From: an uncultured Opitutia bacterium
GTDB taxonomy: Bacteria; Verrucomicrobiota; Verrucomicrobiia; Opitutales; Opitutaceae
Assembly: GCA_903840415.1 (NCBI GenBank)
Contig: CAIMFY010000094.1
Location: 1-64,000, forward strand
Direction of reading: 5' to 3'
Length of the DNA stretch: 64,000 nt
Below, piece after piece: positions 1 through 64,000 of this stretch; position 1 is the first letter of the stretch, and every line of letters begins with the position of its first letter. The notes under the pieces were generated by a model. That model did no database searches. It saw only the letters and a list, made by a program, of their open reading frames with translations, and had not been told where the DNA came from. The translations under genes and the position numbers were made by a program.

Positions 1-107
1 CGTGCCTGGCGCGCTGGCGGGGCGATACCGCGAACCGACGCGGCGCTCATTGTGTCCGGTGCAAACCCGGAGATTAACGGCCGCACTCGCTGTTCGCGCG
101 GCCTCAT
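1..107 (-). CDS. possible 5' end of a gene running off the left edge
   Basis: On the minus strand an ATG at 107-105 opens a frame with no stop before the edge (about 35 codons, beginning MRPREQRVRPL). A second in-frame ATG lies near position 50. It starts only 12 bases past the stop of the frameshifted gene upstream and has the same direction. No domain can be recognised in so short a piece, and in DNA this GC-rich a 100-base open frame occurs easily by chance. Confidence 0.2.
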   Translation of the reverse strand, partial: MRPREQRVRPLISGFAPDTMSAASVRGIAPPARQA

Positions 108-119
108 TGGCTCTTTATC

Positions 120-844
120 TCAAACCGCCTTCACAGGCTCGCTGCGATAAAAGCCTATGGTTGTTCGAACGGTTTGAGCTTCGTCCGCCGGGAGCGTCGC
201 AATCCGGGCGAGGGCGTCGGCCGGAGACTGCGCGGCGAAGGCGCGGGCGACGGGCATCGCAGTTTGGGTTTGCAGTTCGCCAGGCGGGACCAAGGCGACG
301 AGGCGCGCCGCGCCCGAAGGATCGAGGGGGCGAGGGTTTGCAGCGCGGAGAGCACGACGCGATCGAGGCAGGAGTTGTTGAGATTTTTCTGCGCGAGCTC
401 GATCGCCTGCGACGGATCGCGCGGTGCAAGATCGAGAAGCACTGTTTCCAGGGCAATCGGGCGATCGGCGGCGGGGAGGGTTTGGGCCCACGCCAACGCG
501 GCGGCGAAATCGGTGCGCACCCAGACATCGGTGAGGGCGCGCAGGGCGTTGGCGCGGGCTTCGCCGGGCGGGACGGCGGCTAGTCGCGGAAGCGTCGTCA
601 CGATGTTTTCGCGCGCGAGGCGATCGAAGAGAGAGCTGTAGAACGCCCGCTGCTCGCGAGTGAGGGCGAAGGTCGCGGCGACCTCGAGGGCGCGATCGGG
701 CTCACATTGAGCGAGGGCGGCGAGGTCGCCGAACACGACGGGACGCTCGCGGGGCGGTGCGGCCTTCTGGGCGACGGCTGACGGCGGTGGCGAGGATCGG
801 GATACCGCAGCCGGGCGCCGCGACCATGACCAGGCGCGTTTCAC
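120..844 (-). pseudogene. alpha-helical repeat protein, interrupted by a -1 type frameshift
   Basis: Two minus-strand frames together make one convincing protein. The first part, from a GTG at 844-842, runs through FGDLAALAQCEPDRALEVAA and WVRTDFAAALAWAQTLPAAD to LQTLAP. The continuation (LDPSGAARLVALVPPGELQ, then SPADALARIATLPADEA) is in another frame and stops at 120-122. The switch falls at a run of five G (plus strand 326-330), and adding one base there joins the frames smoothly. The repeated units of about 35 residues carrying W/A..LP..R motifs resemble helical repeat proteins I associate with Verrucomicrobiota. The N-terminus WSWSRRPAAVSRSSPPP looks like the segment that follows a membrane anchor, yet no anchor is encoded because the gene starts 11 bases after the endonuclease stop, so the 5' end may also be lost. 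The break could be a sequencing error, a real mutation or programmed slippage. Confidence 0.6.
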
Positions 845-854
845 GGGAGGCAGT

Positions 855-1915
855 TCAGGGCACTTCGTAAACTTCGACGAGAGCGGTGCCGCTGGTGTTG
901 TTCGAGCCGCTGACTTGCGCGGTGTAGCCGCCGGGGGCGAGCGTGACGAGGAGGGCGGAGTCGGGGGTCGCGGTGGTACCGAGGGAGAACGCGCCGGTTT
1001 GGGTAAACGCGGTGCGGAGCGCGAGCGTCGCGCCCCAGCCGGTGTTGGTCTGGAGGAGATTGCCGGAGGCGTCCAAGAGCGAGAGCACCGGGGTGGCGAG
1101 CGCTCCGCCGACGCCGAACGCCGCGAGGCCGGGGCCGATGCCGCGGATGAGGACGGTCTTGGCGACGTTGCCGGAGATCGTGAAGCCGGCGGTGAGCGTG
1201 CCGCTGGCGGGGACTTGGGCGAGGGTGGAGAGGTTGATGAGTTTCGCGCCGGTGCCGATCGCGGGGTCGTAGATTTCGGCGAGCGCCTGGCCGGCGGTGG
1301 CGCCGGTGATCTGGGTGGTGTAGTTGCCGGGCGCGAGAGCGGGCGTGATGACGGCGGCATCGCGGCCGCCGGGTGTGAGCGCAAACGCGCCGGTCGCGGC
1401 CATCGCGGCGGTGATCGTCGAACTCCAGTTGTCGTTGGCGGCGGCGACGAGGGTTTGGGAATCGGGCCCGAGGAGCGTGAGCACGGGATCGGCGATGGGG
1501 CTGGCGACGCCGTAGGCAGTGAGGCCGGGGCCGATACCGCGAATGAGGAGGGTCTTTGTGCCGGTGCCGCCGAGCACGAAGCCGACGGTGAGCGTCTGCG
1601 CGCCGGGTCCGGCGGTGGTCAGCACGGAGAGATTGGTCAGGAGCACGGGGATCGCGGCGGCGGTCGTGATGACGGCGGGCGCGCTGATCGTGGTGCCGCC
1701 GTTGCTCGTGACGGCGACGGTGTAGCTGCCGGCGGTCGCGGCGGTCGCGCTGGCAACGATGTAGGTCGCTGACGTGGCGCCGGCGATCGGCGTGCCGTCG
1801 AACCGCCATTGATAGGTGAACGGTCCGGTGCCGGTCGCGGCGACACTGAGCACGAGCCCGCCGCCGAGCCCGACCGCCTGCGACTTCGGCGCGGTGGTGA
1901 TGACGGGGGCGGTGG
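855..1915 (-). repeat. dispersed duplication, copy A (Ig-like plus two C-terminal units)
   Basis: This is the 3' third of the endonuclease gene, from the second Ig-like domain to the stop. It matches 24955-26020 in the same orientation and reading frame. Comparing 1141-1362 with 25247-25468 by eye gives 17 mismatches in 222 bases. Similarity stops upstream near the codons for PVITTAP, at the edge of the Ig-like domain. Confidence 0.85.
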
Positions 1916-3584
1916 CGGAGTTGGCGACCGCGCTGATGCCGAGCTTGAGATCGTCAATGCGCCAGTTGGCGGTGCTAGTGGAGGCGTTGCCGGCACCGTT
2001 GAAGCCGTAGAGTCGAAACGTGACGGCCGTGCCGGGCGTGGCAGAGAAGGCGGAAAACGTGGGCGCGATAAAGGTCCAGACGCTGTTGTTGGCGAGCGGA
2101 CCGGTGGCAACGGGCGTGGTGAAATTGTCGAGGCTCGTGAACAGCGCGAACGCCTGCGGGCCGGTGCCCGTGCTGCGGGTGCCGAAGCTCAGCGACGAAA
2201 CGACGAGCTCCCGGCCCGCGGCGGCGGCGAGCGTGAACTCGAAATACGCCGAGCCGGTCGTGGCCGCCTGATTCAGCGGGCCGATGCGGGCGGCGGCGCC
2301 GGCGTTGTTGCCGCCGGAGACGCCAGCGTAACCGCTGGAGACGGACACGCTCGTGAGCAGCGCCGTGGTGCCGTTGTTGCCGCCTTGTGTGACGGTGCCG
2401 CCGCTGAGTCCGGCGGGCAGCCCGCTGGTCGGCGCGGCGCTGGAAAAATCCCAGGCGATGGCTTCCGAGTCGGAAGCCGACCCGAGGGTGAGCGCAGCGA
2501 CGTTGCTGGTGATGGAGCCGAGGGCGTTGGCAACGACGACGGAGTAGTTGCCCACGTTGGCAACCTGGACGTTGGCGACGCTGAGGGTGGCGGCGGTGGC
2601 GCCGGCGAGTTCATTGCCGTCGAGCGACCATTGATAGGTGAGCGGCGCGTTGCCGGCGGCGGCGACCGTGAACGTCGCAGTGCCGCCGAGCGGCGTGGCC
2701 TGCGCGGAGGGCGAGGTCGTGATGCGCGGCGCGCCGACGACGGACGAATCGTCGGTCTTGGCGCGGAGCGTCGCGGCGAGGGCCGTCGGCAGCGCGGTGA
2801 AAAACGCGTAGCCGGTGTCGGTCTCGAGCTGCGCGACTGAGGTGATATATTGTTGCCAGGGATTGCTGCGAACACCGGCGATGTTGGGAATCTTGATCGC
2901 GATCACGCGGGTCGCCGCGGTGATGCGGTCGAGGGCGGCGCCGGCTCCGAGCGGGACGACGACGGCGATTTTCCAAGTGTAATCGGGAATCGCGACTCCA
3001 CTGGCAATCGTGGCCGCACCTGATCCGCTGGGCCCACTGATGATCAATAATTCGTTGCCGGCGGCCGCGAGGGTGCGGCAGTAGGTTTCAAAACTGGCCC
3101 ACACGCCTTGGTTGTTATCGGGCGACTGTGGCACCATGTTCGACATGTAGAATGTGAACTGATTGTCGGCGGTGGTGGCGGTGCGATCGGCCGAGGGGCA
3201 CATGTGGCCGCGGTCGTAGCCGGAGCCGGAATAATCGGTCGTGAGCACGCGGTAGAAACTGGTGGGCAGTGTGGCATCGACATAGAAATCTGGCGCGCGG
3301 CCACTGCCGCCGATATCGGCGCTGGTGAGATCCCAAGCGACCCAGTTCGGTTCGCGCGTGGTGTCGTTGTAGTCGAGGGCGTATTGGTCGCGCTGAATGA
3401 GATAGTGGGTGTGGTTGGCGACGTCGGCCGTGGCGTTGCTCGGATTGCCCAACTGCATTTGCAGCGCCGGCCCGAGTGCAGCGCGAGCTCCGCCGGCGAG
3501 GACCAACCCAACGAGCAGCGCGAACGCGCCCGAGAATGATCTCAGTGGGCGATTTTGGGTGGGGCGAACGTCGATGAGCAACAC
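855..3584 (-). CDS. secreted DNA/RNA non-specific endonuclease with Ig-like domains and tandem C-terminal module
   Basis: The protein has about 909 residues from a GTG at 3584. The open frame extends further upstream, but this start puts a signal peptide (SFSGAFALLVGLVLAGGARA) at the N-terminus and leaves room for the divergent gene at 3697. A NUC1/endonuclease G-type domain follows, with the catalytic motif YDRGHMCPSADR and NMVPQSPDNNQGVW. This family is metal-dependent and cleaves DNA and RNA without sequence specificity. Next come an Ig-like domain (PLTYQWSLDGNEL), a segment of about 170 residues starting AIAWDFSSAAPT that resembles lectin-like secreted modules, a second Ig-like domain (PFTYQWRFDG), and two copies of a unit of about 130 residues (LLIRGIGPGL ... 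EIYDP, then VLIRGIGPGL ... EVYEVP). The protein is extracellular or surface attached, perhaps for nutrient scavenging from nucleic acids. The 3' third is a near copy of DNA at 24955-26020. Confidence 0.88.
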   Translation of the reverse strand: MLLIDVRPTQNRPLRSFSGAFALLVGLVLAGGARAALGPALQMQLGNPSNATADVANHTHYLIQRDQYALDYNDTTREPNWVAWDLTSADIGGSGRAPDFYVDATLPTSFYRVLTTDYSGSGYDRGHMCPSADRTATTADNQFTFYMSNMVPQSPDNNQGVWASFETYCRTLAAAGNELLIISGPSGSGAATIASGVAIPDYTWKIAVVVPLGAGAALDRITAATRVIAIKIPNIAGVRSNPWQQYITSVAQLETDTGYAFFTALPTALAATLRAKTDDSSVVGAPRITTSPSAQATPLGGTATFTVAAAGNAPLTYQWSLDGNELAGATAATLSVANVQVANVGNYSVVVANALGSITSNVAALTLGSASDSEAIAWDFSSAAPTSGLPAGLSGGTVTQGGNNGTTALLTSVSVSSGYAGVSGGNNAGAAARIGPLNQAATTGSAYFEFTLAAAAGRELVVSSLSFGTRSTGTGPQAFALFTSLDNFTTPVATGPLANNSVWTFIAPTFSAFSATPGTAVTFRLYGFNGAGNASTSTANWRIDDLKLGISAVANSATAPVITTAPKSQAVGLGGGLVLSVAATGTGPFTYQWRFDGTPIAGATSATYIVASATAATAGSYTVAVTSNGGTTISAPAVITTAAAIPVLLTNLSVLTTAGPGAQTLTVGFVLGGTGTKTLLIRGIGPGLTAYGVASPIADPVLTLLGPDSQTLVAAANDNWSSTITAAMAATGAFALTPGGRDAAVITPALAPGNYTTQITGATAGQALAEIYDPAIGTGAKLINLSTLAQVPASGTLTAGFTISGNVAKTVLIRGIGPGLAAFGVGGALATPVLSLLDASGNLLQTNTGWGATLALRTAFTQTGAFSLGTTATPDSALLVTLAPGGYTAQVSGSNNTSGTALVEVYEVP

Positions 3585-3696
3585 GGTGGGAGCGTCGCGG
3601 TGATTATTTTCGCGGTCAAGGCACGTGGCAATGCAGGGCGCCATCGGAGCGGCTGAGGGCTTGCGCCGGACGAACCCGACCGCACTGTGCGCTGGA

Positions 3697-4623
3697 ATGA
3701 AACGATTACTCGTCGCCCTAATTTTGTGCGCCTCGGTGGCGCTCGGTTTCGCCCAAAGCCCCGTGCTCGTCAGCAAGCCGGTGCGGCCGATCCCGGCGGT
3801 CGAGCACATCGTCATTATTAGCATCGACGGCCTGCGCCCGGACCGCGCCTTGATCGCCAACATGCCCACGCTGCGCACCATGTTGCGCGACGGCGCCTAC
3901 ACGTTTTGGGCCAAGACCACCGCGGTCTCCATCACCTTGCCCTCGCACACGAGCATGATCACGGGCGTCATTCCGCGCAAACACGGCATCGAGTGGAACG
4001 TGGATTTGCCGCTCAGCCAACCGGTTTACCCCAAAGTGCCGACGTTGATGGAGATGGCCGGTAAGGCGGGCTACGTGACAGCGATGATCGCCGGTAAGGA
4101 CAAGTTCGAGTTTCTCAACAAGCCCGGCACGATCACGCATGTCTATATTTCACCGAAAGCCACCGGCACCAACGACGAGGTGGCGACGGAGGCGGAGAAA
4201 ATCATCGCGGCGGATCGGCCGGCGGTGACGTTTGTCCATTTCCCCGACGTGGACGTCGCGGGTCACGCAAAGGGCTGGGGTTCCCGCGAGCAACTGGCAG
4301 CGATCGAAAAAACCGACACGCACCTCGCGCGGATTTTCGCCGCGCTCGACGCTGCGGGCATCCGCGGATCGACGGTTGTGCTGCTCACTGCCGACCACGG
4401 AGGGGCCGGGCTTACGCACGGTGCGGACGATCCGCGCAGCCGTCACATCCCATGGATTATCGTCGGACCGGGCGTGCGGAAAAACTTCGATCTCACTCAG
4501 ATCGAGGCGCTCGAAGTTCGCACGGAAGACACCTGTGCGACGGCGTGCTGGCTGCTTGGGCTTCCGCAGATGCCATATTTCGACGGCCATCCAGTGCTAA
4601 CCGCGTTTGATCCGGTGCAGTGA
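3697..4623 (+). CDS. secreted alkaline-phosphatase-superfamily phosphodiesterase (nucleotide pyrophosphatase type)
   Basis: The protein has 308 residues from the ATG at 3697, beginning with a clear signal peptide (MKRLLVALILCASVALGFAQ). The ORF can be extended upstream, but only this start gives the export signal. Family features: the first metal-binding Asp in IISIDGLRPD (D44), the nucleophile region SITLPSHTSM (T80), VDVAGHAKGWG with further metal ligands, LTADHGGAG, and a final metal-binding His near SRHIPWIIVGPGV. Type I phosphodiesterase/nucleotide pyrophosphatases hydrolyse phosphodiester or pyrophosphate bonds outside the cytoplasm. The substrate cannot be read from the sequence. It is divergent from the endonuclease gene, with 112 bases between the starts, so the two may share a regulatory region and act together on nucleic-acid fragments (inference). 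Confidence 0.85.
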   Translation: MKRLLVALILCASVALGFAQSPVLVSKPVRPIPAVEHIVIISIDGLRPDRALIANMPTLRTMLRDGAYTFWAKTTAVSITLPSHTSMITGVIPRKHGIEWNVDLPLSQPVYPKVPTLMEMAGKAGYVTAMIAGKDKFEFLNKPGTITHVYISPKATGTNDEVATEAEKIIAADRPAVTFVHFPDVDVAGHAKGWGSREQLAAIEKTDTHLARIFAALDAAGIRGSTVVLLTADHGGAGLTHGADDPRSRHIPWIIVGPGVRKNFDLTQIEALEVRTEDTCATACWLLGLPQMPYFDGHPVLTAFDPVQ

Positions 4624-4705
4624 CGAGGCCGATGCCAGGAGCATAAAGTTCGCCCGCGTTTCCCGCTTGTCGCGCGTTCGGCGTGGAGGATGCTATTCCT
4701 TCCGC

Positions 4706-7189
4706 ATGTCCTATTCTGCCCATCGCATCGTCCGGGCTTGGCTCGAATCGCTCACCGCGGGCGTCGTCGAACTCGATCGTGATTGGACCAGCGCGGACGG
4801 GCCGCGCCTTTCCTTGGGTGAACAGTGCATCGCACCCGCTGCGCTCGCTCCAGCGCCGCCGATCGCAGCGGGTCGGTCCTACGGATATTTCATTACTCCC
4901 GAAGGAAAGATCGTCTTCGTGCTACCGCTCGATGGCGGCAGCGGCATCGACCCTCAGCGCGACACCGTTTATCTCGCGGGCGATTTCAACGGCTGGCAGG
5001 TCGCCGTCGGTCAGGAGGCGTGGCAGATGCTGCCCGCCGAACTCGACGGCGAACGCGTGCTCTTGTGGACGGGTGATGCGGCGCGCTTTCTCGCGATCGA
5101 CGGGTTGCGCTTCAAATTTGTGACGGGCGAGCACCAGTGGCTCGTGCCGCCCGGCGACGCCCCAAATCTTGGGCGCGATGACAAAGGCAACATCAACCGC
5201 GCCATTGATTCGCGCCGCACCGGTCGGCACCTGTGGCAATTCACCCTCGCCATGCCGCTCGATCTCGCGGAACCGCGGACGGTGACCTGGGCGGAATTTG
5301 CTGGTGGCACGCCCGCGGCGTTTCTTACCGGCGTGCCGCTCGTGCCGGGAAATTTCTTCTACGAGTTGAAAAGCGAACTGCCGCTGGGCGCGTCGGTGCG
5401 CGGCAAAGAATCGGTGTTCCGGCTGTTTGCTCCGCGCGCCCGCAGCGTCGCGCTGTTCATCACCCGGCAACTCGCGGCGCTCGACGCCGCCAAGTCGTTT
5501 CCCCTGACGCGCCGCGCCGATGCCGACGGCGCGGCCGGCGTCTGGGAGATCGCGCTCAACCAAAATCTCCACGGCTGGTTTTACTGGTATGTCGTCGATG
5601 GCGTGCGCGAAGGTGCTGGGAGATTCGTGCCCGAAGTGCACGTGCTCGATCCCTACGCGCTGGCGACGGTGGGCCGCGAAGGACCAGGCATCGTGCTCGA
5701 TCGCGTATGGGTGGGGCAGGGCGACCGGAGTTTTCGCACGCCGGCTTGGCACGACCTCGTGATCGCGGAGGCGCATGTCCGCGATTTGGTGGCCAATGCG
5801 CCGGTGAAGGCTACGCCGGAGGAACGACGCGGCTTCACGGGACTGACGAAGTGGGTCGAGAGTCCGGAGTTTCACCTGCACGAGCTCGGCGTGAACTGCG
5901 TCGAACTGCAGCCGGTGCACGAATTCGATAACGCGACGGTGGACGAATACCACTGGGGTTACATGACCAACAATTTCTTCGCGCCCGAGAGCAGCTATGC
6001 GCTCGCGCCGGAGACGGCGTCGGGCGTGCGGGAATTGCAGGCGCTCGTCGCGGCGTTTCACGCCCGCGGGATCGCGGTGCTGCTCGACGTCGTCTTCAAC
6101 CACGTCGGTCTGCCCGCGCATCTGCTCCTCATCGATCGCGTTTATTATTTTGAGCAGGATGCGAGCGGCACGCTCTCGAACTGGAGCGGCTGCGGCAACG
6201 ATCTGCGGGCGCGCTCCGCGATGGCGAAACGACTCATCATCGACAGCTGCCTCCACTTCATCGAAGCCTACGGCATCGACGGTTTCAGGTTCGACCTCGC
6301 CGAGTTGCTGGGCGTCGAGGTGCTGCGCGACGTGGAGGTGGCGCTGAAGCGCGTGAAGCCGGACGTGATTCTGATTGCGGAGCCGTGGAGTTTTCGCGGC
6401 CACATCGCGGGGGCGTTGCGGGATACAGGGTGGGCCTCGTGGAACGACGGTTATCGCGATTTCCTCCGCGACTATGTGCGGGCGGCCGGCGCACCGGAGC
6501 GCATGGAATATTTTCTGCGCGGCTCGCCGTGGTATTTCGCGAAGTGGCCGGCACAGACGGTGAACTACACCGAGTCGCACGACGATCGCACGTGGATCGA
6601 TATGATCACCGAAAATCCAAATTTTGACGGCTCAACCCCGCGCCCCGACGATCGCCGTCGCACCCACCTTATGGCGGCGCTGTTGTTTATGTCGCTCGGC
6701 ATCCCGATGATCGCTGCGGGACAGGACTTCATGCGCTCGAAGCGCGGCGTGAACAACACCTACCTCCGTGGCGATCTAAACGCCCTCGATTACCGCCGGC
6801 TCTACCGCTACCTCGGCACTCACGCCTATTTCGCCGACTGGATCGCTTTTCGGCGAGGCGAACTCGGGCGATTACTGCGGCAGCATTCGTTGCCGAGCGA
6901 GGGATTTTTCCAGTTTTTCCGCCTGTCGGGCTCACCGGCACTCGCGGTGATCTATAATGCCGATCAGTCGCAGGGCCCCGAACGGCTCCTCTTTGCAGTC
7001 AATCCTACCGTTTGGGACGTGACGATTCCGGTCGGCGAAGCCGTTGCCGGCAGCGTCCTAGGCTCCTGGGAGCAACTCGCCGATCATGAGCGCTTTTTCT
7101 CGGTGGATGGCCACGGCGCCACTGAGCCGGTTGAGGCTGACCTTTATGTCCCGGCGCTCGGCTGTGGGCTGTGGCTGAGCGACGAATGA
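4706..7189 (+). CDS. GH13 alpha-amylase/pullulanase-type glucan hydrolase with N-terminal CBM48-like domains
   Basis: The protein has 827 residues from the ATG at 4706, with GGAGGA at 4685-4690 upstream. There is no signal peptide, so it is probably cytoplasmic and acts on glycogen. An early CBM48-like segment (VYLAGDFNGWQ) is followed by a second one (SVFRLFAPRARSVALF, about residue 235) and then the catalytic barrel. The four conserved GH13 regions are visible: VLLDVVFNHVG (about residue 459), DGFRFDLAE (nucleophile Asp, about 529), ILIAEPW (acid/base Glu, about 559) and TESHDDR (Asp, about 625). EYHWGYMTNNFFAPESSY resembles the YNWGY motif of type I pullulanases, so debranching of alpha-1,6 bonds is a reasonable guess. 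Branching-enzyme or maltogenic activity cannot be excluded. It lies just upstream of the glycolytic genes, which fits a role in glycogen use. Confidence 0.85.
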   Translation: MSYSAHRIVRAWLESLTAGVVELDRDWTSADGPRLSLGEQCIAPAALAPAPPIAAGRSYGYFITPEGKIVFVLPLDGGSGIDPQRDTVYLAGDFNGWQVAVGQEAWQMLPAELDGERVLLWTGDAARFLAIDGLRFKFVTGEHQWLVPPGDAPNLGRDDKGNINRAIDSRRTGRHLWQFTLAMPLDLAEPRTVTWAEFAGGTPAAFLTGVPLVPGNFFYELKSELPLGASVRGKESVFRLFAPRARSVALFITRQLAALDAAKSFPLTRRADADGAAGVWEIALNQNLHGWFYWYVVDGVREGAGRFVPEVHVLDPYALATVGREGPGIVLDRVWVGQGDRSFRTPAWHDLVIAEAHVRDLVANAPVKATPEERRGFTGLTKWVESPEFHLHELGVNCVELQPVHEFDNATVDEYHWGYMTNNFFAPESSYALAPETASGVRELQALVAAFHARGIAVLLDVVFNHVGLPAHLLLIDRVYYFEQDASGTLSNWSGCGNDLRARSAMAKRLIIDSCLHFIEAYGIDGFRFDLAELLGVEVLRDVEVALKRVKPDVILIAEPWSFRGHIAGALRDTGWASWNDGYRDFLRDYVRAAGAPERMEYFLRGSPWYFAKWPAQTVNYTESHDDRTWIDMITENPNFDGSTPRPDDRRRTHLMAALLFMSLGIPMIAAGQDFMRSKRGVNNTYLRGDLNALDYRRLYRYLGTHAYFADWIAFRRGELGRLLRQHSLPSEGFFQFFRLSGSPALAVIYNADQSQGPERLLFAVNPTVWDVTIPVGEAVAGSVLGSWEQLADHERFFSVDGHGATEPVEADLYVPALGCGLWLSDE

Positions 7190-7302
7190 CCCGCAAGGCG
7201 CGCGCAGGTTATGTCACCGATTGCGCAGCCAAAACCCTTGCATCCGCCGCGCCGAGTCTGTTGCTTCAACTCTCCGCGTTCGCGCGGCTTCACCTGAAAT
7301 AG

Positions 7303-8397
<1,095 letters not shown>

Positions 8398-8411
8398 GGT
8401 CTTAAGTTCCT

Positions 8412-8478
8412 GCCCACGGAACACACGGAGCACACGGAAATGAAAAAATCTTCCGTGTATTCCGTGTGTTCCGTGGGC
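8412..8478. repeat. 28-bp-arm inverted repeat built from TTCCGTG units between gap and pgk
   Basis: The left arm 8412-8439 pairs with the right arm 8451-8478 across an 11-base loop, with only two G-U type positions in the middle. Each arm is itself three tandem near-copies of a 9-mer (TTCCGTGTA, TTCCGTGTG, TTCCGTGGG on the right). A T-rich stretch (CTCTTTATTTTT, 8478-8489) follows, then the pgk ribosome binding site GGAG at 8490-8493. It could attenuate transcription between gap and pgk, protect the 3' end of the gap message, or be a mobile REP-like element. Confidence 0.9.
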
Positions 8479-8502
8479 TCTTTATTTTTGGAGAACTAAC
8501 TC

Positions 8503-9753
8503 ATGCCGAAATTTAAATCCATCCGCGACCTCCCGCTCGCCGGCAAACGCGTCCTCATGCGCGTCGATTTCAACGTCCCGCAAGACAAGGCCACCGGCGC
8601 GATCACGAATAACCAGCGCATCGTCGCTGCGTTGCCGACGATCAAATACGCGCTCAACGAAGGCGCGTCGGTCGTCCTCATGTCGCACCTCGGTCGGCCC
8701 GACGGCCAGAAGATCGCGAAATTTTCGCTGAAACCGGTCGCCGACGAACTCGCCAAGCTTCTCACCAAGCCGGTGAAGTTTTTGGATGACTGCGTCGGTC
8801 CGGCCGTCGAGGCCGCCTGCGCACCCGGCGCCCTCAAGCCCGGTGAGGTTGTCCTCCTCGAAAATCTCCGGTTCCACATCGAAGAGGAAACGAAGGTGAA
8901 GCTGGAGGACGGCTCCAAGAAAGCCGCCGATAAAGCTGCGGTAGCGGCCTTCTGCGCCAGCCTAACGAAGCTCGGCGACGTGTTTGTGAACGACGCCTTC
9001 GGCACCGCCCACCGCGCGCATAGCTCGATGGTCGGCGTGGCGCTCAAGGAAAAAGCCGCCGGCTTTCTGATGGAAGCCGAGTTGAAAGCTTTCGCCGCCG
9101 TCCTCGATCATCCGCAGCGCCCGCTGCTCGCCATTCTCGGCGGCGCAAAGATCGCCGACAAGATTCCGCTCATCAAAAATCTCCTCGGCAAAGCCAACGC
9201 AATCATCATCGGCGGTGGCATGGCGTTCACGTTCAAGAAAGTCGTCAACGGCATGACCATCGGCGACAGCCTCTTCGATCCCGAGGGCGCAAAGATTGTC
9301 CAAGAACTCGTCAACGACGCGAAGGCGCGCGGCGTGAAGCTCATCTTCCCGGTCGATTACGTGTGCGCCGACAAGTTCGACGCCAACGCCAACACCCAAC
9401 TCGCAACCGACGCCACCGGCATCCCCGCCGGCTGGATGGGCCTCGACGGCGGCCCGAAGTCGATCGAACTTTTCCGCGAAGCGATCCTCGCCTCGAAGAC
9501 GATCATCTGGAACGGGCCGTCGGGCGTGTTCGAGTTTGAGAAGTTCGCCGCATCGACGAAGGCCATGGCCGCGGCGATCGCCGAAGCCACGGCGCAGGGT
9601 GCGACGACCGTGGTCGGTGGCGGTGACACCGCGACAGCCGCGAAAAAATTCAAGGTGGCCGACAAGGTCACCCACTGTTCCACCGGCGGCGGCGCGAGCC
9701 TCGAATTCCTCGAGGGCAAGGTGTTGCCCGGTGTTGCGTTCCTGGAAGCCTGA
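8503..9753 (+). CDS. pgk: phosphoglycerate kinase
   Basis: The protein has 416 residues, a little over the usual 390-400. It transfers the acyl phosphate of 1,3-bisphosphoglycerate to ADP, the first ATP-yielding step of lower glycolysis. Signatures: [13 protein letters not shown] near the N-terminus, [47 protein letters not shown], and [10 protein letters not shown] with [15 protein letters not shown] near the C-terminus. The GGAG at 8490-8493 has good spacing to the ATG at 8503. tpiA follows after 15 bases, so pgk and tpiA are surely co-transcribed. Transcription from gap would have to read through the hairpin at 8412-8478. Confidence 0.97.
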
Positions 9754-9768
9754 ACTCTGTTTTTCACT

Positions 9769-10539
9769 ATGTCCTCCCGCAGAAAACTCATCGCCGGTAA
9801 TTGGAAAATGAACAAGACGAGCGCCGATTCCACGGCGCTTGTGACCGACATCGTCGCTGCAATCGGCCGTCAGGCCGATGTGGACGTCGTCGTGTGTCCG
9901 CCGTTCACCTCGATCGAAAGCGCCGGCAAGGCGCTCGAAGGTTCCACCGTGAAACTCGGCGCGCAGAACATGCACCCCGAGGCGAGTGGCGCCTTCACCG
10001 GCGAAATCTCCGCGGGCATGCTGCGGGCGCTGTTCGCGACGCACGTCATCCTCGGCCACAGCGAGCGCCGCGCCTACTTCGCCGAGACCGACGCCTTCAT
10101 CAACAAGAAGGTTATCGCCGCGTTGAAAAACCAGTTGAAGCCCATCCTCTGTGTCGGCGAGACCCTCGCCGAGCGCGAGGCGGGCTCTACGCTCAAGGTC
10201 GTGCAGACCCAGCTCGAAGCCGGACTCGAAGGCGTCAGCAAGGAACTCGCCGCGACCGTGGTCATCGCCTACGAACCCGTCTGGGCGATCGGCACCGGTA
10301 AGGTGGCGACGACGGAGCAGGCGCAGGAAGTCCACGCGTTCATCCGCGGGCTCCTCGTGAAACTTTTCGGTGACGCCATCGCACAAAAAGTTCGCATCCT
10401 CTATGGCGGTTCGATGAAGCCGTCGAACGCACCCGACCTCCTCGCGCAAAAAGACATCGACGGCGGCCTGATCGGCGGTGCGAGTCTCGAAGCCCGCAGC
10501 TTCGTCGAACTCATCACCGCGGCGGCAGCGGTGAAGTAA
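9769..10539 (+). CDS. tpiA: triosephosphate isomerase
   Basis: The protein has 256 residues, the normal family length. It interconverts dihydroxyacetone phosphate and glyceraldehyde 3-phosphate. The catalytic residues are all visible: Lys in GNWKMNK (K13), His in VILGHSERR and Glu in YEPVWAIGTGK. The phosphate-binding loop YGGSMKPSNA and the C-terminal DGGLIGGASL are also intact. It starts 15 bases after pgk and converges with tsaE, with 20 bases between the stops. I see no clear terminator hairpin in that gap. Confidence 0.97.
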   Translation: MSSRRKLIAGNWKMNKTSADSTALVTDIVAAIGRQADVDVVVCPPFTSIESAGKALEGSTVKLGAQNMHPEASGAFTGEISAGMLRALFATHVILGHSERRAYFAETDAFINKKVIAALKNQLKPILCVGETLAEREAGSTLKVVQTQLEAGLEGVSKELAATVVIAYEPVWAIGTGKVATTEQAQEVHAFIRGLLVKLFGDAIAQKVRILYGGSMKPSNAPDLLAQKDIDGGLIGGASLEARSFVELITAAAAVK

Positions 10540-10559
10540 GCGGGAAAGATTTCAACGCC

Positions 10560-11006
10560 TCACGCTGTCGCTCGCAAGCGCAGCGTGTGGCGTTCATCCC
10601 GCATAATGCCAAGATCGAGGTGCAGCGTCGTGGGCGGGAGCCATGCGGCGATGTTCTCGGGCCACTCGACCGCGAGGCAATAGGGCGTCGTGAGAAAATC
10701 TTCGAGCATCAGGGTGTCGAGTTGATCGGCTCGTTCGAGGCGATAGGCGTCGAGGTGGACGAGTGTCCGGTTGCCGCGGTGCAATGTAAAGATCGTGAAG
10801 GTCGGGCTCGTGACGGCGTCGGTGACTCCGAAGCCGCGGGCGAGGCCTTGCACGAACGTGGTTTTTCCGACGCCGAGATTGCCGTGGAGTGCGAGCGTCG
10901 TGTCGGGTGGCAGCGTGGCCGCGAATTCGACCGCGAGGGCTTGCGTTTCGACGGCCGAGGCGGTGGTCACGCCAGCGTGGAGCTTATCGTAGATGTTCAA
11001 AGCCAC
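10560..11006 (-). CDS. tsaE: tRNA threonylcarbamoyladenosine biosynthesis ATPase TsaE
   Basis: The protein has 148 residues from a GTG at 11006 (a TTG at 11000 is equally possible; there is no ATG). It has the Walker A loop [30 protein letters not shown], the Asp-bearing HLDAYRLE and [10 protein letters not shown], all typical of TsaE. With TsaB and TsaD it supports t6A modification at position 37 of ANN-decoding tRNAs. The start lies inside the 3' end of thiL (overlap about 23 bases), so translation is likely coupled. It is the last gene of the minus-strand pyr/thiL run. Confidence 0.9.
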
Positions 11007-11913
11007 GGAAGTCGGCGAGGTTAAGCGCATCGGCGGGCAGCGAGTCGGGGCGCACAAAACGACCGAGACACGAGAGTTTCGTGCGCGGGAATTTTTTCCG
11101 CCAGGCTCGGATAAACGCGGCGCGATCGGCGCGCGCGGCGAGCGCGAAGACGAGTTCGTAGTCTTCTCCGTCGGTGAGCGCGGCCCGCATATCGGCGCCG
11201 GCGCGCAGCGGTAAAGCGGCGCGGTCGAGCGCCGGAACTGCGCCGCGTGGTGCGAGGGCCCGGAGATCCTTGGCGAGGCCATCACTGACATCGAGCATCG
11301 CGCGGACGTCACACTGCCGGGCGAGCCACTGGCCTTCGGCGAGGCGAGGCGCGAAATTCCAGTGGTGGCCACTGCGGAGGCTGTTGCCGAGCGTGCCGGA
11401 GACGAAAATCCAATCGCCGAGTCGTGCGCCGGTGCGGGTTACGACGCGCGCCGGCGAACTCTCGCCGACGAGCGTGAGCGTCGCGACGATGCCGCCTTTG
11501 TGGTGAGCGATGTCGCCGCCGACGATCGGCACGCGGTAGCGGCGGCTGACGGCGGCGAGTCCACGGTAGAATTGCTCGAGCCACGCGAGTTTCACTCGTG
11601 AGTCGAGGGCGAGGGCGAGGACGGCGGCCCGCGGGCGGCCACCCATCGCGGCGATGTCGCTCAAGTTGCGTTTGAAGAGTTTTTCGCCAGCGGCACGCGG
11701 CGGCACGGTGTCGTTGAAGTGTTCGCCGTAGATGACCGGATCGACCGTGATGAGTTGCGCGGCACGGCCGGCAGGCACGACGGCGCAGTCGTCACCGATG
11801 CCGAAAGGGGCGCGGGGCGAGGCCGAACCGAGCCAGTGGCGAATCGCCGCGATGAGTTTTTCCTCACCGAGGGCGGAAACGGAGAGGCGGAGATTTTTCG
11901 TGAACGGATGCAC
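10984..11913 (-). CDS. thiL: thiamine-monophosphate kinase
   Basis: The protein has 309 residues from a GTG at 11913. The frame continues upstream into the CPBP gene, so this is the first start that avoids a long overlap. ThiL phosphorylates thiamine monophosphate to the active cofactor thiamine diphosphate. Motifs: [13 protein letters not shown] (Mg/ATP site), [56 protein letters not shown] and [13 protein letters not shown]. It follows the CPBP gene by five bases and overlaps tsaE. No other thiamine genes are nearby, so it seems to be a lone member of that pathway placed in a housekeeping operon. Confidence 0.93.
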
Positions 11914-11918
11914 CGGGA

Positions 11919-12743
11919 TCAGTTCGCCGCGCTTGGATCGATGAGGACGAGGGCGACGGTGTGGGCGTTGAAGAGGCCGTGGGCAATCATCGCGGTGCCA
12001 ATGCGGCCGGTGCGCTCGTAGGCGAGGGAGAACACAATGCCGAGGGCGGCGAGCGGCGCAAACGTGGCGAGGTTCTGATGGAGGGCAGCAAACAAGCACG
12101 CGGGGAGCAGCAGCGCGGCCCAGCGCGGCATCCGGGTCCGCGCGTAGCGGAAAAATCCGGCGCGAAAAATCAACTCCTCGGCGATTGGGGCGGTGACGGT
12201 AGCGAGCCCGATCATGCCGGCGAGAAGCGCGGGTGACTCGGCATTGGCCAGCCGGCCAATCATGTCCTGGCGGTCAATGGGCAGTCCGCAGTGCTCCAGA
12301 AGAAACTCCCAGACCAGTCCGACGAGCACCACCACGGGCATCGCTGCGAGAAACGTCATGACGCCCGAGAACAGGGCTTGAGCGGGTGCCCACGCTCGAA
12401 TGGTTTCACCACGGCGGAGGCCAAACCAGAAAAACGCGATGCCGCCGAGCATGCCGAATTCGAGCGCGGCGTTGGCGAAAATCAATTTGCCGTCCTCACT
12501 CAACGCGAGCGGCTTGAAGAGCATCGCCGCGAGCAGTTGACCGAGAATTCCGCCACAGATGATCACCCACAGGAAAAGGAAAAAGTCGCTGAGCGGGGCG
12601 TCCCAAGTCGCAAGCGCGGAGGGAGTCGCGGCTCGGCGGGCGCGCGCCGCCGGACTCAGCACCAGTTGCCAAATCAAGACAAGTCCCGCGAACACGAGGC
12701 CGAGTTCGATCCCATTGGCGATGATGGCGGTGCGCGGAGGCAT
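11919..12743 (-). CDS. CPBP family intramembrane glutamic endopeptidase
   Basis: The protein has 274 residues and several membrane spans; the first is GIELGLVFAGLVLIWQLVL. The CPBP (type II CAAX protease/Abi) motifs are present: EELIFRAGFFRYAR with the paired Glu, then LFAALHQNLATFAPL and MIAHGLFNAH with His. Bacterial members cleave within or near the membrane and their substrates are mostly unknown. It sits between pyrC (49 bases upstream) and thiL (5 bases downstream), so it is transcribed with them, but nothing links it to either pathway. Confidence 0.88.
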   Translation of the reverse strand: MPPRTAIIANGIELGLVFAGLVLIWQLVLSPAARARRAATPSALATWDAPLSDFFLFLWVIICGGILGQLLAAMLFKPLALSEDGKLIFANAALEFGMLGGIAFFWFGLRRGETIRAWAPAQALFSGVMTFLAAMPVVVLVGLVWEFLLEHCGLPIDRQDMIGRLANAESPALLAGMIGLATVTAPIAEELIFRAGFFRYARTRMPRWAALLLPACLFAALHQNLATFAPLAALGIVFSLAYERTGRIGTAMIAHGLFNAHTVALVLIDPSAAN

Positions 12744-12792
12744 GGCCGTCGAGTGCGGACGAAAATCACGCTGCGCGCAATGCCGCGCCGAT

Positions 12793-14088
12793 TCAGTCGG
12801 CGATTATTTTCCCGCCGTCGAACACCACCCGGCCATCAACGATGGTCGTCTTCGCGCGCCCAGTAAGAATCTGACCGCTCCACGGCGAATTGCGCGATTT
12901 GCTGAAGCCGGTGCGCGCGTCGTAGCGCCATTTCTCGCTGGGATCGAAGAGGCACACGTCGGCGGCGGCGCCGGGCGCGAGCGTGCCGGCGGGAAGACCG
13001 AGAATGCGCGCCGGCTGGCGCGTCATGAGATCGACGACGTGGGCGAGTTTGAATTTGTTTTGGCGGACCAGCACGCCGAGCGAGACGGCCAGCGAAGTCT
13101 CGAGCCCGAGAATGCCGTTAGGCGCGAAGTCGAACTCCTTGTCCTTCTCGTAGTCGGTGTGCGGCGCATGATCGGTGCTGATGCAGTCGAGGGTGCCGTC
13201 GCGCAGGCCGCGGATGATTTCCTTGCGGTCGGCCTCGGTGCGGAGCGGCGGGTTCATCTTGAAATTCGTGTCGTAGCCGGCGAGCAGCGCATCGGTGAGC
13301 GCGATGTGGTGCGGGGTGGCTTCGGCGGTGATGCGGATGCCGCGTCGTTTCGCGCGGCGGATGATCTGGACCGAGTAGGCCGAGGAGATGTGCTGAAGGT
13401 GGATGTGCGCGCCGGTGTAGGCCGACAGGATGACGTTGCGCGAGACGATGAGATCCTCGGCGCCGTGGGGCCAGCCACGCAGGCCCAGCCGCGTGGACAT
13501 GATGCCCTCGTTCATCACGGCGCCCTGCGTCATCGATGCATCCTGGCAGTGGTCCATGATCGGAAGATTGAACATCTTCGCATATTCGAGCGCGCGGCGC
13601 ATGAGCTCGTTCGATTGCACGCAGTCGCCGTCGTCGGTAATCGCGACAACCCCGGCACGCTTGAGCGAGCCGATGGGAGCGAGCGCATGGCCTTTCATGC
13701 CTACGGTGATGCAGCCGGTCGGGAGAACTTTCACGACGGCATCGCGCTCGACGGCGTCCTTGATGAACTGGATCGTGCCGGCGTTGTCGGCGGGCGGCGA
13801 GGTGTTCGGCATGCAGACCACCGTCGTGAATCCGCCAGCGGCGGCACAATGCGAGCCGGTGGCGATCGTTTCCTTGTGAGTCTGGCCGGGCTCGCGGAAG
13901 TGGACGTGGATATCGACGAGGCCGGGGCAGGCGACGAGGCCGGTGGCGTCGATCTTCTTCGCGCGCTTTTTGGCGGCGGCGGAGAGCGATGTTACGAATT
14001 TGCCGTCAACGATAAAGACGTCGCCGCGCCGATCGCGTTTGGCGGCGGGGTCGATGACGCGGGCGTTTTTGATCCAGAGGGTGGGCAT
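12793..14088 (-). CDS. pyrC: dihydroorotase
   Basis: The protein has 431 residues. It closes carbamoyl-aspartate to dihydroorotate in pyrimidine synthesis. The metal-binding motif DIHVHFREPGQTHKE (H61, H63) and GGFTTVVCMPNTSP place it in the class I (PyrC/AllB-like) amidohydrolases. MDHCQD, AEATPHH and STDHAPHTDYEK carry further His and Asp ligands. NGILGLET and the terminal DGRVVFDGG are also typical. The complete metal set suggests an active enzyme rather than a structural pseudo-dihydroorotase. It follows pyrB by 12 bases. Confidence 0.95.
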   Translation of the reverse strand: MPTLWIKNARVIDPAAKRDRRGDVFIVDGKFVTSLSAAAKKRAKKIDATGLVACPGLVDIHVHFREPGQTHKETIATGSHCAAAGGFTTVVCMPNTSPPADNAGTIQFIKDAVERDAVVKVLPTGCITVGMKGHALAPIGSLKRAGVVAITDDGDCVQSNELMRRALEYAKMFNLPIMDHCQDASMTQGAVMNEGIMSTRLGLRGWPHGAEDLIVSRNVILSAYTGAHIHLQHISSAYSVQIIRRAKRRGIRITAEATPHHIALTDALLAGYDTNFKMNPPLRTEADRKEIIRGLRDGTLDCISTDHAPHTDYEKDKEFDFAPNGILGLETSLAVSLGVLVRQNKFKLAHVVDLMTRQPARILGLPAGTLAPGAAADVCLFDPSEKWRYDARTGFSKSRNSPWSGQILTGRAKTTIVDGRVVFDGGKIIAD

Positions 14089-14100
14089 GGCGAGGAAGGA

Positions 14101-15054
14101 TCAGACGGGGTCGGCGCCGGACCAAATGGCGTCGGGAGAGCCACCCGAGCAGAGGTAAAGCACCGCCATGCGGACCGCGATGCCGTTGGTGACTTGTTCG
14201 AGGATCACACTCCGCTCGCCGTCGGCGAGTTCGCTGTCGATCTCGACGCCGCGGTTGATCGGGCCGGGGTGCATGATGATGGCTTTCGGGTTCAGCCACG
14301 AGGCGCGCGTTTTGTTGAGACCGAACATGCTCGTATATTCTCCGAGCGACGGGAAATGACTGGCGCCCTGTCGCTCGTGTTGGATGCGGAGCAGCATGAC
14401 AACTTCGGCATCAGCGAGCGCGCCGCGCAAATCGTGCGACACGCTGGCACCGAGCGCGGTAAACCACTCGGGCACGAGCGTGCTTGGACCGACCAGCGTG
14501 ACGGCGGCGCCCATTTTCACGAGGGCGTGGACGTTCGAGCGGGCGACGCGACTGAACAAAATGTCGCCGAGGATCACCACCTTGCGGCCGCGCAGCGAGC
14601 CGAGGTGTTCGATCATCGTAAACGTGTCGAGCAGGCCCTGCGTCGGATGTTCGTGGGCGCCATCGCCGGCGTTGATTACGGGGATGTTGAGCACGCGGCT
14701 GAGGTAGAGCGGCGAACCGGAACAGGCGTGGCGCAGCACGATCATGTCGGCATGGAGTGCCTCAATGTTTTGCGCGGTGTCGCGGAGGGTCTCGCCTTTC
14801 GTCGTGGAGGAACTGGCGGCGTCGAATGTGATGACCTCGGCGCTGAGGAACTTGGCCGCCATGTCGAACGAGAGCCGGGTGCGCGTGCTAGGTTCGAGGA
14901 AGAGGTTGACGATCGTTTTGCCGCGGAGGGCCGGGACACGTTTCACGCGCCGGCCGAGGACTTTCTTGAACGCGGCGGCGGTCGCATGCACCTGCTGGAT
15001 TTCGGCCAGCGAGAGTTCTTCGAGCGTGAGAAGGTGTTGGCGGTGCCAGGGCAT
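14101..15054 (-). CDS. pyrB: aspartate carbamoyltransferase catalytic subunit
   Basis: The protein has 317 residues, the usual catalytic-chain length. It condenses carbamoyl phosphate with aspartate, the committed step of pyrimidine synthesis. The carbamoyl phosphate loop FLEPSTRTRLSF (from residue 52), SSTTKGETLRDTA, VLRHACSG, the HEHPTQGLLDTFT motif and MHPGPINRGVEI are intact. No pyrI regulatory subunit gene is next to it, as in PyrR-regulated organisms. The ATG overlaps the pyrR stop by one base. Confidence 0.96.
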   Translation of the reverse strand: MPWHRQHLLTLEELSLAEIQQVHATAAAFKKVLGRRVKRVPALRGKTIVNLFLEPSTRTRLSFDMAAKFLSAEVITFDAASSSTTKGETLRDTAQNIEALHADMIVLRHACSGSPLYLSRVLNIPVINAGDGAHEHPTQGLLDTFTMIEHLGSLRGRKVVILGDILFSRVARSNVHALVKMGAAVTLVGPSTLVPEWFTALGASVSHDLRGALADAEVVMLLRIQHERQGASHFPSLGEYTSMFGLNKTRASWLNPKAIIMHPGPINRGVEIDSELADGERSVILEQVTNGIAVRMAVLYLCSGGSPDAIWSGADPV

Positions 15055-15644
15055 CAGGAAAGTTTCGATTTTGGATTGGCGATTTTGGATTGAGCAGAAC
15101 CGGCGGCGCTGATGCGAATGGCGTCGCGCTGCGGGTGAGCGGCATCGAGCGTCACAATAACCTTTTCGCCAGCATCGGCGGAGACGGCGAGGCCACAGTA
15201 GTCCGGGGCGAACGGCAACCGTCGGCCGCCGCGATCCACCAGGATGGCCAGTTCCACTTTCGCCGGGCGGCCGTGATCAAAGAGTTCGTCGAGGCCGGCC
15301 TTGACGGTGCGACCGGAAAAAAGCACGTCGTCAACGAGGATGACGGCGGCGCCGTCGATGTCGGCGGGGATGTGAGTCGGAGAAAATTCCTTCGGAATCG
15401 GGTGATGGCCGATGTCGTCGCGATGAAAGGAAATGTCGAGCGTGCCGGCGCGGGGGGCGAGCGTGGGCGCAAGCTGGCCGATGCGAGCGGCGAGCCGGCG
15501 GGCGAGCTCGATGCCACCGTTAGCAATTCCGAGGAGAACGAGCGTTTTCTTGCCGGCGTGTCGGGCAGAAATGGCCGTGGCCAGCCGCTCGATCGCGGCG
15601 TGAATCTCCCCCGAGCCGATGGTCTTCGGAATGGCCACGAGCAA
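15054..15644 (-). CDS. pyrR: bifunctional pyr operon regulator / uracil phosphoribosyltransferase PyrR
   Basis: The protein has 196 residues from a TTG at 15644 (GTG at 15638 is an alternative). The PRPP-binding loop VILVDDVLFSGRTVKAGLDE and LVDRGGRRLPFAPDYCG mark the PyrR branch of phosphoribosyltransferases. In other bacteria PyrR binds pyr mRNA when UMP is high and also has weak UPRTase activity. Here it heads pyrR-pyrB-pyrC, so it probably regulates the operon, although I found no clear PyrR-binding RNA loop in the 94-base upstream region. The last 15 or so residues (GSAQSKIANPKSKLS) extend beyond the usual end and are encoded by an AT-rich repeat shared with two other genes. Confidence 0.93.
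   Translation of the reverse strand: MLVAIPKTIGSGEIHAAIERLATAISARHAGKKTLVLLGIANGGIELARRLAARIGQLAPTLAPRAGTLDISFHRDDIGHHPIPKEFSPTHIPADIDGAAVILVDDVLFSGRTVKAGLDELFDHGRPAKVELAILVDRGGRRLPFAPDYCGLAVSADAGEKVIVTLDAAHPQRDAIRISAAGSAQSKIANPKSKLS
15065..15094 (-). repeat. AT-rich NPKS element in the 3' end of pyrR
   Basis: On the minus strand two copies of AATCCAAAATCG lie in tandem and encode SKIANPKSK. The same core occurs at 34751-34787 and 39858-39896, also read as protein. It is clearly poorer in GC than its surroundings. Confidence 0.75.
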
Positions 15645-15675
15645 CGATTGAGGCGGGTCGCGCGATGAGAGGGAA

Positions 15676-15693
15676 GGATTTTCTGGAAAATCC
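15676..15693. promoter_or_regulatory. perfect 18-bp palindrome in the pyrR / GntR divergent region
   Basis: GGATTTTC and GAAAATCC are perfect inverted repeats with a TG spacer. The site lies 32 bases upstream of the pyrR start and 46 bases from the GntR ATG. A dimeric regulator site is the simplest reading. The RNA hairpin would be weak because the stem is AT rich. Confidence 0.5.
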
Positions 15694-15719
15694 GAAAATA
15701 GCTTGCTGTCCTAACCGTC

Positions 15720-15732
15720 CTAGTGCAACTAG
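15720..15732. promoter_or_regulatory. candidate GntR operator just before the regulator's ATG
   Basis: CTAGT and ACTAG are perfect inverted arms around a GCA centre, ending 6 bases before the ATG at 15739. It occupies the place where a Shine-Dalgarno sequence would be, and none is visible. A TTGCTG at 15703-15708 could be a -35 box. Autoregulation by the YtrA-type protein is inferred. Confidence 0.45.
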
Positions 15733-15738
15733 CACAGT

Positions 15739-16122
15739 ATGCTTCCCTTCGCGATCGAACTTAGAGCCGGCCTGCCGGTGGCGGAGCAAATCGTGTTTGC
15801 GGTGAAGAAGGCGGTCGTCGGCGGGCAGCTCCGGCCGGGCGACAAGTTTCCCTCAGTGCGGGTGCTGAGCCAGGAATTGCGCATCAACCCGAACACCGCG
15901 CACAAGGTCATCGCTGCGCTTGTCGCCGCGGGCGTGCTGGTGACGACTCCGGCGATTGGGAGCATCGTCGCGGAACGCGCCATGGGTGGACGGCAGGAGA
16001 AAGCCGAATTGCTCGGCGACGAACTGGAACGGGTTGTCGTCGAAGCGAAGAAACTCGGGCTGAGCCTGGCGGAGGTGCAGGCCGGACTCACGGCGCACTG
16101 GAAAAAACTCGGCGGCAAGTGA
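15739..16122 (+). CDS. GntR family transcriptional regulator, YtrA subfamily
   Basis: The protein has 127 residues. The winged helix-turn-helix fills residues 10-75 (PVAEQIVFAVKKAVVGGQL, then LRPGDKFPSVRVLSQELRIN and HKVIAALVAAGVLV). Only a short helical tail follows (LGLSLAEVQAGLTAHWKKL), with no ligand-binding domain, which defines the YtrA type. Such regulators usually repress a neighbouring ABC transporter operon and respond to membrane or cell-wall stress. That fits the ATPase gene starting 24 bases downstream. A palindrome immediately upstream may be its own operator. Confidence 0.9.
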   Translation: MLPFAIELRAGLPVAEQIVFAVKKAVVGGQLRPGDKFPSVRVLSQELRINPNTAHKVIAALVAAGVLVTTPAIGSIVAERAMGGRQEKAELLGDELERVVVEAKKLGLSLAEVQAGLTAHWKKLGGK

Positions 16123-16146
16123 AAGAGAAAAATTTCTACCGACCCC

Positions 16147-17061
16147 ATGAACATCATCGAAACAAAAAATCTCACGCGACGCTACGGTCGCACCGAGGCG
16201 GTGCACGGGCTCGATCTGGCGGTGCCGACGGGCAGCGTGTTTGCCCTGCTCGGGCCGAATGGCGCGGGCAAGACCACGACGCTCAAGATGCTGATGAACC
16301 TCCTCGAGCCGACTGCCGGCGAGGCGCGGGTGCTGGGGGTCGATTCCCGAAAACTCGGGGAGCGCGAGCGCCGGCTGATTGGTTATGTGTCGGAGAATCA
16401 GCAGCTGCCGTTGTGGATGACGGTGCGGCAGCTGCTCGACTACTGCCGGCCGTTTTACCCGACGTGGGATCGGGAACTAGAGCAGACGCTGCTCGGGCGG
16501 TTCGCGCTGCCGGAGGCGCGGAAGCTCGCTCACCTTTCGCGCGGGATGCTGATGAAGGCGGCATTGCTCGCGTCGCTCGCCTACCGGCCGAAGTTGCTCG
16601 TGCTCGATGAGCCGTTCAGCGGGCTCGATCCGCTCGTCCGCGACGAATTCATTAAAGGTGTCCTCGAAGTTTCGGAGCAGGGCGACTGGACGGTGGTCGT
16701 ATCATCGCACGATATCGACGAAGTCGAGCGGCTTGCCGATCATGTGGCGATGTTGGAGGAAGGGCGACTGCGTTTGAGCGAACCGACCGAGGAATTGCAG
16801 GCGCGATTCCGGCGGGTGGAGGTGGCGCTGGGCGAAAGCGCGGCGCAGCTTGATGGGGTGCCGTCAGGCTGGCTGGAGGTGGAGCGGGCCGGGAGAAACG
16901 TGAGGTTCGTGGACAGCCAATACGAGCGGGAGGCGACGGAGCAGGCCTGCCGGGAGCGCTTCGCCGACGCGACGGTGACGGCGCAACCGATGTCGTTGCG
17001 GGAAATTTTCCTTACGATGGCGCGAGTGCAACGCGCGGAGAGGAAGGAGGCGGCCTCGTGA
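16147..17061 (+). CDS. ABC transporter ATP-binding protein (YtrB-like exporter type)
   Basis: The protein has 304 residues. It has Walker A LLGPNGAGKTTTLKML, the Q-loop region GYVSENQQLPLWMT, the signature LSRGMLMKAAL in place of LSGGQ, Walker B LLVLDEPFSGLDPL and the switch His in VVSSHDIDEVERL. A C-terminal domain of about 80 residues follows. The divergent signature is common among exporters of the YtrB/CcmA type. It drives the two permeases encoded next and overlaps the first by GTGA. Confidence 0.92.
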   Translation: MNIIETKNLTRRYGRTEAVHGLDLAVPTGSVFALLGPNGAGKTTTLKMLMNLLEPTAGEARVLGVDSRKLGERERRLIGYVSENQQLPLWMTVRQLLDYCRPFYPTWDRELEQTLLGRFALPEARKLAHLSRGMLMKAALLASLAYRPKLLVLDEPFSGLDPLVRDEFIKGVLEVSEQGDWTVVVSSHDIDEVERLADHVAMLEEGRLRLSEPTEELQARFRRVEVALGESAAQLDGVPSGWLEVERAGRNVRFVDSQYEREATEQACRERFADATVTAQPMSLREIFLTMARVQRAERKEAAS

Positions 17062-18683
17062 ATCTGACGTGGCACATCGTCAAAAAAGATCTCCGGCGCA
17101 TGGCGTGGCCGGTGAGTGGATGGCTGGCGTTTGTTGCCGCGGCTTTGGTCTGGCTGGGAGCAATGCACATGCCTGAAGACAGTGTCCGTGCGGGCGATTT
17201 CTATAATTGGATCAACGGCTTGGGTGGACTCAAGACGTGGGCGGTCATCATGCAGGTGGTGACGGCGGCGCTGCTGGCGGCGCACCTGATGCTGGAGGAT
17301 GCCACCGTGGGCACGATGGGATTTTGGCTGACGCGACCGATCGCGCGCGGCCGGATGCTGGCGGCAAAATTGATGGCGGGCGGTCTGCTGCTCGTGGTGG
17401 CGCCGGTGATCGCGCTGACGCCGGTATGGCTGGCGAACGGATTTTCGCTCGGTGAAACAGCGATGGCGGCGGGCGAGTTCGCGGCGTGGCAGATTGCGCT
17501 GGTGGTGCTGGCGTTTGCGGTGGCATCGCTCACGAAGAATCTCGCGCAGTTCTTCTTCGCGGCGACGGGCATGGCGGTGGCGTTCGCCATGGTGGTTTCC
17601 ATCGCGAGTCTCGCATGGCAGCTGCCCTTCCAAGATTCTGATTTGTTGCGATCGCGGCAGATGCTGACGCTGTTTGCGCCAGTGCCGTTCATGCTGGCGG
17701 TGTTGGGTTGGCAGGTTTTCACGCGTCGCACGAAAGCTGGGTGGATCGCGGTCGGGGTGGGTCTGCTGGCGCTGCTCGCAGTCGGTGTCGCGTGGCCGTG
17801 GGACGTGACAGCAAACTGGCCGCGAGCGCGGGCGAGAATGCGTGCGACGGCGGTGGGCCTCGATGATTTGGCGGCGCGGATCGCGGTGAAAAAGATCGTG
17901 ACGCCGTTCGATCGCGCGCTGCCGCAAGCGGTGTTTGTGACGGTGAAGGGAGGGCCGATTGGCGAAGGATTTTTTGCGCCGGAGTCAGACAGCATCACGC
18001 TGCGTCTGGCAGATAAGCGCCGCATTCAACTCACGCTCTCGCCCGGCGGTCTCTGGGGCGAGGACGCTGCCATGCGCATCGCCGGTCTCAAGCGCGACGC
18101 CGATCCGGTTGAGTGGGGCATGGCGGGTCGGGTCTACGGTGTGCACGACTGGTCGGCGATGCGGGAGGCGCTGCAGGTATCGGGCATGCTGCAGTTCGCG
18201 TTTATGCACGGCCGGGTGGTGGCGGAGTTGCCGCTGCAGCCGGGGGCGCAGGCGCGCAGCGGATCGAGCACGATTCGGATCGTGGGGTTGGGCGGGAGCG
18301 AAGGGCTCAGCGAAACCTGCGTGGTCGTGGAAGAGCGCGACTCGGTTTTCATAGGCGATGTCGGCCAAAATGAGGGCCGCATGGTGAGGCAGAACGATCA
18401 TTCGCGGCGCGACTGCTACTTCCTCGTGAACCGCGCGCTCGGCGTGGCGAAATGCCTGCACATCGTCGAAAGCGGATCGGCGAACATGGCGTCGTTGCTC
18501 GTGAGCGTGCGGCAACTTTATTTTTCGTTCCCAGAACGCGTCGTGAATGGAAAACGCGAAGAGTTGGCCGGCTGGCGCGAAGGCGCGGTGTTGATCAAGG
18601 TGCGCTTCGAACTGGACAGCCGAACTTTCAGCCGGCTGACGACGGAGCGCGTTCCGCTCGAACTAGAGGAGGAAAAGAAATGA
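17058..18683 (+). CDS. ABC transporter permease with large C-terminal soluble domain (1)
   Basis: The protein has 541 residues, starting at the GTG 17058 that overlaps the ATPase stop. About the first 265 residues hold seven or so membrane spans (for example VSGWLAFVAAALVWLGAM, GGLLLVVAPVIALTPVWLA and WIAVGVGLLALLAVGVAW). FWLTRPIARGRMLAAKL is the cytoplasmic loop typical of ABC-2 type exporters. The remaining 275 residues form a soluble domain without spans, probably outside the membrane. It overlaps the next permease by ATGA, and both share the WxTRPI motif, so the two likely form a heterodimer. The exported substrate is unknown. Confidence 0.85.
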   Translation: MNLTWHIVKKDLRRMAWPVSGWLAFVAAALVWLGAMHMPEDSVRAGDFYNWINGLGGLKTWAVIMQVVTAALLAAHLMLEDATVGTMGFWLTRPIARGRMLAAKLMAGGLLLVVAPVIALTPVWLANGFSLGETAMAAGEFAAWQIALVVLAFAVASLTKNLAQFFFAATGMAVAFAMVVSIASLAWQLPFQDSDLLRSRQMLTLFAPVPFMLAVLGWQVFTRRTKAGWIAVGVGLLALLAVGVAWPWDVTANWPRARARMRATAVGLDDLAARIAVKKIVTPFDRALPQAVFVTVKGGPIGEGFFAPESDSITLRLADKRRIQLTLSPGGLWGEDAAMRIAGLKRDADPVEWGMAGRVYGVHDWSAMREALQVSGMLQFAFMHGRVVAELPLQPGAQARSGSSTIRIVGLGGSEGLSETCVVVEERDSVFIGDVGQNEGRMVRQNDHSRRDCYFLVNRALGVAKCLHIVESGSANMASLLVSVRQLYFSFPERVVNGKREELAGWREGAVLIKVRFELDSRTFSRLTTERVPLELEEEKK

Positions 18684-20425
18684 AGCTCGTGCTGGCCATC
18701 GTGCGGAAGGATTTCTGGCGGCTGCGGTGGATGCTGGCGGTTTGGCTGGCGGTGGCGGCGCTGCGGCTGGGTGTGGGTTTTTCGATTATCTTCGGGGTCG
18801 GCACTGACGGGCAGGCGCTGGCGCGGTGGCTTCAAGACATAGCGAATGGGCTCATGGTGCTGGGATTGGTGTTCACGTGGATGCTGACGGCGCTACTCGT
18901 GCAGGAGGATTTGCTCGTCGGATCGACTCAGTTTTGGGTGACGCGGCCGATTTCCGGCGCGCGACTGTTGGGCGCGAAAGTCGCCGGCTGGCTGCTTTTG
19001 CTTTGGCTGCCGGCGGTGGTGCTGACGCTGCCATGGTGGCTCACCTGCGGATTCGGGCCATGGGAAATTGCGCTGGCGGCGCTCGAGTTACTCTTGTGGC
19101 AAGCAGCGGCCTCGCTGCCGGCGGTGCTCGTGGCCGTCGTGACAAACAACTTGAGCCGGTTCGTCGTGTGGTCGTTTGCAGCCATTTTTGCGGCGGCGCT
19201 GCTCCCCGGCGTGTTGATGAAATTATCCGATGATCGGATTATTTACAATTTCTCCGATTCGCCATCATTGGCGGTCATATATTGGACGACGGCGGGATTT
19301 TTCACGGCGTGGGTGGTGGTGCGGCAATATCTCCGACGGGACATGCCGCAGCCTCGCGCGATCGGATGGGCGGTGGGTGGCCTGCTGCTGGCGCTGATGG
19401 TCGGAAGAGTGGTCGGAGGCTTGCAGGGCTGGGCGAGGTATGCCGGGGCGCAATGGAGCGACTGGCACGCGGAGCGGGCGAGCGGGGTGTCGCTGGTGTT
19501 GCAGGATTATTATTTCGAGGGTGGGAAAAAATCTTTGGACGTCGTGCGGTTGCACTCAGTGCTGGAGTTGCGCGGATTGCCGGATGATTTGGCTCTGGAT
19601 ACCGGCGATGGCGGCAAACAGACTTGGCGTTGGCCGGGTTTGCCGGACGTGACGCGGGGCGTGAGTCACGCCGCTAGGTGGTGGGCAAATATCGGCGACG
19701 ACGAGCGCGGCGTGCGCTCCGCGCTCGGTCGCATCGCCCGGCCAAAACCGGATGAGGAAACGGTTCGCTACGAGGCCCAGCGTCGCGCTGAACGCTTCGC
19801 GAAAGCACCACAAATTTTTCGGCGCGCAAAACAAGTGGCGGTGGGCGTCGAAATTTCCGAGGAACTGCTGGGGCCGACGTTCACGCGCATCAAGCAAACG
19901 CCGCCGGCTTACGAGGCGTCGGTGAGACTTCGTCTGATGCGGCCGGAACTGTGGGCGGAGGTGCCGCTGCAAGCCGGCGGCTGGCACTCGCACGCGGCGC
20001 ATGGGTTTCGAGTGGGCGCGCTGTCAAAGATCGATCCCGATGGGCCGGCCGATGCAAAGCACTATCCGAATCGAACCTGCTACGCTCCGTTCGTGGCGAC
20101 GCTGGCGGAGTTTTTCTGGGACACCCAACCGATGCGCTCGTGGTCCGCTTTCGATTGGAACAGTGCAGGATTATTTATCGTAAATCGAGTCGGTGGAGAC
20201 ATGTGGCGGCAACATGTGCGGAGCGGGCCCGCACTCACGATCAGTTCGGTGAGCATTCAGCGCTCGACGATGCAAGTGTGGCAACCGACGATGCGGCGTG
20301 GCGACGCGTGGGTGCCGCGCGATCCGAACTGGCTCGCGGGGACGACTGTGGCGATGGTCGGGTTTCGCGAGGAGGCGCGGTTTACGGCGGTGGTGAAGGC
20401 GGAGCGCTACGAGCCGGCGAAATGA
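18680..20425 (+). CDS. ABC transporter permease with large C-terminal soluble domain (2)
   Basis: The protein has 581 residues from the ATG at 18680, overlapping the previous stop, with GGAGGAAAAG just upstream. The frame is open further 5' but inside the previous gene. N-terminal spans include LAVWLAVAALRLGVGFSI and GLMVLGLVFTWMLTALLV, and the loop FWVTRPISGARLLGAKV matches the partner permease. After roughly residue 265 a soluble domain extends to the end. It is a paralog of the first permease with low overall identity. The pairing suggests two half-channels for one ATPase dimer. Confidence 0.83.
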   Translation: MKLVLAIVRKDFWRLRWMLAVWLAVAALRLGVGFSIIFGVGTDGQALARWLQDIANGLMVLGLVFTWMLTALLVQEDLLVGSTQFWVTRPISGARLLGAKVAGWLLLLWLPAVVLTLPWWLTCGFGPWEIALAALELLLWQAAASLPAVLVAVVTNNLSRFVVWSFAAIFAAALLPGVLMKLSDDRIIYNFSDSPSLAVIYWTTAGFFTAWVVVRQYLRRDMPQPRAIGWAVGGLLLALMVGRVVGGLQGWARYAGAQWSDWHAERASGVSLVLQDYYFEGGKKSLDVVRLHSVLELRGLPDDLALDTGDGGKQTWRWPGLPDVTRGVSHAARWWANIGDDERGVRSALGRIARPKPDEETVRYEAQRRAERFAKAPQIFRRAKQVAVGVEISEELLGPTFTRIKQTPPAYEASVRLRLMRPELWAEVPLQAGGWHSHAAHGFRVGALSKIDPDGPADAKHYPNRTCYAPFVATLAEFFWDTQPMRSWSAFDWNSAGLFIVNRVGGDMWRQHVRSGPALTISSVSIQRSTMQVWQPTMRRGDAWVPRDPNWLAGTTVAMVGFREEARFTAVVKAERYEPAK

Positions 20426-20472
20426 TCGAACGCAGACGTGACGGGCGGCCGAAAATCTGAAAGGACTCCGAT

Positions 20473-21246
20473 ATGAACAAACTGATCGTCGGATGGCTCG
20501 CGTTGACGATGGCGCTGGGAGCGGGAGCTCTATTTCTCCAACATGAAGCGAAGGCAGAATTACAGGCGGAGATAGCGGCGTTGCGCGCAGACGTGCTGCG
20601 GCTGAGCGAGCGACAGAAGGACGCGGCGGGGGCATCGCGTCCCCAGGTGACGGTGGCCGTGGAGGAAGTGAACGCGGCGAATGACCAACGGACGGAATTG
20701 GCGAAGCTGCGCGAGGAACTGGTGGCGTTGAAGAAGAGCACGCAGGAAATCGCGCGCGTCGCGCAGGCGGCGCAGTCGGGAGCAAAAGGCGAGAGCACGA
20801 TTCCCGTGGCGCTTACGCCCGTGGGGTCGTTGAAAAACGCCGGGCGCGCGACAGTGAAGGCGGCGTTGGAAACGGTGTTCGCGGCGGCGACTGGTGGCGA
20901 TGTGGACACACTGGCCAGCTCGATCATGCTCACGCCGCAGGCGGAGGCCAAGGCGGCTGCGTGGTTTGCCGGGCTGTCCGATGAGGCGCGAACCCAATAC
21001 GGCTCGCCCGAAAAAGTTGTCGCCCTGATGCTGGCGAAAGATGCGGCGGGCGTCACGGGCATCCAGGTGCTCGGCCAGCGCGACCTGAGCGCCGACACGA
21101 TCGGTGTGCGGGTGCGGATCGGGGACGAACAGGGAAATACGAAAGAGCAGGGGCTGGCCTTTCAACAAACCCCGGACGGACTGAAAGCGTTGATCCCCGA
21201 CAATGTGTTGGAGCGTTACGCGAAGCAGCTGCGCGGAGGAAAATGA
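20473..21246 (+). CDS. signal-anchored coiled-coil protein of unknown function
   Basis: The protein has 257 residues. The N-terminal hydrophobic segment LIVGWLALTMALGAGALFLQ is followed by a coiled coil (AELQAEIAALRADVLRLSER, and again near LAKLREELVALKKS). The C-terminal half, from about residue 115, is a compact domain (GRATVKAALETVFAAATGGD ... GLKALIPDNVLERYAKQL) that I do not recognise. It starts 47 bases after the second permease in the same direction, so it is probably the last gene of the GntR/ABC operon and an accessory protein on the outer face of the membrane. Confidence 0.7.
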   Translation: MNKLIVGWLALTMALGAGALFLQHEAKAELQAEIAALRADVLRLSERQKDAAGASRPQVTVAVEEVNAANDQRTELAKLREELVALKKSTQEIARVAQAAQSGAKGESTIPVALTPVGSLKNAGRATVKAALETVFAAATGGDVDTLASSIMLTPQAEAKAAAWFAGLSDEARTQYGSPEKVVALMLAKDAAGVTGIQVLGQRDLSADTIGVRVRIGDEQGNTKEQGLAFQQTPDGLKALIPDNVLERYAKQLRGGK

Positions 21247-21262
21247 GCGCCGCGTCTTTCGA

Positions 21263-24200
21263 TCAGGGGACTTCGTAAACTTCGATGAGGGCGACGCCGG
21301 TAGTGTTGTTTGCGCCGCTGACGAGCGCGCTATAACTGCCCGGCGGCACGGTGACGAGCAGGGCGGCGTCGGGCGACGCCGCGGCAAACGGAAACGCGCC
21401 GACTTTCGCGGCGGCGGCGGCGACTTCGGCCGGGTTGGCATTCGTACTCCAGCCCGCGTTGCCGGCGACGGCGGCGCCGGTGCCGTCGACCAGGGTGAGC
21501 ACAGGATGGGCGAGCGTGCCGCTGACGCCAAAAGCGGCGAGCGCCGGGCCGGCGGCGCGGACGAGAAGTTTTTTCGCCGACGATCCGCTCACCACGACGC
21601 CCGAGATGGCGATTTGCACACCGGTGCCGACGAACACGCGCGAGGAGAGATTAACGAGTCGCGGGCTGTCGTGGATGCCCTCGTAAACTTCGACGAGCGC
21701 GAGGCCGGTGCTGGTGCCCGCGCCGGTGAGTTGGACGGTGTAGTTGCCGGGTGCGAGCTGGCGCGAGATGATCGCGTCGAGACTGCCCACGGTCAGCGGA
21801 AAGGTGGCGGGCCAGTTCAACGAGGTGTAACTTTCCGCGGTGCCGATCCAGTTGTCGTTGGTGTCGATGGGCGCACCGGTGGAGTCGAAGAGCGTGAGGA
21901 TCGGATCGGGGAGGAAATCGGTGAGGCCGAATTGGGCGAGCCCGGGGCCGACGCCGCGGACGAGCACCCATTTCGGAGTGTCGCCCGCGATCACGAAGCC
22001 GGCGATGAGCGTGCGATCGCCGGCGCCGGCCAACCCGCGGGTCGAGATGTCGATGAGGCGCGAGGCCGGATCGAGCGAGACGGTGACGGCGGCGGTTTGC
22101 GTGCCGAGCGGATTGGTCAGCACGAGAGTGTAGGTGCCGGCGGTCGCAGAAGTGACAGCGGGGATTTCCAGCGCCCCGGCCTGTATGGCGGCAATGTAGG
22201 GAGTGGTGCTGGCGTTCGACGGCGTGATGACGCCGCTACTGTAGGGTGCGCCGTTGAAAAACCATTGGTAGGCGAGTGGCCCGGAGCCGACAGTGGAAAA
22301 CGTGATCTCCGCGCCGCGGCCGGGGCCGACAGCGAGATCGGCGGGCGGGCGGGTGATGGCCGGCGCGGCGGCGGGCACATGCACGAGTTGCACGGGATAA
22401 GTCAGGCTACCGGCGGCGTTGGTGACGGTGACGGAAATTGCGGCGTCGAGGCGAAGGTTGCTGAACGTCACGGTGTCGCTCGTCGGGAGATAGGGCGATT
22501 GATAGGTGCGGTCGGCGAAATAGCCGCTCCACGAATAGGTGAACGCGCCGGTGCCGGCGACGGCGGTGGAGAGTGTAGCATCGCCACCGCTCGTGACGGT
22601 GAGAGTGGGAGGCGTTGAATCATCGAGGGCAATAGGCGGATTGATCGGCACGGCGTTGGTTCCGACGAGGCGCAGGAAGGTGTTGGAGTCTTTGGAAATC
22701 AAGGTGCGACTGTCGGGCTGAACGACGATGGCCTTCAGCGCCGAGAAAACGCCCGAATAGTTTCCACTCCCGCGGAGCGTGAGATCGAGGGTGCCGTCGG
22801 GCTGCAGGCGCAGGACGGTGAGGAACGGGGAGAAATTATTGAAAGTGATGACCACGACGATGCGGCCCAAGGCATCGAGACCGGCGTGCATTCCGCCGCC
22901 GTATTTTGGGATGTAGCCGGTCTGGGTCAGAAACGTGGGATCGTTGGAGCCGTCGAGGTTCAGCCGTTGGATCATCCAAGTGCCGGAGCCGAAGTTGCCC
23001 GAGACGTATTGGGAGCCGAGCAGTGTCCGACCGTCGGGCAACACCGACAGGAATTGCATTTGATTGGAGGTGGACAGCACCGGCGTGAACGTGGGATCGA
23101 GCGAGCCGTCGGAGCGGAGTCGGGCGACCACGGCGGTGTCGGTGCTCGGCGGATAGAATCCCAATCCATTCGTAAATGCCGGCGAAGCGGCGACGACGAT
23201 GCGGCCGTCAGGTGTGAGTGCAATTCTTTGGATACCGAGCGACACGGTCGGGTCGTTCAAGAGCAGGGCGAGATCGGCGCCGGTGAAGGTGGCGTCGAGC
23301 GAGCCGTCGGGGTTGAGCCGGAGCGGGCGCGAGGTGTTGTTGGCGACGAGAATTTTTCCGTCGGGCTGGACAACGAGCTGCGCAATCGTCTGGCCCGGCA
23401 GGGTGGCGGGCGGAGCGAAGGTGGCGTCGGGCGCGCCGCTGGCGGCGAAGCGCGCGAGAAAAAGGACGGTGCCACCCGCGGTGCCGCCGGCGAGAATTTT
23501 CCTGTCGGTTTGGACGGCGAGAGCGTTAAGCGTGAGGCCGGTGAGAGGCTGGCTGGTGAAAGTCGGATCGAGGGCGCCGCCGGGCAGGAGGCGGGAGAGG
23601 GCGGTGGCGTTGGCGAGGAGAATTTTTCCGTCGGGTTGGAGCGCGAGTGCGGTCGGGCTGCCCTGACCAGACGGAGTGAACGTGGGATCGACGATGTCGG
23701 TGGGCGCGGGGAAATTGGCGAGCACGGTCAGCGTGGCGGCGGGGCTAGTGACGGAGCCGAGCGCGTTGGTCACGGTGACGACGTAGGGGCCGGCGTGAGC
23801 GGAGGAGACGGAGCGGAGTGGCAGCGTGTCGCCGGTCGCGCCGGGAATGGGCCGGCCAGCGAAGCTCCACTGATAGGAAAGAGGCGCTGTGCCGGTGGCG
23901 GTGACGGTGAGGAGCACGTGATTGCCCGCCGCCTCGGTGAGATTGGTAGGGGACGCGACGATGGTCGGCGCGCTCTTTGCGGTGGAGGCGCGCAGGATGG
24001 TGCCGCCGAAACCGACCGCGACGAGCATTGGGCCGTTGGCGGCGAGGGCGGTGAGAGTGTGGGTGTTGCCGGTGGGGTGGATAGTCCACGTGCCGGCATC
24101 GGGCGAGGTGAGGATCGAACCGTCGTCGGCGGCGGCGACGAAGGTGTTGTTGAAAAACGTGACGGCGCGCAGCGCTGCGGGAGCGAGGGTGCCGCGCCAG

Positions 24201-24874
24201 GTGGTCGCATCGGGCGAGGTCAGCACGAGGCCGCCCGCGCCGACGGCGACGAAGCGGTGCCGGGCATAGGTGACGCCTTCGAGATCGGCGGCGGTCGCGA
24301 CGGAGTGAGCGGCGAAATAATTGGCGTCGGCCGTCGTCACGATATGGCCGCGCTGGCCTGCGCCGACAAAACTGCCGGACGCGAAACAAAACCCGCGCAG
24401 CCAGCCGGTGAGCGCGCTGGTCCAGCCAAACGCGCTCGGTGGGACGGCGGTCCAATTCAGCCCGTCCGCCGAGGTAACAGCGCTGCCGTTTTCCCCGACC
24501 GCCAGCCAGCGGTCGCGACCAAACGCGACGGCGTTGAGGCGTTCGCCGGTGCCGCTCGGGCGCTGCGTCCAGACGAGACCGTCGGGAGAGGTGAGGAGCA
24601 GACCTTGATCGCCAACGACGACAAACTGATGGTTCGCGAAAGTGGCGCCGACGAGCCAGCTTGTGGTGCCACTGGCGCGAGGTGTCCAAACCGCACCGTC
24701 GGGCGAGGTGACGAGCGTGCCGTTTTCACCGACGGCGACAAAAAGCCCGGCCCCGCCGGCGACGCTCCAAAGATTTTGCCCGATGGGAGAGGCGGCGGCG
24801 GTCCACACCTCTTGCGCGCGCAAACCGCTGGCGAGCGTCGCCACGGTCAGGAAAAACACGCCGAAAAATTTCAT
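21263..24874 (-). CDS. very large secreted protein: propeller repeats, Ig-like domains, delta-60 repeats, EVYEVP tail
   Basis: The protein has 1203 residues from the ATG at 24874, with the signal peptide MKFFGVFFLTVATLASGLRA. Residues to about 310 are repeated units with TSPDG..W motifs (VAVGENGTLVTSPDGAVW and variants), like sialidase/Ycf48-type propellers. An Ig-like domain follows (PLSYQWSFAGRPIPGATGD), then a run of delta-60 type repeats (LALQPDGKILLANATA, LVVQPDGKILVANNTS, LDPTFTPV). Two more Ig-like segments and two copies of the shared C-terminal unit (WVLVRGVGPGLAQFG, LLVRAAGPALAAFG) close the protein at ALIEVYEVP. I see no catalytic site. A binding or structural role at the cell surface seems likely. 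It is 80 bases downstream of the subtilisin gene. Confidence 0.82.
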   Translation of the reverse strand: MKFFGVFFLTVATLASGLRAQEVWTAAASPIGQNLWSVAGGAGLFVAVGENGTLVTSPDGAVWTPRASGTTSWLVGATFANHQFVVVGDQGLLLTSPDGLVWTQRPSGTGERLNAVAFGRDRWLAVGENGSAVTSADGLNWTAVPPSAFGWTSALTGWLRGFCFASGSFVGAGQRGHIVTTADANYFAAHSVATAADLEGVTYARHRFVAVGAGGLVLTSPDATTWRGTLAPAALRAVTFFNNTFVAAADDGSILTSPDAGTWTIHPTGNTHTLTALAANGPMLVAVGFGGTILRASTAKSAPTIVASPTNLTEAAGNHVLLTVTATGTAPLSYQWSFAGRPIPGATGDTLPLRSVSSAHAGPYVVTVTNALGSVTSPAATLTVLANFPAPTDIVDPTFTPSGQGSPTALALQPDGKILLANATALSRLLPGGALDPTFTSQPLTGLTLNALAVQTDRKILAGGTAGGTVLFLARFAASGAPDATFAPPATLPGQTIAQLVVQPDGKILVANNTSRPLRLNPDGSLDATFTGADLALLLNDPTVSLGIQRIALTPDGRIVVAASPAFTNGLGFYPPSTDTAVVARLRSDGSLDPTFTPVLSTSNQMQFLSVLPDGRTLLGSQYVSGNFGSGTWMIQRLNLDGSNDPTFLTQTGYIPKYGGGMHAGLDALGRIVVVITFNNFSPFLTVLRLQPDGTLDLTLRGSGNYSGVFSALKAIVVQPDSRTLISKDSNTFLRLVGTNAVPINPPIALDDSTPPTLTVTSGGDATLSTAVAGTGAFTYSWSGYFADRTYQSPYLPTSDTVTFSNLRLDAAISVTVTNAAGSLTYPVQLVHVPAAAPAITRPPADLAVGPGRGAEITFSTVGSGPLAYQWFFNGAPYSSGVITPSNASTTPYIAAIQAGALEIPAVTSATAGTYTLVLTNPLGTQTAAVTVSLDPASRLIDISTRGLAGAGDRTLIAGFVIAGDTPKWVLVRGVGPGLAQFGLTDFLPDPILTLFDSTGAPIDTNDNWIGTAESYTSLNWPATFPLTVGSLDAIISRQLAPGNYTVQLTGAGTSTGLALVEVYEGIHDSPRLVNLSSRVFVGTGVQIAISGVVVSGSSAKKLLVRAAGPALAAFGVSGTLAHPVLTLVDGTGAAVAGNAGWSTNANPAEVAAAAAKVGAFPFAAASPDAALLVTVPPGSYSALVSGANNTTGVALIEVYEVP

Positions 24875-24954
24875 ATGGGGAGAGGAGGCGCGACACCAGC
24901 ACGCCCCATCCACCGACCATGACAATCGACGAGGGAAAACCCACCACGGGAAGC

Positions 24955-26020
24955 CTACGGCACCTCGTAAACTTCGATGAGGGCGACACCGCTGGTGCCG
25001 CCGACGCCGCTGACTTGGGCAGTGTAGCCGCCGGGGGCGAGTGTGACGAGAAGGGCGGAGTCGGCGGTCGGCGCGGTGCCGAGGGAGAACGCGCCGGTCT
25101 GCGCAAACGCGGCGAGAAGTGCGGGCGTCGCGCCCCAGCCGGCGTTGGACTGCAGGAGATTGCCGGGGGCGTCGAAGAGCGAGAGCGCCGGGGTGGCGAG
25201 CGTGCCACCGACGCTAAAGGGCGGAACGGCGAGGCCGGGACCGATGCCGCGGATGAGGACGGTCTTGGCGACGTTGCCGGTGATCGTGAAGCCGGCAGTG
25301 AGCGCGCCGCCGGTGGGAACTTGGGCGAGCGTGGAGAGGTTGACGAGTTTCGCGCCGGTGCCGATCGCGGTGTCGTAGATTTCGGCGAGCGCCTGACCGG
25401 CGGTGGCGCCGGTGATTTGGGCGGTGTAGTTGCCGGGCGTGAGAGCTTTCGTGATGACGGCGGCATCGAGGCTTCCCGGCGTAAGCGAAAACGCTCCGGT
25501 CGCCGCCATGGCAGCGGTTATCGCTGAACTCCAGTTGTCGTTGAAGGCAGCGACAAGAGTCTGGGAATTGGGCCCGAGCAGCGTGAGCACGGGATCGGCG
25601 ATGGTATTGACGACGTGGAAGGGTGTGAGGCCGGGGCCGATACCGCGGAGGAGGAGAATTTTAGTACCAGTGCCGCCGAGCACGAAGCCGACGGTGAGGG
25701 TTTGCGCGCCGGGGCCGGCGGTGGTTTGCACAGAGAGATTGGTCAGGAGCGCGGGGACCGCCGCGGCGGTCGTGATGGCGGCGGGCGGGCTGACCGTGGT
25801 GCCACCGCCATTGCTGGTGACGGCGACGGTGTAGCTGCCGGCGGTCGCGGTGGTCGCGCTGGCGACGGAGTAGATCGCTGACGTGGCACCGGCGATGGGT
25901 GCGCCGTTGTCGCTCCATTGATAGGTGAATGGTCCGGTGCCGGTCGCGGCGACGCTGAGCACGAGTCCGCCTCCGAGCCCGACGGTCTGCGACTGCGGCG
26001 CGGTGGTGATGACCGGCGCG
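24955..26020 (-). repeat. dispersed duplication, copy B (Ig-like plus two C-terminal units)
   Basis: This is the 3' end of the subtilisin gene and matches 855-1915 in the same orientation and frame, with 17 mismatches in a 222-base stretch counted by eye. It differs from copy A by a few in-frame indels, for example one extra codon pair in AVPPFSVGG and a changed segment in VGGTSG. Confidence 0.85.
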
Positions 26021-29000
26021 GGCTGTGGGGCGATGGCGCGGCCGAGTCGGCGGGAGTTGAAATGAAACTGCGGCCAGGGGCCGCTGGCCACGCCCACTCC
26101 GAGGTCGAAGGCGTAGAGTTTATGATCGTTGCTGCCGATGTAGAGGCGCGAGCCACTGATGACAGGTGAAGAGCGCACCCAATCGCCGGTCGGGTAAGTG
26201 CGTTTGAGTGTGCCGGTGGGATTGAGGGCGTAGAGTTGGTTGTCGTAGCAGCCGATATAAACGACACCGTTCGCGTCGACGGCGGGCGAACTCGCACGGA
26301 CTTGATCGCCAAGCTGGAACGTCCAGCGAATTGCGCCAGTGGCGGTGTTGACCGCGTAAAACAGAGTGTCGTAGCAACCGAAATAGGCGGTGCTGCCGTC
26401 GGCGCTTAGCGCCGGCGACGAGGTGATCGCACCACCGGTGGTGCAGGTCCAGCGGCGCGTGCCGGTCGGTGTAAGCGAATAAAACGAGCCCGCAGTGGTG
26501 GCGCCGGAACTGGTGCCGAGCGAGCCGAAGTAAAGATTTCCGGAGGCATCGAGCGCGGGCGCGGTGTAGAGTTGGTTGTCGGCTTGGAAACTCCATTTTT
26601 GCGCGCCGTTACTCGGGTTGAGCGCGTAGAGATAGTTGTTGCCGCTCGGAATGTAGATCGTGCCGTCGGGCGCGACGGTGGGAGAGGCGTAGCTGAGGCC
26701 GTTCGTCAGGAAGCGCCATTTCTGCGAGCCGTCGGCGGGATTGAGCGCGTAGAGATAACCGTCGTCGCCTTTGATGTAGATGGTGCCGTCGGCGGCGAGG
26801 GCGGGGGCGTTGGAGATGGACGTCGGACTAGCCGTGGACGGAAGAGTGGATGCCCACTTTTTCGTGCCGTCGGGAGAGAAAGCATAAACTGTCCCGTCAG
26901 TGCCGCCGACGTAGGCGGTGCCGTCGTCGGCAATCGCCGCAGCGGCGGTATCGAAAATTCCGGTGATGGCGGTGCTGGCCCATTTTTTGGAGCCGTCGGA
27001 GTTGAACGCGTAGAAGATGCCGTCGGTGCTACCGACATAAACGCTGCCATCTGGCGCGACTGCGGGCGCCGAGGTGACGGCGCTGGTAGTGAGGCCCTGC
27101 CACAGCGAATCGGTGAGCGACAAGTGAAACGTGCCGAGCAGCACGGCACTGCCGCCACTCGGCGGCTTCGCATCGACGGTGAAATAATACGTCGTGCCCG
27201 CGGTGGCGGTGAACGTGCAGAGCGCCGACGTCTCGGTCGTGATGGTGGTGCCGGGGTTGGCTTCGTTGTAGGCGTTGTCGCTAGCGGCGATGAGCGTGAG
27301 CGCGTTGACGGCGCTGCCGGTGTAAACGGCGAGCAACGGATCGAGGTCGGCGCTGTAGGCTGAGACTTGGAAACGCTGCGTCGTGGGCGCGGTCCACTTA
27401 TACCAAAGCGAGCGGCCGCCGGCGTTATTGAGGATGCGCGGTTCGCCAGTTTCGCGGGTCGCGCCGGCGTTAGTCGCCGTGACAAGTGCGCTCAAACCAG
27501 TCAGCACCTGCGCGCCTGAGAAATTATCGTTGGGCGGGACGATGCTGAGATTGAGTTTGGTGAAACCGGTCGCGCCGGCTTTGCCGTCGACGACGATCTC
27601 GTAGGTTGTGCCGGCTTGCGCGGTGAAACTCACGCGGCTGGTGAGCAGCGGGCCGTCGTTGTCGTTCGATGTGACAGGCGTAAGCGAAGCTAGGGTCGTT
27701 CCGGTGTAAACGGCCAGCAGAGTGTCATAGCCGCTGCCGCTGGTATCGATGTTGACGGTGGCGGTGGTGGGCGCGGTCCATTCCCACCAGAGCGTGGCAC
27801 TCGGAGCGATGCCGGCGTTGGCTGGCTCGCCGTTTTGTGAGGTGGCGCCGATGTTGTTGGAGCGCGTGGTTACGCTGCTGCCGACGAGATGGCCGCGGGT
27901 TTCAAAATCGTCGTTGAACGGCCGGTTGTCGGTCGAGACGAGCGCAGCGGCGAGGTTGAGGCGGCCGCCGGTCTGGCAGTAGCCAGCGTAGGCGGCACGT
28001 GCATCGGTGCTGCGCAAGAGGCGATTGATGAGCTGGCGGTACGTATCGTTGGGAAATTTTTGTTTCATCAACGCGAGCGCACCGGACACCATCGGCGCCG
28101 CCATCGAGGTGCCGCTGAGCGTGGCCGAGCTGGTGCTGTTGGAAAAGTAGGTCGAAAGGATTTGCTCGCCGGGCGCGAAGAGCTCGACGGCGCCGGAGCC
28201 ATAGTTGGAAAATGTGGAGCGATCTTCGAGGCGCGTGGAGCTGCCGACGGCGACGATGTTGTCCAGCGGCAGGCTCGCCGGGTAATGCGCCGAGACGTCC
28301 ATGTTCGAGGCGTCGTTGCCGGCGGCGGCGACGAAGATGATGCCGGCAGCGCGCGCGGCGGAGACGACGGCTTGCTCCGACGACGAAAGCTGCGAGCCGC
28401 CCGATTCGCCGAAACTGCCGTTGATGATCTGCGCACCGTGCTGGATCGCGTAATTGAAACAGGCGACCTCGTCTGAGAGCGAGCCGGTGCCTGCGCTCGT
28501 CAGGAATTTCAGGATCATCAACTGCACTTTCCAGGCGACGCCGGTGACGCCTGCGCCGGCGGCGACATTGTTGCCCACCGCGCCGATGATGCCGGCGACG
28601 TGCGTGCCATGGCCGACATCGTCAGTCGGCACGCCGGTGAGCGTGCCATGCCCGGTGGTGGCGCGCGCGCCGTTCACATCGCCGATCGTCGGGGCGGGGT
28701 TCACCCAGAAATTAGAAACAAGGTCGCCGTGCGTGAGCATTGCGCCGGAGTCGATGATGGCGACGATGACATTCGGTGCGTCGTGGAGCGTGTCCCACGC
28801 GGTGGTTGCGCTGATGTCGGCGCCGACGCGGCCGCCGCTCTGGCCGGTATTTTGATACTGCCATTGCGAGGAGAACTGCGCGTCGTTCGGCACCACGTCG
28901 GCGTGGCGGATGAGATCGCGTTCGACAAATTCGTAGCGACCGGTGGCCTGCAGCCGCGCGACCGCTTGATCGGCGGAATCGGTGGCGGCGAGATCGAGCA

Positions 29001-29298
29001 CGCGCAGATCGCCGAAGCGGGAAAACTTTTGGCGGACGTTCAGACCTTCCTGTGCTTCATCGGCATCCACCGTGGCGCGAGTTCGTGCCAATGGTTTCGC
29101 GAGGATCGAATGGTCGGTATAACCTTGGGTGAGTTCCTTCGCGGTGAATGGCGTGGCGTCGTCGGCAGGCGTGGTGGCGGCGTGGACCATGCCCCTGAGG
29201 GCAAAAATTAAAAGTGCGATCGATCGAAACAGAATTCTAGATTTCGCGGGATGGGAGAAAAACACTGAAGTTGGTCGTGTTCGGCCGATCGTCATCAC
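24955..29298 (-). CDS. secreted subtilisin-like (S8) protease with PQQ-type propeller, Ig-like domain and EVYEVP tail
   Basis: The protein has 1447 residues from a GTG at 29298 that overlaps the previous stop (an ATG at 29295 is also possible). After a signal segment (SIALLIFALRGMVHA) and a propeptide-like region comes an S8 domain. The triad is in VAIIDSGAMLTHGD (Asp about 182), DVGHGTHVAGIIGA (His about 232) and LSGTSMAAPMVSGAL (Ser about 398). Two bacterial pre-peptidase C-like beta domains follow (WWEWTAPTTATVNIDTSGSG, LWYKWTAPTTQRFQVSAYS). Then come at least six propeller repeats of the form VAPDGSVYVGSTDGIFYAFN, an Ig-like domain (PFTYQWSDNGAPIAGA) and two copies of the shared C-terminal unit ending in EVYEVP. 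It probably degrades external protein while held at the surface. It is the middle gene of a three-gene run. Confidence 0.88.
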   Translation of the reverse strand: MMTIGRTRPTSVFFSHPAKSRILFRSIALLIFALRGMVHAATTPADDATPFTAKELTQGYTDHSILAKPLARTRATVDADEAQEGLNVRQKFSRFGDLRVLDLAATDSADQAVARLQATGRYEFVERDLIRHADVVPNDAQFSSQWQYQNTGQSGGRVGADISATTAWDTLHDAPNVIVAIIDSGAMLTHGDLVSNFWVNPAPTIGDVNGARATTGHGTLTGVPTDDVGHGTHVAGIIGAVGNNVAAGAGVTGVAWKVQLMILKFLTSAGTGSLSDEVACFNYAIQHGAQIINGSFGESGGSQLSSSEQAVVSAARAAGIIFVAAAGNDASNMDVSAHYPASLPLDNIVAVGSSTRLEDRSTFSNYGSGAVELFAPGEQILSTYFSNSTSSATLSGTSMAAPMVSGALALMKQKFPNDTYRQLINRLLRSTDARAAYAGYCQTGGRLNLAAALVSTDNRPFNDDFETRGHLVGSSVTTRSNNIGATSQNGEPANAGIAPSATLWWEWTAPTTATVNIDTSGSGYDTLLAVYTGTTLASLTPVTSNDNDGPLLTSRVSFTAQAGTTYEIVVDGKAGATGFTKLNLSIVPPNDNFSGAQVLTGLSALVTATNAGATRETGEPRILNNAGGRSLWYKWTAPTTQRFQVSAYSADLDPLLAVYTGSAVNALTLIAASDNAYNEANPGTTITTETSALCTFTATAGTTYYFTVDAKPPSGGSAVLLGTFHLSLTDSLWQGLTTSAVTSAPAVAPDGSVYVGSTDGIFYAFNSDGSKKWASTAITGIFDTAAAAIADDGTAYVGGTDGTVYAFSPDGTKKWASTLPSTASPTSISNAPALAADGTIYIKGDDGYLYALNPADGSQKWRFLTNGLSYASPTVAPDGTIYIPSGNNYLYALNPSNGAQKWSFQADNQLYTAPALDASGNLYFGSLGTSSGATTAGSFYSLTPTGTRRWTCTTGGAITSSPALSADGSTAYFGCYDTLFYAVNTATGAIRWTFQLGDQVRASSPAVDANGVVYIGCYDNQLYALNPTGTLKRTYPTGDWVRSSPVISGSRLYIGSNDHKLYAFDLGVGVASGPWPQFHFNSRRLGRAIAPQPAPVITTAPQSQTVGLGGGLVLSVAATGTGPFTYQWSDNGAPIAGATSAIYSVASATTATAGSYTVAVTSNGGGTTVSPPAAITTAAAVPALLTNLSVQTTAGPGAQTLTVGFVLGGTGTKILLLRGIGPGLTPFHVVNTIADPVLTLLGPNSQTLVAAFNDNWSSAITAAMAATGAFSLTPGSLDAAVITKALTPGNYTAQITGATAGQALAEIYDTAIGTGAKLVNLSTLAQVPTGGALTAGFTITGNVAKTVLIRGIGPGLAVPPFSVGGTLATPALSLFDAPGNLLQSNAGWGATPALLAAFAQTGAFSLGTAPTADSALLVTLAPGGYTAQVSGVGGTSGVALIEVYEVP

Positions 29299-32174
29299 GG
29301 CACTTCATAGACTTCAACGAGGACCATGCCAGTTTGATTCGGGGCGACCGCGTTGGCCGCGACCGGTGCAGCGGCGGCCTGAAGGGTATAACCTCCCACG
29401 GGCAATGAACTGACGAGCGCGGCATCACTGTTGGTCGTCTTCAAAGCGAAGGCACCCACGGCTGGAAACACGGCGGTGAGCGCGGCCGCAGAACCGGTCG
29501 CACCACCCTGCGACCAATTGTTGTTGGTCGCGACCGTCGTGCTGCCGTTGAGCACAGTGATAAGAGGATCGCCGACCAACGCGCTGGCCGGGATGCCGAA
29601 ATCAGCGAGCCCGGGTCCGACCGCACGAACCAGAAGCGTGCGCGGATTGGCGCCTTGGATGACAATACCAGGGACGACCATGTCGCCATCGCTGTTGATC
29701 GCTGCGAGGGTAGAAAGATTGGTGAGGCGCGTGGAATTTTTCGAGACATCGTAGACTTCCGCGAGCACATCGCCGACCGCGCCATTCACGCCTTTGATCG
29801 CGATTGTGTAACTGCCGGGTGACAGCGAGAGAACCACCGCAGCATCGGCGCTGCCGGGGGTGAGCGCAAACGCACCCACCGCGGCGGCTGCGCTCGAGAC
29901 CGCGGCGGACACCGCCGCGCCGGATTGATCCCAGCCTTGATTGGCGACGAGCACAGTGGAGCCGGAATTGACTTCGATGCGCGGGGCGAGCAGGGCGGTG
30001 GCGACACCGAAATTGGTCAGCGCCGGGCCGACACCACGGATCAGCAACGTGGCTTTTTCAGGACCGGCAATGTTAAAGCCAAGAGTGAAGCTGTCGCCGA
30101 CGGTGTAGATTTTTCCAAGGGTCGACAGATTGGCGAGCCGACCAGGCACCGGACTGGCGGCGCCCGCCACACGATTGTTGAGAAATGCGATCGTGCGGGC
30201 ATCGACATCGCTGTAAAACGACGACCCGGCGTAGGCGACACCGAGTTCGGTCAGAACGTTGGCCGCCTGGCTTTGATAGGCGGAGGGCAACGCGGCGGCG
30301 ACGGCGGCGCTGGTTGGAGCTGAAACGGGATAGCCGTTGGCATCGAGCAGCCCGGCGGACTTGATCGCGTTGAAGACCGTCGTGGCATCCGTGCCAGTGA
30401 ACGCGCTGGAGGTGATCGCCAAGGCGCGGAAGCGATTGGCGTAAACCGGAGTGGGAGTGTTGCTCGTGGTGGAGGAGGTGACGCCACGACCAACGAGGAG
30501 TTGCGCGTTGGAGATGGCTGAGGCGTTGCCGCCGCTTCCCGTCGCGACGTCGTTGGCCGCGAGCGCGAAAAATTGCGGGATGTGCGAGGTGACCGCGAGG
30601 GTCTCGCTGCTGGCGGCAAGGTAAAGCACCACGCCGGCGATGGCTCGAGTCGGCGCGGTGGTCGCGAGGAGTTCACCGTAACTGGCCGCGGCATCACCAC
30701 CGGCCCCGAGGCCGACCAGGAAAATGGGTGCCTGGCTCGTAAGCCTGAATTTATCGATGGAGGCCGCGATGTTAAGGGCGTCGAGATTTTTGGCAAGGGT
30801 GGCTTGCCCGGCCCATGCGCCCGTCGTGCGGTTGACATTATTCAGGGCAGCTACGCCGTAGCCTGCCGCGACGAGGTCGCGGACGAACATAGTTTGCTCC
30901 GGGTTGGTGAACCAGTCGGTAATCGCGCCACCGGTTTCGTGCAGTAGAATCACGATTCCGCGGGCGCCAGAAGGTATGTAAGAGGCCAGTGTGGTTGTGG
31001 CGGTGGTAGTTTGACCGCTGGCGTTGGTGGTCGCCTGCGGATTGAAGTTGGTGGTGACGTTGGGCGTCCACGCCGGCGCAGGTTTGTAGGTCGCGGTCAA
31101 CAAAACGGGCGCGCTCGGCACCGTCACCACCGCGTGGGCGAGCGAGCTAGCGAGTGCGCCGGCGCCGAGGGTCGAAGTGTCGCCCGTCCACTTGTCGAAT
31201 ACGAATCCCGCAGCCGGCGGATCGGCGAAGATATCGACGAGTGATCCTCCGGCATACGTCCCGCCTCCACTGCCACCGGTGACAGTGACCGTGGTGGTCG
31301 GACCTGAGCCGGCCACGACGAAGAACGCGTGCAGACTAACCGTCACCAAACTTTGGAGCTTTACCGCACACGTGAGTTCCTTGAGTCCGGGTTTGCCGGG
31401 CTTGATGGTGACAGTGGCCGTCGTTGCACTACCCGCGATTGAGGCGTCGCCACTGACAGCCCAGCGAAAGGTGCGGTCACCGTTTTGGGCATCCGGAACA
31501 CTCGCCGTGGTGTTGCCGCCGGTGGTAGCCACAGCGGCTGGCAGGCTAATCGCCCCGGCGAGCGAAGGCGAAATGACGGTGACCGTTGCCGTTGTGACGA
31601 TGGCGGATGAACCTGAAGGTGTGACTGAAACTGTGAGTGTCATCGCCCCAGCGGTATCCGCATTGTAGGTAATCGTGGCTTTGGTAGGATCGGAGGTAAT
31701 CGTGCCGCCAGTGATGGTCCACAAATAGGTGTTGGTAGCTGGTGTCGCGGAAGTGCCACCAGCAGTAGGCACTGTCACGACTGCTGAACCTGTTCCACCG
31801 ACCAGCAAACCCAAGGTCGTCGTGATAACAGGAGTTGTTGAAGTAGTTCCGCCGGTATTGCCCGCGCCGCCGTTTTTGCCTGCCCCGCCACCACCGCCAG
31901 TCGTAATAGTCCCCCCGCCGCCAATTGCCGTTCCGCCACCGCCAGTCGTAATAGTCCCCCCGCCGCCTGCCGCAATACCGCCACCACCGACTGTCGCACC
32001 ACCGCCAGCGCCACCTCCGCCGGCGCCGCCACCGCCGCCACCTTGGGCAAAGGCGATATTTGCGAAAAGAAGCGCGAACCCAAAGGGCGTAATGAGCGAC
32101 AAAATCTTGGGCCGGTAGAGCGAGCGGGTCTGTCTAGGATTAGGTATGGCGTGCATCTGAAATTTGAGACGCAT
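29295..32174 (-). CDS. secreted Gly-rich protein with alpha/beta-hydrolase-like domain lacking the nucleophile, EVYEVP tail
   Basis: The protein has 959 residues; a start at ATG 32156 (MHAIPNPRQT) is equally likely. The signal peptide (ILSLITPFGFALLFANIAFA) is followed by about 75 residues of Gly/Thr repeats. Next come Ig/PKD-like segments (NTYLWTITGGTITSDPT, GDRTFRWAVSGDASIAG) and an InlB B-repeat-like unit (FVFDKWTGD ... PVLLTATYK). A hydrolase-like fold then starts near residue 385 (GARGIVILLHETGGAITDW, MFVRDLVAAGYGVAALN). Where active enzymes have GxSxG it reads FLVGLGAGGDAAASYGE (about residue 485), so the nucleophile Ser is Gly. Two copies of the shared C-terminal unit end the protein in VEVYEVP. 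It is probably a binding protein rather than an enzyme. It leads the three-gene run. Confidence 0.78.
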   Translation of the reverse strand: MRLKFQMHAIPNPRQTRSLYRPKILSLITPFGFALLFANIAFAQGGGGGGAGGGGAGGGATVGGGGIAAGGGGTITTGGGGTAIGGGGTITTGGGGGAGKNGGAGNTGGTTSTTPVITTTLGLLVGGTGSAVVTVPTAGGTSATPATNTYLWTITGGTITSDPTKATITYNADTAGAMTLTVSVTPSGSSAIVTTATVTVISPSLAGAISLPAAVATTGGNTTASVPDAQNGDRTFRWAVSGDASIAGSATTATVTIKPGKPGLKELTCAVKLQSLVTVSLHAFFVVAGSGPTTTVTVTGGSGGGTYAGGSLVDIFADPPAAGFVFDKWTGDTSTLGAGALASSLAHAVVTVPSAPVLLTATYKPAPAWTPNVTTNFNPQATTNASGQTTTATTTLASYIPSGARGIVILLHETGGAITDWFTNPEQTMFVRDLVAAGYGVAALNNVNRTTGAWAGQATLAKNLDALNIAASIDKFRLTSQAPIFLVGLGAGGDAAASYGELLATTAPTRAIAGVVLYLAASSETLAVTSHIPQFFALAANDVATGSGGNASAISNAQLLVGRGVTSSTTSNTPTPVYANRFRALAITSSAFTGTDATTVFNAIKSAGLLDANGYPVSAPTSAAVAAALPSAYQSQAANVLTELGVAYAGSSFYSDVDARTIAFLNNRVAGAASPVPGRLANLSTLGKIYTVGDSFTLGFNIAGPEKATLLIRGVGPALTNFGVATALLAPRIEVNSGSTVLVANQGWDQSGAAVSAAVSSAAAAVGAFALTPGSADAAVVLSLSPGSYTIAIKGVNGAVGDVLAEVYDVSKNSTRLTNLSTLAAINSDGDMVVPGIVIQGANPRTLLVRAVGPGLADFGIPASALVGDPLITVLNGSTTVATNNNWSQGGATGSAAALTAVFPAVGAFALKTTNSDAALVSSLPVGGYTLQAAAAPVAANAVAPNQTGMVLVEVYEVP
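31891..31967 (-). repeat. 45-bp-period direct repeat coding for the Gly/Thr-rich segment
   Basis: A 32-base block is identical at 31891-31922 and 31936-31967, spaced 45 bases (15 codons) apart. It encodes GGGGTITTGGGG-type repeats. Nearby degenerate units suggest slippage or unequal exchange, so length may vary among strains. Confidence 0.85.
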
Positions 32175-32328
32175 TCTAGGTGAAAATGTTTCGCGTTGAT
32201 GAAAGCAGAGTAGGTGAGATTCGCAACTGACCTATTTGAGTAAACGCGAGAGGTGCAGGATTGCGATTTGAAGTATGGCTGTGGGTTACACATTTGACCG
32301 CACTGACCAGGAGTCGGCGTCGAGTTTC
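32175..32328. other. AT-richer intergenic region upstream of the three-gene secreted-protein run
   Basis: This is 154 bases between the helicase stop and the Gly-rich protein start. It is visibly less GC rich than its flanks, as expected for a promoter of the minus-strand genes. I see no -35/-10 pair with good spacing and no hairpin worth naming. Confidence 0.4.
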
Positions 32329-34698
32329 TCAAGCCTTTTCAAGCCAGGCGGCGAGTGTTTCAGTGTCGAGGAGATTGGTGCCAAACTGGTATTCGGGTGC
32401 GAGCAGGCTGGCGTAGGTGGGTTCGAGGAAGCGACGGCAATGGAGAATCACGCGGGCTTGCTGGCCGGGGGCGCGAACTAGTCGGCCGAGGGCTTGATTC
32501 ACCTTGGTCATGCCGGGGATTTGGTAAACGCGGCGAAACGCCGCCTCTCGGCCGAGCGCGGAAAATTCGGCGAGGCGCGCGCGCTGGATGGCGTTGACCT
32601 CGGGGAGCGCGGGACCGACGACCATCGCATGCGTGATGCGGCCACCTAGCACGTCGATGCTTTCGGCAAAACTAGAGCCAAGCACGAGGAACAGCGCATC
32701 GGCAAACGCGAGCGATTCCTCGACCCACGTCGTTTGCGCCGCGAGTTCACGAAGCTTGGGCTGGAGGGCGACGCGGAGTGGGGCCGCGCGTTCGAGTTCG
32801 CGAGCGACGGACTCGGCGTAGGCATAACTCGGAAAAAAAACCGCCACCGGACTACGCGCCGAAATTTGCAGCGCGGCGATGGTTGCGGCGGTGGTGGCAA
32901 AGTAGCGGGAGCGGTGCTGAAAAGTCGTGTCGACCCGCGCATCGACCGCGACGTCGTAGGCGGCGTCGCGCCACGGCGTGTGGGCGCGGAGGTGGGTGGG
33001 CGGCGTGAGATGGGCGTCGAACGACGCCAGTCCCACAGTTTCGGCAAACGTGTCCGTCGGCGAAAGCGTTGCGCTCGCAAAGACGGCACCGCCGAACGTG
33101 TGGAGCATTTCGCCGATGGTCGTCGCTGCATCGAGGCACGTGAACGCGACTTCGCCGGCGCGCGGGCACCAGAGGAGTTTTTTGAGCGCGGGATTGGCGA
33201 GCCACTCCGCCAGATCGCGCGTCTGCCAGAGAATGTCCGCGAACCTCTGGCCGAGTGCCGCGGAATCGGGTGGAGTGGCGTCGAGTTGCACGCCGATCTT
33301 TGCCAACGTGTCCGCTGCGTCGGCTTCGAGCGCAGGGTCCAACTGGTCGACCGGTTGCAGCGCCATTAGCAGCCGGGTCCAGCTTTCCCAAGCACGAACC
33401 AGCGGAGTCGCGGCGTGTTGATGATCGAGTTCGGTGAGGAGAGCGCGGGCGTCGTCCGCAAGCACGAGATGGGAGTGGGCATCGGCCACGCGGGCCGGCA
33501 GGTTGTGCGCCTCGTCAATCAGCAGCAGCGTGCGCGCCGGATCAAAACCGGGCTGATCGAAGAAGAGGCGGCGGTTGCGCGGGGCGAAGACGTAATTGAA
33601 ATCACCGATCCAGACATCGTTGAACGCGAGGGCGGCGCGGGTGATTTCGTAGGGGCAGATGTGCGCGGCGCGACCGGCGGCGCGAAGCGTGTCGAGGTCG
33701 CGGGCGTGGCGTTCGTCCAGGTAAAAGCGGGCGAGTCCGCTTTCCGGCCAGCGCGCAGCAATGCCATCGAGGAATGTGCAAGACTCGCGCACGCAGTGGA
33801 AGGTGGTGTTGATGCAGTGCTCGGCTTTGTTGCGGACGTGCCACGCTGCGACGGACTTGCCGCCCTCGCCAGCCGACATGGCGCTGAGCGTTCGCACGAC
33901 TTGGAGTTGACCGGTGGATTTGCTGGTGAGGTAAAGGGCGCGATCGAAGTGGCCGGCGCGGAGCAGGCCGAGGGCGAATTCGAGTAGCACGCCGGTCTTG
34001 CCGAAACCGGTGGGCGCCTCGAAGAAGACGAGCGGATTGTTTTCAAATGCCGCGGTGAGTTCGGTCTGCGTCGTCTCTTGCCCCGGCCGCAAGTGAGCGA
34101 ATGCCGGATGGAAACGAAGCCCGCGCAATCGCTCCCGCGCCCGGCGCCGCAGATCCAGAAACTCGGCGACGCGATCGAGTTGGGCGCGGAAAAGCGCGTC
34201 GTCCGCCGGCGTGAGCGCGATCGTCTGGGCGAGACCGCTGTGCGCTTCGACGAAGATGAGTTGAGAGTGGAGCACCGTGGGCGCGGCGTCGGCGCGAAAG
34301 CGCCAGAGCGCCGCGTAGGTGGCGAGTTGGACGAAATATTCCGGATAGTCGGCGCGCAGTGCCGACTCATCGGCCGGCAACGGACGCGTGACGGTCTTGA
34401 TCTCCAACAGTGTAATGCGCGCCTCCGCCCGGATCAGTTGATCGATGCGACCGGTGAGTGTAAGCGTCCAGCCGCGGTGAAACACCTGACCAGTGATCGC
34501 GATCTCAAACTCGGCGGCGGCGCCATGGTCGGTGGTGGCCTGCGCGCGGAGTTCGTTGTGCCAGTGCGTGCCGAGTTGAGCGCGCCAGAGGCACGTCGCG
34601 CCGCCGCCGGCGTCGGGCGGACCGACAGTGAAGTTGGCGAATTCGCCGGCGCTGAGCGCAGCGGTGCGGGCGTCGAGATCGAACTGCATCGCGCTCAC
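32329..34698 (-). CDS. RecB-type nuclease fused to an XPD/DinG-like Fe-S DNA helicase
   Basis: The protein has 789 residues. The N-terminal 190 or so form a PD-(D/E)XK nuclease of the RecB/Cas4 kind: GRIDQLIRA, LLEIKTVTRP (E-x-K, about residue 98) and the QxxxY motif in YFVQLATYAALW. The helicase follows: Walker A FEAPTGFGKTGV (about residue 233), an Fe-S cysteine cluster (HCINTTFHCVRESC and HICPYE), the DEAH box LLIDEAHNLP (about 394), and C-terminal motifs including VFFPSYAYAES, VLGSSFAESIDV and QALGRLVRAPGQQARVI. XPD/DinG enzymes unwind 5' to 3' and often act on R-loops, G-quadruplexes or damaged DNA. The added nuclease suggests end processing. It overlaps the RecO-like gene by ATGA, consistent with a repair role. 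Confidence 0.87.
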   Translation of the reverse strand: MSAMQFDLDARTAALSAGEFANFTVGPPDAGGGATCLWRAQLGTHWHNELRAQATTDHGAAAEFEIAITGQVFHRGWTLTLTGRIDQLIRAEARITLLEIKTVTRPLPADESALRADYPEYFVQLATYAALWRFRADAAPTVLHSQLIFVEAHSGLAQTIALTPADDALFRAQLDRVAEFLDLRRRARERLRGLRFHPAFAHLRPGQETTQTELTAAFENNPLVFFEAPTGFGKTGVLLEFALGLLRAGHFDRALYLTSKSTGQLQVVRTLSAMSAGEGGKSVAAWHVRNKAEHCINTTFHCVRESCTFLDGIAARWPESGLARFYLDERHARDLDTLRAAGRAAHICPYEITRAALAFNDVWIGDFNYVFAPRNRRLFFDQPGFDPARTLLLIDEAHNLPARVADAHSHLVLADDARALLTELDHQHAATPLVRAWESWTRLLMALQPVDQLDPALEADAADTLAKIGVQLDATPPDSAALGQRFADILWQTRDLAEWLANPALKKLLWCPRAGEVAFTCLDAATTIGEMLHTFGGAVFASATLSPTDTFAETVGLASFDAHLTPPTHLRAHTPWRDAAYDVAVDARVDTTFQHRSRYFATTAATIAALQISARSPVAVFFPSYAYAESVARELERAAPLRVALQPKLRELAAQTTWVEESLAFADALFLVLGSSFAESIDVLGGRITHAMVVGPALPEVNAIQRARLAEFSALGREAAFRRVYQIPGMTKVNQALGRLVRAPGQQARVILHCRRFLEPTYASLLAPEYQFGTNLLDTETLAAWLEKA

Positions 34699-35321
34699 TC
34701 GAGCAGAATCTCGGTGTGCCCGCGAAGATATTCCCCGAGGCGGCGTTGAAGGATTTTCGATTGGGAATTTTCGATTTTGGATTTCTCTAAATCAGCCAGC
34801 GGCGTATGCAGCAGCCGCGCCGCTTCGGCGCGAAGATCCGCCGGGAGCGTGGGCAGCCACTCTTGTTTCACTGGGTAGCCTTCGTCGCGCGCGAAGCAGT
34901 AGAGGCTTTTGAAAAACACGATGTCGGGGCGCACGCCGGTCGCAAACGAGGCCAGCGCAGTGCGAAGCAGTTGGGAGACGGAAGCGCGGCTGTCCTCATG
35001 CACGGGATTGCGCGCGAGCAGTGCGGTGAATTCGGAGGCAAGTTGCAGGGCCTCGTAACTGCGACCGATGCCGGTCGCGCGAGCGAGCAGGCGCGTCTCC
35101 TTCACGAACCACGTGCGACCCTGGTTGGGCGATTCGAGAAGGAGCGCCGCCTCATCGAAGAGATCGAGCGCGATCGTCGAGGAGGCGGATTTTTTTGCGA
35201 CTCGCTGCAGGATGGTGAGCACGCCGTGCTCGGCGGAGAACGCGGTGAACGCCTGAAACGCCTCAGCCGGCGGGCGTTTTAGCAGGATAAAGACATCGGT
35301 CGTGAGCGAGGGCGCAGGCAA
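34695..35321 (-). CDS. recO: RecO-like DNA repair protein
   Basis: The protein has 208 residues. The N-terminus (FILLKRPPAEAFQAFTAFSA, then EHGVLTILQRVAKKSASS) fits the OB-fold of RecO, as does ALDLFDEAALLLES. The rest is helical (SYEALQLASEFTALLARNP), as in RecO, but I see no zinc-binding cysteine set and identity is clearly low. Context supports it: it overlaps a nuclease-helicase and lies near ybeY, and recO is often found close to ybeY in other bacteria. Near the C-terminus the peptide EKSKIENSQSKIL is encoded by the AT-rich NPKS element shared with pyrR and phoH. It could instead be an unrelated conserved protein. Confidence 0.5.
   Translation of the reverse strand: MPAPSLTTDVFILLKRPPAEAFQAFTAFSAEHGVLTILQRVAKKSASSTIALDLFDEAALLLESPNQGRTWFVKETRLLARATGIGRSYEALQLASEFTALLARNPVHEDSRASVSQLLRTALASFATGVRPDIVFFKSLYCFARDEGYPVKQEWLPTLPADLRAEAARLLHTPLADLEKSKIENSQSKILQRRLGEYLRGHTEILLE
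34751..34787 (-). repeat. AT-rich NPKS element inside the RecO-like gene
   Basis: The minus strand carries AATCCAAAATCGAAAATTCCCAATCG-like tandem units, in frame, encoding KSKIENSQSKI. It shares the AATCCAAAATCG core with 15065-15094 and 39858-39896. Confidence 0.75.
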
Positions 35322-35367
35322 GCGGAGGTGGGAGGAAGGAGGCGCGAGAGTAGATTGGTGCGACCGG

Positions 35368-36054
35368 TCATTCGGATTGTATTCTTCCGACCTCTCGCCT
35401 CACGGCTCCGGCCTCCGGCGACCACGGCGGCATGACAGCCCCGCCCGAGAGGATCATTTTCATGGCGTCGCCGACGTTCATATCAAGTTCGACGATTTCG
35501 TGGCGGGGGATCATCAGGAGAAAACCGCTGGTAGGGTTGGGCGTGGTCGGGACGAAGACTGTCCACAACTCCCCGCCGCTCCGCGTCTGGGCTTCGCCTT
35601 GGGTTTTGTTGGTGAGGAAACCGAGCGTCCAGCAACCGGCACGAGGAAATTGCACAAGCACGACTTTATTGAAGAGGTTGCGGCGTTCGGAGCCGAAAGT
35701 AGCGACGATTTGTTTGACGGAGTTATAGACAGCGCCGATGCCGGGGATGCGGTGCATGAAGCGCTCGACAAGTCCGAGGAAGAACTTGCCGAAGACCCAC
35801 TGCGAAAGAAAACCGAGCGCGGTGACAAGGCCGATGACGACGGCCGTCGCCACGAGGTCCCAGAAGAACGGGATGCGCTGGAGGGAGAGCGGTAGATAGT
35901 CTTCGTAGAGTGGCCGGAACGTGCCCCCGAGGAGATCGACGATTTTGATGAAGGCCCAGATGGTGAACCACAGCGGCGCGAGCAGCAGCGCGCCGGAGAT
36001 GAAGGCGTTGCGCAGCGTGATGAAAAGGGACGGACGGGACTGGTCGTCGGACAT
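35368..36054 (-). CDS. DUF502 family membrane protein
   Basis: The protein has 228 residues. Two N-terminal spans are visible (FISGALLLAPLWFTIWAFI and LVATAVVIGLVTALGFLSQW), followed by a soluble domain. DUF502 hallmarks are ERFMHRIPGIGAVYNSVKQI, VLVQFPRAGCWTLGFLT and FVPTTPNPTSGFLLMIPR. The biochemical function of the family is not known to me. It lies in the same direction as ybeY (54 bases upstream) and the RecO-like gene (46 bases downstream), so it is probably in the same transcript. Confidence 0.9.
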   Translation of the reverse strand: MSDDQSRPSLFITLRNAFISGALLLAPLWFTIWAFIKIVDLLGGTFRPLYEDYLPLSLQRIPFFWDLVATAVVIGLVTALGFLSQWVFGKFFLGLVERFMHRIPGIGAVYNSVKQIVATFGSERRNLFNKVVLVQFPRAGCWTLGFLTNKTQGEAQTRSGGELWTVFVPTTPNPTSGFLLMIPRHEIVELDMNVGDAMKMILSGGAVMPPWSPEAGAVRREVGRIQSE

Positions 36055-36108
36055 GGCGACGGAGACTCACGCAACAGTGCCAAGACGCAAAGTTTTTTGC
36101 GCGCTGGG

Positions 36109-36585
36109 TTAGCAACGAAACGAGAAAAATGGGAGTGAGCGGGCGGCGCGCAGCAACCGCAGTGCCCGTGCCTCGGCGCGACGCATTACCCTTTTTTTCG
36201 CTGGCACGAGATCGTCGTAGCCGGCGAGATGGAGCCAGCCGTGGACGAGGTAGAGCGTGAGTTCGGCGCTAAAGTCTTTGCCGGTTTTTCTGGCGAAGGC
36301 GGCCGCGGTGTCGACCGAGACGCAGATTTCGCCGGCGGTGCCGAGGCTGGGATATCCTTCGAAGGTGATGACGTCGGTCGTGGTCGGGTTGCGCAGAAAG
36401 TTGCCGTGGATTGTGGCGAGCGCGGCGTCGGTCAGGAAGACGAGGGAGAGTTCACCCGGCGGAGGACCGCCGCGGAATTTCTTGAGGTGACCGTCGAGCA
36501 CCCGGATGGCGCGCATGATCGCGCAGCGGTCAAGGCGCAGGCGCGAGTGGCGGTTGGCAATGGCGATGGTGCGGGGCACCGTCAT
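36109..36585 (-). CDS. ybeY: endoribonuclease YbeY (16S rRNA maturation)
   Basis: The protein has 158 residues. The family core is present: TTDVITFEGYPS, GEICVSVDTAAAFARK and the metal motif VHGWLHLAGYDD. In E. coli the zinc ligands are three His of HGxLHLxGYDH; here the third is Asp. YbeY acts in 16S rRNA 3' end processing and ribosome quality control. The start overlaps the stop of the 7TM-HD gene by ATGA. The phoH/7TM-HD/ybeY order is the conserved arrangement seen in many bacteria. Confidence 0.9.
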   Translation of the reverse strand: MTVPRTIAIANRHSRLRLDRCAIMRAIRVLDGHLKKFRGGPPPGELSLVFLTDAALATIHGNFLRNPTTTDVITFEGYPSLGTAGEICVSVDTAAAFARKTGKDFSAELTLYLVHGWLHLAGYDDLVPAKKRVMRRAEARALRLLRAARSLPFFSFRC

Positions 36586-38999
36586 GCCTTCGCGGCGGTT
36601 GGCGGTTGCTCGCTCGCGGGATAGGCCACACGCGAATGCAGCATGTTGAGCAGCGTGAACTGAAAGCTGTTCTTGATTTTCGTGATTTCCTCGAAGGTGA
36701 GCGGCGCTTCATCCAGTTGCTTTTCGTCGATGCGCTCGCGGACGATCCGGTCGATTAGTTCGTGCAGGGCTTCAGGCGTAGCGGTGCGCAAGGATCGCGA
36801 GGCGGCTTCGACTCCATCGGCGAGGGAGATGACCGCACTTTCCTTGAATTGCGGGCGCGGGCCATCGTAGCGGAAGGCGGTTTCGGGCACGAGGGCGGTG
36901 GGGGCGGACGCCAGCGGTTGTTGGTCGGACTCACCCCGGCGCGGCGCGCCACTCCTCTCAAGCGGGGAAATTTTTGGCGCAAAAGGCGCGCGGGATTCAG
37001 CGACGGCGCGTTCGTAGAAAAAGCGCACGAGCGTCGTGCCGTGGTGCTGCTGGATGACGTCGATGACGGCGCGCGGGAGATTGTGCTTGTGCGCGAGTTC
37101 GACGCCGTCGGCGACGTGGTGCTTGATGATCTGCGCGCTTTCGAGGGGCGACTGGGCGGAATGCGGGCTGGTGCGGTCGCGAGTATTTTCGCCGAAATAG
37201 GAGGCGTTATTAACTTTGCCGATATCGTGCAACAAGGCGCAGACGCGAGCGAGGAGCGGGTGGGCGCCGATGGCGTTGCAGGCGTTTTCGGAAAGCTGTG
37301 CGACGACGAGCGAGTGGTGGTAGGTGCCGGGCGCCTCCAGTTGCATGCGGCGGAGGAGCGGGTGATTGTAGTCGGTGAGTTCGAGGAGGGTGATGTCGGT
37401 CGTGCGTTTGAAAAGCGACTCGAGTACCGGGAGCAGGCCGACGACGGCGACGCCGGTGATGATGCCGGTGGCGAGGCCCGCTGTCATTTGCCGGATGAGC
37501 GTTTCGACCGAGGTCTGGTCGGCGATGCCGATGAGGGCGGCGAAGGCCGCGATAATCAGTCCGCCGGCACCGGCAGCGCGGACGACACGACCGCGGCGGC
37601 GGGCGTCGCGACAAAAATAAATCGCCACGAGCGAGGCGAGGAACGTGAGGACGAGCAGGTCAAGGCGGTTGCCGTAGATGACGCCGGTGAAAATCGAGAT
37701 GAACAGCGCCATGAAGATGCCCGAACCGGCGTCGATGAGGATGGCGACGATGAGCGGGGCGAGTGCAGTGGGCGCAACATAGGGCAGGGCGGAGGCCCAC
37801 GCCGCGTCGCGCAGGAAAAACTCCGCGCCGCCGAGCGAATAGTTGGCGCGGATGAGCGCGAGATTGCCGATGACGACGAGCGCGAGAAGGCCGCAGCGGA
37901 CGTTGCTGCGAAGCGTCTCGGCATCCTCGATGCGGATGTAGATAAGCGACGCGAGGACCATCGCGAGCACGAGGAGCACGCGGCCGAAAAGCGTGAGACC
38001 TTCGTTTAGTTCCGTGTCGGTGTGGGCGAGCAGGTATTTGCGGTGGGCTTGAAACATTTCGAATTGCTCGGGTGTCACGCGGTCACCCGCCTCGATGATG
38101 GTCTGGCCTCGGACGACGTTGACGGTGACGGGCTGCAAACGACGGGTGGCGTCGGCTTGGCGGGCAGCGGTCGCGGCGCGATCGAAGATGACGTTCGGCG
38201 CGAGGCCCTGTCGAAAGAGTCGGAAGAGCACCATCTGCGCGGCGCGCGGCACGCCATCAGTCGCGAGACTCACCCGCAGCAGCGTAAACGCGTTCTCCAG
38301 CGACTGCACGGGGCGCGTGCCGACTTCGCCGGTGGGCCGGGCGATTTGAAATACAATCGCGCTGCCCGGCACCGACGTGGCGAGCGAAGAATCCGCGACG
38401 CCTTCCGCGTAAAGATCGCGGAGCGTAGCGAGTCCGGTCTCAAAGATCGCGGCACGGACTTTGGCGTCGCCCGCGGTGAGGAGGGCGGCGAGCTCATCTG
38501 CGGTGACGTTGTAGGGACCGCGGGCGTTGAAGGAACTGGCAAGAGCGGCGAGGGGCGTGTTCCTCGCAAAACTCAACGCTGGAGCGCTGCCGGCGGGATG
38601 AGCCGCCTCGTAGGAGGCGAGCTGGGCGAGCAGATCGCGCACGGCGGGCTCGAAGCGCTGGAGCGCTTCGGAATCGAGCCGGTAGATGGGCGGCACGCGA
38701 CTGAGGAACTGCTCCTGCGCGGCCAGCGTCCGCTCTTCGCTCTTGTAGCTGAACGGCGCGCTGGCAGTGACGCGGACCGTCGCGACCTGACCGGGCGACA
38801 CGGTCAGATGTGTGGTCGTCATGCCCGCCGAACTGATAAGCACGATGGCGACGACGGTAACCAGAAAGATCACGGCCGCGACGAGCCGGCTGCGATCCAA
38901 AAACTCGCGCATCGCTGAGTGGGCGTGCGGCGCCGCGCTACCCGAGCGGCGCGGTCCAAGGCCACCAAGGAGGAGTTTGAACTGATTGCGGACGGACAT
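36582..38999 (-). CDS. 7TM-HD family cyclic-di-AMP phosphodiesterase-like protein (PgpH type)
   Basis: The protein has 805 residues. One N-terminal span (LVAAVIFLVTVVAIVLISS) is followed by an extracellular domain of about 270 residues, then around seven spans (LTLFGRVLLVLAMVLASLIY onwards), then a cytoplasmic HD domain (GTYHHSLVVAQLSENA, VCALLHDIGKVNNASYF, IIKHHVADGVELAHKH, VIQQHHGTTLVRFFY, VISLADGVEAASRSL). PgpH proteins hydrolyse c-di-AMP, and the His/Asp set here looks complete. Odd: between FFYERA and FRYDGPRPQFKE there are about 35 extra residues containing SPLERSGAPRRGESDQQP, where the family usually has a short link. It sits between phoH (14 bases) and ybeY (overlap). Confidence 0.9.
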   Translation of the reverse strand: MSVRNQFKLLLGGLGPRRSGSAAPHAHSAMREFLDRSRLVAAVIFLVTVVAIVLISSAGMTTTHLTVSPGQVATVRVTASAPFSYKSEERTLAAQEQFLSRVPPIYRLDSEALQRFEPAVRDLLAQLASYEAAHPAGSAPALSFARNTPLAALASSFNARGPYNVTADELAALLTAGDAKVRAAIFETGLATLRDLYAEGVADSSLATSVPGSAIVFQIARPTGEVGTRPVQSLENAFTLLRVSLATDGVPRAAQMVLFRLFRQGLAPNVIFDRAATAARQADATRRLQPVTVNVVRGQTIIEAGDRVTPEQFEMFQAHRKYLLAHTDTELNEGLTLFGRVLLVLAMVLASLIYIRIEDAETLRSNVRCGLLALVVIGNLALIRANYSLGGAEFFLRDAAWASALPYVAPTALAPLIVAILIDAGSGIFMALFISIFTGVIYGNRLDLLVLTFLASLVAIYFCRDARRRGRVVRAAGAGGLIIAAFAALIGIADQTSVETLIRQMTAGLATGIITGVAVVGLLPVLESLFKRTTDITLLELTDYNHPLLRRMQLEAPGTYHHSLVVAQLSENACNAIGAHPLLARVCALLHDIGKVNNASYFGENTRDRTSPHSAQSPLESAQIIKHHVADGVELAHKHNLPRAVIDVIQQHHGTTLVRFFYERAVAESRAPFAPKISPLERSGAPRRGESDQQPLASAPTALVPETAFRYDGPRPQFKESAVISLADGVEAASRSLRTATPEALHELIDRIVRERIDEKQLDEAPLTFEEITKIKNSFQFTLLNMLHSRVAYPASEQPPTAAKA
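36895..36985 (-). other. in-frame extra segment in the HD domain
   Basis: This stretch encodes the extra ISPLERSGAPRRGESDQQPL peptide of the 7TM-HD protein. The composition (Arg/Gly/Pro rich, ending in an AAATTTTT tract on the plus strand) and its absence from the family pattern suggest an inserted repeat element. I found no second copy in the window. Confidence 0.4.
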
Positions 39000-39013
39000 G
39001 GGGAAATTCGATC

Positions 39014-40051
39014 CTAGGGCTTCTCCTCCGCCCCGTTTTCGCCGGCGATCGGGTTGCGGTAGCGGTCGTAGGCTTCGATGATTTGGGCGACGAGCGGGTG
39101 GCGCACCACGTCGGCACCGCTTAACGTGTGGAAGTCGATCCCGGGGATGTCGGCGAGGATGTGGCGGACTTCGAGGAGGCCGCTGGACTTCGATCGCGGG
39201 AGATCGATTTGGGTGATGTCGCCGGTCACCATCATGCGCGATTCTTCGCCGAGGCGCGTGAGGAACATCATCATTTGCTCCGGCGTCGTGTTTTGCGCCT
39301 CGTCGAGGACGATGAACGCCTTCGTGAGCGTGCGGCCGCGCATGTAGGCGAGCGGGGCGATTTCGATCACACCTTTTTCGGTGAGGCGGGTGATGTCCTC
39401 GGCGTCGAGCATGTCGTGCAGGGCGTCGTAGAGCGGGCGGAGATAAGGGAGAATTTTTTCGCGGAGGTCGCCGGGGAGGAAACCGAGTGTTTCGCCGGCT
39501 TCGACGGCGGGGCGCGTGAGGATGACGCGCTCGACTTCGTTTTTGAGGAGGGCGGAGACCGCGGCGGCCATCGCAAGGTAGGTCTTGCCGGTGCCGGCGG
39601 GGCCGATGCCGAACACGACAGGATGCGCGAGCATCGACTGGAGGTAGAGTTTCTGGCCGAGCGTTTTCGGGACGATGGTTTTGCGGTTAGTGGCGATGAC
39701 GAGTGGTTCGTCGATGAGCGCGCGCATCTGCTCGCCTTCGCCGCGAGCGAAGCCGTCGGTGATGCGATGAAAATCTGGCGTGCGAATCGTCATGCCCTGG
39801 GCGCGGGCATCGTTGAGGAAGGCGAAAAGCGCTTCCGTCACCGCGACGGCGGCGGGGGATTTCGGATTTTCGATTCTCGATTTTGGATTATCGGAGGCCG
39901 GCGAATCCGCGGCTTCGATCTTCAGCCAGTCTTCGCGCGTGACGAGTTTCACGCCGAGCATGCGTTCGACGTGCAGGAGGTTTTCCTCCTGGCCACCGTA
40001 GAGCGAATGGAGGTGGCGCGGGCTGGGGAAGTGAAGCGTCTTCGAGGGCAA
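39014..40051 (-). CDS. phoH: PhoH-like ATPase
   Basis: The protein has 345 residues if it starts at TTG 40051. No ATG or GTG fits between here and the HIT gene, so the start is uncertain. The N-terminal piece LYGGQEENLLHVERMLGVKL is the usual KH-like opening of PhoH. The ATPase domain shows Walker A FGIGPAGTGKTYLAMA, LTRPAVEAGETLGFLPGD, Walker B KAFIVLDEAQNTTPEQM and MMVTGDITQIDLP. PhoH proteins are RNA-linked ATPases or helicases, often next to ybeY. Around residue 50 the peptide DNPKSRIENPKSP comes from the AT-rich repeat element, in the linker between the two domains. The 7TM-HD gene follows after 14 bases. Confidence 0.88.
   Translation of the reverse strand: MPSKTLHFPSPRHLHSLYGGQEENLLHVERMLGVKLVTREDWLKIEAADSPASDNPKSRIENPKSPAAVAVTEALFAFLNDARAQGMTIRTPDFHRITDGFARGEGEQMRALIDEPLVIATNRKTIVPKTLGQKLYLQSMLAHPVVFGIGPAGTGKTYLAMAAAVSALLKNEVERVILTRPAVEAGETLGFLPGDLREKILPYLRPLYDALHDMLDAEDITRLTEKGVIEIAPLAYMRGRTLTKAFIVLDEAQNTTPEQMMMFLTRLGEESRMMVTGDITQIDLPRSKSSGLLEVRHILADIPGIDFHTLSGADVVRHPLVAQIIEAYDRYRNPIAGENGAEEKP
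39858..39896 (-). repeat. AT-rich NPKS element inside phoH
   Basis: Minus-strand units AATCCAAAATCGAGAATCGA and following bases encode NPKSRIENPKS in frame. It shares the AATCCAAAATCG core with 15065-15094 and 34751-34787. Confidence 0.8.
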
Positions 40052-40136
40052 GGGTGGAAAGAAGAATCTGTGGAAAGGGGAAAGAAGAAACGTGGCTCCG
40101 ACTGCCGGGCAGAGGAAAGGCGGTGGCTCGTGTTTC

Positions 40137-40652
40137 TTATTTCTTCTTTCTGCCTTTGGGTTTTCCCAGTTTGCCCGACGCCGCCACCAGTCGTTCCCAC
40201 GTGGCTTCGAGAGCCTGCGGGAGGGTGCGCGTCTCGGCGAGGACGGGCATGAAGTTGTTATCGCCTTTCCAGCGCGGGACGATGTGGCCGTGGAGGTGCT
40301 TGATGCTGCCACCGGCGGCGGAGCCAAGGTTGAAGCCGATATTAAAACCGTCGGGTTTCAGCGCGGCCTTGAGCAAGTGCTGGCCGAAATAAACTTCCTC
40401 GAACAGGTCGGCGCGTTCCATGGGCGTGAATTCGCTGAGATCGGTGACTTCGCGAAACGGGACCGCGAGCAAGTGGCCGGGGTTATAGGGAAAGCGGTTC
40501 AGGATCAGGTAGGCGCTAGCGGCGCGGTGGACGATGAGTGCGGCGCGATCGTCGCCTAGGGCGGGCAGTTCCGAGAACGGGCGCTTCGACTTGGCCGGGT
40601 AACGCGGAGCCTGGATGTAGGCCATGCGCCAGTAAGGATGGAGCTGCTGCAT
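40137..40652 (-). CDS. HIT family nucleotide-binding hydrolase
   Basis: The protein has 171 residues from the ATG at 40652; the frame is open for another 27 codons to 40733. The histidine triad reads SIKHLHGHIVPRW, with the supporting motifs RFPYNPGHLLAVPFRE and FNIGFNLGSAAGG. HIT proteins cleave nucleoside phosphoramidates or dinucleoside polyphosphates such as Ap4A; this longer form resembles the Ap4A phosphorylase/FHIT-like branch. The C-terminus is very basic (GKPKGRKKK). It is first in the minus-strand run HIT, phoH, 7TM-HD, ybeY. Confidence 0.9.
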   Translation of the reverse strand: MQQLHPYWRMAYIQAPRYPAKSKRPFSELPALGDDRAALIVHRAASAYLILNRFPYNPGHLLAVPFREVTDLSEFTPMERADLFEEVYFGQHLLKAALKPDGFNIGFNLGSAAGGSIKHLHGHIVPRWKGDNNFMPVLAETRTLPQALEATWERLVAASGKLGKPKGRKKK

Positions 40653-40849
40653 TTTGCGGAGGCGGAGAAAAGCGGTGCGGGCGGTCAAAGTCAAAGCCGC
40701 ATAGGTGGGGCTGAAAGGGTGGATGAGAAACACCGGTTGCCTGCCGCCAATTCAGCGATCATCAAGTAAGACGAATGGACGACGACGATTGTTGGCTGTT
40801 TCCCGAACGGTTCGAGATTCACCTCAAAAATAAGGACTTGCACCGTGAT

Positions 40850-40863
40850 ATGACGAACGTCAT
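40850..40863. promoter_or_regulatory. candidate TetR operator
   Basis: ATGACG and CGTCAT form a perfect inverted repeat with an AA centre, ending 13 bases before the TetR ATG at 40877. TTGCAC at 40838-40843 could be a -35 box, which would put the palindrome in the promoter spacer. A second short palindrome (CGAAC-G-GTTCG) lies at 40804-40814. Autorepression is inferred. Confidence 0.45.
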
Positions 40864-40876
40864 TCCATTTATCGCT

Positions 40877-41530
40877 ATGCGTTATCCACCTACGCACAAA
40901 CACACTACCCGCCGCCGCATCCTCGAAGCGGCGGGACAGGCGTTTCGCGAACATGGCGTGGCGGAGACTGGCGTGGATGAGGTGATGCGGCTCGCCGGCC
41001 TGACCCACGGCGGCTTTTACGCGCACTTCCGCGATAAATCCGAACTGATCGCCGAGGCCTGCGCGGTGGCGTTTGAAGCCGCTGTCCCCAACATCGATCG
41101 GATTGCCGCGCTGCCGACGCGGGCGGCCCGCGCCCGACTGCTCATCGACAGTTACCTGGCGCCGCGGCACCGCGACAACCGTGGTTCCGGCTGCGTGATC
41201 GTCGCGGTCGGAGCGGACGCGGCACGTTTGCGCGGACCGGTGCGCGCCGGTTATGCGCGGGCTTTTGCGCGCCACCTCGATCGGTTGGGAGAGGCGCTGC
41301 GGCTCAGCCGCGATCCGGAGAAAAACCGCGACCGCGTGACGCACCTGATGAGTTCGCTTGTGGGCGCGTTGCTGTTCGCGCGCGCGATCGACGACCCGGC
41401 GCGCAGCGATGCGATTCTGCGCTCGATGCGACGGATGTTGCGCGCAGAATTCTGCCCCGAAACCGATCTTGCATCACATCGTTTCACCGCGACCGCCGTT
41501 TGCTCGCATGATTTCATGCGGGCGTTTTGA
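40877..41530 (+). CDS. TetR/AcrR family transcriptional regulator
   Basis: The protein has 217 residues from the ATG at 40877. Upstream in-frame starts exist, but the DNA-binding domain begins right here: THKHTTRRRILEAAGQAFRE, then VDEVMRLAGLTHGGFYAHFR with the recognition helix, and DKSELIAEAC. The C-terminal ligand domain includes SGCVIVAVGADAARL, similar to the NemR/AcrR-like branch. It is followed after 11 bases by a FabF gene, so lipid or electrophile-linked control of that gene is possible but unproven. A perfect palindrome lies just upstream of the start. Confidence 0.9.
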   Translation: MRYPPTHKHTTRRRILEAAGQAFREHGVAETGVDEVMRLAGLTHGGFYAHFRDKSELIAEACAVAFEAAVPNIDRIAALPTRAARARLLIDSYLAPRHRDNRGSGCVIVAVGADAARLRGPVRAGYARAFARHLDRLGEALRLSRDPEKNRDRVTHLMSSLVGALLFARAIDDPARSDAILRSMRRMLRAEFCPETDLASHRFTATAVCSHDFMRAF

Positions 41531-41541
41531 TTTTTCTCATT

Positions 41542-42870
<1,329 letters not shown>

Positions 42871-42919
42871 TCGCGGCCCGCACCTTTGACACAGTCTGGC
42901 GCGCCGCCATACTCTCTGC

Positions 42920-43285
42920 GTGTTCAAGGAAATTCGCCACGTTCGCCAGGAAGCCGTCGCCGGTCATCGCCGCTGGTTTGAAGACGATGTGTTGCCGCTC
43001 GAATTGATCGTGTGGTATGGCGCGCAAGGCGCGATCGACGGATTTCAGCTCTGCTACAACCTCGGCGCCGGCGAGCACGCGCTCACCTGGCGGCCGCAAT
43101 CCGGCTTCGCACACAACGAGGTCGACACCGGCTCAACCGGGCCGTTTGCGAACCGCACGCCGATTTTGATTACCGACGGCGCAGTGCCGTGGGATGAAGT
43201 GACGCGGCGCTTCTCGAGCAGCAGTCGTTCGCTCGAACCGGCCCTGCGCGAACTCATCGCGGCACAGTTGAAGGCCAAGCGCTGA
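42920..43285 (+). CDS. small conserved-looking protein of unknown function
   Basis: The protein has 121 residues from a GTG at 42920. The composition is that of a soluble globular protein: MFKEIRHVRQEAVAGHRRWF, LELIVWYGAQGAIDGFQLCY, LTWRPQSGFAHNEVDTGS and a C-terminal helix ending LRELIAAQLKAKR. I recognise no motif. It lies between fabF and the exosortase in the same direction, with short gaps (49 and 22 bases). The other frames over this stretch look non-protein-like, which supports this one. Confidence 0.7.
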   Translation: MFKEIRHVRQEAVAGHRRWFEDDVLPLELIVWYGAQGAIDGFQLCYNLGAGEHALTWRPQSGFAHNEVDTGSTGPFANRTPILITDGAVPWDEVTRRFSSSSRSLEPALRELIAAQLKAKR

Positions 43286-43307
43286 CGGCTGATCGCGCAT
43301 CGAAAAC

Positions 43308-44303
43308 GTGAAATTGTTCTGGAGAAAACTCTCCGCTGCGGTGCCGGCGCCGTTTTTGCCGGCGCTGTTTTTGGCGGCAGGTTTCCTGGGCTTCGTCGCC
43401 TGGGATCAGTCGCACTGGTGGCGGGTGAAGGAAGACTACAGCTTCGGCTGGCTCGTGCCGCTGTTCGTCGCCTTCGTGTTGCACGATCGGTGGGCGAGGA
43501 TTTCCGGGGCGCTGGCAGCGTGCGCGGCGGCGGGCAGTCCGCGCGCGGCCGGCTTGCAAAAATGGCTACTGCTAGTGGCGGTCGGAGCGTCGCTGCTGTC
43601 CGGCGCGCTGATGTTTTTGCTCGGCGCGTTTTATCGGGCGGGCGCCGGGACTTCGCAACCCGGCACGCTCGCGATCACGCTGGGTGCCGTCGCGATTGTG
43701 CTCCCGCTGCTGTTCGTGAACGCGCCCGAATCCTCCGCCGCTTCGACGTGCGGGATTTTTGGCGATGCGCGGGTGCGACTCGTGGCGCTGTTTCTATTTC
43801 CGGCGTTGGTGTGGCTGGTGTCGGCGCCGATGGTGTCGGCGGTTGAGTCGCAGCTGAATCTCGCGCTGCTGCGCTACATCGTGACGGCGGTGGCGTCGGT
43901 CTTCGATCTGCTGGGTCTGCCGCTCGAACAGCAGGGCAACGTGCTCGCGCTGCCGACGGGCAACGTCGGCGTCGAGGATGCGTGCTCGGGCATCCGCTCG
44001 CTCACCGGCTGCCTGTTTGCGGGCTCGTTTTTGGCGGCGGTGTTTCTGGAAACGCTGTGGAAGAAAATCGCGCTCGTCGTCGCGGCGCTGGGGTTGGCCC
44101 TGTTGACGAACCTGGGCCGCAGCCTGTTTCTCACCGCGTGGGCCTACCGCTACGGCCCGCGCGCGATCGAAGGCACGGTGCACGATGCCGCGGGCTATGC
44201 GGTGCTCGGCCTGACGGTCGCCGGCCTGCTGTGCCTGCTTCCGATTTACAATTTGAAATTCGCCCTCGGCGAACCGCCCGCCACCACGAGGAAGGAGTCG
44301 TAA
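43308..44303 (+). CDS. exosortase/archaeosortase family transpeptidase
   Basis: The protein has 331 residues with about eight membrane spans. The three catalytic residues of exosortases can be placed: Cys226 in VEDACSGIRSLTG, Arg271 in LTNLGRSLFLTAWAY and His292 in EGTVHDAAGYAV. WDQSHWWRVKEDYSFGWLVP near the start is also typical. Exosortases cut and re-attach proteins that carry a C-terminal PEP-CTERM-like sorting signal (short motif, hydrophobic helix, basic tail). None of the secreted proteins in this window ends that way, so its substrates lie elsewhere. No epsH-type polysaccharide cluster adjoins it. Confidence 0.88.
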   Translation: MKLFWRKLSAAVPAPFLPALFLAAGFLGFVAWDQSHWWRVKEDYSFGWLVPLFVAFVLHDRWARISGALAACAAAGSPRAAGLQKWLLLVAVGASLLSGALMFLLGAFYRAGAGTSQPGTLAITLGAVAIVLPLLFVNAPESSAASTCGIFGDARVRLVALFLFPALVWLVSAPMVSAVESQLNLALLRYIVTAVASVFDLLGLPLEQQGNVLALPTGNVGVEDACSGIRSLTGCLFAGSFLAAVFLETLWKKIALVVAALGLALLTNLGRSLFLTAWAYRYGPRAIEGTVHDAAGYAVLGLTVAGLLCLLPIYNLKFALGEPPATTRKES

Positions 44304-44427
44304 ACGCGGGTTAGCGGATGCGAATGTCGTGGACGTGCGCCGCGCTTTTTTTCTCTGCCTTATCTTGGATCGGAGCGGTTCGGTGGCTTGGGAAAGTACA
44401 CGCCAAAATCAAAACGTGAAATCGCAA

Positions 44428-44703
44428 TCATCTTCCCTCAACCCCCCCAAGATGAATCAGCGAAACCGTCACCGCAGCGGCGGGGCCGCCTGCTAGGATT
44501 AATGTGCAGGCCCAAAACCGTATCGGACTTTCTAGACGATAGACCCAAGTCGGATCCGCGCTACTTTTGCGACGCAGGAGATTCGGCATCTTTCCTCGGC
44601 GCACGCCGACTCCAATCCACACGAGCAGAATGGCTCCAATTACTATCGTTTCCACACTGGTGTTCACTACGGATAACCTTGGCATTCGAATTCCGACCGT
44701 CAA
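44428..44703 (-). CDS. small two-span membrane protein, unknown
   Basis: The protein has 91 residues (M7 at 44685 is an alternative start). Two hydrophobic spans (ETIVIGAILLVWIGVGV and FWACTLILAGGPAAAVTVSL) flank a basic loop RRGKMPNLLRRKSSAD with TWVYRLESPIRF. The overlapping plus-strand frame (44388-44858) is a poor, non-protein-like sequence, so this is the better reading. The DNA is less GC rich than its surroundings, as for recently gained or poorly conserved genes. Confidence 0.55.
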   Translation of the reverse strand: MTVGIRMPRLSVVNTSVETIVIGAILLVWIGVGVRRGKMPNLLRRKSSADPTWVYRLESPIRFWACTLILAGGPAAAVTVSLIHLGGVEGR

Positions 44704-45065
44704 AACTTTTCCTCGGCAGCAATCACCATCTTTTGCCGAAAAGTGTTACTCGCCGGAACTCAGTGCGGCCATATCCGAAGTGGGGCGGCGGCAGGGTTTA
44801 CGTGCAAGTCGTGGCCCGAAGGCCACGGTGCTTTCCCGGCTCAGCTAGCTACGGTTGAATTCACAGCGACGAAAGACTCCCTGGGCCGGCTGGTATCTCG
44901 CAACCTCAATATTGCCGACGAGCGTCAGCTCATTTCTTTTTCCGACTGGAAAGTGGCGCTCGGAGCGGCGTCCCTGCTGCCGCTATAGGGCGGGCTTTAC
45001 GCCCGACCGACTGGGAAACCTGTCGGAGATAAACCCCGACCTACAACCGTTTTTCATCACCCATT
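44704..45065. other. intergenic stretch with several hairpins, no convincing gene
   Basis: The GC content is lower than in the flanks. A 7-bp stem with a CGAA tetraloop lies at 44810-44827 (CGTGGCC / GGCCACG). CGGGC-TTTAC-GCCCG lies at 44991-45005, and CCGAC / GTCGG arms follow at 45006-45025. Read on the minus strand, the last two follow the M16 peptidase stop and could end its transcript, though there is no T tract. A plus-strand frame at 44743-44988 has some protein-like character but crosses the first hairpin, so I do not call it. Confidence 0.5.
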
Positions 45066-47930
45066 CTACGAACCTTTGGGTGCGACGGGAGCAACGGGAG
45101 CGGCCGGTGCAGCCGCAGCCGCCGGCAGCACCGCGACGTGCGAGGCGCGGGCGGCGCCGAGGTATTGCTTCGCGAGCGCATCGAGATCGGCTTTCGTAAT
45201 CGCTTCGTTGTCGGCGTAGCGGGTGCGGCACCAGTCGAGCATTTCGGGGCGTTCCTGCGCGCGGGCGAGGACGTTGCCGATCCAGTATGGGTTGGTGCGG
45301 GCGGATTCGCGCAGGCCCGTCAGCACGGGTTTTTTCGCGCGCTCCAATTCATCCTCGGTCACGCCCTTCTCCGCCAAATCGGCGGCGAGCGCGACGATCA
45401 CTTCAATGATCTTGGCGGCTTTGGCGGGTTCGACGGTCGTGCCGGCGGTGATGTAGCCGTAGCCGGGGTAGAGGTCGCTCGCGCTGCTGCCGGCGCCGGG
45501 GCTGTAGGCGTCGCCGAGCTCCTCGCGGACTTTCACCCGAAGCCGATCGCTCAACACGGCGGCGAGCATTTGCAGCCTCCGCGTGCGCTGAATTTCGCGG
45601 CCGTCGGTCGTCGGCCAATAGACCGCGATGTTGGCTTTCGGGATTTCGGTGGGGATGGTGTAGTCTTTCGCGAGCGGCGTGGCGGGGAAGGAAACTTTTC
45701 TCAACTCGTCGAGCGCCGGGCGGGCGTCACGATTCGGCAGGGCGCCGAGCGTCTGCGCGACCGCCGCAACGGTGGCTTCGAGATCGATGTCGCCGACGAT
45801 CGCGATTTCGATGGCGCCGTGGGCGAGTTGCGGGGCGAGCCACGCTTTCACCTCATCGAGATTGCGCTTGAACATTTCCTCTTTCGGCGGGAGGCCGAAG
45901 CGGTGATCGCCGTTGGCGAGCAGACGTGCGAATTCGAGGTTAAGCGGACCGGCGGCGGTGTGCTCGAAGTTGAGGTAGGCTTGTTCGAGATTTTTCTGCG
46001 CCTGCCGCGCCGACTCGGGCCGGAAGCCAGGATCGGTGAGGTGGGCGGCGATGAGCTGGAGCTCCAACAACAGATCTTCGCGGTTGGTCGTGCCACCGGA
46101 GCTGAACGCGTCGCCACCGACGCCGACGCCGGCGCCGACGGTTTTTCCGGCGAGCAGGCGGCGCAGATCGTCGACGCTATATTTTCCCAACCCGCCGGCG
46201 GTAAACGTCAGGCCGGTGTAGGTCGCTAGGCCGGGTTGAGACTTGGGTTCGGTGAGCTGGCCGGTGCCGATGCGCACGCTGACGCGGATGCGGTTCGCCT
46301 CGAAGTCGGTCTTCTTGAGGTTGAGGCGAACGCCGTTTTCAAACGCGATCAACGTGACATCGAGATCGTCGAGGTGATCGCGTTTTGCGATTTTTCCGGG
46401 CGCTCCGAAATCGGTGTAGGCCCAGCGCAAGTCCGCCTCGGCGGCGGGCGCGGCGACGGCGACGGCGCGGGATTTTTCATAAGTGGCGGCGATGGTGGCG
46501 CTGGCGTCGCCGTCAATCTTGGCGTTGCCGGTGACGAGGACGAGGCGGTGCGGCGGGGCCCACGCGGTGCGGAGCGCGGCGAGACAGTCGGCCGCGGTGA
46601 TTTTTTCAAGCGCGGGCTTGAGGAGCGCGAGATCGTCGGCGGGCGAGGTAAACACTTCGCGATCGAGGAGGCTTTGAGCGATGTCGCCGGCGAGGGAGTC
46701 GGAGTGGCGCGTCGGCGCGGTTTTCACGGCCTGTTCGAGCGAGTTGATTTCGCGGGCGACGATTTCCTTCAGCTCCGAGGCTTGGAACCCGTGCTCCAAC
46801 GCGCGGCGCAATTCCTGATCGGCGACGCCGAGGGCGGCGGACCACTGTTCGGCCTTGCAAGTGAGCGTGACAGTGGTCTCGCGGTAGAAATTATATTCCT
46901 CGCCGGCGCCCGCGCCGCCAGAGGCAAACGGCGCGTTTTCTTTTTTCGCGAGGATGGAGAGCCGGCGCGAAATCATCTCGTGGGCCACATCGCGGGCCAG
47001 GTATTTGAGCCGGTAGGCGGCGGTGTCGGGCTCGCGGTGGTAGGGCGTGATGGTGGAGAGGGTGACGGTCGCGGCGGGCGCCTCGGATTCGTAATGGTGA
47101 AAAACGCGCACGCCGTCGCGGTTGGGAAGTTGCCCGAGATCGGGCGCCGGCTGGGCGGTGCCGTGCGCGGTGAGCGGCGTAAACGTGGCGACGATTTGCT
47201 TTTCCACCGCCGCTGGATCGATGTCGCCGACGACGATCACCGACATGAGTTCGGGGCGATACCACGTATTGTAGAAATTGGCGAACTGGCTGCGCTGCGC
47301 CCCTTCGATGATCGCAGTTTCACCGATCGGGATGCGTTGCGGAAAAAGTGTGCCGTCGAGGAGAAACTGGTTGCTGGCCACGAACGTGCGGTAGCCCACG
47401 GAATCTCTGGCGCGTTTTTCACTGAGGATGATGCCGCGCTCCTTGTTGACGTCCTCGGGGCGGAGCAAGAGGCTGGTGGCGTCGTCGGCGAAGAGGCGCA
47501 AGCCCTCGTCGAGCGTGGTCTCCTTGGTGTCGGGCAGTTCGAGGAGATAGAGCGTGCGGTTGAAACCGGTGGAGGCGTTGGTGTCGGCGCCGAAGCCCAT
47601 GCCCATGCGCTGGAGCAGTTCGACGACCGTGCCGGGCGGAAAATGGGCCGAGCCGTTGAACGCCATGTGCTCAAGATAATGCGCGAGACCGCGCTGGTCC
47701 GCCGTTTCATTGAGCGAGCCCGCCTCGACAAGCAGGCGCAGCGATGCGCGGCCCTTCGGTTCGGCGTTGGCGCGGATGACGTAGCGCAGGCCGTTGGGCA
47801 GCGCGCCGAAGCGCAGCGCCGGATCAGGTTTCAGATCACTCGCCTCCTGCGGAAACGGGATCGCGGCGCGCACGGCGACCGCGAATATCATTGTCAAGGC
47901 GAACCACGCCGGCTGGGGAGATTTCCTCAT
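45066..47930 (-). CDS. secreted M16 (pitrilysin-type) zinc metallopeptidase
   Basis: The protein has 954 residues from the ATG at 47930, giving the signal peptide MRKSPQPAWFALTMIFAVAV; the longer frame overlaps waaA. The inverted zinc motif HxxEH is HYLEHMAFNGS (about residue 82), with the distal Glu in NKERGIILSEKRAR. The two-domain M16 arrangement is complete: the second inactive half contains TFTAGGLGKYSVDDLRRLLA and YGYITAGTTVEP. Similar periplasmic peptidases degrade small peptides. It is divergent from waaA, with the starts 103 bases apart. Hairpins at 44991-45025 may end transcription. Confidence 0.9.
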   Translation of the reverse strand: MRKSPQPAWFALTMIFAVAVRAAIPFPQEASDLKPDPALRFGALPNGLRYVIRANAEPKGRASLRLLVEAGSLNETADQRGLAHYLEHMAFNGSAHFPPGTVVELLQRMGMGFGADTNASTGFNRTLYLLELPDTKETTLDEGLRLFADDATSLLLRPEDVNKERGIILSEKRARDSVGYRTFVASNQFLLDGTLFPQRIPIGETAIIEGAQRSQFANFYNTWYRPELMSVIVVGDIDPAAVEKQIVATFTPLTAHGTAQPAPDLGQLPNRDGVRVFHHYESEAPAATVTLSTITPYHREPDTAAYRLKYLARDVAHEMISRRLSILAKKENAPFASGGAGAGEEYNFYRETTVTLTCKAEQWSAALGVADQELRRALEHGFQASELKEIVAREINSLEQAVKTAPTRHSDSLAGDIAQSLLDREVFTSPADDLALLKPALEKITAADCLAALRTAWAPPHRLVLVTGNAKIDGDASATIAATYEKSRAVAVAAPAAEADLRWAYTDFGAPGKIAKRDHLDDLDVTLIAFENGVRLNLKKTDFEANRIRVSVRIGTGQLTEPKSQPGLATYTGLTFTAGGLGKYSVDDLRRLLAGKTVGAGVGVGGDAFSSGGTTNREDLLLELQLIAAHLTDPGFRPESARQAQKNLEQAYLNFEHTAAGPLNLEFARLLANGDHRFGLPPKEEMFKRNLDEVKAWLAPQLAHGAIEIAIVGDIDLEATVAAVAQTLGALPNRDARPALDELRKVSFPATPLAKDYTIPTEIPKANIAVYWPTTDGREIQRTRRLQMLAAVLSDRLRVKVREELGDAYSPGAGSSASDLYPGYGYITAGTTVEPAKAAKIIEVIVALAADLAEKGVTEDELERAKKPVLTGLRESARTNPYWIGNVLARAQERPEMLDWCRTRYADNEAITKADLDALAKQYLGAARASHVAVLPAAAAAPAAPVAPVAPKGS

Positions 47931-48033
47931 GATTGCCGCACGCTGAGGGATCTTCCGGTGTGGCAAAAGCACAAAAAGGCTCGGCTTCACGCTAGCACGG
48001 TGGTGAGCTGGTGCGTCCGGTTCCCGTCGCTGC

Positions 48034-49314
48034 ATGCTCTGGATCTATCGACTTCTTTTTCTTCCTGTCCTGCTTTTCCTGGCTCCGGCTTACCTGTTGC
48101 GGATGCGGCGGCGAGGTGGTTACCGCGGTGGATTTAGCCAGCGCTTCGGCGGTCATCCGCCACTGCCAGCGAAGCACACCGGTGTGCGCCGCGTGTGGTT
48201 GCAGGCCGTCAGCGTGGGCGAGATGCTCGCCATCGCACCGATCCTCGAGGCGCTGCACCGCGATGGCACTGAGGTTTACCTGACGACGACGACCAGCACC
48301 GGCTTTCGCATCGCCAACGATCGCTATCTCGGGCTCACCCTGGGTATCGGTTATTTCCCGATCGATTGGTGGTGGTTTTCGGCCCGGACGTGGCGGGCGG
48401 TGGCCCCGGATTTGGTGGTGCTCACCGAGGGCGAACGCTGGCCGGAGCACATCTGGCAGGCGGCGCGGCGCGGCGTGCCGGTTATCTCGATCAACGCCCG
48501 CATCTCGGATCGCAGTTTTCGGCGGATGAAATGGTTTGCACCGGCGGCGCGCCTGATGCTCGACCGTGTCACCCGGATGCTGCCGTGCTCGGCGCCGGAC
48601 GAGGCGCGTTTCCGCGAACTTGGCGTGGCGCCGGCCAAAATTTTCACTACAGGCAACATCAAACTCGACGTCACGATCCCGCGGCTCGCTGCAGATGAGG
48701 TAGGGAAACTTCGCCGCGATCTCGGCCTGCCTCCCGGACTCGTACTGCTTGGTTCCTCGACATGGCCCGCCGAAACGGAGCCGCTGATAGCCGCGTTGCG
48801 CATGACGCGCGAGAGGGGAGTGCGGTGCGCGCTAATGATCGTGCCGCGGCACGCGGAACGGCGGGTTGAAATCGAGCGGGCGCTGAAAAAAGCGGGATTG
48901 AATTATCACCTGCGTTCGCGCGGTCCGGCTCCCGGAGAGGTGGACGTGCTCGTGGGCGACACGACGGGCGAACTCCGCAAACTCACGCAACTGGCGGACC
49001 TAGTGTTTGTCGGCAAGAGCCTGCCGCCTTACACCGAGGGGCAGACTCCGGTGGAGGCGGCGGCGTTGGAGAAACCCATCGTGTTTGGCGCCGGCATGGG
49101 AAATTTCAGGATCATTGCGAGCGATCTGGTTATGCGGGGTGCGGCCCGGCAGGTGCTGGATGATGGGGCGCTGGCCCGGGAAGTGCAGGATTTGTTGCGC
49201 GATGGCACCCGCCGTGAGGCGCTGGCCACCGCTGCCGCCCAATGGCACCGCGACAACGCGGGCGCAGTCGGGCGGACGCTCGGCGTCATCCGCGAGGAAT
49301 TGGGCAAGCGGTGA
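48034..49314 (+). CDS. waaA: 3-deoxy-D-manno-octulosonic acid (Kdo) transferase
   Basis: The protein has 426 residues. An N-terminal membrane anchor (LLFLPVLLFLAPAYLLRM) precedes a GT-B glycosyltransferase. WLQAVSVGEMLAIAPILEAL is the WaaA N-terminal motif, VVLTEGERWPEHI carries the catalytic Glu, and the donor site is in FTTGNIKLDV, LLGSSTWPAETE, VGDTTGELRKLTQLAD and YTEGQTPVEAAALEKPIVFG. It adds Kdo to lipid A, so this organism makes LPS with a Kdo core and is didermic. It is divergent from the M16 peptidase. Confidence 0.92.
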   Translation: MLWIYRLLFLPVLLFLAPAYLLRMRRRGGYRGGFSQRFGGHPPLPAKHTGVRRVWLQAVSVGEMLAIAPILEALHRDGTEVYLTTTTSTGFRIANDRYLGLTLGIGYFPIDWWWFSARTWRAVAPDLVVLTEGERWPEHIWQAARRGVPVISINARISDRSFRRMKWFAPAARLMLDRVTRMLPCSAPDEARFRELGVAPAKIFTTGNIKLDVTIPRLAADEVGKLRRDLGLPPGLVLLGSSTWPAETEPLIAALRMTRERGVRCALMIVPRHAERRVEIERALKKAGLNYHLRSRGPAPGEVDVLVGDTTGELRKLTQLADLVFVGKSLPPYTEGQTPVEAAALEKPIVFGAGMGNFRIIASDLVMRGAARQVLDDGALAREVQDLLRDGTRREALATAAAQWHRDNAGAVGRTLGVIREELGKR

Positions 49315-49435
49315 CGTCATTCGCGGCCGGCATAGTCCACCGCGGCCGACACCCGGTCAGGTTCGCCGGAAAAAATTGGCAAACTTCGGGATTGCACCGC
49401 GCGGGCCGATTTCTACGTTCGCCGCTTTTACGCGA

Positions 49436-52108
49436 ATGCAGTCTCACGGCCCCAAGCGCGTCTACACTCCAAATTCCCTCGAGTTCTGGTTCGGCAAACT
49501 CGAAAACGATTGGGCGGGGGCCTTCACGGACACACAGTTAGAGCAGGGCCGGCAGATTTACCGCGACGGACAAGTGCGCGAGTTGGAGCTTACGGATGGC
49601 GACGCCATCGTGCACCGCCGGATCGACAAAAAGGATGAATATGCCGTCATCGAATGGACGGCCGAGGGCCTGACCGTGCGCTCGTCGTCCACCGATACGG
49701 AGATTTCGCGAGCACTGGCGGTTGCGGGCTTGCACGAGATCGAGGAACTCGTTGCGGACGAAATCTCGCCGTTGCCGGGCGATGCGCCGCGAGCGAGTGA
49801 CGCCGCGCATCCGACGGGCCCGGGTGTGGGTCACCACAACGGTTTCAACCATGGGAACGGATTCGCCCGGCCCGCAGCGGCGTCGAATGGTAACGGCACG
49901 CACCCCGGTAATGGAAACGGTAACGGCCATAGTCTAGCCGCCACGTCTGCGCCGTCGCGCCCGCTGGTGTTGGTTTTTAAAACACGCACCGCCGGCCTCG
50001 CATTTCAGGCCGAGTGGCTGGCGTTGAACCGGAAAAACCGGATTCCCGCGCTCGGGCCCGATGTGCACGCTGACGGCAACGGTCACGTCTCCTCGAGCGA
50101 GCGGGCCAAGCTCATCGGCCTTGCCGCCTATGCGCGCAAGGCCCACTTCCACTACGATCAAGAGACGGGAGTTTACCTGATGGAATCGCTCATCGAGATC
50201 CCAAAATTCCTGAAAACCGTGCTGCCGGCGTGGCGCCGGCTCTTCGCGGTCGAGCTCGATGACAAAGCGGAGAATCTCCTCAAGGGCACGCGCACGATCG
50301 AAATTGAGGCGGTCGCGGAGCGTGGTGCGACCAAGCTGACATCGGGTGCGGGTGGATCGGACGTGGCGGCGTTGAACCTCCGGTGGATCTTCCGCGCCGG
50401 CGAACGCATGCTGACCGACGGCGAGGTGAAATCGCTGCTGAAGCGCGGTGGCCAGCCGGTGATTCTTCCGAACATCGGCATCGTCACGCTGCCGGAAGAC
50501 AAATGGGCGACGTTCCATGCCTGGCAGAAAAACGTTGAGGAAACTCAGGGTGCCGACGCCAACGCGCTCTCGCCCTATTTGATTTTTTCCCTCTTCAGCG
50601 ATGCACGCCTGAAACTGACGCTCTCGCCCGAAATCGAGGCTTGGCGGCAGAGTGTGCTCTCACCGCCGCCCGCGCCGCCGGAGTTGCCGGAGCTCTTGCG
50701 ACCCTACCAGCGCCGCGGTGTCGAGTGGTTGCATCACCTCGGCGAAGTCGGCTGCCACGGACTGCTGGCCGACGAGATGGGCCTTGGCAAAACGATGCAG
50801 GTGCTCGCGCTGCTCGCCGCGCGACGCGTGACGGATAAACCCACGCTCATCGTGTGCCCGGCGAGCGTCGTCCCCGTCTGGCGTGAGGAGATCGCGAAAT
50901 ATTTTCCGGTGCTGCTCGTGGACGTGCTGAAGACCGGCCACGATTTTACGCAGCGCACCGACGCCATCATCTGGCTCGCCAGCTACACGCAGCTGCGCAA
51001 ACACCGCGCGCTGCTCGGTGGCGTCGAGTTCGGCTACGCGATTCTGGACGAGGGCCAGTTCATCAAGAATCCCGACGCGAAAATCACGCAAACCTGCTTC
51101 GCCGTCCGGGCGCAGCACCGTATCGTCCTCACCGGCACGCCGCTCGAAAACCGCCAACTCGATCTCTGGAGCATCTTCCGCTTCCTCCTACCGGGTCTGC
51201 TCGGCTCGCGCACGACGTTTGAGGCCGCGCTCAACGCCGACCGCGACGGCACGCTCACCCGGCTGCGTGCGCAACTGGCGCCGTTTATCCTGCGCCGCAC
51301 GAAAAACGAAGTCGCGACCGAGCTTCCACAGAAGGTCGAGATGGACCTGATTTGCCCGCTCACCGACGTGCAGCGCACGGAATACGCACGTATCTGCACC
51401 GAGGGTCTCGATCGGCTCGGCGACGACGTCGGCGCCGCGATGCGCGAGAAGAGCTTCGGCTTCCTCGCGCTTCTCACGCGCCTCCGCCAGACGTGCTGCG
51501 ATCCTGATATGCTGCCGTGGCTCCACGCGCCGCTCACTGATTCCGGCAAGATCAACCTGCTCGTCGAGAAACTCACCGAAATCGTCGGCAGCGGCCACAA
51601 GGTCGTCATCTTCTCGCAGTTTGTGATGCTGCTCGATCGCGTGCGCACGGCGCTGACGGAAAAGTTTCCCGAGCTGCCGCGCTTCGAACTCACCGGCATG
51701 ACGCTCGATCGCCAGAAGCCGGTGCAGGGTTTCCAGACGGCGGCCGGCGCGGCCGTGATGCTCGTCTCGCTGAAAGCAGCCGGCACTGGTATCACGCTGC
51801 ACGCGGCGGATTACGTTTTCCTGCTCGACCCGTGGTGGAATCCTGCCGTCGAGGCGCAGGCCGTCGATCGGGTGCATCGCATCGGCCAGAAGAGCACCGT
51901 GTTTGTTTACCGTATGGTGACTGCGGGCACGATCGAGGAACGCATCCAGGCGCTCCAAGCCTCGAAAAAAGATTTGTTCGACAAGCTGATCGGCGGGCTC
52001 GGCGGCGACTTTGATTTGAGCCAGCACTTCACGTCACTCCGGAGCTTGGTCGCGCTCACCACGACGACCGAATCCGAGGAAGTGCAGGAATCTTACACCC
52101 TCGATTAA
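49436..52108 (+). CDS. SNF2 family DNA-dependent ATPase/helicase
   Basis: The protein has 890 residues from the ATG at 49436; the open frame upstream lies inside waaA. The N-terminal 120 residues (LENDWAGAFTDTQLEQGRQI, IDKKDEYAVIEW) resemble the SWIM-associated region of bacterial SNF2 proteins but lack its Cys/His set. A flexible Asn/Gly/His linker follows (about 130-165). The motor has LLADEMGLGKTMQVLALLAA (about residue 450), AILDEGQFIKNPDAK, VLTGTPLENRQLDLWSIF, VIFSQFVMLLDRVR, VSLKAAGTGITLHAADYV and VDRVHRIGQKSTVFVYRMV. It probably remodels protein-DNA complexes or helps transcription recycling. The usual DEAQ is DEGQ. Confidence 0.92.
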   Translation: MQSHGPKRVYTPNSLEFWFGKLENDWAGAFTDTQLEQGRQIYRDGQVRELELTDGDAIVHRRIDKKDEYAVIEWTAEGLTVRSSSTDTEISRALAVAGLHEIEELVADEISPLPGDAPRASDAAHPTGPGVGHHNGFNHGNGFARPAAASNGNGTHPGNGNGNGHSLAATSAPSRPLVLVFKTRTAGLAFQAEWLALNRKNRIPALGPDVHADGNGHVSSSERAKLIGLAAYARKAHFHYDQETGVYLMESLIEIPKFLKTVLPAWRRLFAVELDDKAENLLKGTRTIEIEAVAERGATKLTSGAGGSDVAALNLRWIFRAGERMLTDGEVKSLLKRGGQPVILPNIGIVTLPEDKWATFHAWQKNVEETQGADANALSPYLIFSLFSDARLKLTLSPEIEAWRQSVLSPPPAPPELPELLRPYQRRGVEWLHHLGEVGCHGLLADEMGLGKTMQVLALLAARRVTDKPTLIVCPASVVPVWREEIAKYFPVLLVDVLKTGHDFTQRTDAIIWLASYTQLRKHRALLGGVEFGYAILDEGQFIKNPDAKITQTCFAVRAQHRIVLTGTPLENRQLDLWSIFRFLLPGLLGSRTTFEAALNADRDGTLTRLRAQLAPFILRRTKNEVATELPQKVEMDLICPLTDVQRTEYARICTEGLDRLGDDVGAAMREKSFGFLALLTRLRQTCCDPDMLPWLHAPLTDSGKINLLVEKLTEIVGSGHKVVIFSQFVMLLDRVRTALTEKFPELPRFELTGMTLDRQKPVQGFQTAAGAAVMLVSLKAAGTGITLHAADYVFLLDPWWNPAVEAQAVDRVHRIGQKSTVFVYRMVTAGTIEERIQALQASKKDLFDKLIGGLGGDFDLSQHFTSLRSLVALTTTTESEEVQESYTLD

Positions 52109-52128
52109 GCGCGAAGCGGGTCGGCCGG

Positions 52129-52356
52129 TTACGGCCCCAACGGAATCTTCGGGCCGAAGATGCCCCAGTGAAACACCTGATCGAGTGCGAGCAGACAGAT
52201 CATGGCGACATAGACGCACACCGCCGCAAATACCGCGTTGGCGATTTTCGGATGACGACGGTGGAAGGGCTCAGACGAAGCAGTGTTCGCCTCCCCGGTC
52301 GCGGCAGGCGGAATCAGGGACGGCGAGGCGGCGGCCGGTCGGAATTTGGCGCTCAT
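52129..52356 (-). CDS. small single-span membrane protein
   Basis: The protein has 75 residues from the ATG at 52356. A Pro/Ala-rich soluble N-terminus is followed by one span (IANAVFAAVCVYVAMICLLA) and the short tail VFHWGIFGPKIPLGP. No family is recognised. The WGIFGPKIPLGP ending recalls small subunits that sit beside large membrane complexes, but this is only an impression. It converges with the SNF2 gene (20 bases between the stops) and is divergent from the ClC gene. Confidence 0.6.
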   Translation of the reverse strand: MSAKFRPAAASPSLIPPAATGEANTASSEPFHRRHPKIANAVFAAVCVYVAMICLLALDQVFHWGIFGPKIPLGP

Positions 52357-52540
52357 GATCTCATCGTGGGAAAAACTTCGCCGGGTGCAAGAGTGGCGCC
52401 GTCGCGCGGGCAAACGTGGCCTTGTGATGCGCCGCGAGCTGCTTAAGTTGGCGACCCGTGAAATCACCGATCGATCTCATCGTCCAGCCGGACGGCTTAA
52501 TAGCGGACTGGCGTGCGCGACTGGCGCGCGTCGCGCTGCG

Positions 52541-54316
52541 ATGAGGACGGTGATCGATCCGGCGGCGCTGCTGATGAAGCGCGTGCTGCGGCTGCTGCGC
52601 TGGCGGCTGTGGGTGCAGGAAAAACTTCAGCCGACGGAGTGGCAGGTTACGTTGCTCTGGGCGGGATTTGCCGGGTTTCTAGGCGCGTTGGCATCAATGA
52701 TGTTCTCGGCACTGGCGGAAGGCGTGCATGGATTTTTCGGCCGGACGAACGTCGATGTGGTCGATTCCATGCGGCAAATGCCGTGGTGGGGTTGCCTGCT
52801 GGTGCCGACGCTGGGCGGCGCTTGCGCCGGGCTGGTGTTGCTCTACGGCCAGCGCCTCGCGCGCAGCCAGAGTTCCACCGACTATATGGAAGCCATCGTG
52901 ATCGGTAACGGTCAGGTGCCGATTCGCGCGAGTTTGGTGAAGAGCACGGCGGCGCTGTTTTCCATCGGATCGGGCGGCTCGATCGGACGCGAGGGTCCGA
53001 TGGTGCAACTCGCCGCGATGATGGCTTCGTTTGTCGGTCGCTGGCAGAAATTCACGCCGCCACAACTGCGGCTCATCGTCGCGTGCGGGGCCGCGGCGGG
53101 CATCGCCTCAGCCTACAATGCCCCCATCGCCGGATCGTTTTTCGTCGCGGAAATTATCCTCGGCTCGATCGCGATGGAAAGCCTCGGGCCGCTGGCGGTG
53201 TCGGCGGTCGTGGCGACACTCACGATCCGCGTGCTCACCGCGGCACACGTGCTGTATCGCGTGCCGGCGTTTCAGCTCAACTCGCCGTGGGAGATGGGGC
53301 CGTATGTCGTGCTGGGACTCATCTCCGGCACGCTGGCGCCGTGGTTTTTGCAGTCGTTGAAAAAGGCGGAAGAGTTTTTCGTATCGCTGCGTCTGCCGCT
53401 CGTGGCGCGCCTCGCGCTCGGTGGGCTCGCCGTCGGTGTGATTGCCATCAACGTGCCCGATGTCGCGGGCAACGGCTACTCGGTCGTCGTGCGCATCTTG
53501 AACGGGGCGCTGCTCTGGAAAGTTTTGCTCGGCATCTTCGCGTGCAAATGGCTCGCGACGATGGCGTCGTTCGGCTCCGGCGCGCCGGGCGGCGTTTTTA
53601 CGCCGTCGTTGTTCATGGGCGCGAGCACCGGTTACCTGTTCGGCATGGCCGTGCACGCGGTCTGGCCGGAAGCAGCGCAGGACCCACGGGCTTTCGCGCT
53701 GGTTGGCATGGGGGCGTTTCTGTCCGCGGCGAGCCATGCGCCGGTGATGGCAGTGATCATGTTGTTCGAGATGACACTGAGCTACGATATCATCCTGCCG
53801 CTGATGCTGTGCAGCGTCGTGGCCTATTACACCGCGAAGGGCATCGTGGGCGCTTCACTCTACAGCGACTCGCTCCAGCGGAAAACACAGAGCGCCGAGT
53901 CGGCGGCGCCGTTTGCCGAATCCCGCGTCGCCGATCTCATGCGACCGAAGCCGCCGGTGGTCCGCGAAACGGCGCGCTTCGCGGAAATTGCAGGGACGTT
54001 TCTCAAAGTGCGGGTGAACAACCTCTATGTCGTCGATGACGCCAACCGCTTTCTCGGCGTGGTCTCGATGCACGACATCAAACCCTACCTCGGCGAACCC
54101 GAACTCGCGGATCTCGTGATCGCGCGCGACATCCTGCACGATGACTTCCCGCGCGTGGCACCGGAGCAACCGCTGGCAGAGGCGTTGGGGAAATTTCTCG
54201 GTATCGTGGCCGAAAGGCTGCCGGTGGTCGATCGCGATGGCGGGCTCCGCGGGAGCCTGTCCAAGACCGATCTATTGCTCGCACTCGTGGAGAAACGGAA
54301 GAAGCCGGCTGGCTGA
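52541..54316 (+). CDS. ClC-type chloride channel/antiporter with C-terminal CBS pair
   Basis: The protein has 591 residues from the ATG at 52541 (ATG 52574 is an alternative). The ClC selectivity motifs are GSGGSIGREGPMVQLAAMM (about residue 143) and GAPGGVFTPSLFMGAS (about 347), with the spans between them. The gating Glu is present in GREGP. CBS domain one includes ADLMRPKPPVVRETA and NNLYVVDDANRFLGVVSMHD; CBS two includes FPRVAPEQPLAEAL and RLPVVDRDGGLRGSLSKTD. CBS pairs normally bind adenine nucleotides and tune transport. Whether it is a channel or a H+/Cl- exchanger cannot be decided without aligning the proton-pathway Glu. Confidence 0.92.
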   Translation: MRTVIDPAALLMKRVLRLLRWRLWVQEKLQPTEWQVTLLWAGFAGFLGALASMMFSALAEGVHGFFGRTNVDVVDSMRQMPWWGCLLVPTLGGACAGLVLLYGQRLARSQSSTDYMEAIVIGNGQVPIRASLVKSTAALFSIGSGGSIGREGPMVQLAAMMASFVGRWQKFTPPQLRLIVACGAAAGIASAYNAPIAGSFFVAEIILGSIAMESLGPLAVSAVVATLTIRVLTAAHVLYRVPAFQLNSPWEMGPYVVLGLISGTLAPWFLQSLKKAEEFFVSLRLPLVARLALGGLAVGVIAINVPDVAGNGYSVVVRILNGALLWKVLLGIFACKWLATMASFGSGAPGGVFTPSLFMGASTGYLFGMAVHAVWPEAAQDPRAFALVGMGAFLSAASHAPVMAVIMLFEMTLSYDIILPLMLCSVVAYYTAKGIVGASLYSDSLQRKTQSAESAAPFAESRVADLMRPKPPVVRETARFAEIAGTFLKVRVNNLYVVDDANRFLGVVSMHDIKPYLGEPELADLVIARDILHDDFPRVAPEQPLAEALGKFLGIVAERLPVVDRDGGLRGSLSKTDLLLALVEKRKKPAG

Positions 54317-54325
54317 GCGGGCAAC

Positions 54326-55879
54326 TTATCTGAATGTCTCCTGGGGCATCCGCTCGCCGGGAGGAAGCGCCTGCGCCAGACCGGCAAGCGCGGCGTTGAA
54401 CAGCAGGCGCCGCTGCGCCGCCGACAATCCCGGCTCCAGCATCGCGATCCGGTAGTCCTTGTAGATAACTTCGTCGCGCCCGAGGGCGTCGAACGCGTTG
54501 TTCGAGGCGTCGAGGTTGCGAAGCAGTTGGGCGGAGTCCGGGTGTTTACCCGTGTCTGGTTCGATTTGCGTCGCGGCAAATTCATCGAGCCCCCTCAGCA
54601 GTTCGGCGCGATGCTGTTCGAGGGCGGCGTAACGTGCGACGTTTTCCTGTCGGTAGTCGGTTTCCGCCAGTTTTCGGGCCTCGTCGATCTTGGCGGCATG
54701 TTCCTGCATACTTTGCCGGATTTCATCGGGCCCGCCGGATAGTTGCAACCGGTTCGAAGTGATGATCGATTTAATCATGCGCTCGGTCAGGCCCGCGGTG
54801 AGATACCGCTGCTCATCCTTGACCACGGTGTTGAGCTGGACCAGCGCGGGTGGCAGGTGCGTCAGCCGCGGCGGCGGCGCGGGCGGCAGGGTCGCGAGCT
54901 GTTGACGGATTTCGTCGGCGAGGCGTTCGAGCGTGAGGATGCGCGGCGCCTGGCTGGCCGCGAGATCTGCAAACGCCCGGGTGCGCGCGCCTTCGCTGGC
55001 GGAATCCTGGGCGTTGATCGTCTCGCGCATTTCGCGCTTCAACACTTCGCGATCGTGATAAAATCTGCCGAAAAGATCCTTTAATGCCGGCGAAAGACCC
55101 GGCGGCAGGTGCCAGCGCGCGGTGGCGGGTGAGAAAAACACCCAAGTCGGATCGGTTATGGCCGGACGCCGTGGCCCGGCGCGAGTTTGCTCCTCTAATT
55201 GCAGCGCGAGTTCGCGCACGAGGCCGCGTTGTTCGACTGTGAGGCCGGGCTGGTAGTAGGCGGTGGCGCGCACGACCCGGGCCTCGGCCCGCGGCTGGAC
55301 TACGGCGGAAAGATTTTTGTCACCGAGATGCCAGTCGCGTTCGTCGTTCCAGTCGGCGCTGGATTTCAACAGGCCGCCCCGAACGAGTTCGTCGCGGATT
55401 CGCTCGGCGTCGCGTTCGAGTGCCGCGAGCGCGGCGGCCTGCATCGGTGCAAACGTGCGCAACTCTCGTTCGCGCGAGGCAGCATCGGCATTTTTCAGCG
55501 CCTCGAGCCGGGCCTTGAGCTCGTCGAGCAACGCCAATCGTGCGTCGATGTAGCTTTTCAACCGGGCGGCGAGTTCCTGGCTCAGAGTCTTTCTGGACAG
55601 GCGCGTGCCTAGCGCCGGATAAAAAAATTCCCCGACATGGACGGCCAGTTCCTCCGGCGCGACGAACCTACGGACGCCATTGATAATGACGCTCGAGCTA
55701 TTGTTCAGAGCCTGCGAACCAAACCGCGGTGTCGGCGGCGGGAAGAACGCGAGTTTGGGATCGTCTTGAGGAAATTCTTGGGCGGGCGCCTGAGCGGCGA
55801 TTGTCATCAGGCCGACGAGGGCGAGCGCAAGTTGCGCCGTACGGCAGCGCAAGCGACGCAGAGACAAGGAGGCGAACAT
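54326..55879 (-). CDS. secreted helical protein of unknown family, paralog A (phosphate locus)
   Basis: The protein has 517 residues. The signal peptide QLALALVGLMTIAAQAPAQ is followed by mostly helical sequence. Blocks shared with the protein at 58242-59852 in the same order are FFYPALGTRLSRK, ERDAERIRDELVRGGL, AYYQPGLTVEQRGLVREL, WVFFSPATARWHLPPGL, LERLADEIRQQLATLPPAP, and near the C-terminus DYRIAMLEPGLSAAQRRLLF. I do not recognise the family and see no enzyme motif; the heptad-like character suggests a structural or binding role in the periplasm. It is divergent from the phosphate porin, and the 179-base region between them contains a Pho-box-like repeat. This suggests expression under phosphate limitation. 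Confidence 0.75.
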   Translation of the reverse strand: MFASLSLRRLRCRTAQLALALVGLMTIAAQAPAQEFPQDDPKLAFFPPPTPRFGSQALNNSSSVIINGVRRFVAPEELAVHVGEFFYPALGTRLSRKTLSQELAARLKSYIDARLALLDELKARLEALKNADAASRERELRTFAPMQAAALAALERDAERIRDELVRGGLLKSSADWNDERDWHLGDKNLSAVVQPRAEARVVRATAYYQPGLTVEQRGLVRELALQLEEQTRAGPRRPAITDPTWVFFSPATARWHLPPGLSPALKDLFGRFYHDREVLKREMRETINAQDSASEGARTRAFADLAASQAPRILTLERLADEIRQQLATLPPAPPPRLTHLPPALVQLNTVVKDEQRYLTAGLTERMIKSIITSNRLQLSGGPDEIRQSMQEHAAKIDEARKLAETDYRQENVARYAALEQHRAELLRGLDEFAATQIEPDTGKHPDSAQLLRNLDASNNAFDALGRDEVIYKDYRIAMLEPGLSAAQRRLLFNAALAGLAQALPPGERMPQETFR

Positions 55880-55974
55880 TAGGGGACCTGCAGTTTTGGC
55901 TTGTCGGAGCGGTGGTCAAGCCGCACGGGGCCGGCCCGATCTCCGCGGGAGCTGCGATGCGGGGTTTTGCAGCT

Positions 55975-56016
55975 TTGTCACGCATCCGCCACGCGTTCGT
56001 AACATTGGTCCGTCAC
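55975..56016 (+). promoter_or_regulatory. Pho-box-like direct repeats upstream of the porin
   Basis: TTGTCAC (55975), CCGCCAC (55986) and TCGTAAC (55997) are spaced exactly 11 bases apart, and CCGTCAC follows at 56010. The E. coli PhoB site consists of CTGTCAT-like 7-mers repeated every 11 bases, in the same orientation relative to the gene. The site ends 42 bases before the porin ATG and lies about 95 bases upstream of the divergent gene. Confidence 0.55.
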
Positions 56017-56058
56017 TTTGGAGGTGATCCAGCAATCCAACACTTGATCACCCACCAC

Positions 56059-57324
56059 ATGCTTAAACTGAAATCATTATCGATAGCGCTGCTCGGCAGC
56101 GCTTTGTTTGCCAGCTCCGGCTTCGCGCAGGACAGCGGCCCACTCATCAATCTCCTCGTCAAAAAAGGACTCGTAAACGATCAGGAGGCCGAAGAACTGC
56201 GCGCCGATCTATCCCGCGACTCCGCCGCTGCCGTCGTCTCGACGATCTCGGGCGGCAAGAGCACGGTTGGCCTTTCTATCACCGGTCGTATGCAGGTCCA
56301 ATATGCCGGCCTCAGCACCCAGATCAACGGCACCCCGGTTAATCCCGTTTCGACGGAGCACTTTTTCCTGCGACGGATTTACCTCGGGGCCAAAGCCAAT
56401 CTCGGCAACGGCTGGTCGAGCACGTTGAATTATGATTTCGCAGGCCTGACGTTCGATCAGGCGTTCATCACGTGGAGAAAGGACGACGCGCTGGCCGTCG
56501 ACGTCGGCTTCCGCAAGGTGCCGTTCGGTTTGGAAGAATGGTATACGTCCAGTGGCAGCCTGAAGGCGATCGAGCGTTCCCCGGGCACGCGTTATTTTGT
56601 CGAGGCCAATAACGGACGCCGCTTGGGCGCGGGCAGCTACCGCATCGGTGCGTTTGCCGGCGGCAAGTTTGACAACGGCGTGTTCTACAATGTCGCCGTC
56701 ACCAACCCTGAGCGCGACGAATCCTCGCTGGGCACGGCGGCTGGCGTCGCCTTCTCCGGCAATAATACCAACAACTCCCTTTCAGAGTGGGGTAATCTCG
56801 GTTACGTGGGCAAAATCGGCACGGGTGAAGAAGCCGGTACCTACACCCTGAGCAGTTCGATCGGTTTCCTGCCCGATCAAGGTGGCAAGACTCTCGGCGT
56901 CGGCGACAATCTGACCGTTTACAACGCCTTCGCCGACATCGTCAAAGGTCCCTTCGACCTACAGCTCGAATACTTCGGCAGCTCAAACGACCACGGTGTC
57001 TCCGCGACGCAAAATTCCAAGAGCAGCGCTTACTCGATCCAGCCGGCCTACACGATCGGCAACATCGAATATGCGGTGCGCTACACCTTCGTAAATTCCG
57101 ATAACCGGGGCGTGAATTTGAGCGACGGCATTCGTTCGGCCCCCGGCGGCGGCACGATGAATAAAATGTCCGAATGGTTCGTTGGTGGCACCTATTTCTT
57201 CCGCGGCAACGACGCCAAATTGCAGCTCGGCTATATTGCTGGCCAATCGAAGGACACCGTCACGGGCGGAGCCGCCAAAGCTTCAAGCGAAGGCGTGCGC
57301 AGCCAGATGCAAGTTAATTTCTGA
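56059..57324 (+). CDS. phosphate-selective porin (OprO/OprP family)
   Basis: The protein has 421 residues from the ATG at 56059, with the signal peptide MLKLKSLSIALLGSALFASS. A short helical region (LLVKKGLVNDQEAEELRADL) precedes the barrel, as is common for OprP-like porins in this phylum. Barrel strands alternate (RMQVQYAGLSTQI, FFLRRIYLGAKANLGNGWS, AVDVGFRKVPFGLEEWYTS) and the last strand ends in Phe (SQMQVNF), the outer-membrane assembly signal. It likely lets phosphate or polyphosphate into the periplasm. pstS follows after 37 bases, and a Pho-box-like repeat lies upstream. Confidence 0.92.
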   Translation: MLKLKSLSIALLGSALFASSGFAQDSGPLINLLVKKGLVNDQEAEELRADLSRDSAAAVVSTISGGKSTVGLSITGRMQVQYAGLSTQINGTPVNPVSTEHFFLRRIYLGAKANLGNGWSSTLNYDFAGLTFDQAFITWRKDDALAVDVGFRKVPFGLEEWYTSSGSLKAIERSPGTRYFVEANNGRRLGAGSYRIGAFAGGKFDNGVFYNVAVTNPERDESSLGTAAGVAFSGNNTNNSLSEWGNLGYVGKIGTGEEAGTYTLSSSIGFLPDQGGKTLGVGDNLTVYNAFADIVKGPFDLQLEYFGSSNDHGVSATQNSKSSAYSIQPAYTIGNIEYAVRYTFVNSDNRGVNLSDGIRSAPGGGTMNKMSEWFVGGTYFFRGNDAKLQLGYIAGQSKDTVTGGAAKASSEGVRSQMQVNF

Positions 57325-57361
57325 TCGCTCCTTACCTCCAACTAAAGATTTCCAACTCACC

Positions 57362-58174
57362 ATGAAAAAACTCACGTTACTCGCGATCGCGGCTCTCGCC
57401 GTCACTTCGCTCCACGCGCAAAAACTCGTCATCAAGGGCTCCGACACGCTCGGCGCCAAACTCGTCCCGCAACTTGCCGAAGCCTACAAGGCGAAGAACC
57501 CGGGCGTCTCCTTCGAGATCGCTGCCGAGGGTTCGACCACCGGCATCACCGCCATCATCGACGGCACCGCGCAGATCGGCATGAGTTCGCGCCGCGCGAA
57601 GCCCACTGAAATGTCGGCTGGCACCGCCAAGGGTGTCACCCTCAAGCCGACCATCGTCGCCCACGATGGCATCGGCATCATCGTCAGCGCCGCGAACCCG
57701 CTGACCAAACTTACGGCGCGCCAGGTGGAGCAAATCTTTGCCGGTGACATCACCGACTGGTCCGCCGTCGGCGGCAACCCCGGCAAGATTTCAATCTACA
57801 CCCGCAACACTTCGTCGGGCACTTACTCGGACTTCAAGGCACTCGCGATGAAGAATCGCGACTACGCCGGTTCCTCCCAGAAAATGGCCGGCAACGAACA
57901 GATCGCTGCGGAAGTGGCGAAAAATCCAACCGGCATCGGCTACGTCGGGCTCGCCTACATCAACGACGCCGGGGTGAAAGTCGTCGCCGTGGACGGCAAG
58001 ACGCCGACACCGGAATCCGTGCTCAACCACACCTATCCTTATGCCCGTCCGACGTTCTACTACACGAACGGTGATGCGACTGGTGAAGCGGCGAAATTCC
58101 TCGAGTTCACGCTCAGCGACGAGGGTCAGAAGATTGTCCGCGAAGTCGGCTTCGTCAGCCCGCCGAAGTCCTAA
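57362..58174 (+). CDS. pstS: periplasmic phosphate-binding protein PstS
   Basis: The protein has 270 residues with the signal peptide MKKLTLLAIAALAVTSLHA. The phosphate-binding loops of the PstS family are visible: IKGSDTLGAKLVPQL, AAEGSTTGITAIIDGTAQIG, MSSRRAKPTE, YTRNTSSGTYSDFK and NPTGIGYVGLAYI. It captures phosphate for the PstCAB transporter. It shares a transcript with the porin and ends at a strong terminator (58197-58226). pstC, pstA and pstB are therefore driven separately from their own promoter 1.8 kb away. Confidence 0.95.
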   Translation: MKKLTLLAIAALAVTSLHAQKLVIKGSDTLGAKLVPQLAEAYKAKNPGVSFEIAAEGSTTGITAIIDGTAQIGMSSRRAKPTEMSAGTAKGVTLKPTIVAHDGIGIIVSAANPLTKLTARQVEQIFAGDITDWSAVGGNPGKISIYTRNTSSGTYSDFKALAMKNRDYAGSSQKMAGNEQIAAEVAKNPTGIGYVGLAYINDAGVKVVAVDGKTPTPESVLNHTYPYARPTFYYTNGDATGEAAKFLEFTLSDEGQKIVREVGFVSPPKS

Positions 58175-58196
58175 TCGATTCAGTCGATGGTTCTCG

Positions 58197-58226
58197 ACGC
58201 GCCGGAATTTCCGGCGCGTTTTTTTT
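58197..58226 (+). terminator. rho-independent terminator after pstS
   Basis: A 10-bp perfect stem (ACGCGCCGGA / TCCGGCGCGT) with a three-base loop is followed directly by eight T. It lies 23 bases after the pstS stop. Confidence 0.95.
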
Positions 58227-58241
58227 GACCGGCCTCGGCTT

Positions 58242-59852
58242 TCACCAACCGGCCGCCCGCCGAGCCGGTTGATATTCTCCGCGCGGCAATGGCAGGTTGA
58301 GTTCGACGATGGCGCCGCCGAAAAGGAGTCGGCGTTGCTCGGGCGACAAACCCGGCTCAAACACGGCGAGTCGGTAGTCTCGATAGGCTGCCTCCGAATC
58401 TTTGAGCGTCGCGATGCGATGGGCCTCAGTGAGGGCGGCCTCGATCGCCCGGGAGTTGACGTTGCCGAGCGCCGCGGCGGCGTCGGCACGGATCGCGTTG
58501 GCTTCGTTGAGGAGCTCGGCGTAACGGCGCCCAAAATAGTCGGCGATCTCGCTCATTCTTGCCTCGATGGCTTGCACGCGCGGCGTGATCCGCTGCACCT
58601 GGGCGTTGGCGTCCCCCGCAGAAGTCGCCCGGTTGGGCCGAGCAAACACTTCGTATTTCAGGCCGGACGAATCGAACGAATAGTTGAGCTGAATCGGCTC
58701 ATTCCGAGCAGCGGCGCGAACCGCATCGATGCTGGCGATGGTCTCCTTTTGCAGCGTGGCGCCTTGCCGAACCACCGCGTTGAAGCGCTCGGCGAGCACG
58801 GGAGGCAGCGGGGAGTGCTCAGACACCGGGTGGGTTGCCGAGGGCAAGGCCGCCAGACCGCGGCGGATATCTTCGGCGAGTGTCTCTAGTTCCGCGAGGG
58901 CACGAGCCTGTTTTACCGCGAGGGACTTCAGGGCATTGTTGCGCAGGAAAAAAACGGCGGCGTTGTCCTGCTGGTAAACCGTGTCGTAGAGTTCCTTTTT
59001 TACAGCGGATTTTTTCGTCTGATAGGCGGCGACTCTGGCCGCGAGATCGGCGGGGAGATCGTCGGGCAGCAGGACGCGCGCGGGTTCGGGTGAGAAAAAC
59101 AGGAAGGGTTGGGCGGCTTCGGCTGCGGCGGTATCTTCACCCGCCACGGCAAGTTCGAGCGAAATCTCCCGGAGCAGGCGGCGTTGGGCATCGGAAATGC
59201 CGCTCTGGTAGTAGGCGTAGGCGCGCAGCGTCGCGGCGATTTCCATCGGCGAATCGCCGCGGCGGTTGTTCTCACCGAGCGACCATTCGCGCAGGGCGCG
59301 CCAGTCGTAATTGCCGATGGCGAGGTCGTCGCGGATTTGCTCGGCCTCGCGTTCGAGCGTGACCAACTGGAACTTCTGCTGCTGAGCGAGGGCCACCAGC
59401 GCGCGCTGGCGGGCGGCCTGATCGACGTCGCGGGTTTGCTCGAGCGCGGCGTGAAGTTCGCTGAGGGCGTTGGCCTTGGCCGTGTGCAAGGCATTGATCC
59501 GATCGCGCATTTTGTCACTGAGCGCCCTTTCCAGCAGCCACGTGCTGAGCGGCGCGTAAAACGGTTCGTTAATGTCCGCCGCAAGATCGGCTGGCGGCGT
59601 GAACCGCGGTGGCAATGATGACACCACGTGAGTGATCGGTCGGTCAAGCGGCGGCGGCATGGGCGGAAAACAAATCACCACGGGACGCATCGAGAAGTTT
59701 CCCTCGCCACCCATTCCCCTCGAACGCTGCACCGGCATGAGATTTCCGTTGTCTTGCGCTCGGCCGGCGACCGTCAACAGGACAATCGGCACGACCAGCG
59801 AGAGGCGTCGGAGCGTGTGTCGGCAGACGAGAATCGCGCAAAAAAAATTCAT
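58242..59852 (-). CDS. secreted helical protein of unknown family, paralog B (phosphate locus)
   Basis: The protein has 536 residues from the ATG at 59852 (ATG 59903 is possible), with the signal sequence LRRLSLVVPIVLLTVAGRAQ. The same ordered blocks occur as in paralog A: PFYAPLSTWLLERA, EREAEQIRDDLAIG, AYYQSGISDAQRRLLREI, FLFFSPEPARVLLPDDL, LETLAEDIRRGLAALPSA, and DYRLAVFEPGLSPEQRRLLF near the C-terminus. Identity between the two is moderate, so the duplication is old. The N-terminal MGGEGNFSMRPVVICFPPMP is unlike paralog A. No known motif is seen. It is divergent from pstC, and the intergenic region holds a second Pho-box-like repeat, repeating the arrangement of paralog A with the porin. 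Confidence 0.75.
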   Translation of the reverse strand: MNFFCAILVCRHTLRRLSLVVPIVLLTVAGRAQDNGNLMPVQRSRGMGGEGNFSMRPVVICFPPMPPPLDRPITHVVSSLPPRFTPPADLAADINEPFYAPLSTWLLERALSDKMRDRINALHTAKANALSELHAALEQTRDVDQAARQRALVALAQQQKFQLVTLEREAEQIRDDLAIGNYDWRALREWSLGENNRRGDSPMEIAATLRAYAYYQSGISDAQRRLLREISLELAVAGEDTAAAEAAQPFLFFSPEPARVLLPDDLPADLAARVAAYQTKKSAVKKELYDTVYQQDNAAVFFLRNNALKSLAVKQARALAELETLAEDIRRGLAALPSATHPVSEHSPLPPVLAERFNAVVRQGATLQKETIASIDAVRAAARNEPIQLNYSFDSSGLKYEVFARPNRATSAGDANAQVQRITPRVQAIEARMSEIADYFGRRYAELLNEANAIRADAAAALGNVNSRAIEAALTEAHRIATLKDSEAAYRDYRLAVFEPGLSPEQRRLLFGGAIVELNLPLPRGEYQPARRAAGW

Positions 59853-59961
59853 GCGAAGACGGGCGCCCTGGGACTCCCCTGGATCGCGAGTAGTGTCAGC
59901 CATGCGAATGAACCCGCACCGGGACTCAACGCAAATCTTGCCAATCGCGCCGCGGGCCGGC

Positions 59962-59979
59962 ACGTCACTTGATTGTAAC
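59962..59979 (+). promoter_or_regulatory. Pho-box-like direct repeat upstream of pstC
   Basis: ACGTCAC and TTGTAAC lie 11 bases apart in the direction of pstC, ending 51 bases before its ATG. This matches the GTCAC...GTAAC pattern and spacing found upstream of the porin. The flanking bases TGACGGTTGTTCAT (59991-60004) may be a further degenerate unit. Confidence 0.5.
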
Positions 59980-60030
59980 AGCGGCCAGCTTGACGGTTGT
60001 TCATCGGGCGGGCGTGTTGCTAGTGACCCA

Positions 60031-61635
60031 ATGAGCGAGTCTACTGCCACCCGAGAGCCTCCCGCTTTCGCCGTCTCGAAAAAACGGCTGCGACTCCTCG
60101 GGCTCACGCTGGACGACGCGATCAAGGTGTTCTTTGGCGGCAATGCGTTCGTCTCGGTCATCGTGCTCGCGCTCATCACGATTTTTCTTTTTCGCGAAGG
60201 CTTCGGCTTCTTCGGTCAGAATCGCCAGAATCTCCGCATCTACCGCCAGGCCGGACTCGAATATGTCGATTTCATTCGCACCCAGACCGACGATCACACC
60301 GCACTGACGCGCTACCTCTCAGACCTGCGGCTGCGTCAGCTCAGTTTTTTCTTGCAGGAAAAAAAACTCTCCCTTGCCGACGCGAATGCCGCACTCGCCG
60401 CTTTCGATGACTTCGCCGATCGCTTTGGGACCGCGATCGATCCGCTGCGGGCGATGGTCTCCGATCTGACAGAGCAGGCGACCGAGATCAAAACGAAGTT
60501 CATTGTAGCCGGCGATAAACGGGAGGAGCGGCGGCAGTTGACCGCGGAGGGGAAGACGGCCGACGCGGCGGCAGTGAAAATCGACGAAGTCAATTTCACC
60601 AACGAGTTGAAACCGCTGCTGGCCACTCTGCCGACCTACCGAGCGGTGAATCGTGAACTGGAGCAGAAACTAAAGGGCGTGCTCGACACGGCCCCGCCGC
60701 CTCCGACACCCGAACTGGCGGTCCGTTTCGATCGGTTCAAGGATCTGGTTCAGATCTACGTCGCGGGCTTTCCTGCCGTCGAAAAAAATTTGGAGACGTG
60801 GGACTACCTTAAGTCCGTTCCGGTATCGCAGGCGTTCACGGCATTTGTGTTCGGGCACGAGTGGCTGACAGCAAGTTTCTGGCAGGATTGGTATGGGGTG
60901 GTACCGCTATTCGTTGGATCGCTGATGGTATCGCTCGTCGCCCTGGTGATCGCGGTGCCGTTCGGCGTTGGGGCGGCGATCTACGTGAACCAGATCGCCA
61001 CCGCCGCCGAGCAGAAGTTCATCAAGCCGTGCATCGAATTTATCTCGGCGATTCCCTCGGTCGTGCTCGGGTTTTTCGGAATCGCGGTGCTCGGTCAGGC
61101 GCTCCGCCTACTGTCTCAACAGTCGTGGCTTTCGTGGGTGCCGGGGTTTCCCTACAGCGAACGCCTTAACATCCTGACTGCGGGTTGCCTGCTCGCGCTG
61201 CTGGCGGTGCCGACGATCTTCACGCTCGCAGAGGACGCGCTCAACAACGTTCCGCGCGCATTCAAGGAAGCCTCTTTTGCGCTCGGCGCCTCGCGGCTCC
61301 AGACGATCGTGAAGATCATCGTGCCGGCGTCGCTGTCGGGCATCGTTTCCGCCGTCCTGCTGGGCCTCGGCCGCGTGATCGGCGAGACGATGGTAGTGCT
61401 CCTCTGCGCGGGCAACCGGATCGCCATTCCGGACTTTTCCGCCGGACTCGCCGTGATTACCCAACCGGTGCACACGATGACCGGCATCATCGCGCAGGAA
61501 ATGGGCGAGGTCGTGCGCGGCGGCATTCATTATCGCGCGCTGTTCGTCGTGGGCCTGCTGCTCTTTTTGCTCTCCTTGCTCATCAACTATGTCGCGCAGG
61601 GCATCGTGCGGCGCTACCGGATTTCCATCGGTTGA
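60031..61635 (+). CDS. pstC: phosphate ABC transporter permease PstC with large inserted domain
   Basis: The protein has 534 residues from the ATG at 60031, against about 300-330 for ordinary PstC. TM1 (AFVSVIVLALITIFLF, residues 38-54) is followed by roughly 230 extra, mostly helical residues (IYRQAGLEYVDFIRT, LRLRQLSFFLQEKKLSLADA, LEQKLKGVLDTAPPP) before the normal core starts at YGVVPLFVGSLMVSLVALVI (about 287). The permease motifs are intact: AIPSVVLGFFGIAVLG, EASFALGASRLQTIVKIIVP (EAA loop) and GRVIGETMVVLLCAG. The insert should lie on the periplasmic side, where it could contact PstS or the porin. pstA follows after three bases. Confidence 0.93.
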   Translation: MSESTATREPPAFAVSKKRLRLLGLTLDDAIKVFFGGNAFVSVIVLALITIFLFREGFGFFGQNRQNLRIYRQAGLEYVDFIRTQTDDHTALTRYLSDLRLRQLSFFLQEKKLSLADANAALAAFDDFADRFGTAIDPLRAMVSDLTEQATEIKTKFIVAGDKREERRQLTAEGKTADAAAVKIDEVNFTNELKPLLATLPTYRAVNRELEQKLKGVLDTAPPPPTPELAVRFDRFKDLVQIYVAGFPAVEKNLETWDYLKSVPVSQAFTAFVFGHEWLTASFWQDWYGVVPLFVGSLMVSLVALVIAVPFGVGAAIYVNQIATAAEQKFIKPCIEFISAIPSVVLGFFGIAVLGQALRLLSQQSWLSWVPGFPYSERLNILTAGCLLALLAVPTIFTLAEDALNNVPRAFKEASFALGASRLQTIVKIIVPASLSGIVSAVLLGLGRVIGETMVVLLCAGNRIAIPDFSAGLAVITQPVHTMTGIIAQEMGEVVRGGIHYRALFVVGLLLFLLSLLINYVAQGIVRRYRISIG

Positions 61636-61638
61636 CCC

Positions 61639-62709
61639 ATGAACATTGCCGCGGGAGGGCACATTTTTCAGAGCCAACCCAACGCCGCACGGCGCTGGGA
61701 GCACGCCACTTTCTGGCTGTTTCGCGCCGCGACCTACCTGGTGCTCGGCTGCGGGTTGTCGGTGTTCGCAACGATCGTTTTCAAAGGCACGCGGGCGCTG
61801 GTGAAGCCGGAGGCCCCGTTTATCAACACAACCTTTTTCACCGATGCGCCGGAGACGCTCTATGTCTTCACGTTTGAGGGGAAAGGCTATGCGCAAGGCG
61901 ACCGTGAGCACCGCGCGTTTATTGCCGCGCACCCGGCGGCGGCCCGGGTCAAGGCGGAGAGCTACGTCTACTCCGCCGGTGGAATTTTTCCCTGTATCGT
62001 TGGCACTTTCCTACTCGTTGTTGGCTCGATGGCGATCGCGCTGACGCTCGGCGTGTGTGCGGCGATTTACCTCAACGAATATGCTCGCGACGGCGCCTTC
62101 ATCCGTTTCGTGCGGCTCGCAATCCTCAATCTGGCGGGCGTGCCCTCGATTGTTTTCGGCCTGTTCGGGTTCGGCATGTTTGTGATTGGGTTCAAAGTGT
62201 TCGGCGTCCAATTTTTTGGCTGGAACGTCTCGCTGGCGGCGGGCTGGTTCACGCTCGCATTCATGGTGCTGCCGGTGGTCATCACCGCGAGTGAGGAGTC
62301 GCTCAAGGCTGTGCCGATGGGCTTCCGGGCCGGATCACTCGCACTCGGCGCGACGAAGTGGCAGACGATTCGGAAAAACGTCCTGCCGTATGCGCTGCCC
62401 GGAATTCTCACTTCATCGATTCTTGGCATCGCCCGCGTGGCCGGCGAGACCGCGCCAATCATGTTTACGGCTGCCTATGTCGTGCGCGATAAGCTGCCAT
62501 GGGATGTCGCCAAGGTCAGCGATTTCTTTTTCCAAGGCGTGATGGCGCTGCCCTACCACATCTACGTCGTCAGCTCGAAAATTCCGCAGAACGAGTATAC
62601 CGAACGCGTGCAATACGGCACCGCCTTCGTCTTTCTGCTGGTGGTCGCGCTGATTGCCGCCACTTCGATTTTGCTCCGCAACAAACTGCGCAGCCGCTAC
62701 CAATGGTAA
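61639..62709 (+). CDS. pstA: phosphate ABC transporter permease PstA
   Basis: The protein has 356 residues. TM1 ([19 protein letters not shown]) is followed by a periplasmic stretch of about 65 residues ([20 protein letters not shown] ... [11 protein letters not shown]) that is longer than in enteric PstA. The core holds [67 protein letters not shown] (EAA loop) and [12 protein letters not shown]. It pairs with PstC to form the phosphate channel. It sits between pstC and pstB; the end may overlap the pstB start if ATG 62703 is used. Confidence 0.95.
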
Positions 62710-62726
62710 CCAGCGTTCCCATCCTC

Positions 62727-63602
62727 ATGGACACCCGACCTTCCGCGCCCTCGACTGCCCCGGCGGCGGGCAAACCCACCGTGCGGCCCCCGGCCGTCGG
62801 CGCGTCTGCCGTGGCTTCGCCCGCCGCACTGAATTTACCCGCCGCCACCACGCTGATCGACATCGAACAGGTGGATTTTTTCTACGGTGCCACCCAAGCG
62901 CTCGCCGACATCAACTTGAAGATCGACGACAGGAAGGTCACCGCCTTCATCGGCCCGTCCGGATGTGGCAAATCGACGCTCCTCCGCTGTCTGAACCGGA
63001 TGAACGACCTGATCGAAGGCGCCCGGGTTTCCCGTGGCACCATCAGGATTCGCGGCGTGGAAATTTATCAACCTGATGTTGACGTGATCGAATTGCGCAA
63101 GCGCGTCGGCATGGTCTTCCAGAAGTCGAATCCGTTTCCGAAATCGATCTACGAGAACATCACCTACGGCCTCCGCCTTCAGGGGCGCTCGGACAAGTCT
63201 GATCTCGACGCCGTCGTCGAAAAATCCCTCCGCGGCGCTGCGCTTTGGGACGAGGTGAAGGATCGCCTCGACACCAGCGGTCTCGGCCTCTCTGGCGGTC
63301 AGCAGCAGCGGCTCTGCATCGCCCGTGCGATCGCGGTCGAGCCGGAAGTCATCCTGATGGACGAGCCGTGTTCCGCTCTCGATCCTGTTGCGACGGCGAA
63401 AGTCGAAGAGCTGATTCAGACTCTGCGTGAGAACTACACCATCGTCATCGTCACGCACAACATGCAGCAGGCGGCGCGCTGTTCGGACAAGACGGCGTTC
63501 TTCTATATGGGACGGCTTATCGAATACGCCGACACTCGGAACATTTTCACCAACCCCGCCAACCCCCAGACTGAGGCTTACGTTTCCGGCCGTTTCGGCT
63601 GA
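62727..63602 (+). CDS. pstB: phosphate ABC transporter ATP-binding protein PstB
   Basis: The protein has 291 residues from the ATG at 62727; ATG 62703, overlapping the pstA stop, is an alternative and gives 299. A Pro/Ala-rich N-terminal tail of about 45 residues is additional to the family. The ATPase core is complete: Walker [22 protein letters not shown]-loop [20 protein letters not shown], signature [20 protein letters not shown], Walker [16 protein letters not shown] and the switch His in [15 protein letters not shown]. It powers phosphate import. phoU follows after 10 bases. Confidence 0.97.
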
Positions 63603-63612
63603 GCTTTCTGCC

Positions 63613-64000
63613 ATGACGCACTACGACGAAGAAATGACGCGGCTCAAGGAGAGCCTGATCGCGATGTCCAGTCACGCCGAGTCGGCCGTGACCCGCGCCA
63701 TGCGGGCGCTAGTTGAACGCAACGACGACCTCGCCCGCGAGGTGCAGCGCGACGACGCCATCCTCGATCAATTCGAGATTGAGATCGACGATACGGCGCT
63801 GCACCTCCTCACCAAGGCGCCGCTCGCCACTGATCTCCGGCTGATCACCGTGGCGATGAAAATTTCCCAGAACCTCGAGCGGGTGGGAGACGAGGCGGTC
63901 ACGATTGCACGGCGGGCAATCGACCTTGGCACCGAGCCGCAGCTCAAACCCTACATTGATCTTCCACGGATGGCGACGATGTCGCTTGAAATGTTGCGCG
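63613..64000 (+). CDS. phoU: phosphate signalling protein PhoU (5' part, cut by the window edge)
   Basis: 129 complete codons are visible from the ATG at 63613. MTHYDEEMTRLKESLIAMSS is the standard PhoU opening. The first metal-binding repeat motif is seen in DLRLITVAMKISQNLERVGD (with E..D spacing as in E(D)xxxD), followed by EAVTIARRA. PhoU links PstB activity to the PhoR/PhoB two-component system and represses it when phosphate is ample. It completes the pstC-pstA-pstB-phoU order; phoB and phoR may lie beyond the edge. Confidence 0.93.
   Translation, partial: MTHYDEEMTRLKESLIAMSSHAESAVTRAMRALVERNDDLAREVQRDDAILDQFEIEIDDTALHLLTKAPLATDLRLITVAMKISQNLERVGDEAVTIARRAIDLGTEPQLKPYIDLPRMATMSLEMLR

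Follow-up and report, generated by a model that had tools for sequence, protein, structure and literature searches.

PPC domains (PF04151) and the S3 domains of the collagenases ColG and ColH are beta-jelly-rolls that sit, often in tandem, at the C-termini of secreted enzymes, and protease E495 carries a pair of PPC domains at its C-terminus that bind protein substrate and are in part cleaved from the enzyme (PMC3327674). Other C-terminal elements serve as sorting signals. Those of the PEP-CTERM/exosortase, LPXTG/sortase and GlyGly-CTERM/rhombosortase systems belong here, as do the C-terminal domains of type IX secretion (TIGR04183, TIGR04131), in which a beta-sandwich acts as an address on diverse Sec-exported cargo.

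The module described here, from a 64,000-nucleotide stretch of DNA of an uncultured Opitutia bacterium (the window), is similar to several of these. Its unit of ~130 residues is longer than PPC (~100 residues), is found on dozens of unrelated proteins per genome, and keeps strictly to the chain end. Unlike the type IX domains it forms a tandem pair, has no basic end and matches no profile of theirs, and unlike the weakly similar DVUA0089/FDP_fam domain (NF038127) it is a pair with a fixed end. With substrates of type II secretion and type IV pili its carriers share gene linkage to a secretin operon, and secretin-dependent export would be predicted for them. The tail was undescribed by the family models searched, although its predicted fold resembles tail domains of secreted proteases, and the motif was not named in the literature searched; what is new is the position of carrier genes directly after a secretin gene in module-positive genomes.

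The module pair in the window and in two genomes

All four of the window's carrier ORFs proved real, and each closes with two units of ~130 residues, EVYEVP and a stop, as the sequence-only reading had proposed. An alignment of the eight units has 20 invariant positions across ~130 columns, and against a profile of this set every unit scored above 150 bits (E 1e-45 to 1e-55). The features are as follows.

855 to 3881, minus strand: carrier 1; Endonuclease_NS, Ig domains, C-terminal module pair
1257 to 1643, minus strand: carrier 1, penultimate unit; ends E-I-Y-D
858 to 1244, minus strand: carrier 1, terminal unit; ends EVYEVP, then stop
21263 to 24925, minus strand: carrier 2; DUF5122-type propeller, Ig domains, module pair
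21671 to 22060, minus strand: carrier 2, penultimate unit
21266 to 21661, minus strand: carrier 2, terminal unit
24955 to 29298, minus strand: carrier 3; subtilase, weak PPC-like region, PQQ/BamB-like propeller, Ig, module pair
25363 to 25749, minus strand: carrier 3, penultimate unit
24958 to 25350, minus strand: carrier 3, terminal unit
29295 to 32174, minus strand: carrier 4; Gly-rich N-terminus, no confident Pfam domain, module pair
29739 to 30140, minus strand: carrier 4, penultimate unit
29298 to 29729, minus strand: carrier 4, terminal unit
858 to 1911 and 24955 to 26021 (approximate): the two copies of a 3' cassette common to carriers 1 and 3

Carriers 2 to 4 lie head to tail, with a 4-base overlap between carrier 4 and the start of carrier 3. 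The true start of carrier 1 likely lies 3' of the first ATG, and that of carrier 2 is likely Met18 of the ORF. Elsewhere in the window are a DEAD_2/Helicase_C_2 helicase with a PD-(D/E)XK nuclease match at its N-terminus (32329-34698, minus strand), an exosortase (PF09721; 43365-44240, plus strand) ~11 kb from the carrier cluster, and a plus-strand set (16147-21246) of an ABC ATPase, an ABC-2 membrane protein and two proteins (657 and 257 aa) that match no Pfam family, which may resemble a gliding-type (GldA/F/G) transporter.

A search with the eight-unit profile identified 39 units in 20 proteins of the window's own genome (4.9 Mb, 98% complete), five of them partial or at or near contig ends, so that their starts are unseen. 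The second unit finished within 2 residues of the chain end in 18 of these carriers, all 18 with Pro as the last residue; the exact EVYEVP, which had been called invariant and is so in the four window proteins, was present in 10. The two exceptions are a 346-aa ORF in which the pair has only a signal peptide before it and 9 residues after it (L038:3509-4546), and a DUF1800 protein in which the pair follows the signal peptide and ends Y-D (L047:3839-7249); an N-terminal or internal pair is seen in a few carriers, L047 and L127 being examples.

An unbiased count came from the complete, single-contig genome G021, which belongs to another genus and has 93 units in 49 readable proteins, 42 of them with two units. 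The last unit came within 3 residues of the chain end in 43 of the 49 and within 9 in 46, and the unit is overwhelmingly terminal there as in the window's genome. Because Pro was last in only 18 of the 43 chains that stop at the last unit, the position at the chain end is general and EVYEVP a local preference: the conserved feature is the stop at the end of the second unit, and EVYEVP is the preferred ending. In two G021 proteins (L229, L249) a lone unit precedes a segment that closes with a fasciclin-like NGVIH.ID motif, recognized by eye. In a pooled set, 145 of 157 distinct proteins carried two units. Terminal units of this set ended E-x-Y-E in 133 of 151 cases and internal units E-x-Y-D in 141 of 151, a sample biased for endings as it was mostly gathered with a pattern favouring E-Y-E ends; codons at the ending were mixed, and near-even at Glu (for example, GAG 55, GAA 52). 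In the carriers the chain stops with the last strand, in E-x-Y-E-x-P, and has no transmembrane helix, hydrophobic segment or basic tail there, in agreement with the earlier exclusion of PEP-CTERM and LPXTG signals and setting GlyGly-CTERM aside as well.

The cargo ahead of the pair had been described as an unrelated nuclease, subtilisin, propeller and pseudo-hydrolase. Pfam matches (Endonuclease_NS with Ig, a DUF5122 propeller with Ig, and subtilase with a PQQ-like propeller and Ig) bear out the first three, and the pseudo-hydrolase found no supporting Pfam family. Carriers in general span Endonuclease_NS nucleases, S8 subtilases, DUF5122 propellers, a kumamolisin pro-domain with NHL repeats, M11/M66-like metalloprotease with RCC1, GH28, CAP, Ig/Big_7 repeats and Ig-repeat giants. 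As expected of exported rather than cytoplasmic proteins, 89 of 122 carriers were positive for a signal peptide, against 138 of 511 control ORFs, by a crude rule. The nuclease has orthologs in G007, G019 and G022 (70-79% identity over 230 aa); it always ends with the pair, its total length varying from 1,008 to 3,185 aa and the pairs being only ~40% identical; distant nucleases (~31% identity) have no pair.

Linkage to secretin genes and the preferred reading

Secretins were located in 21 genomes of the family, and linkage was scored at 42 loci in 13 module-positive genomes. A carrier was the gene directly after the secretin at 10 of the 42 loci (0.28 expected) and lay within the fetched window at 18 (4.7 expected). 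The expectations assume the carrier numbers of G302 and G377, and the p-values take no account of the common descent of linked loci; on the secretin tree the "adjacent" label needs at least 4 changes. Direct linkage is limited to two secretin classes. In the window's own genome, a 2,774-aa carrier starts 11 bases after a PilQ/GspD-like secretin in a PilMNO-PilQ-like operon, the preceding genes being PilM-like and GspL/GspM-like. At another locus of this genome (L140:3781-15794, C102), a 1,774-aa carrier overlaps the end of an Amuc_1098-family secretin that follows Amuc_1101- and Amuc_1100-family genes; the Amuc_1098 cluster is pili-like in Akkermansia (PMC5332112). At 7 of the 18 loci, other than the 10, homologous carriers are convergent on a secretin at 3.2-4.7 kb, beside a GspD-GspE-type pair in which the next ORF was assigned to GspE by its C-terminal sequence.

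The sequence-only reading had called for a co-occurring outer-membrane secretion gene. Linkage points to secretins, but secretins were present in 21 of 21 genomes tested, whether the module was present or absent, and because module-free genomes have them too they are not a machine specific to the module. Of the genes compared across the 21 genomes, none was found to be required by the module. Exosortase was rejected as a partner: it occurs in 20 of the 21 regardless of the module, and is not beside carriers in G000 or G021. The secretin-linked carriers are mutual homologs, either Ig-repeat giants or Ig proteins, and it may therefore be the cargo rather than the tail that explains the linkage; G004 encodes a homologous giant cargo without the tail.

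With a little less than even confidence, we favor the view that the pair serves many proteins as a C-terminal tail for sorting or for retention at the surface, and that this tail may be coupled to export through secretins (type II/type IV pilus). This reading accounts for the terminal position, the independence from cargo, the differing endings of the two units and the secretin linkage. In its favor are also the exact number of two units, the stronger constraint on the terminal unit, the excess of signal peptides, the grafting of a near-identical 3' cassette onto unrelated cargo (both described below) and the nuclease that keeps its pair at widely differing lengths. Carriers would leave the cytoplasm by Sec, through their N-terminal signal peptides, and fold in the periplasm, where the C-terminal pair might be recognized for passage through the outer membrane, for holding at the cell surface, or both. 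The likeliest exit would be a secretin-type channel of a type II secretion or type IV pilus-like system, because carriers are coupled to such operons. Also counting against this reading are the non-terminal pairs in a few carriers and the substrate binding of PPC-like folds elsewhere. The sorting or attachment role first proposed thus agrees with diverse, exported cargo ending in the same pair and with the linkage, but it is the best reading rather than a demonstrated one because the fold lies near substrate-binding PPC and collagen-binding domains.

A bolder version, which we consider improbable, makes the pair the recognition tail of an undescribed Opitutaceae outer-membrane sorting system, in which a secretin route would read a folded double jelly roll, type II/type IV pilus machinery having arrived independently at a logic like that of type IX secretion. 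Substrate choice by type II-like systems is a long-standing question, as their substrates are not known to share a signal. A lineage in which 20-50 unrelated exported proteins carry one folded tail, some of them encoded right behind a secretin, offers a direct test of it.

The predicted fold, binding and stability

AlphaFold predicted the single unit (pLDDT 95, pTM 0.89) and the pair (pLDDT 94, pTM 0.88) as one and two beta-jelly-rolls, and the high pTM of the pair points to units held in a fixed orientation to each other. The single predicted unit was closest to the C-terminal jelly roll of Tk-subtilisin (Tk-SP; Z 10.5, 2.7 Å over 96 residues), followed by the ColG collagen-binding domain (1nqj; Z 9.5, 2.3 Å over 91) and Bacillus anthracis PPC (5sv5; Z 9.0, 2.3 Å over 92), and the ColG tandem s3a-s3b was the top Foldseek match for the predicted pair. 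The predicted fold places the unit among the PPC-like beta-jelly-rolls, and since GOLD domains and other jelly rolls also reach Z 8-9, this placement does not prove common descent. A viral structure library gave no meaningful match to the predicted fold.

Sequence comparisons gave the unit no named enzyme or adhesin family, consistent with the earlier reading: no Pfam model matches it, and NCBIfam matches are sub-threshold where scores were shown. In 33 of 53 units the second half weakly resembles NF038127 (best E 1.6e-7), with scores under the 29-bit cut-off of that model both for the best of the four full carriers (25.1 bits, P0002) and for the first unit of A2 (19.2 bits). A PDB sequence search with the unit profile returned a chance match only (E 1.3), and the profile had no significant similarity to the PPC-like region of carrier 3.

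The fold prediction, one of the checks first proposed, yielded a confident jelly roll but one that resembles domains which elsewhere bind substrates. It is best explained by a binding tail, the main rival account but a somewhat unlikely one in our estimation, in which the pair would attach to a polymer or protein (plant polysaccharide, matrix or a proteinaceous substrate) and bring a released enzyme to its target, with sorting playing no part; the tandem PPC domains of E495 are a precedent. An identical tail on cargo sharing no substrate is difficult to reconcile with this account, binding needs neither the exact chain end nor the difference between terminal and internal endings, and the PPC profile matched only 1 of 53 units (E 0.043, below the gathering score). 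If the pair is a binding domain, it would be an undescribed family explaining how plant-matter degraders hold a mixed enzyme set in place, and many "hypothetical" Opitutaceae proteins would become annotatable.

For the jelly-roll domains of subtilases a stabilizing role, possibly linked to calcium, has been proposed. By analogy, the double jelly roll could be a folding or stability cap that shields long extracellular proteins from proteolysis, again perhaps with calcium, which we regard as decidedly improbable. The subtilase jelly roll as closest fold, the apparent rigidity of the pair as one body, and conserved acidic and Asn positions in the unit would suit such a cap, but it leaves unexplained both the restriction of the module to one lineage and the difference between terminal and internal ends, the second of which a sorting tail accommodates.

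A shared 3' cassette, constraint and distribution

Carriers 1 and 3, a nuclease and a subtilase with unrelated upstream cargo, have in common a 1,064-bp 3' segment of 86.6% identical DNA that takes in a single Ig domain with the two units and ends where the gene does. This segment is a grafted 3' cassette, so the tails of these two proteins (P0001 and P0003) are not independent. The unit tree does not resolve first and second copies into two clean clades, and since at least 5 switches are forced, pairs have been remade. Paired units can be each other's nearest relatives; those of carrier L039 are sisters, yet end Y-D and Y-E, respectively.

Such exchange, the sister units within pairs and expansions to 101 units per genome would all be expected of a selfish or neutral 3' cassette that recombines among exported genes without a common function. 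We judge this very unlikely, as units at ~40% identity still keep their frame, fold positions, pairing and chain end, and the nuclease retains its tail across four genera. Constraint is stronger on the terminal unit than on the penultimate: the terminal unit outscored its partner against the profile in 34 of 41 G021 pairs (Wilcoxon p=4e-4), and mean paralogue identity was 40% for terminal and 36% for penultimate units in G021, and 47% and 42% in the window's own genome.

That the pair is a type IX C-terminal domain in a lineage outside the Bacteroidota, suggested by the like logic of a beta-sandwich at the extreme C-terminus of diverse Sec-exported proteins, is barely credible, given that TIGR04183 matched 2 of 53 units (best E 0.022) and Pfam Por_Secre_tail reached 19.9 bits against a cut-off of 27 in one protein. 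A search for SprA gave 0 of 21 genomes, with the control genomes silent too.

The pair is nearly confined to the Opitutaceae, a family of soil and freshwater bacteria. Named matches among the best 80 of 563 were all to Opitutaceae, Opitutae or Verrucomicrobia assemblies. Among 388 genomes sampled evenly across the phylum, the module was present in 18 genomes of the family and absent from at least 18 others, with units per genome ranging from 0 to 101 within the family; beyond it, one more genome in the order and two in the class were positive, and none elsewhere in the sample. Two IMG/VR "viral" contigs (L133, L134) carry an identical 524-aa ORF with one terminal unit ending EVYEVS, and these may represent host DNA.

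Follow-up and report, generated by a model that had tools for sequence, protein, structure and literature searches.

Opitutaceae proteins with three helical hairpins recur at phosphate-uptake loci and beside NtrC-type regulator-kinase pairs

We found that two genes in a 64,000-nucleotide stretch of an uncultured Opitutia bacterium (contig CAIMFY010000094.1; hereafter the window) encode members, here called Fam1 and Fam2, of an undescribed protein family that is so far almost confined to Opitutaceae. Genes of this family recur in two settings, next to phosphate transporters and next to a regulator-kinase pair, which suggests that the family carries signals across the cell envelope. The best explanation, to which we give a probability of about 0.5, is that family members serve as periplasmic accessories to a three-component system resembling QseEGF, and that kinase-less copies have been recruited to phosphate loci. 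Genomic association does not prove function.

The contig has the gene order ClC >, < Fam1, porin >, pstS >, < Fam2, pstC >, pstA >, pstB >, where arrowheads give the direction of transcription (Table 1). The starts of Fam1 and the porin gene, and those of Fam2 and pstC, are divergent, so each family gene does lie head-to-head with a phosphate gene, as the initial annotation of this DNA had it. The whole genome holds only these two family members, together with one pstC locus and one PiT locus.

Table 1 Features of the window around Fam1 and Fam2.
Feature	Coordinates	Strand	Note
ClC-type chloride channel/antiporter gene	52535..54316	+	start approximate; recurrent neighbour of the family
Fam1, secreted three-hairpin repeat protein, 517 aa	54326..55879	-	start 55879; tail-to-tail with ClC gene
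Pho-box-like repeats GTCAC/GCCAC/GTAAC (11-bp steps) plus GTCAC	55977..56016	+	oriented to porin
Porin, phosphate-selective O/P type	56059..57324	+	ATG 56059; type from Pfam of a homologue
pstS, phosphate-binding protein	57362..58174	+	
Fam2, secreted three-hairpin repeat protein, 536 aa	58242..59852	-	start 59852; between pstS and pstC
Fam2 third hairpin, residues 341-470	58443..58832	-	
Pho-box-like repeat GTCACttgattGTAAC	59964..59979	+	oriented to pstC
pstC permease, long N-terminal region ahead of permease domain	60031..61635	+	ATG 60031
pstA	61639..62709	+	
pstB	62703..63602	+	start approximate

Both reading frames were recovered at the coordinates of Table 1, and their products align over 465 residues with 33% identity (E 1e-49), in agreement with the earlier view of the two as paralogs. 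Both N-termini resemble Sec signal peptides, as had also been proposed, and neither carries a lipobox; signal peptides and lipoboxes were assessed by simple patterns, which found a lipobox-like string in 4 of 100 members. Fam1 and Fam2 are therefore probably exported to the periplasm, judging from their N-terminal sequences. The description as an unknown secreted family also held. Scans of Fam1 and Fam2 against Pfam and NCBIfam, and of 77 relatives against all of Pfam (E 0.05), returned no credible family, and a description of such a family in Opitutaceae was not found in the literature. The 77 relatives had no match to the QseG/YfhG family, which we take to be PF13942, and neither they nor Fam1 and Fam2 matched the LTXXQ (Spy/CpxP) and Metal_resist families. 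Members were detected in 87 of 252 genomes of Opitutaceae, while a phylum-wide sample of 387 genomes gave a single weak match outside that family of bacteria (E 5e-6). A scan of named genomes with a single protein as query found no matches; a search with a closer alignment found 24 loci, many of them in records titled Opitutaceae, Opitutus or Opitutae.

An AlphaFold2 model built from 77 sequences is confident (pLDDT 90, pTM 0.86) and nearly all-helical, with three long helical hairpins. Profile comparison with hhalign found the three hairpins to be mutually homologous, with probabilities of 98.9, 96.8 and 96.6%, and the GLSxxQRRLL motif occurs in two copies per protein. The ordered set of motifs noted in the initial annotation is thus real and visible family-wide in the alignments, but part of it reflects this internal repetition. 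Searches of the PDB with Foldseek and VIA-align, using the whole model or only its N-terminal two-repeat domain, matched nothing more specific than generic long helices, with best Z scores of 7.5 and 7.8, respectively, which are within noise for helical models. No Spy-like fold was among the matches listed for either model, and a profile search of PDB sequences found nothing (best E 0.077). R, P, Y, A, G and L make up the positions that are invariant in 77 members; as these do not resemble a catalytic set, an enzymatic role was set aside as unlikely.

To place the two genes in the family, we used a quick tree, in which some branches are long. Fam2 belongs to a clade of 32 rows (SH-aLRT 100) and Fam1 to a separate clade of 12 rows. 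The two are thus deep paralogs and did not arise by a recent local duplication. We then compared about 100 neighbourhoods of 3-20 kb, annotated both by gene calling and through tblastn searches using reference proteins, with key neighbours checked against Pfam. PiT and NptA genes were overlooked by simple gene calling, and contexts were therefore taken from tblastn. The genomes are mostly metagenome-assembled, and some contexts are cut at contig ends.

Fam2's clade was found to be linked to phosphate uptake. Of its 32 rows, which like all loci counted here are non-independent samples, 25 have a phosphate-uptake gene (Pst, PiT, NptA or porin) within 2.5 kb; given the one pstC and one PiT locus of the window's genome, we estimate that such adjacency would arise by chance in about 1% of cases. 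A second small clade is phosphate-linked in all four of its members (L027, L033, L085 and L123). The arrangements differ among loci. The family gene lies on the other strand between pstS and pstC in the window and in L038, L039, L081 and L088, head-to-head with a porin gene in L099 and L101, and downstream of DUF47-PiT in L034, L091, L098, L104, L108, L110, L113, L115, L117, L118, L120 and others. Between DUF218 and the family gene, the place of PiT is taken by a Na/Pi cotransporter (NptA) in L103 and L106 and by a second PstSCAB set in L100. This indicates that the transporter was swapped and the family gene kept: the replacement transporters are non-homologous, and adjacency to the family gene is retained. 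For the earlier claim that the proteins belong to the phosphate-starvation response, the outcome is divided, since the link to uptake genes is conserved in Fam2's clade but present in only 2 of 12 rows of Fam1's.

The second setting was observed in 27 further rows, where the gene lies between, or adjoins, genes for an NtrC-type regulator and a histidine kinase. Around the family gene of L029, for example, Pfam identified Response_reg, Sigma54_activat and HTH_8 in the regulator and HATPase_c in the kinase. We searched with one such kinase across Opitutaceae and obtained 38 close matches at 48% identity or more, of which 37 had assessable upstream DNA. A full family member is encoded upstream of 30 of these kinases, a different secreted protein upstream of six, and neither upstream of one (L162), so that 36/37 kinases show the association, which is nearly complete. 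In each of the six different proteins the third hairpin forms the C-terminus (E 1e-17 to 1e-22), and a model of this hairpin matched no non-family gene among 1262 called genes. Together these results single out the third hairpin as the part of the protein that follows the kinase. In Fam2's clade this hairpin differs from the kinase-linked type. No kinase of this type was found in the window's genome at E 1e-40 or better, which leaves Fam1 and Fam2 without an obvious cognate kinase; about 30 relatives have the regulator-kinase gene position, and these two do not. In a separate observation, several kinase-linked operons are divergent from a gene block that opens, in L029, with a DUF3450 gene (Pfam) and whose remaining genes look ExbB/ExbD/TonB-like by eye.

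The initial annotation had taken homologues spread through genomes with no link to pst, pho or porin genes as an outcome that would speak against a phosphate role. Across Opitutaceae this applies in part: many relatives lie between the regulator and the kinase, mostly distant from pst and pho genes, whereas Fam2's clade is linked to them. The prevalence of the regulator-kinase setting points to signalling rather than to a scaffold.

Several loci join the two settings. In L028 the order is PiT, regulator, family gene, kinase and then PhoU-PstBAC. In L084, DUF218-DUF47-PiT adjoins the regulator-family gene-kinase unit, and in L119 that unit lies beside PhoR-PhoB-PhoU. In genome G034 (L161, L170), the genes for a regulator, a secreted protein, a third-hairpin protein and a kinase form an operon that separates pstS from pstC and runs against them, which matches Fam2's position and direction in the window exactly.

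Fam1's clade behaves differently. Its two phosphate-proximal rows are the window copy and a tandem copy, L154, and 10 of its 12 rows fall in neither setting, as do 19 of the remaining 52 outside Fam2's clade. Of Fam1's nearest relatives, L025 lies beside a sulfate permease and ClC, and L026 elsewhere. A genome of the same genus (G001) has one member only, which is Fam2-type. In L027, L085 and L099 the porin-ClC flank is occupied by a member of another subfamily, so Fam1's slot may be non-accidental. In the favoured reading, Fam1 is a copy without a kinase that stems from a different subfamily and sits at the porin/ClC flank, with a weaker phosphate link than Fam2.

We also analyzed the Pho-box-like repeats, and the 11-bp-spaced elements described earlier are indeed present in both shared intergenic regions. 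The porin-side region contains GTCAC at 55977, GCCAC at 55988 and GTAAC at 55999, in 11-bp steps, with a further GTCAC at 56012; the pstC-side region contains the repeat given for it in Table 1. The 4.9-Mb genome has two copies only of this last pattern, GTCAC-N6-GTAAC. Exact matches to GTMAC-N6-GTMAC number 22 in 1.66 Mb of related loci, and about 14 of these immediately precede pstC, porin or DUF47-PiT. As the element is also found at pstC or PiT promoters without an adjacent family gene (L090, L091, L099 at pstC, and L123), it appears to belong to the transporters. The large PiT-downstream group has no exact box directly upstream of the family gene. A literature search found no study of Pho boxes in Verrucomicrobia.

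These data bear on the possibility that Fam1 and Fam2 both belong to a PhoB regulon through the shared intergenic boxes, a regulatory reading that is compatible with the other readings discussed here. Boxes in both shared regions are what this reading predicts, and the locus is shared with the Pho regulon (PhoB/PhoR, PstSCAB-PhoU). However, the boxes at the Fam1/Fam2 locus aim at the pst and porin genes, they recur at transporters that lack a neighbouring family gene, and no exact box directly precedes the family gene in the PiT-downstream group. The boxes alone are therefore no proof that Fam1 or Fam2 is phosphate-regulated, and we regard joint PhoB control as tentative and somewhat unlikely. 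To our knowledge, no canonical Pho regulon includes a periplasmic repeat protein of this kind.

We next considered whether the phosphate-linked members could be transport-accessory or scaffold proteins that bind porin, PstS or PstC, with the kinase-linked ones doing a similar structural job for other transporters. The adjacency of Fam2's clade to several kinds of phosphate-uptake gene fits such a role, as does the position of several kinase-linked operons divergent from the DUF3450 and ExbB/ExbD/TonB-like block, and the long hairpins of the predicted model could span part of the periplasm. Yet the third hairpin follows the kinase even where the rest of the protein has been replaced, and the transporters served are structurally unrelated, which speaks against a single conserved transporter interface. 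Most pst-bearing genomes also lack the family, PstC being present in 118 of 130 genomes and the family in 87 of 252. Moreover, most Opitutaceae genomes encode a PstC with the long N-terminal region seen in the window, many of them without a family protein, so no bridge to the PstC insert need be invoked. We had considered a pairing of the family protein with this region and dropped it, as that form of PstC is near universal in Opitutaceae. The porin-PstS/PstC scaffold or bridge of the initial annotation is accordingly not favoured. The small phosphate link in Fam1's clade, the orientation of the boxes and the lack of a family gene at most pst operons together make an obligate phosphate scaffold unlikely, and we rate a structural transport role as rather improbable overall.

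That the family is a general envelope protein, such as a periplasmic chaperone, whose proximity to pst is synteny inherited in one lineage rather than function, would suit Fam1's clade and the several other members that adjoin unrelated genes, as well as the likewise conserved ClC, SNF2 and Rbs synteny around many loci, but it seems quite improbable given that adjacency is kept across several genera and at least three arrangements while the partner varies (PiT, NptA, PstSCAB, porin/pstC), and given the near-complete association with the kinase.

The reading as accessory proteins of a three-component system can be compared with known cases. Periplasmic accessory proteins that adjust the activity of a sensor kinase have been described in a few systems, most of them proteobacterial; ZraR, the regulator of one of these systems, is of the sigma-54 type. 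In QseEGF, the qseG gene is located between qseE and qseF, and the C-terminal helices of QseG bind the kinase QseE and activate it (PMC6075780, PMC12691602). The kinase-linked members resemble this system in that the gene for a helical secreted protein is flanked by those for a histidine kinase and an NtrC-type regulator, and in that the C-terminal hairpin tracks the kinase. The family differs in several respects. QseG is an outer-membrane lipoprotein, whereas the family lacks a lipobox; family members are about twice as long, with three hairpin repeats; and the gene order is regulator-accessory-kinase, with many kinase-less copies at phosphate loci. In view of the missing lipobox and the lack of a sequence match, we do not claim membership in the QseG family. 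CpxP with CpxA/CpxR and ZraP with ZraS/ZraR are further cases in which a two-component system is modulated by an accessory protein in the periplasm (PMC6737893). The family is proposed to be such an accessory to a two-component pair, although its gene order is unlike theirs and no fold match was listed.

By analogy with QseG and QseE, the kinase-linked members would sense or adapt a periplasmic signal, bind the kinase and hand the signal on to it by way of the C-terminal (third) hairpin. Copies without a kinase, Fam2 among them, would have been retained at phosphate-uptake loci, where they may act periplasmically on phosphate uptake or its sensing and may modulate or monitor uptake. Several findings weigh against this reading: the window's genome lacks such a kinase at E 1e-40 or better, the third hairpin of Fam2's clade is of a different type, many rows outside that clade fall in neither setting, and L162 has a kinase of the group with no such protein upstream. 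A stronger version, which we consider doubtful, is that the family is a new class of three-hairpin periplasmic signal adaptors derived from an NtrC-type three-component system, whose kinase-free copies came to specialize in sensing or regulating the uptake of inorganic phosphate (or anions), partnered with whichever phosphate transporter adjoins them.

We found almost no literature on phosphate sensing in Verrucomicrobia. If the accessory-protein reading is true, Opitutaceae would have an independent, lineage-specific accessory protein of new architecture, whose candidate kinase-docking hairpin is separable and which also exists naturally in kinase-less copies beside several unrelated phosphate transporters. 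This would offer a direct route to studying how a periplasmic signalling protein gets reused for nutrient uptake in Verrucomicrobia.

In operons made up of an NtrC-type response regulator, a gene of the secreted three-hairpin family and a histidine kinase, other undescribed secreted proteins were found to recur, often in tandem (L159, L164, L149, L154 and L161, loci from related genomes). Such proteins carry strings such as VSDDYxRTxLPDGSFQPE or PAYYVAYDxGYIExGDPIAGEKPP, and some of those at the five loci are fused to the third hairpin, the C-terminal module of the family. In one genus (L097, L140, L141, L143 and L152), the NtrC-type regulator and the family gene are separated by an additional secreted protein of ~227 aa that matches nothing in Pfam. 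At L165, L168 and L169, small secreted proteins that appear helical lie between the regulator and a more distant kinase of the same kind, and the one at L165 resembles the repeat hairpin (E = 2e-8). In several genera, the operon is divergent from a DUF3450/ExbB/ExbD/TonB-like cluster (L029, L111, L127, L128, L133, L137, L138 and L148), in which the Pfam check covered DUF3450 only.

The Pho-box-like pattern of pstC matched only one other site in the genome, G000:C74:84221-84236 (L197), and the gene downstream of this site looks dnaA-like by eye. In the window PstC, ~300 residues precede the permease domain and the Pfam match is confined to residues 309-530. The same long form is present in most Opitutaceae genomes, and in some the PstC match is restricted to the permease domain.

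Coordinates of the pstC gene and of the recurrent secreted proteins
Feature	Location	Coordinates
pstC permease gene	window	60031-61635
Other undescribed secreted protein	L159	1165-3045
Other undescribed secreted protein	L164	
Other undescribed secreted protein	L149	7597-8535
Other undescribed secreted protein	L154	6930-8009
Other undescribed secreted protein	L161	7984-9027
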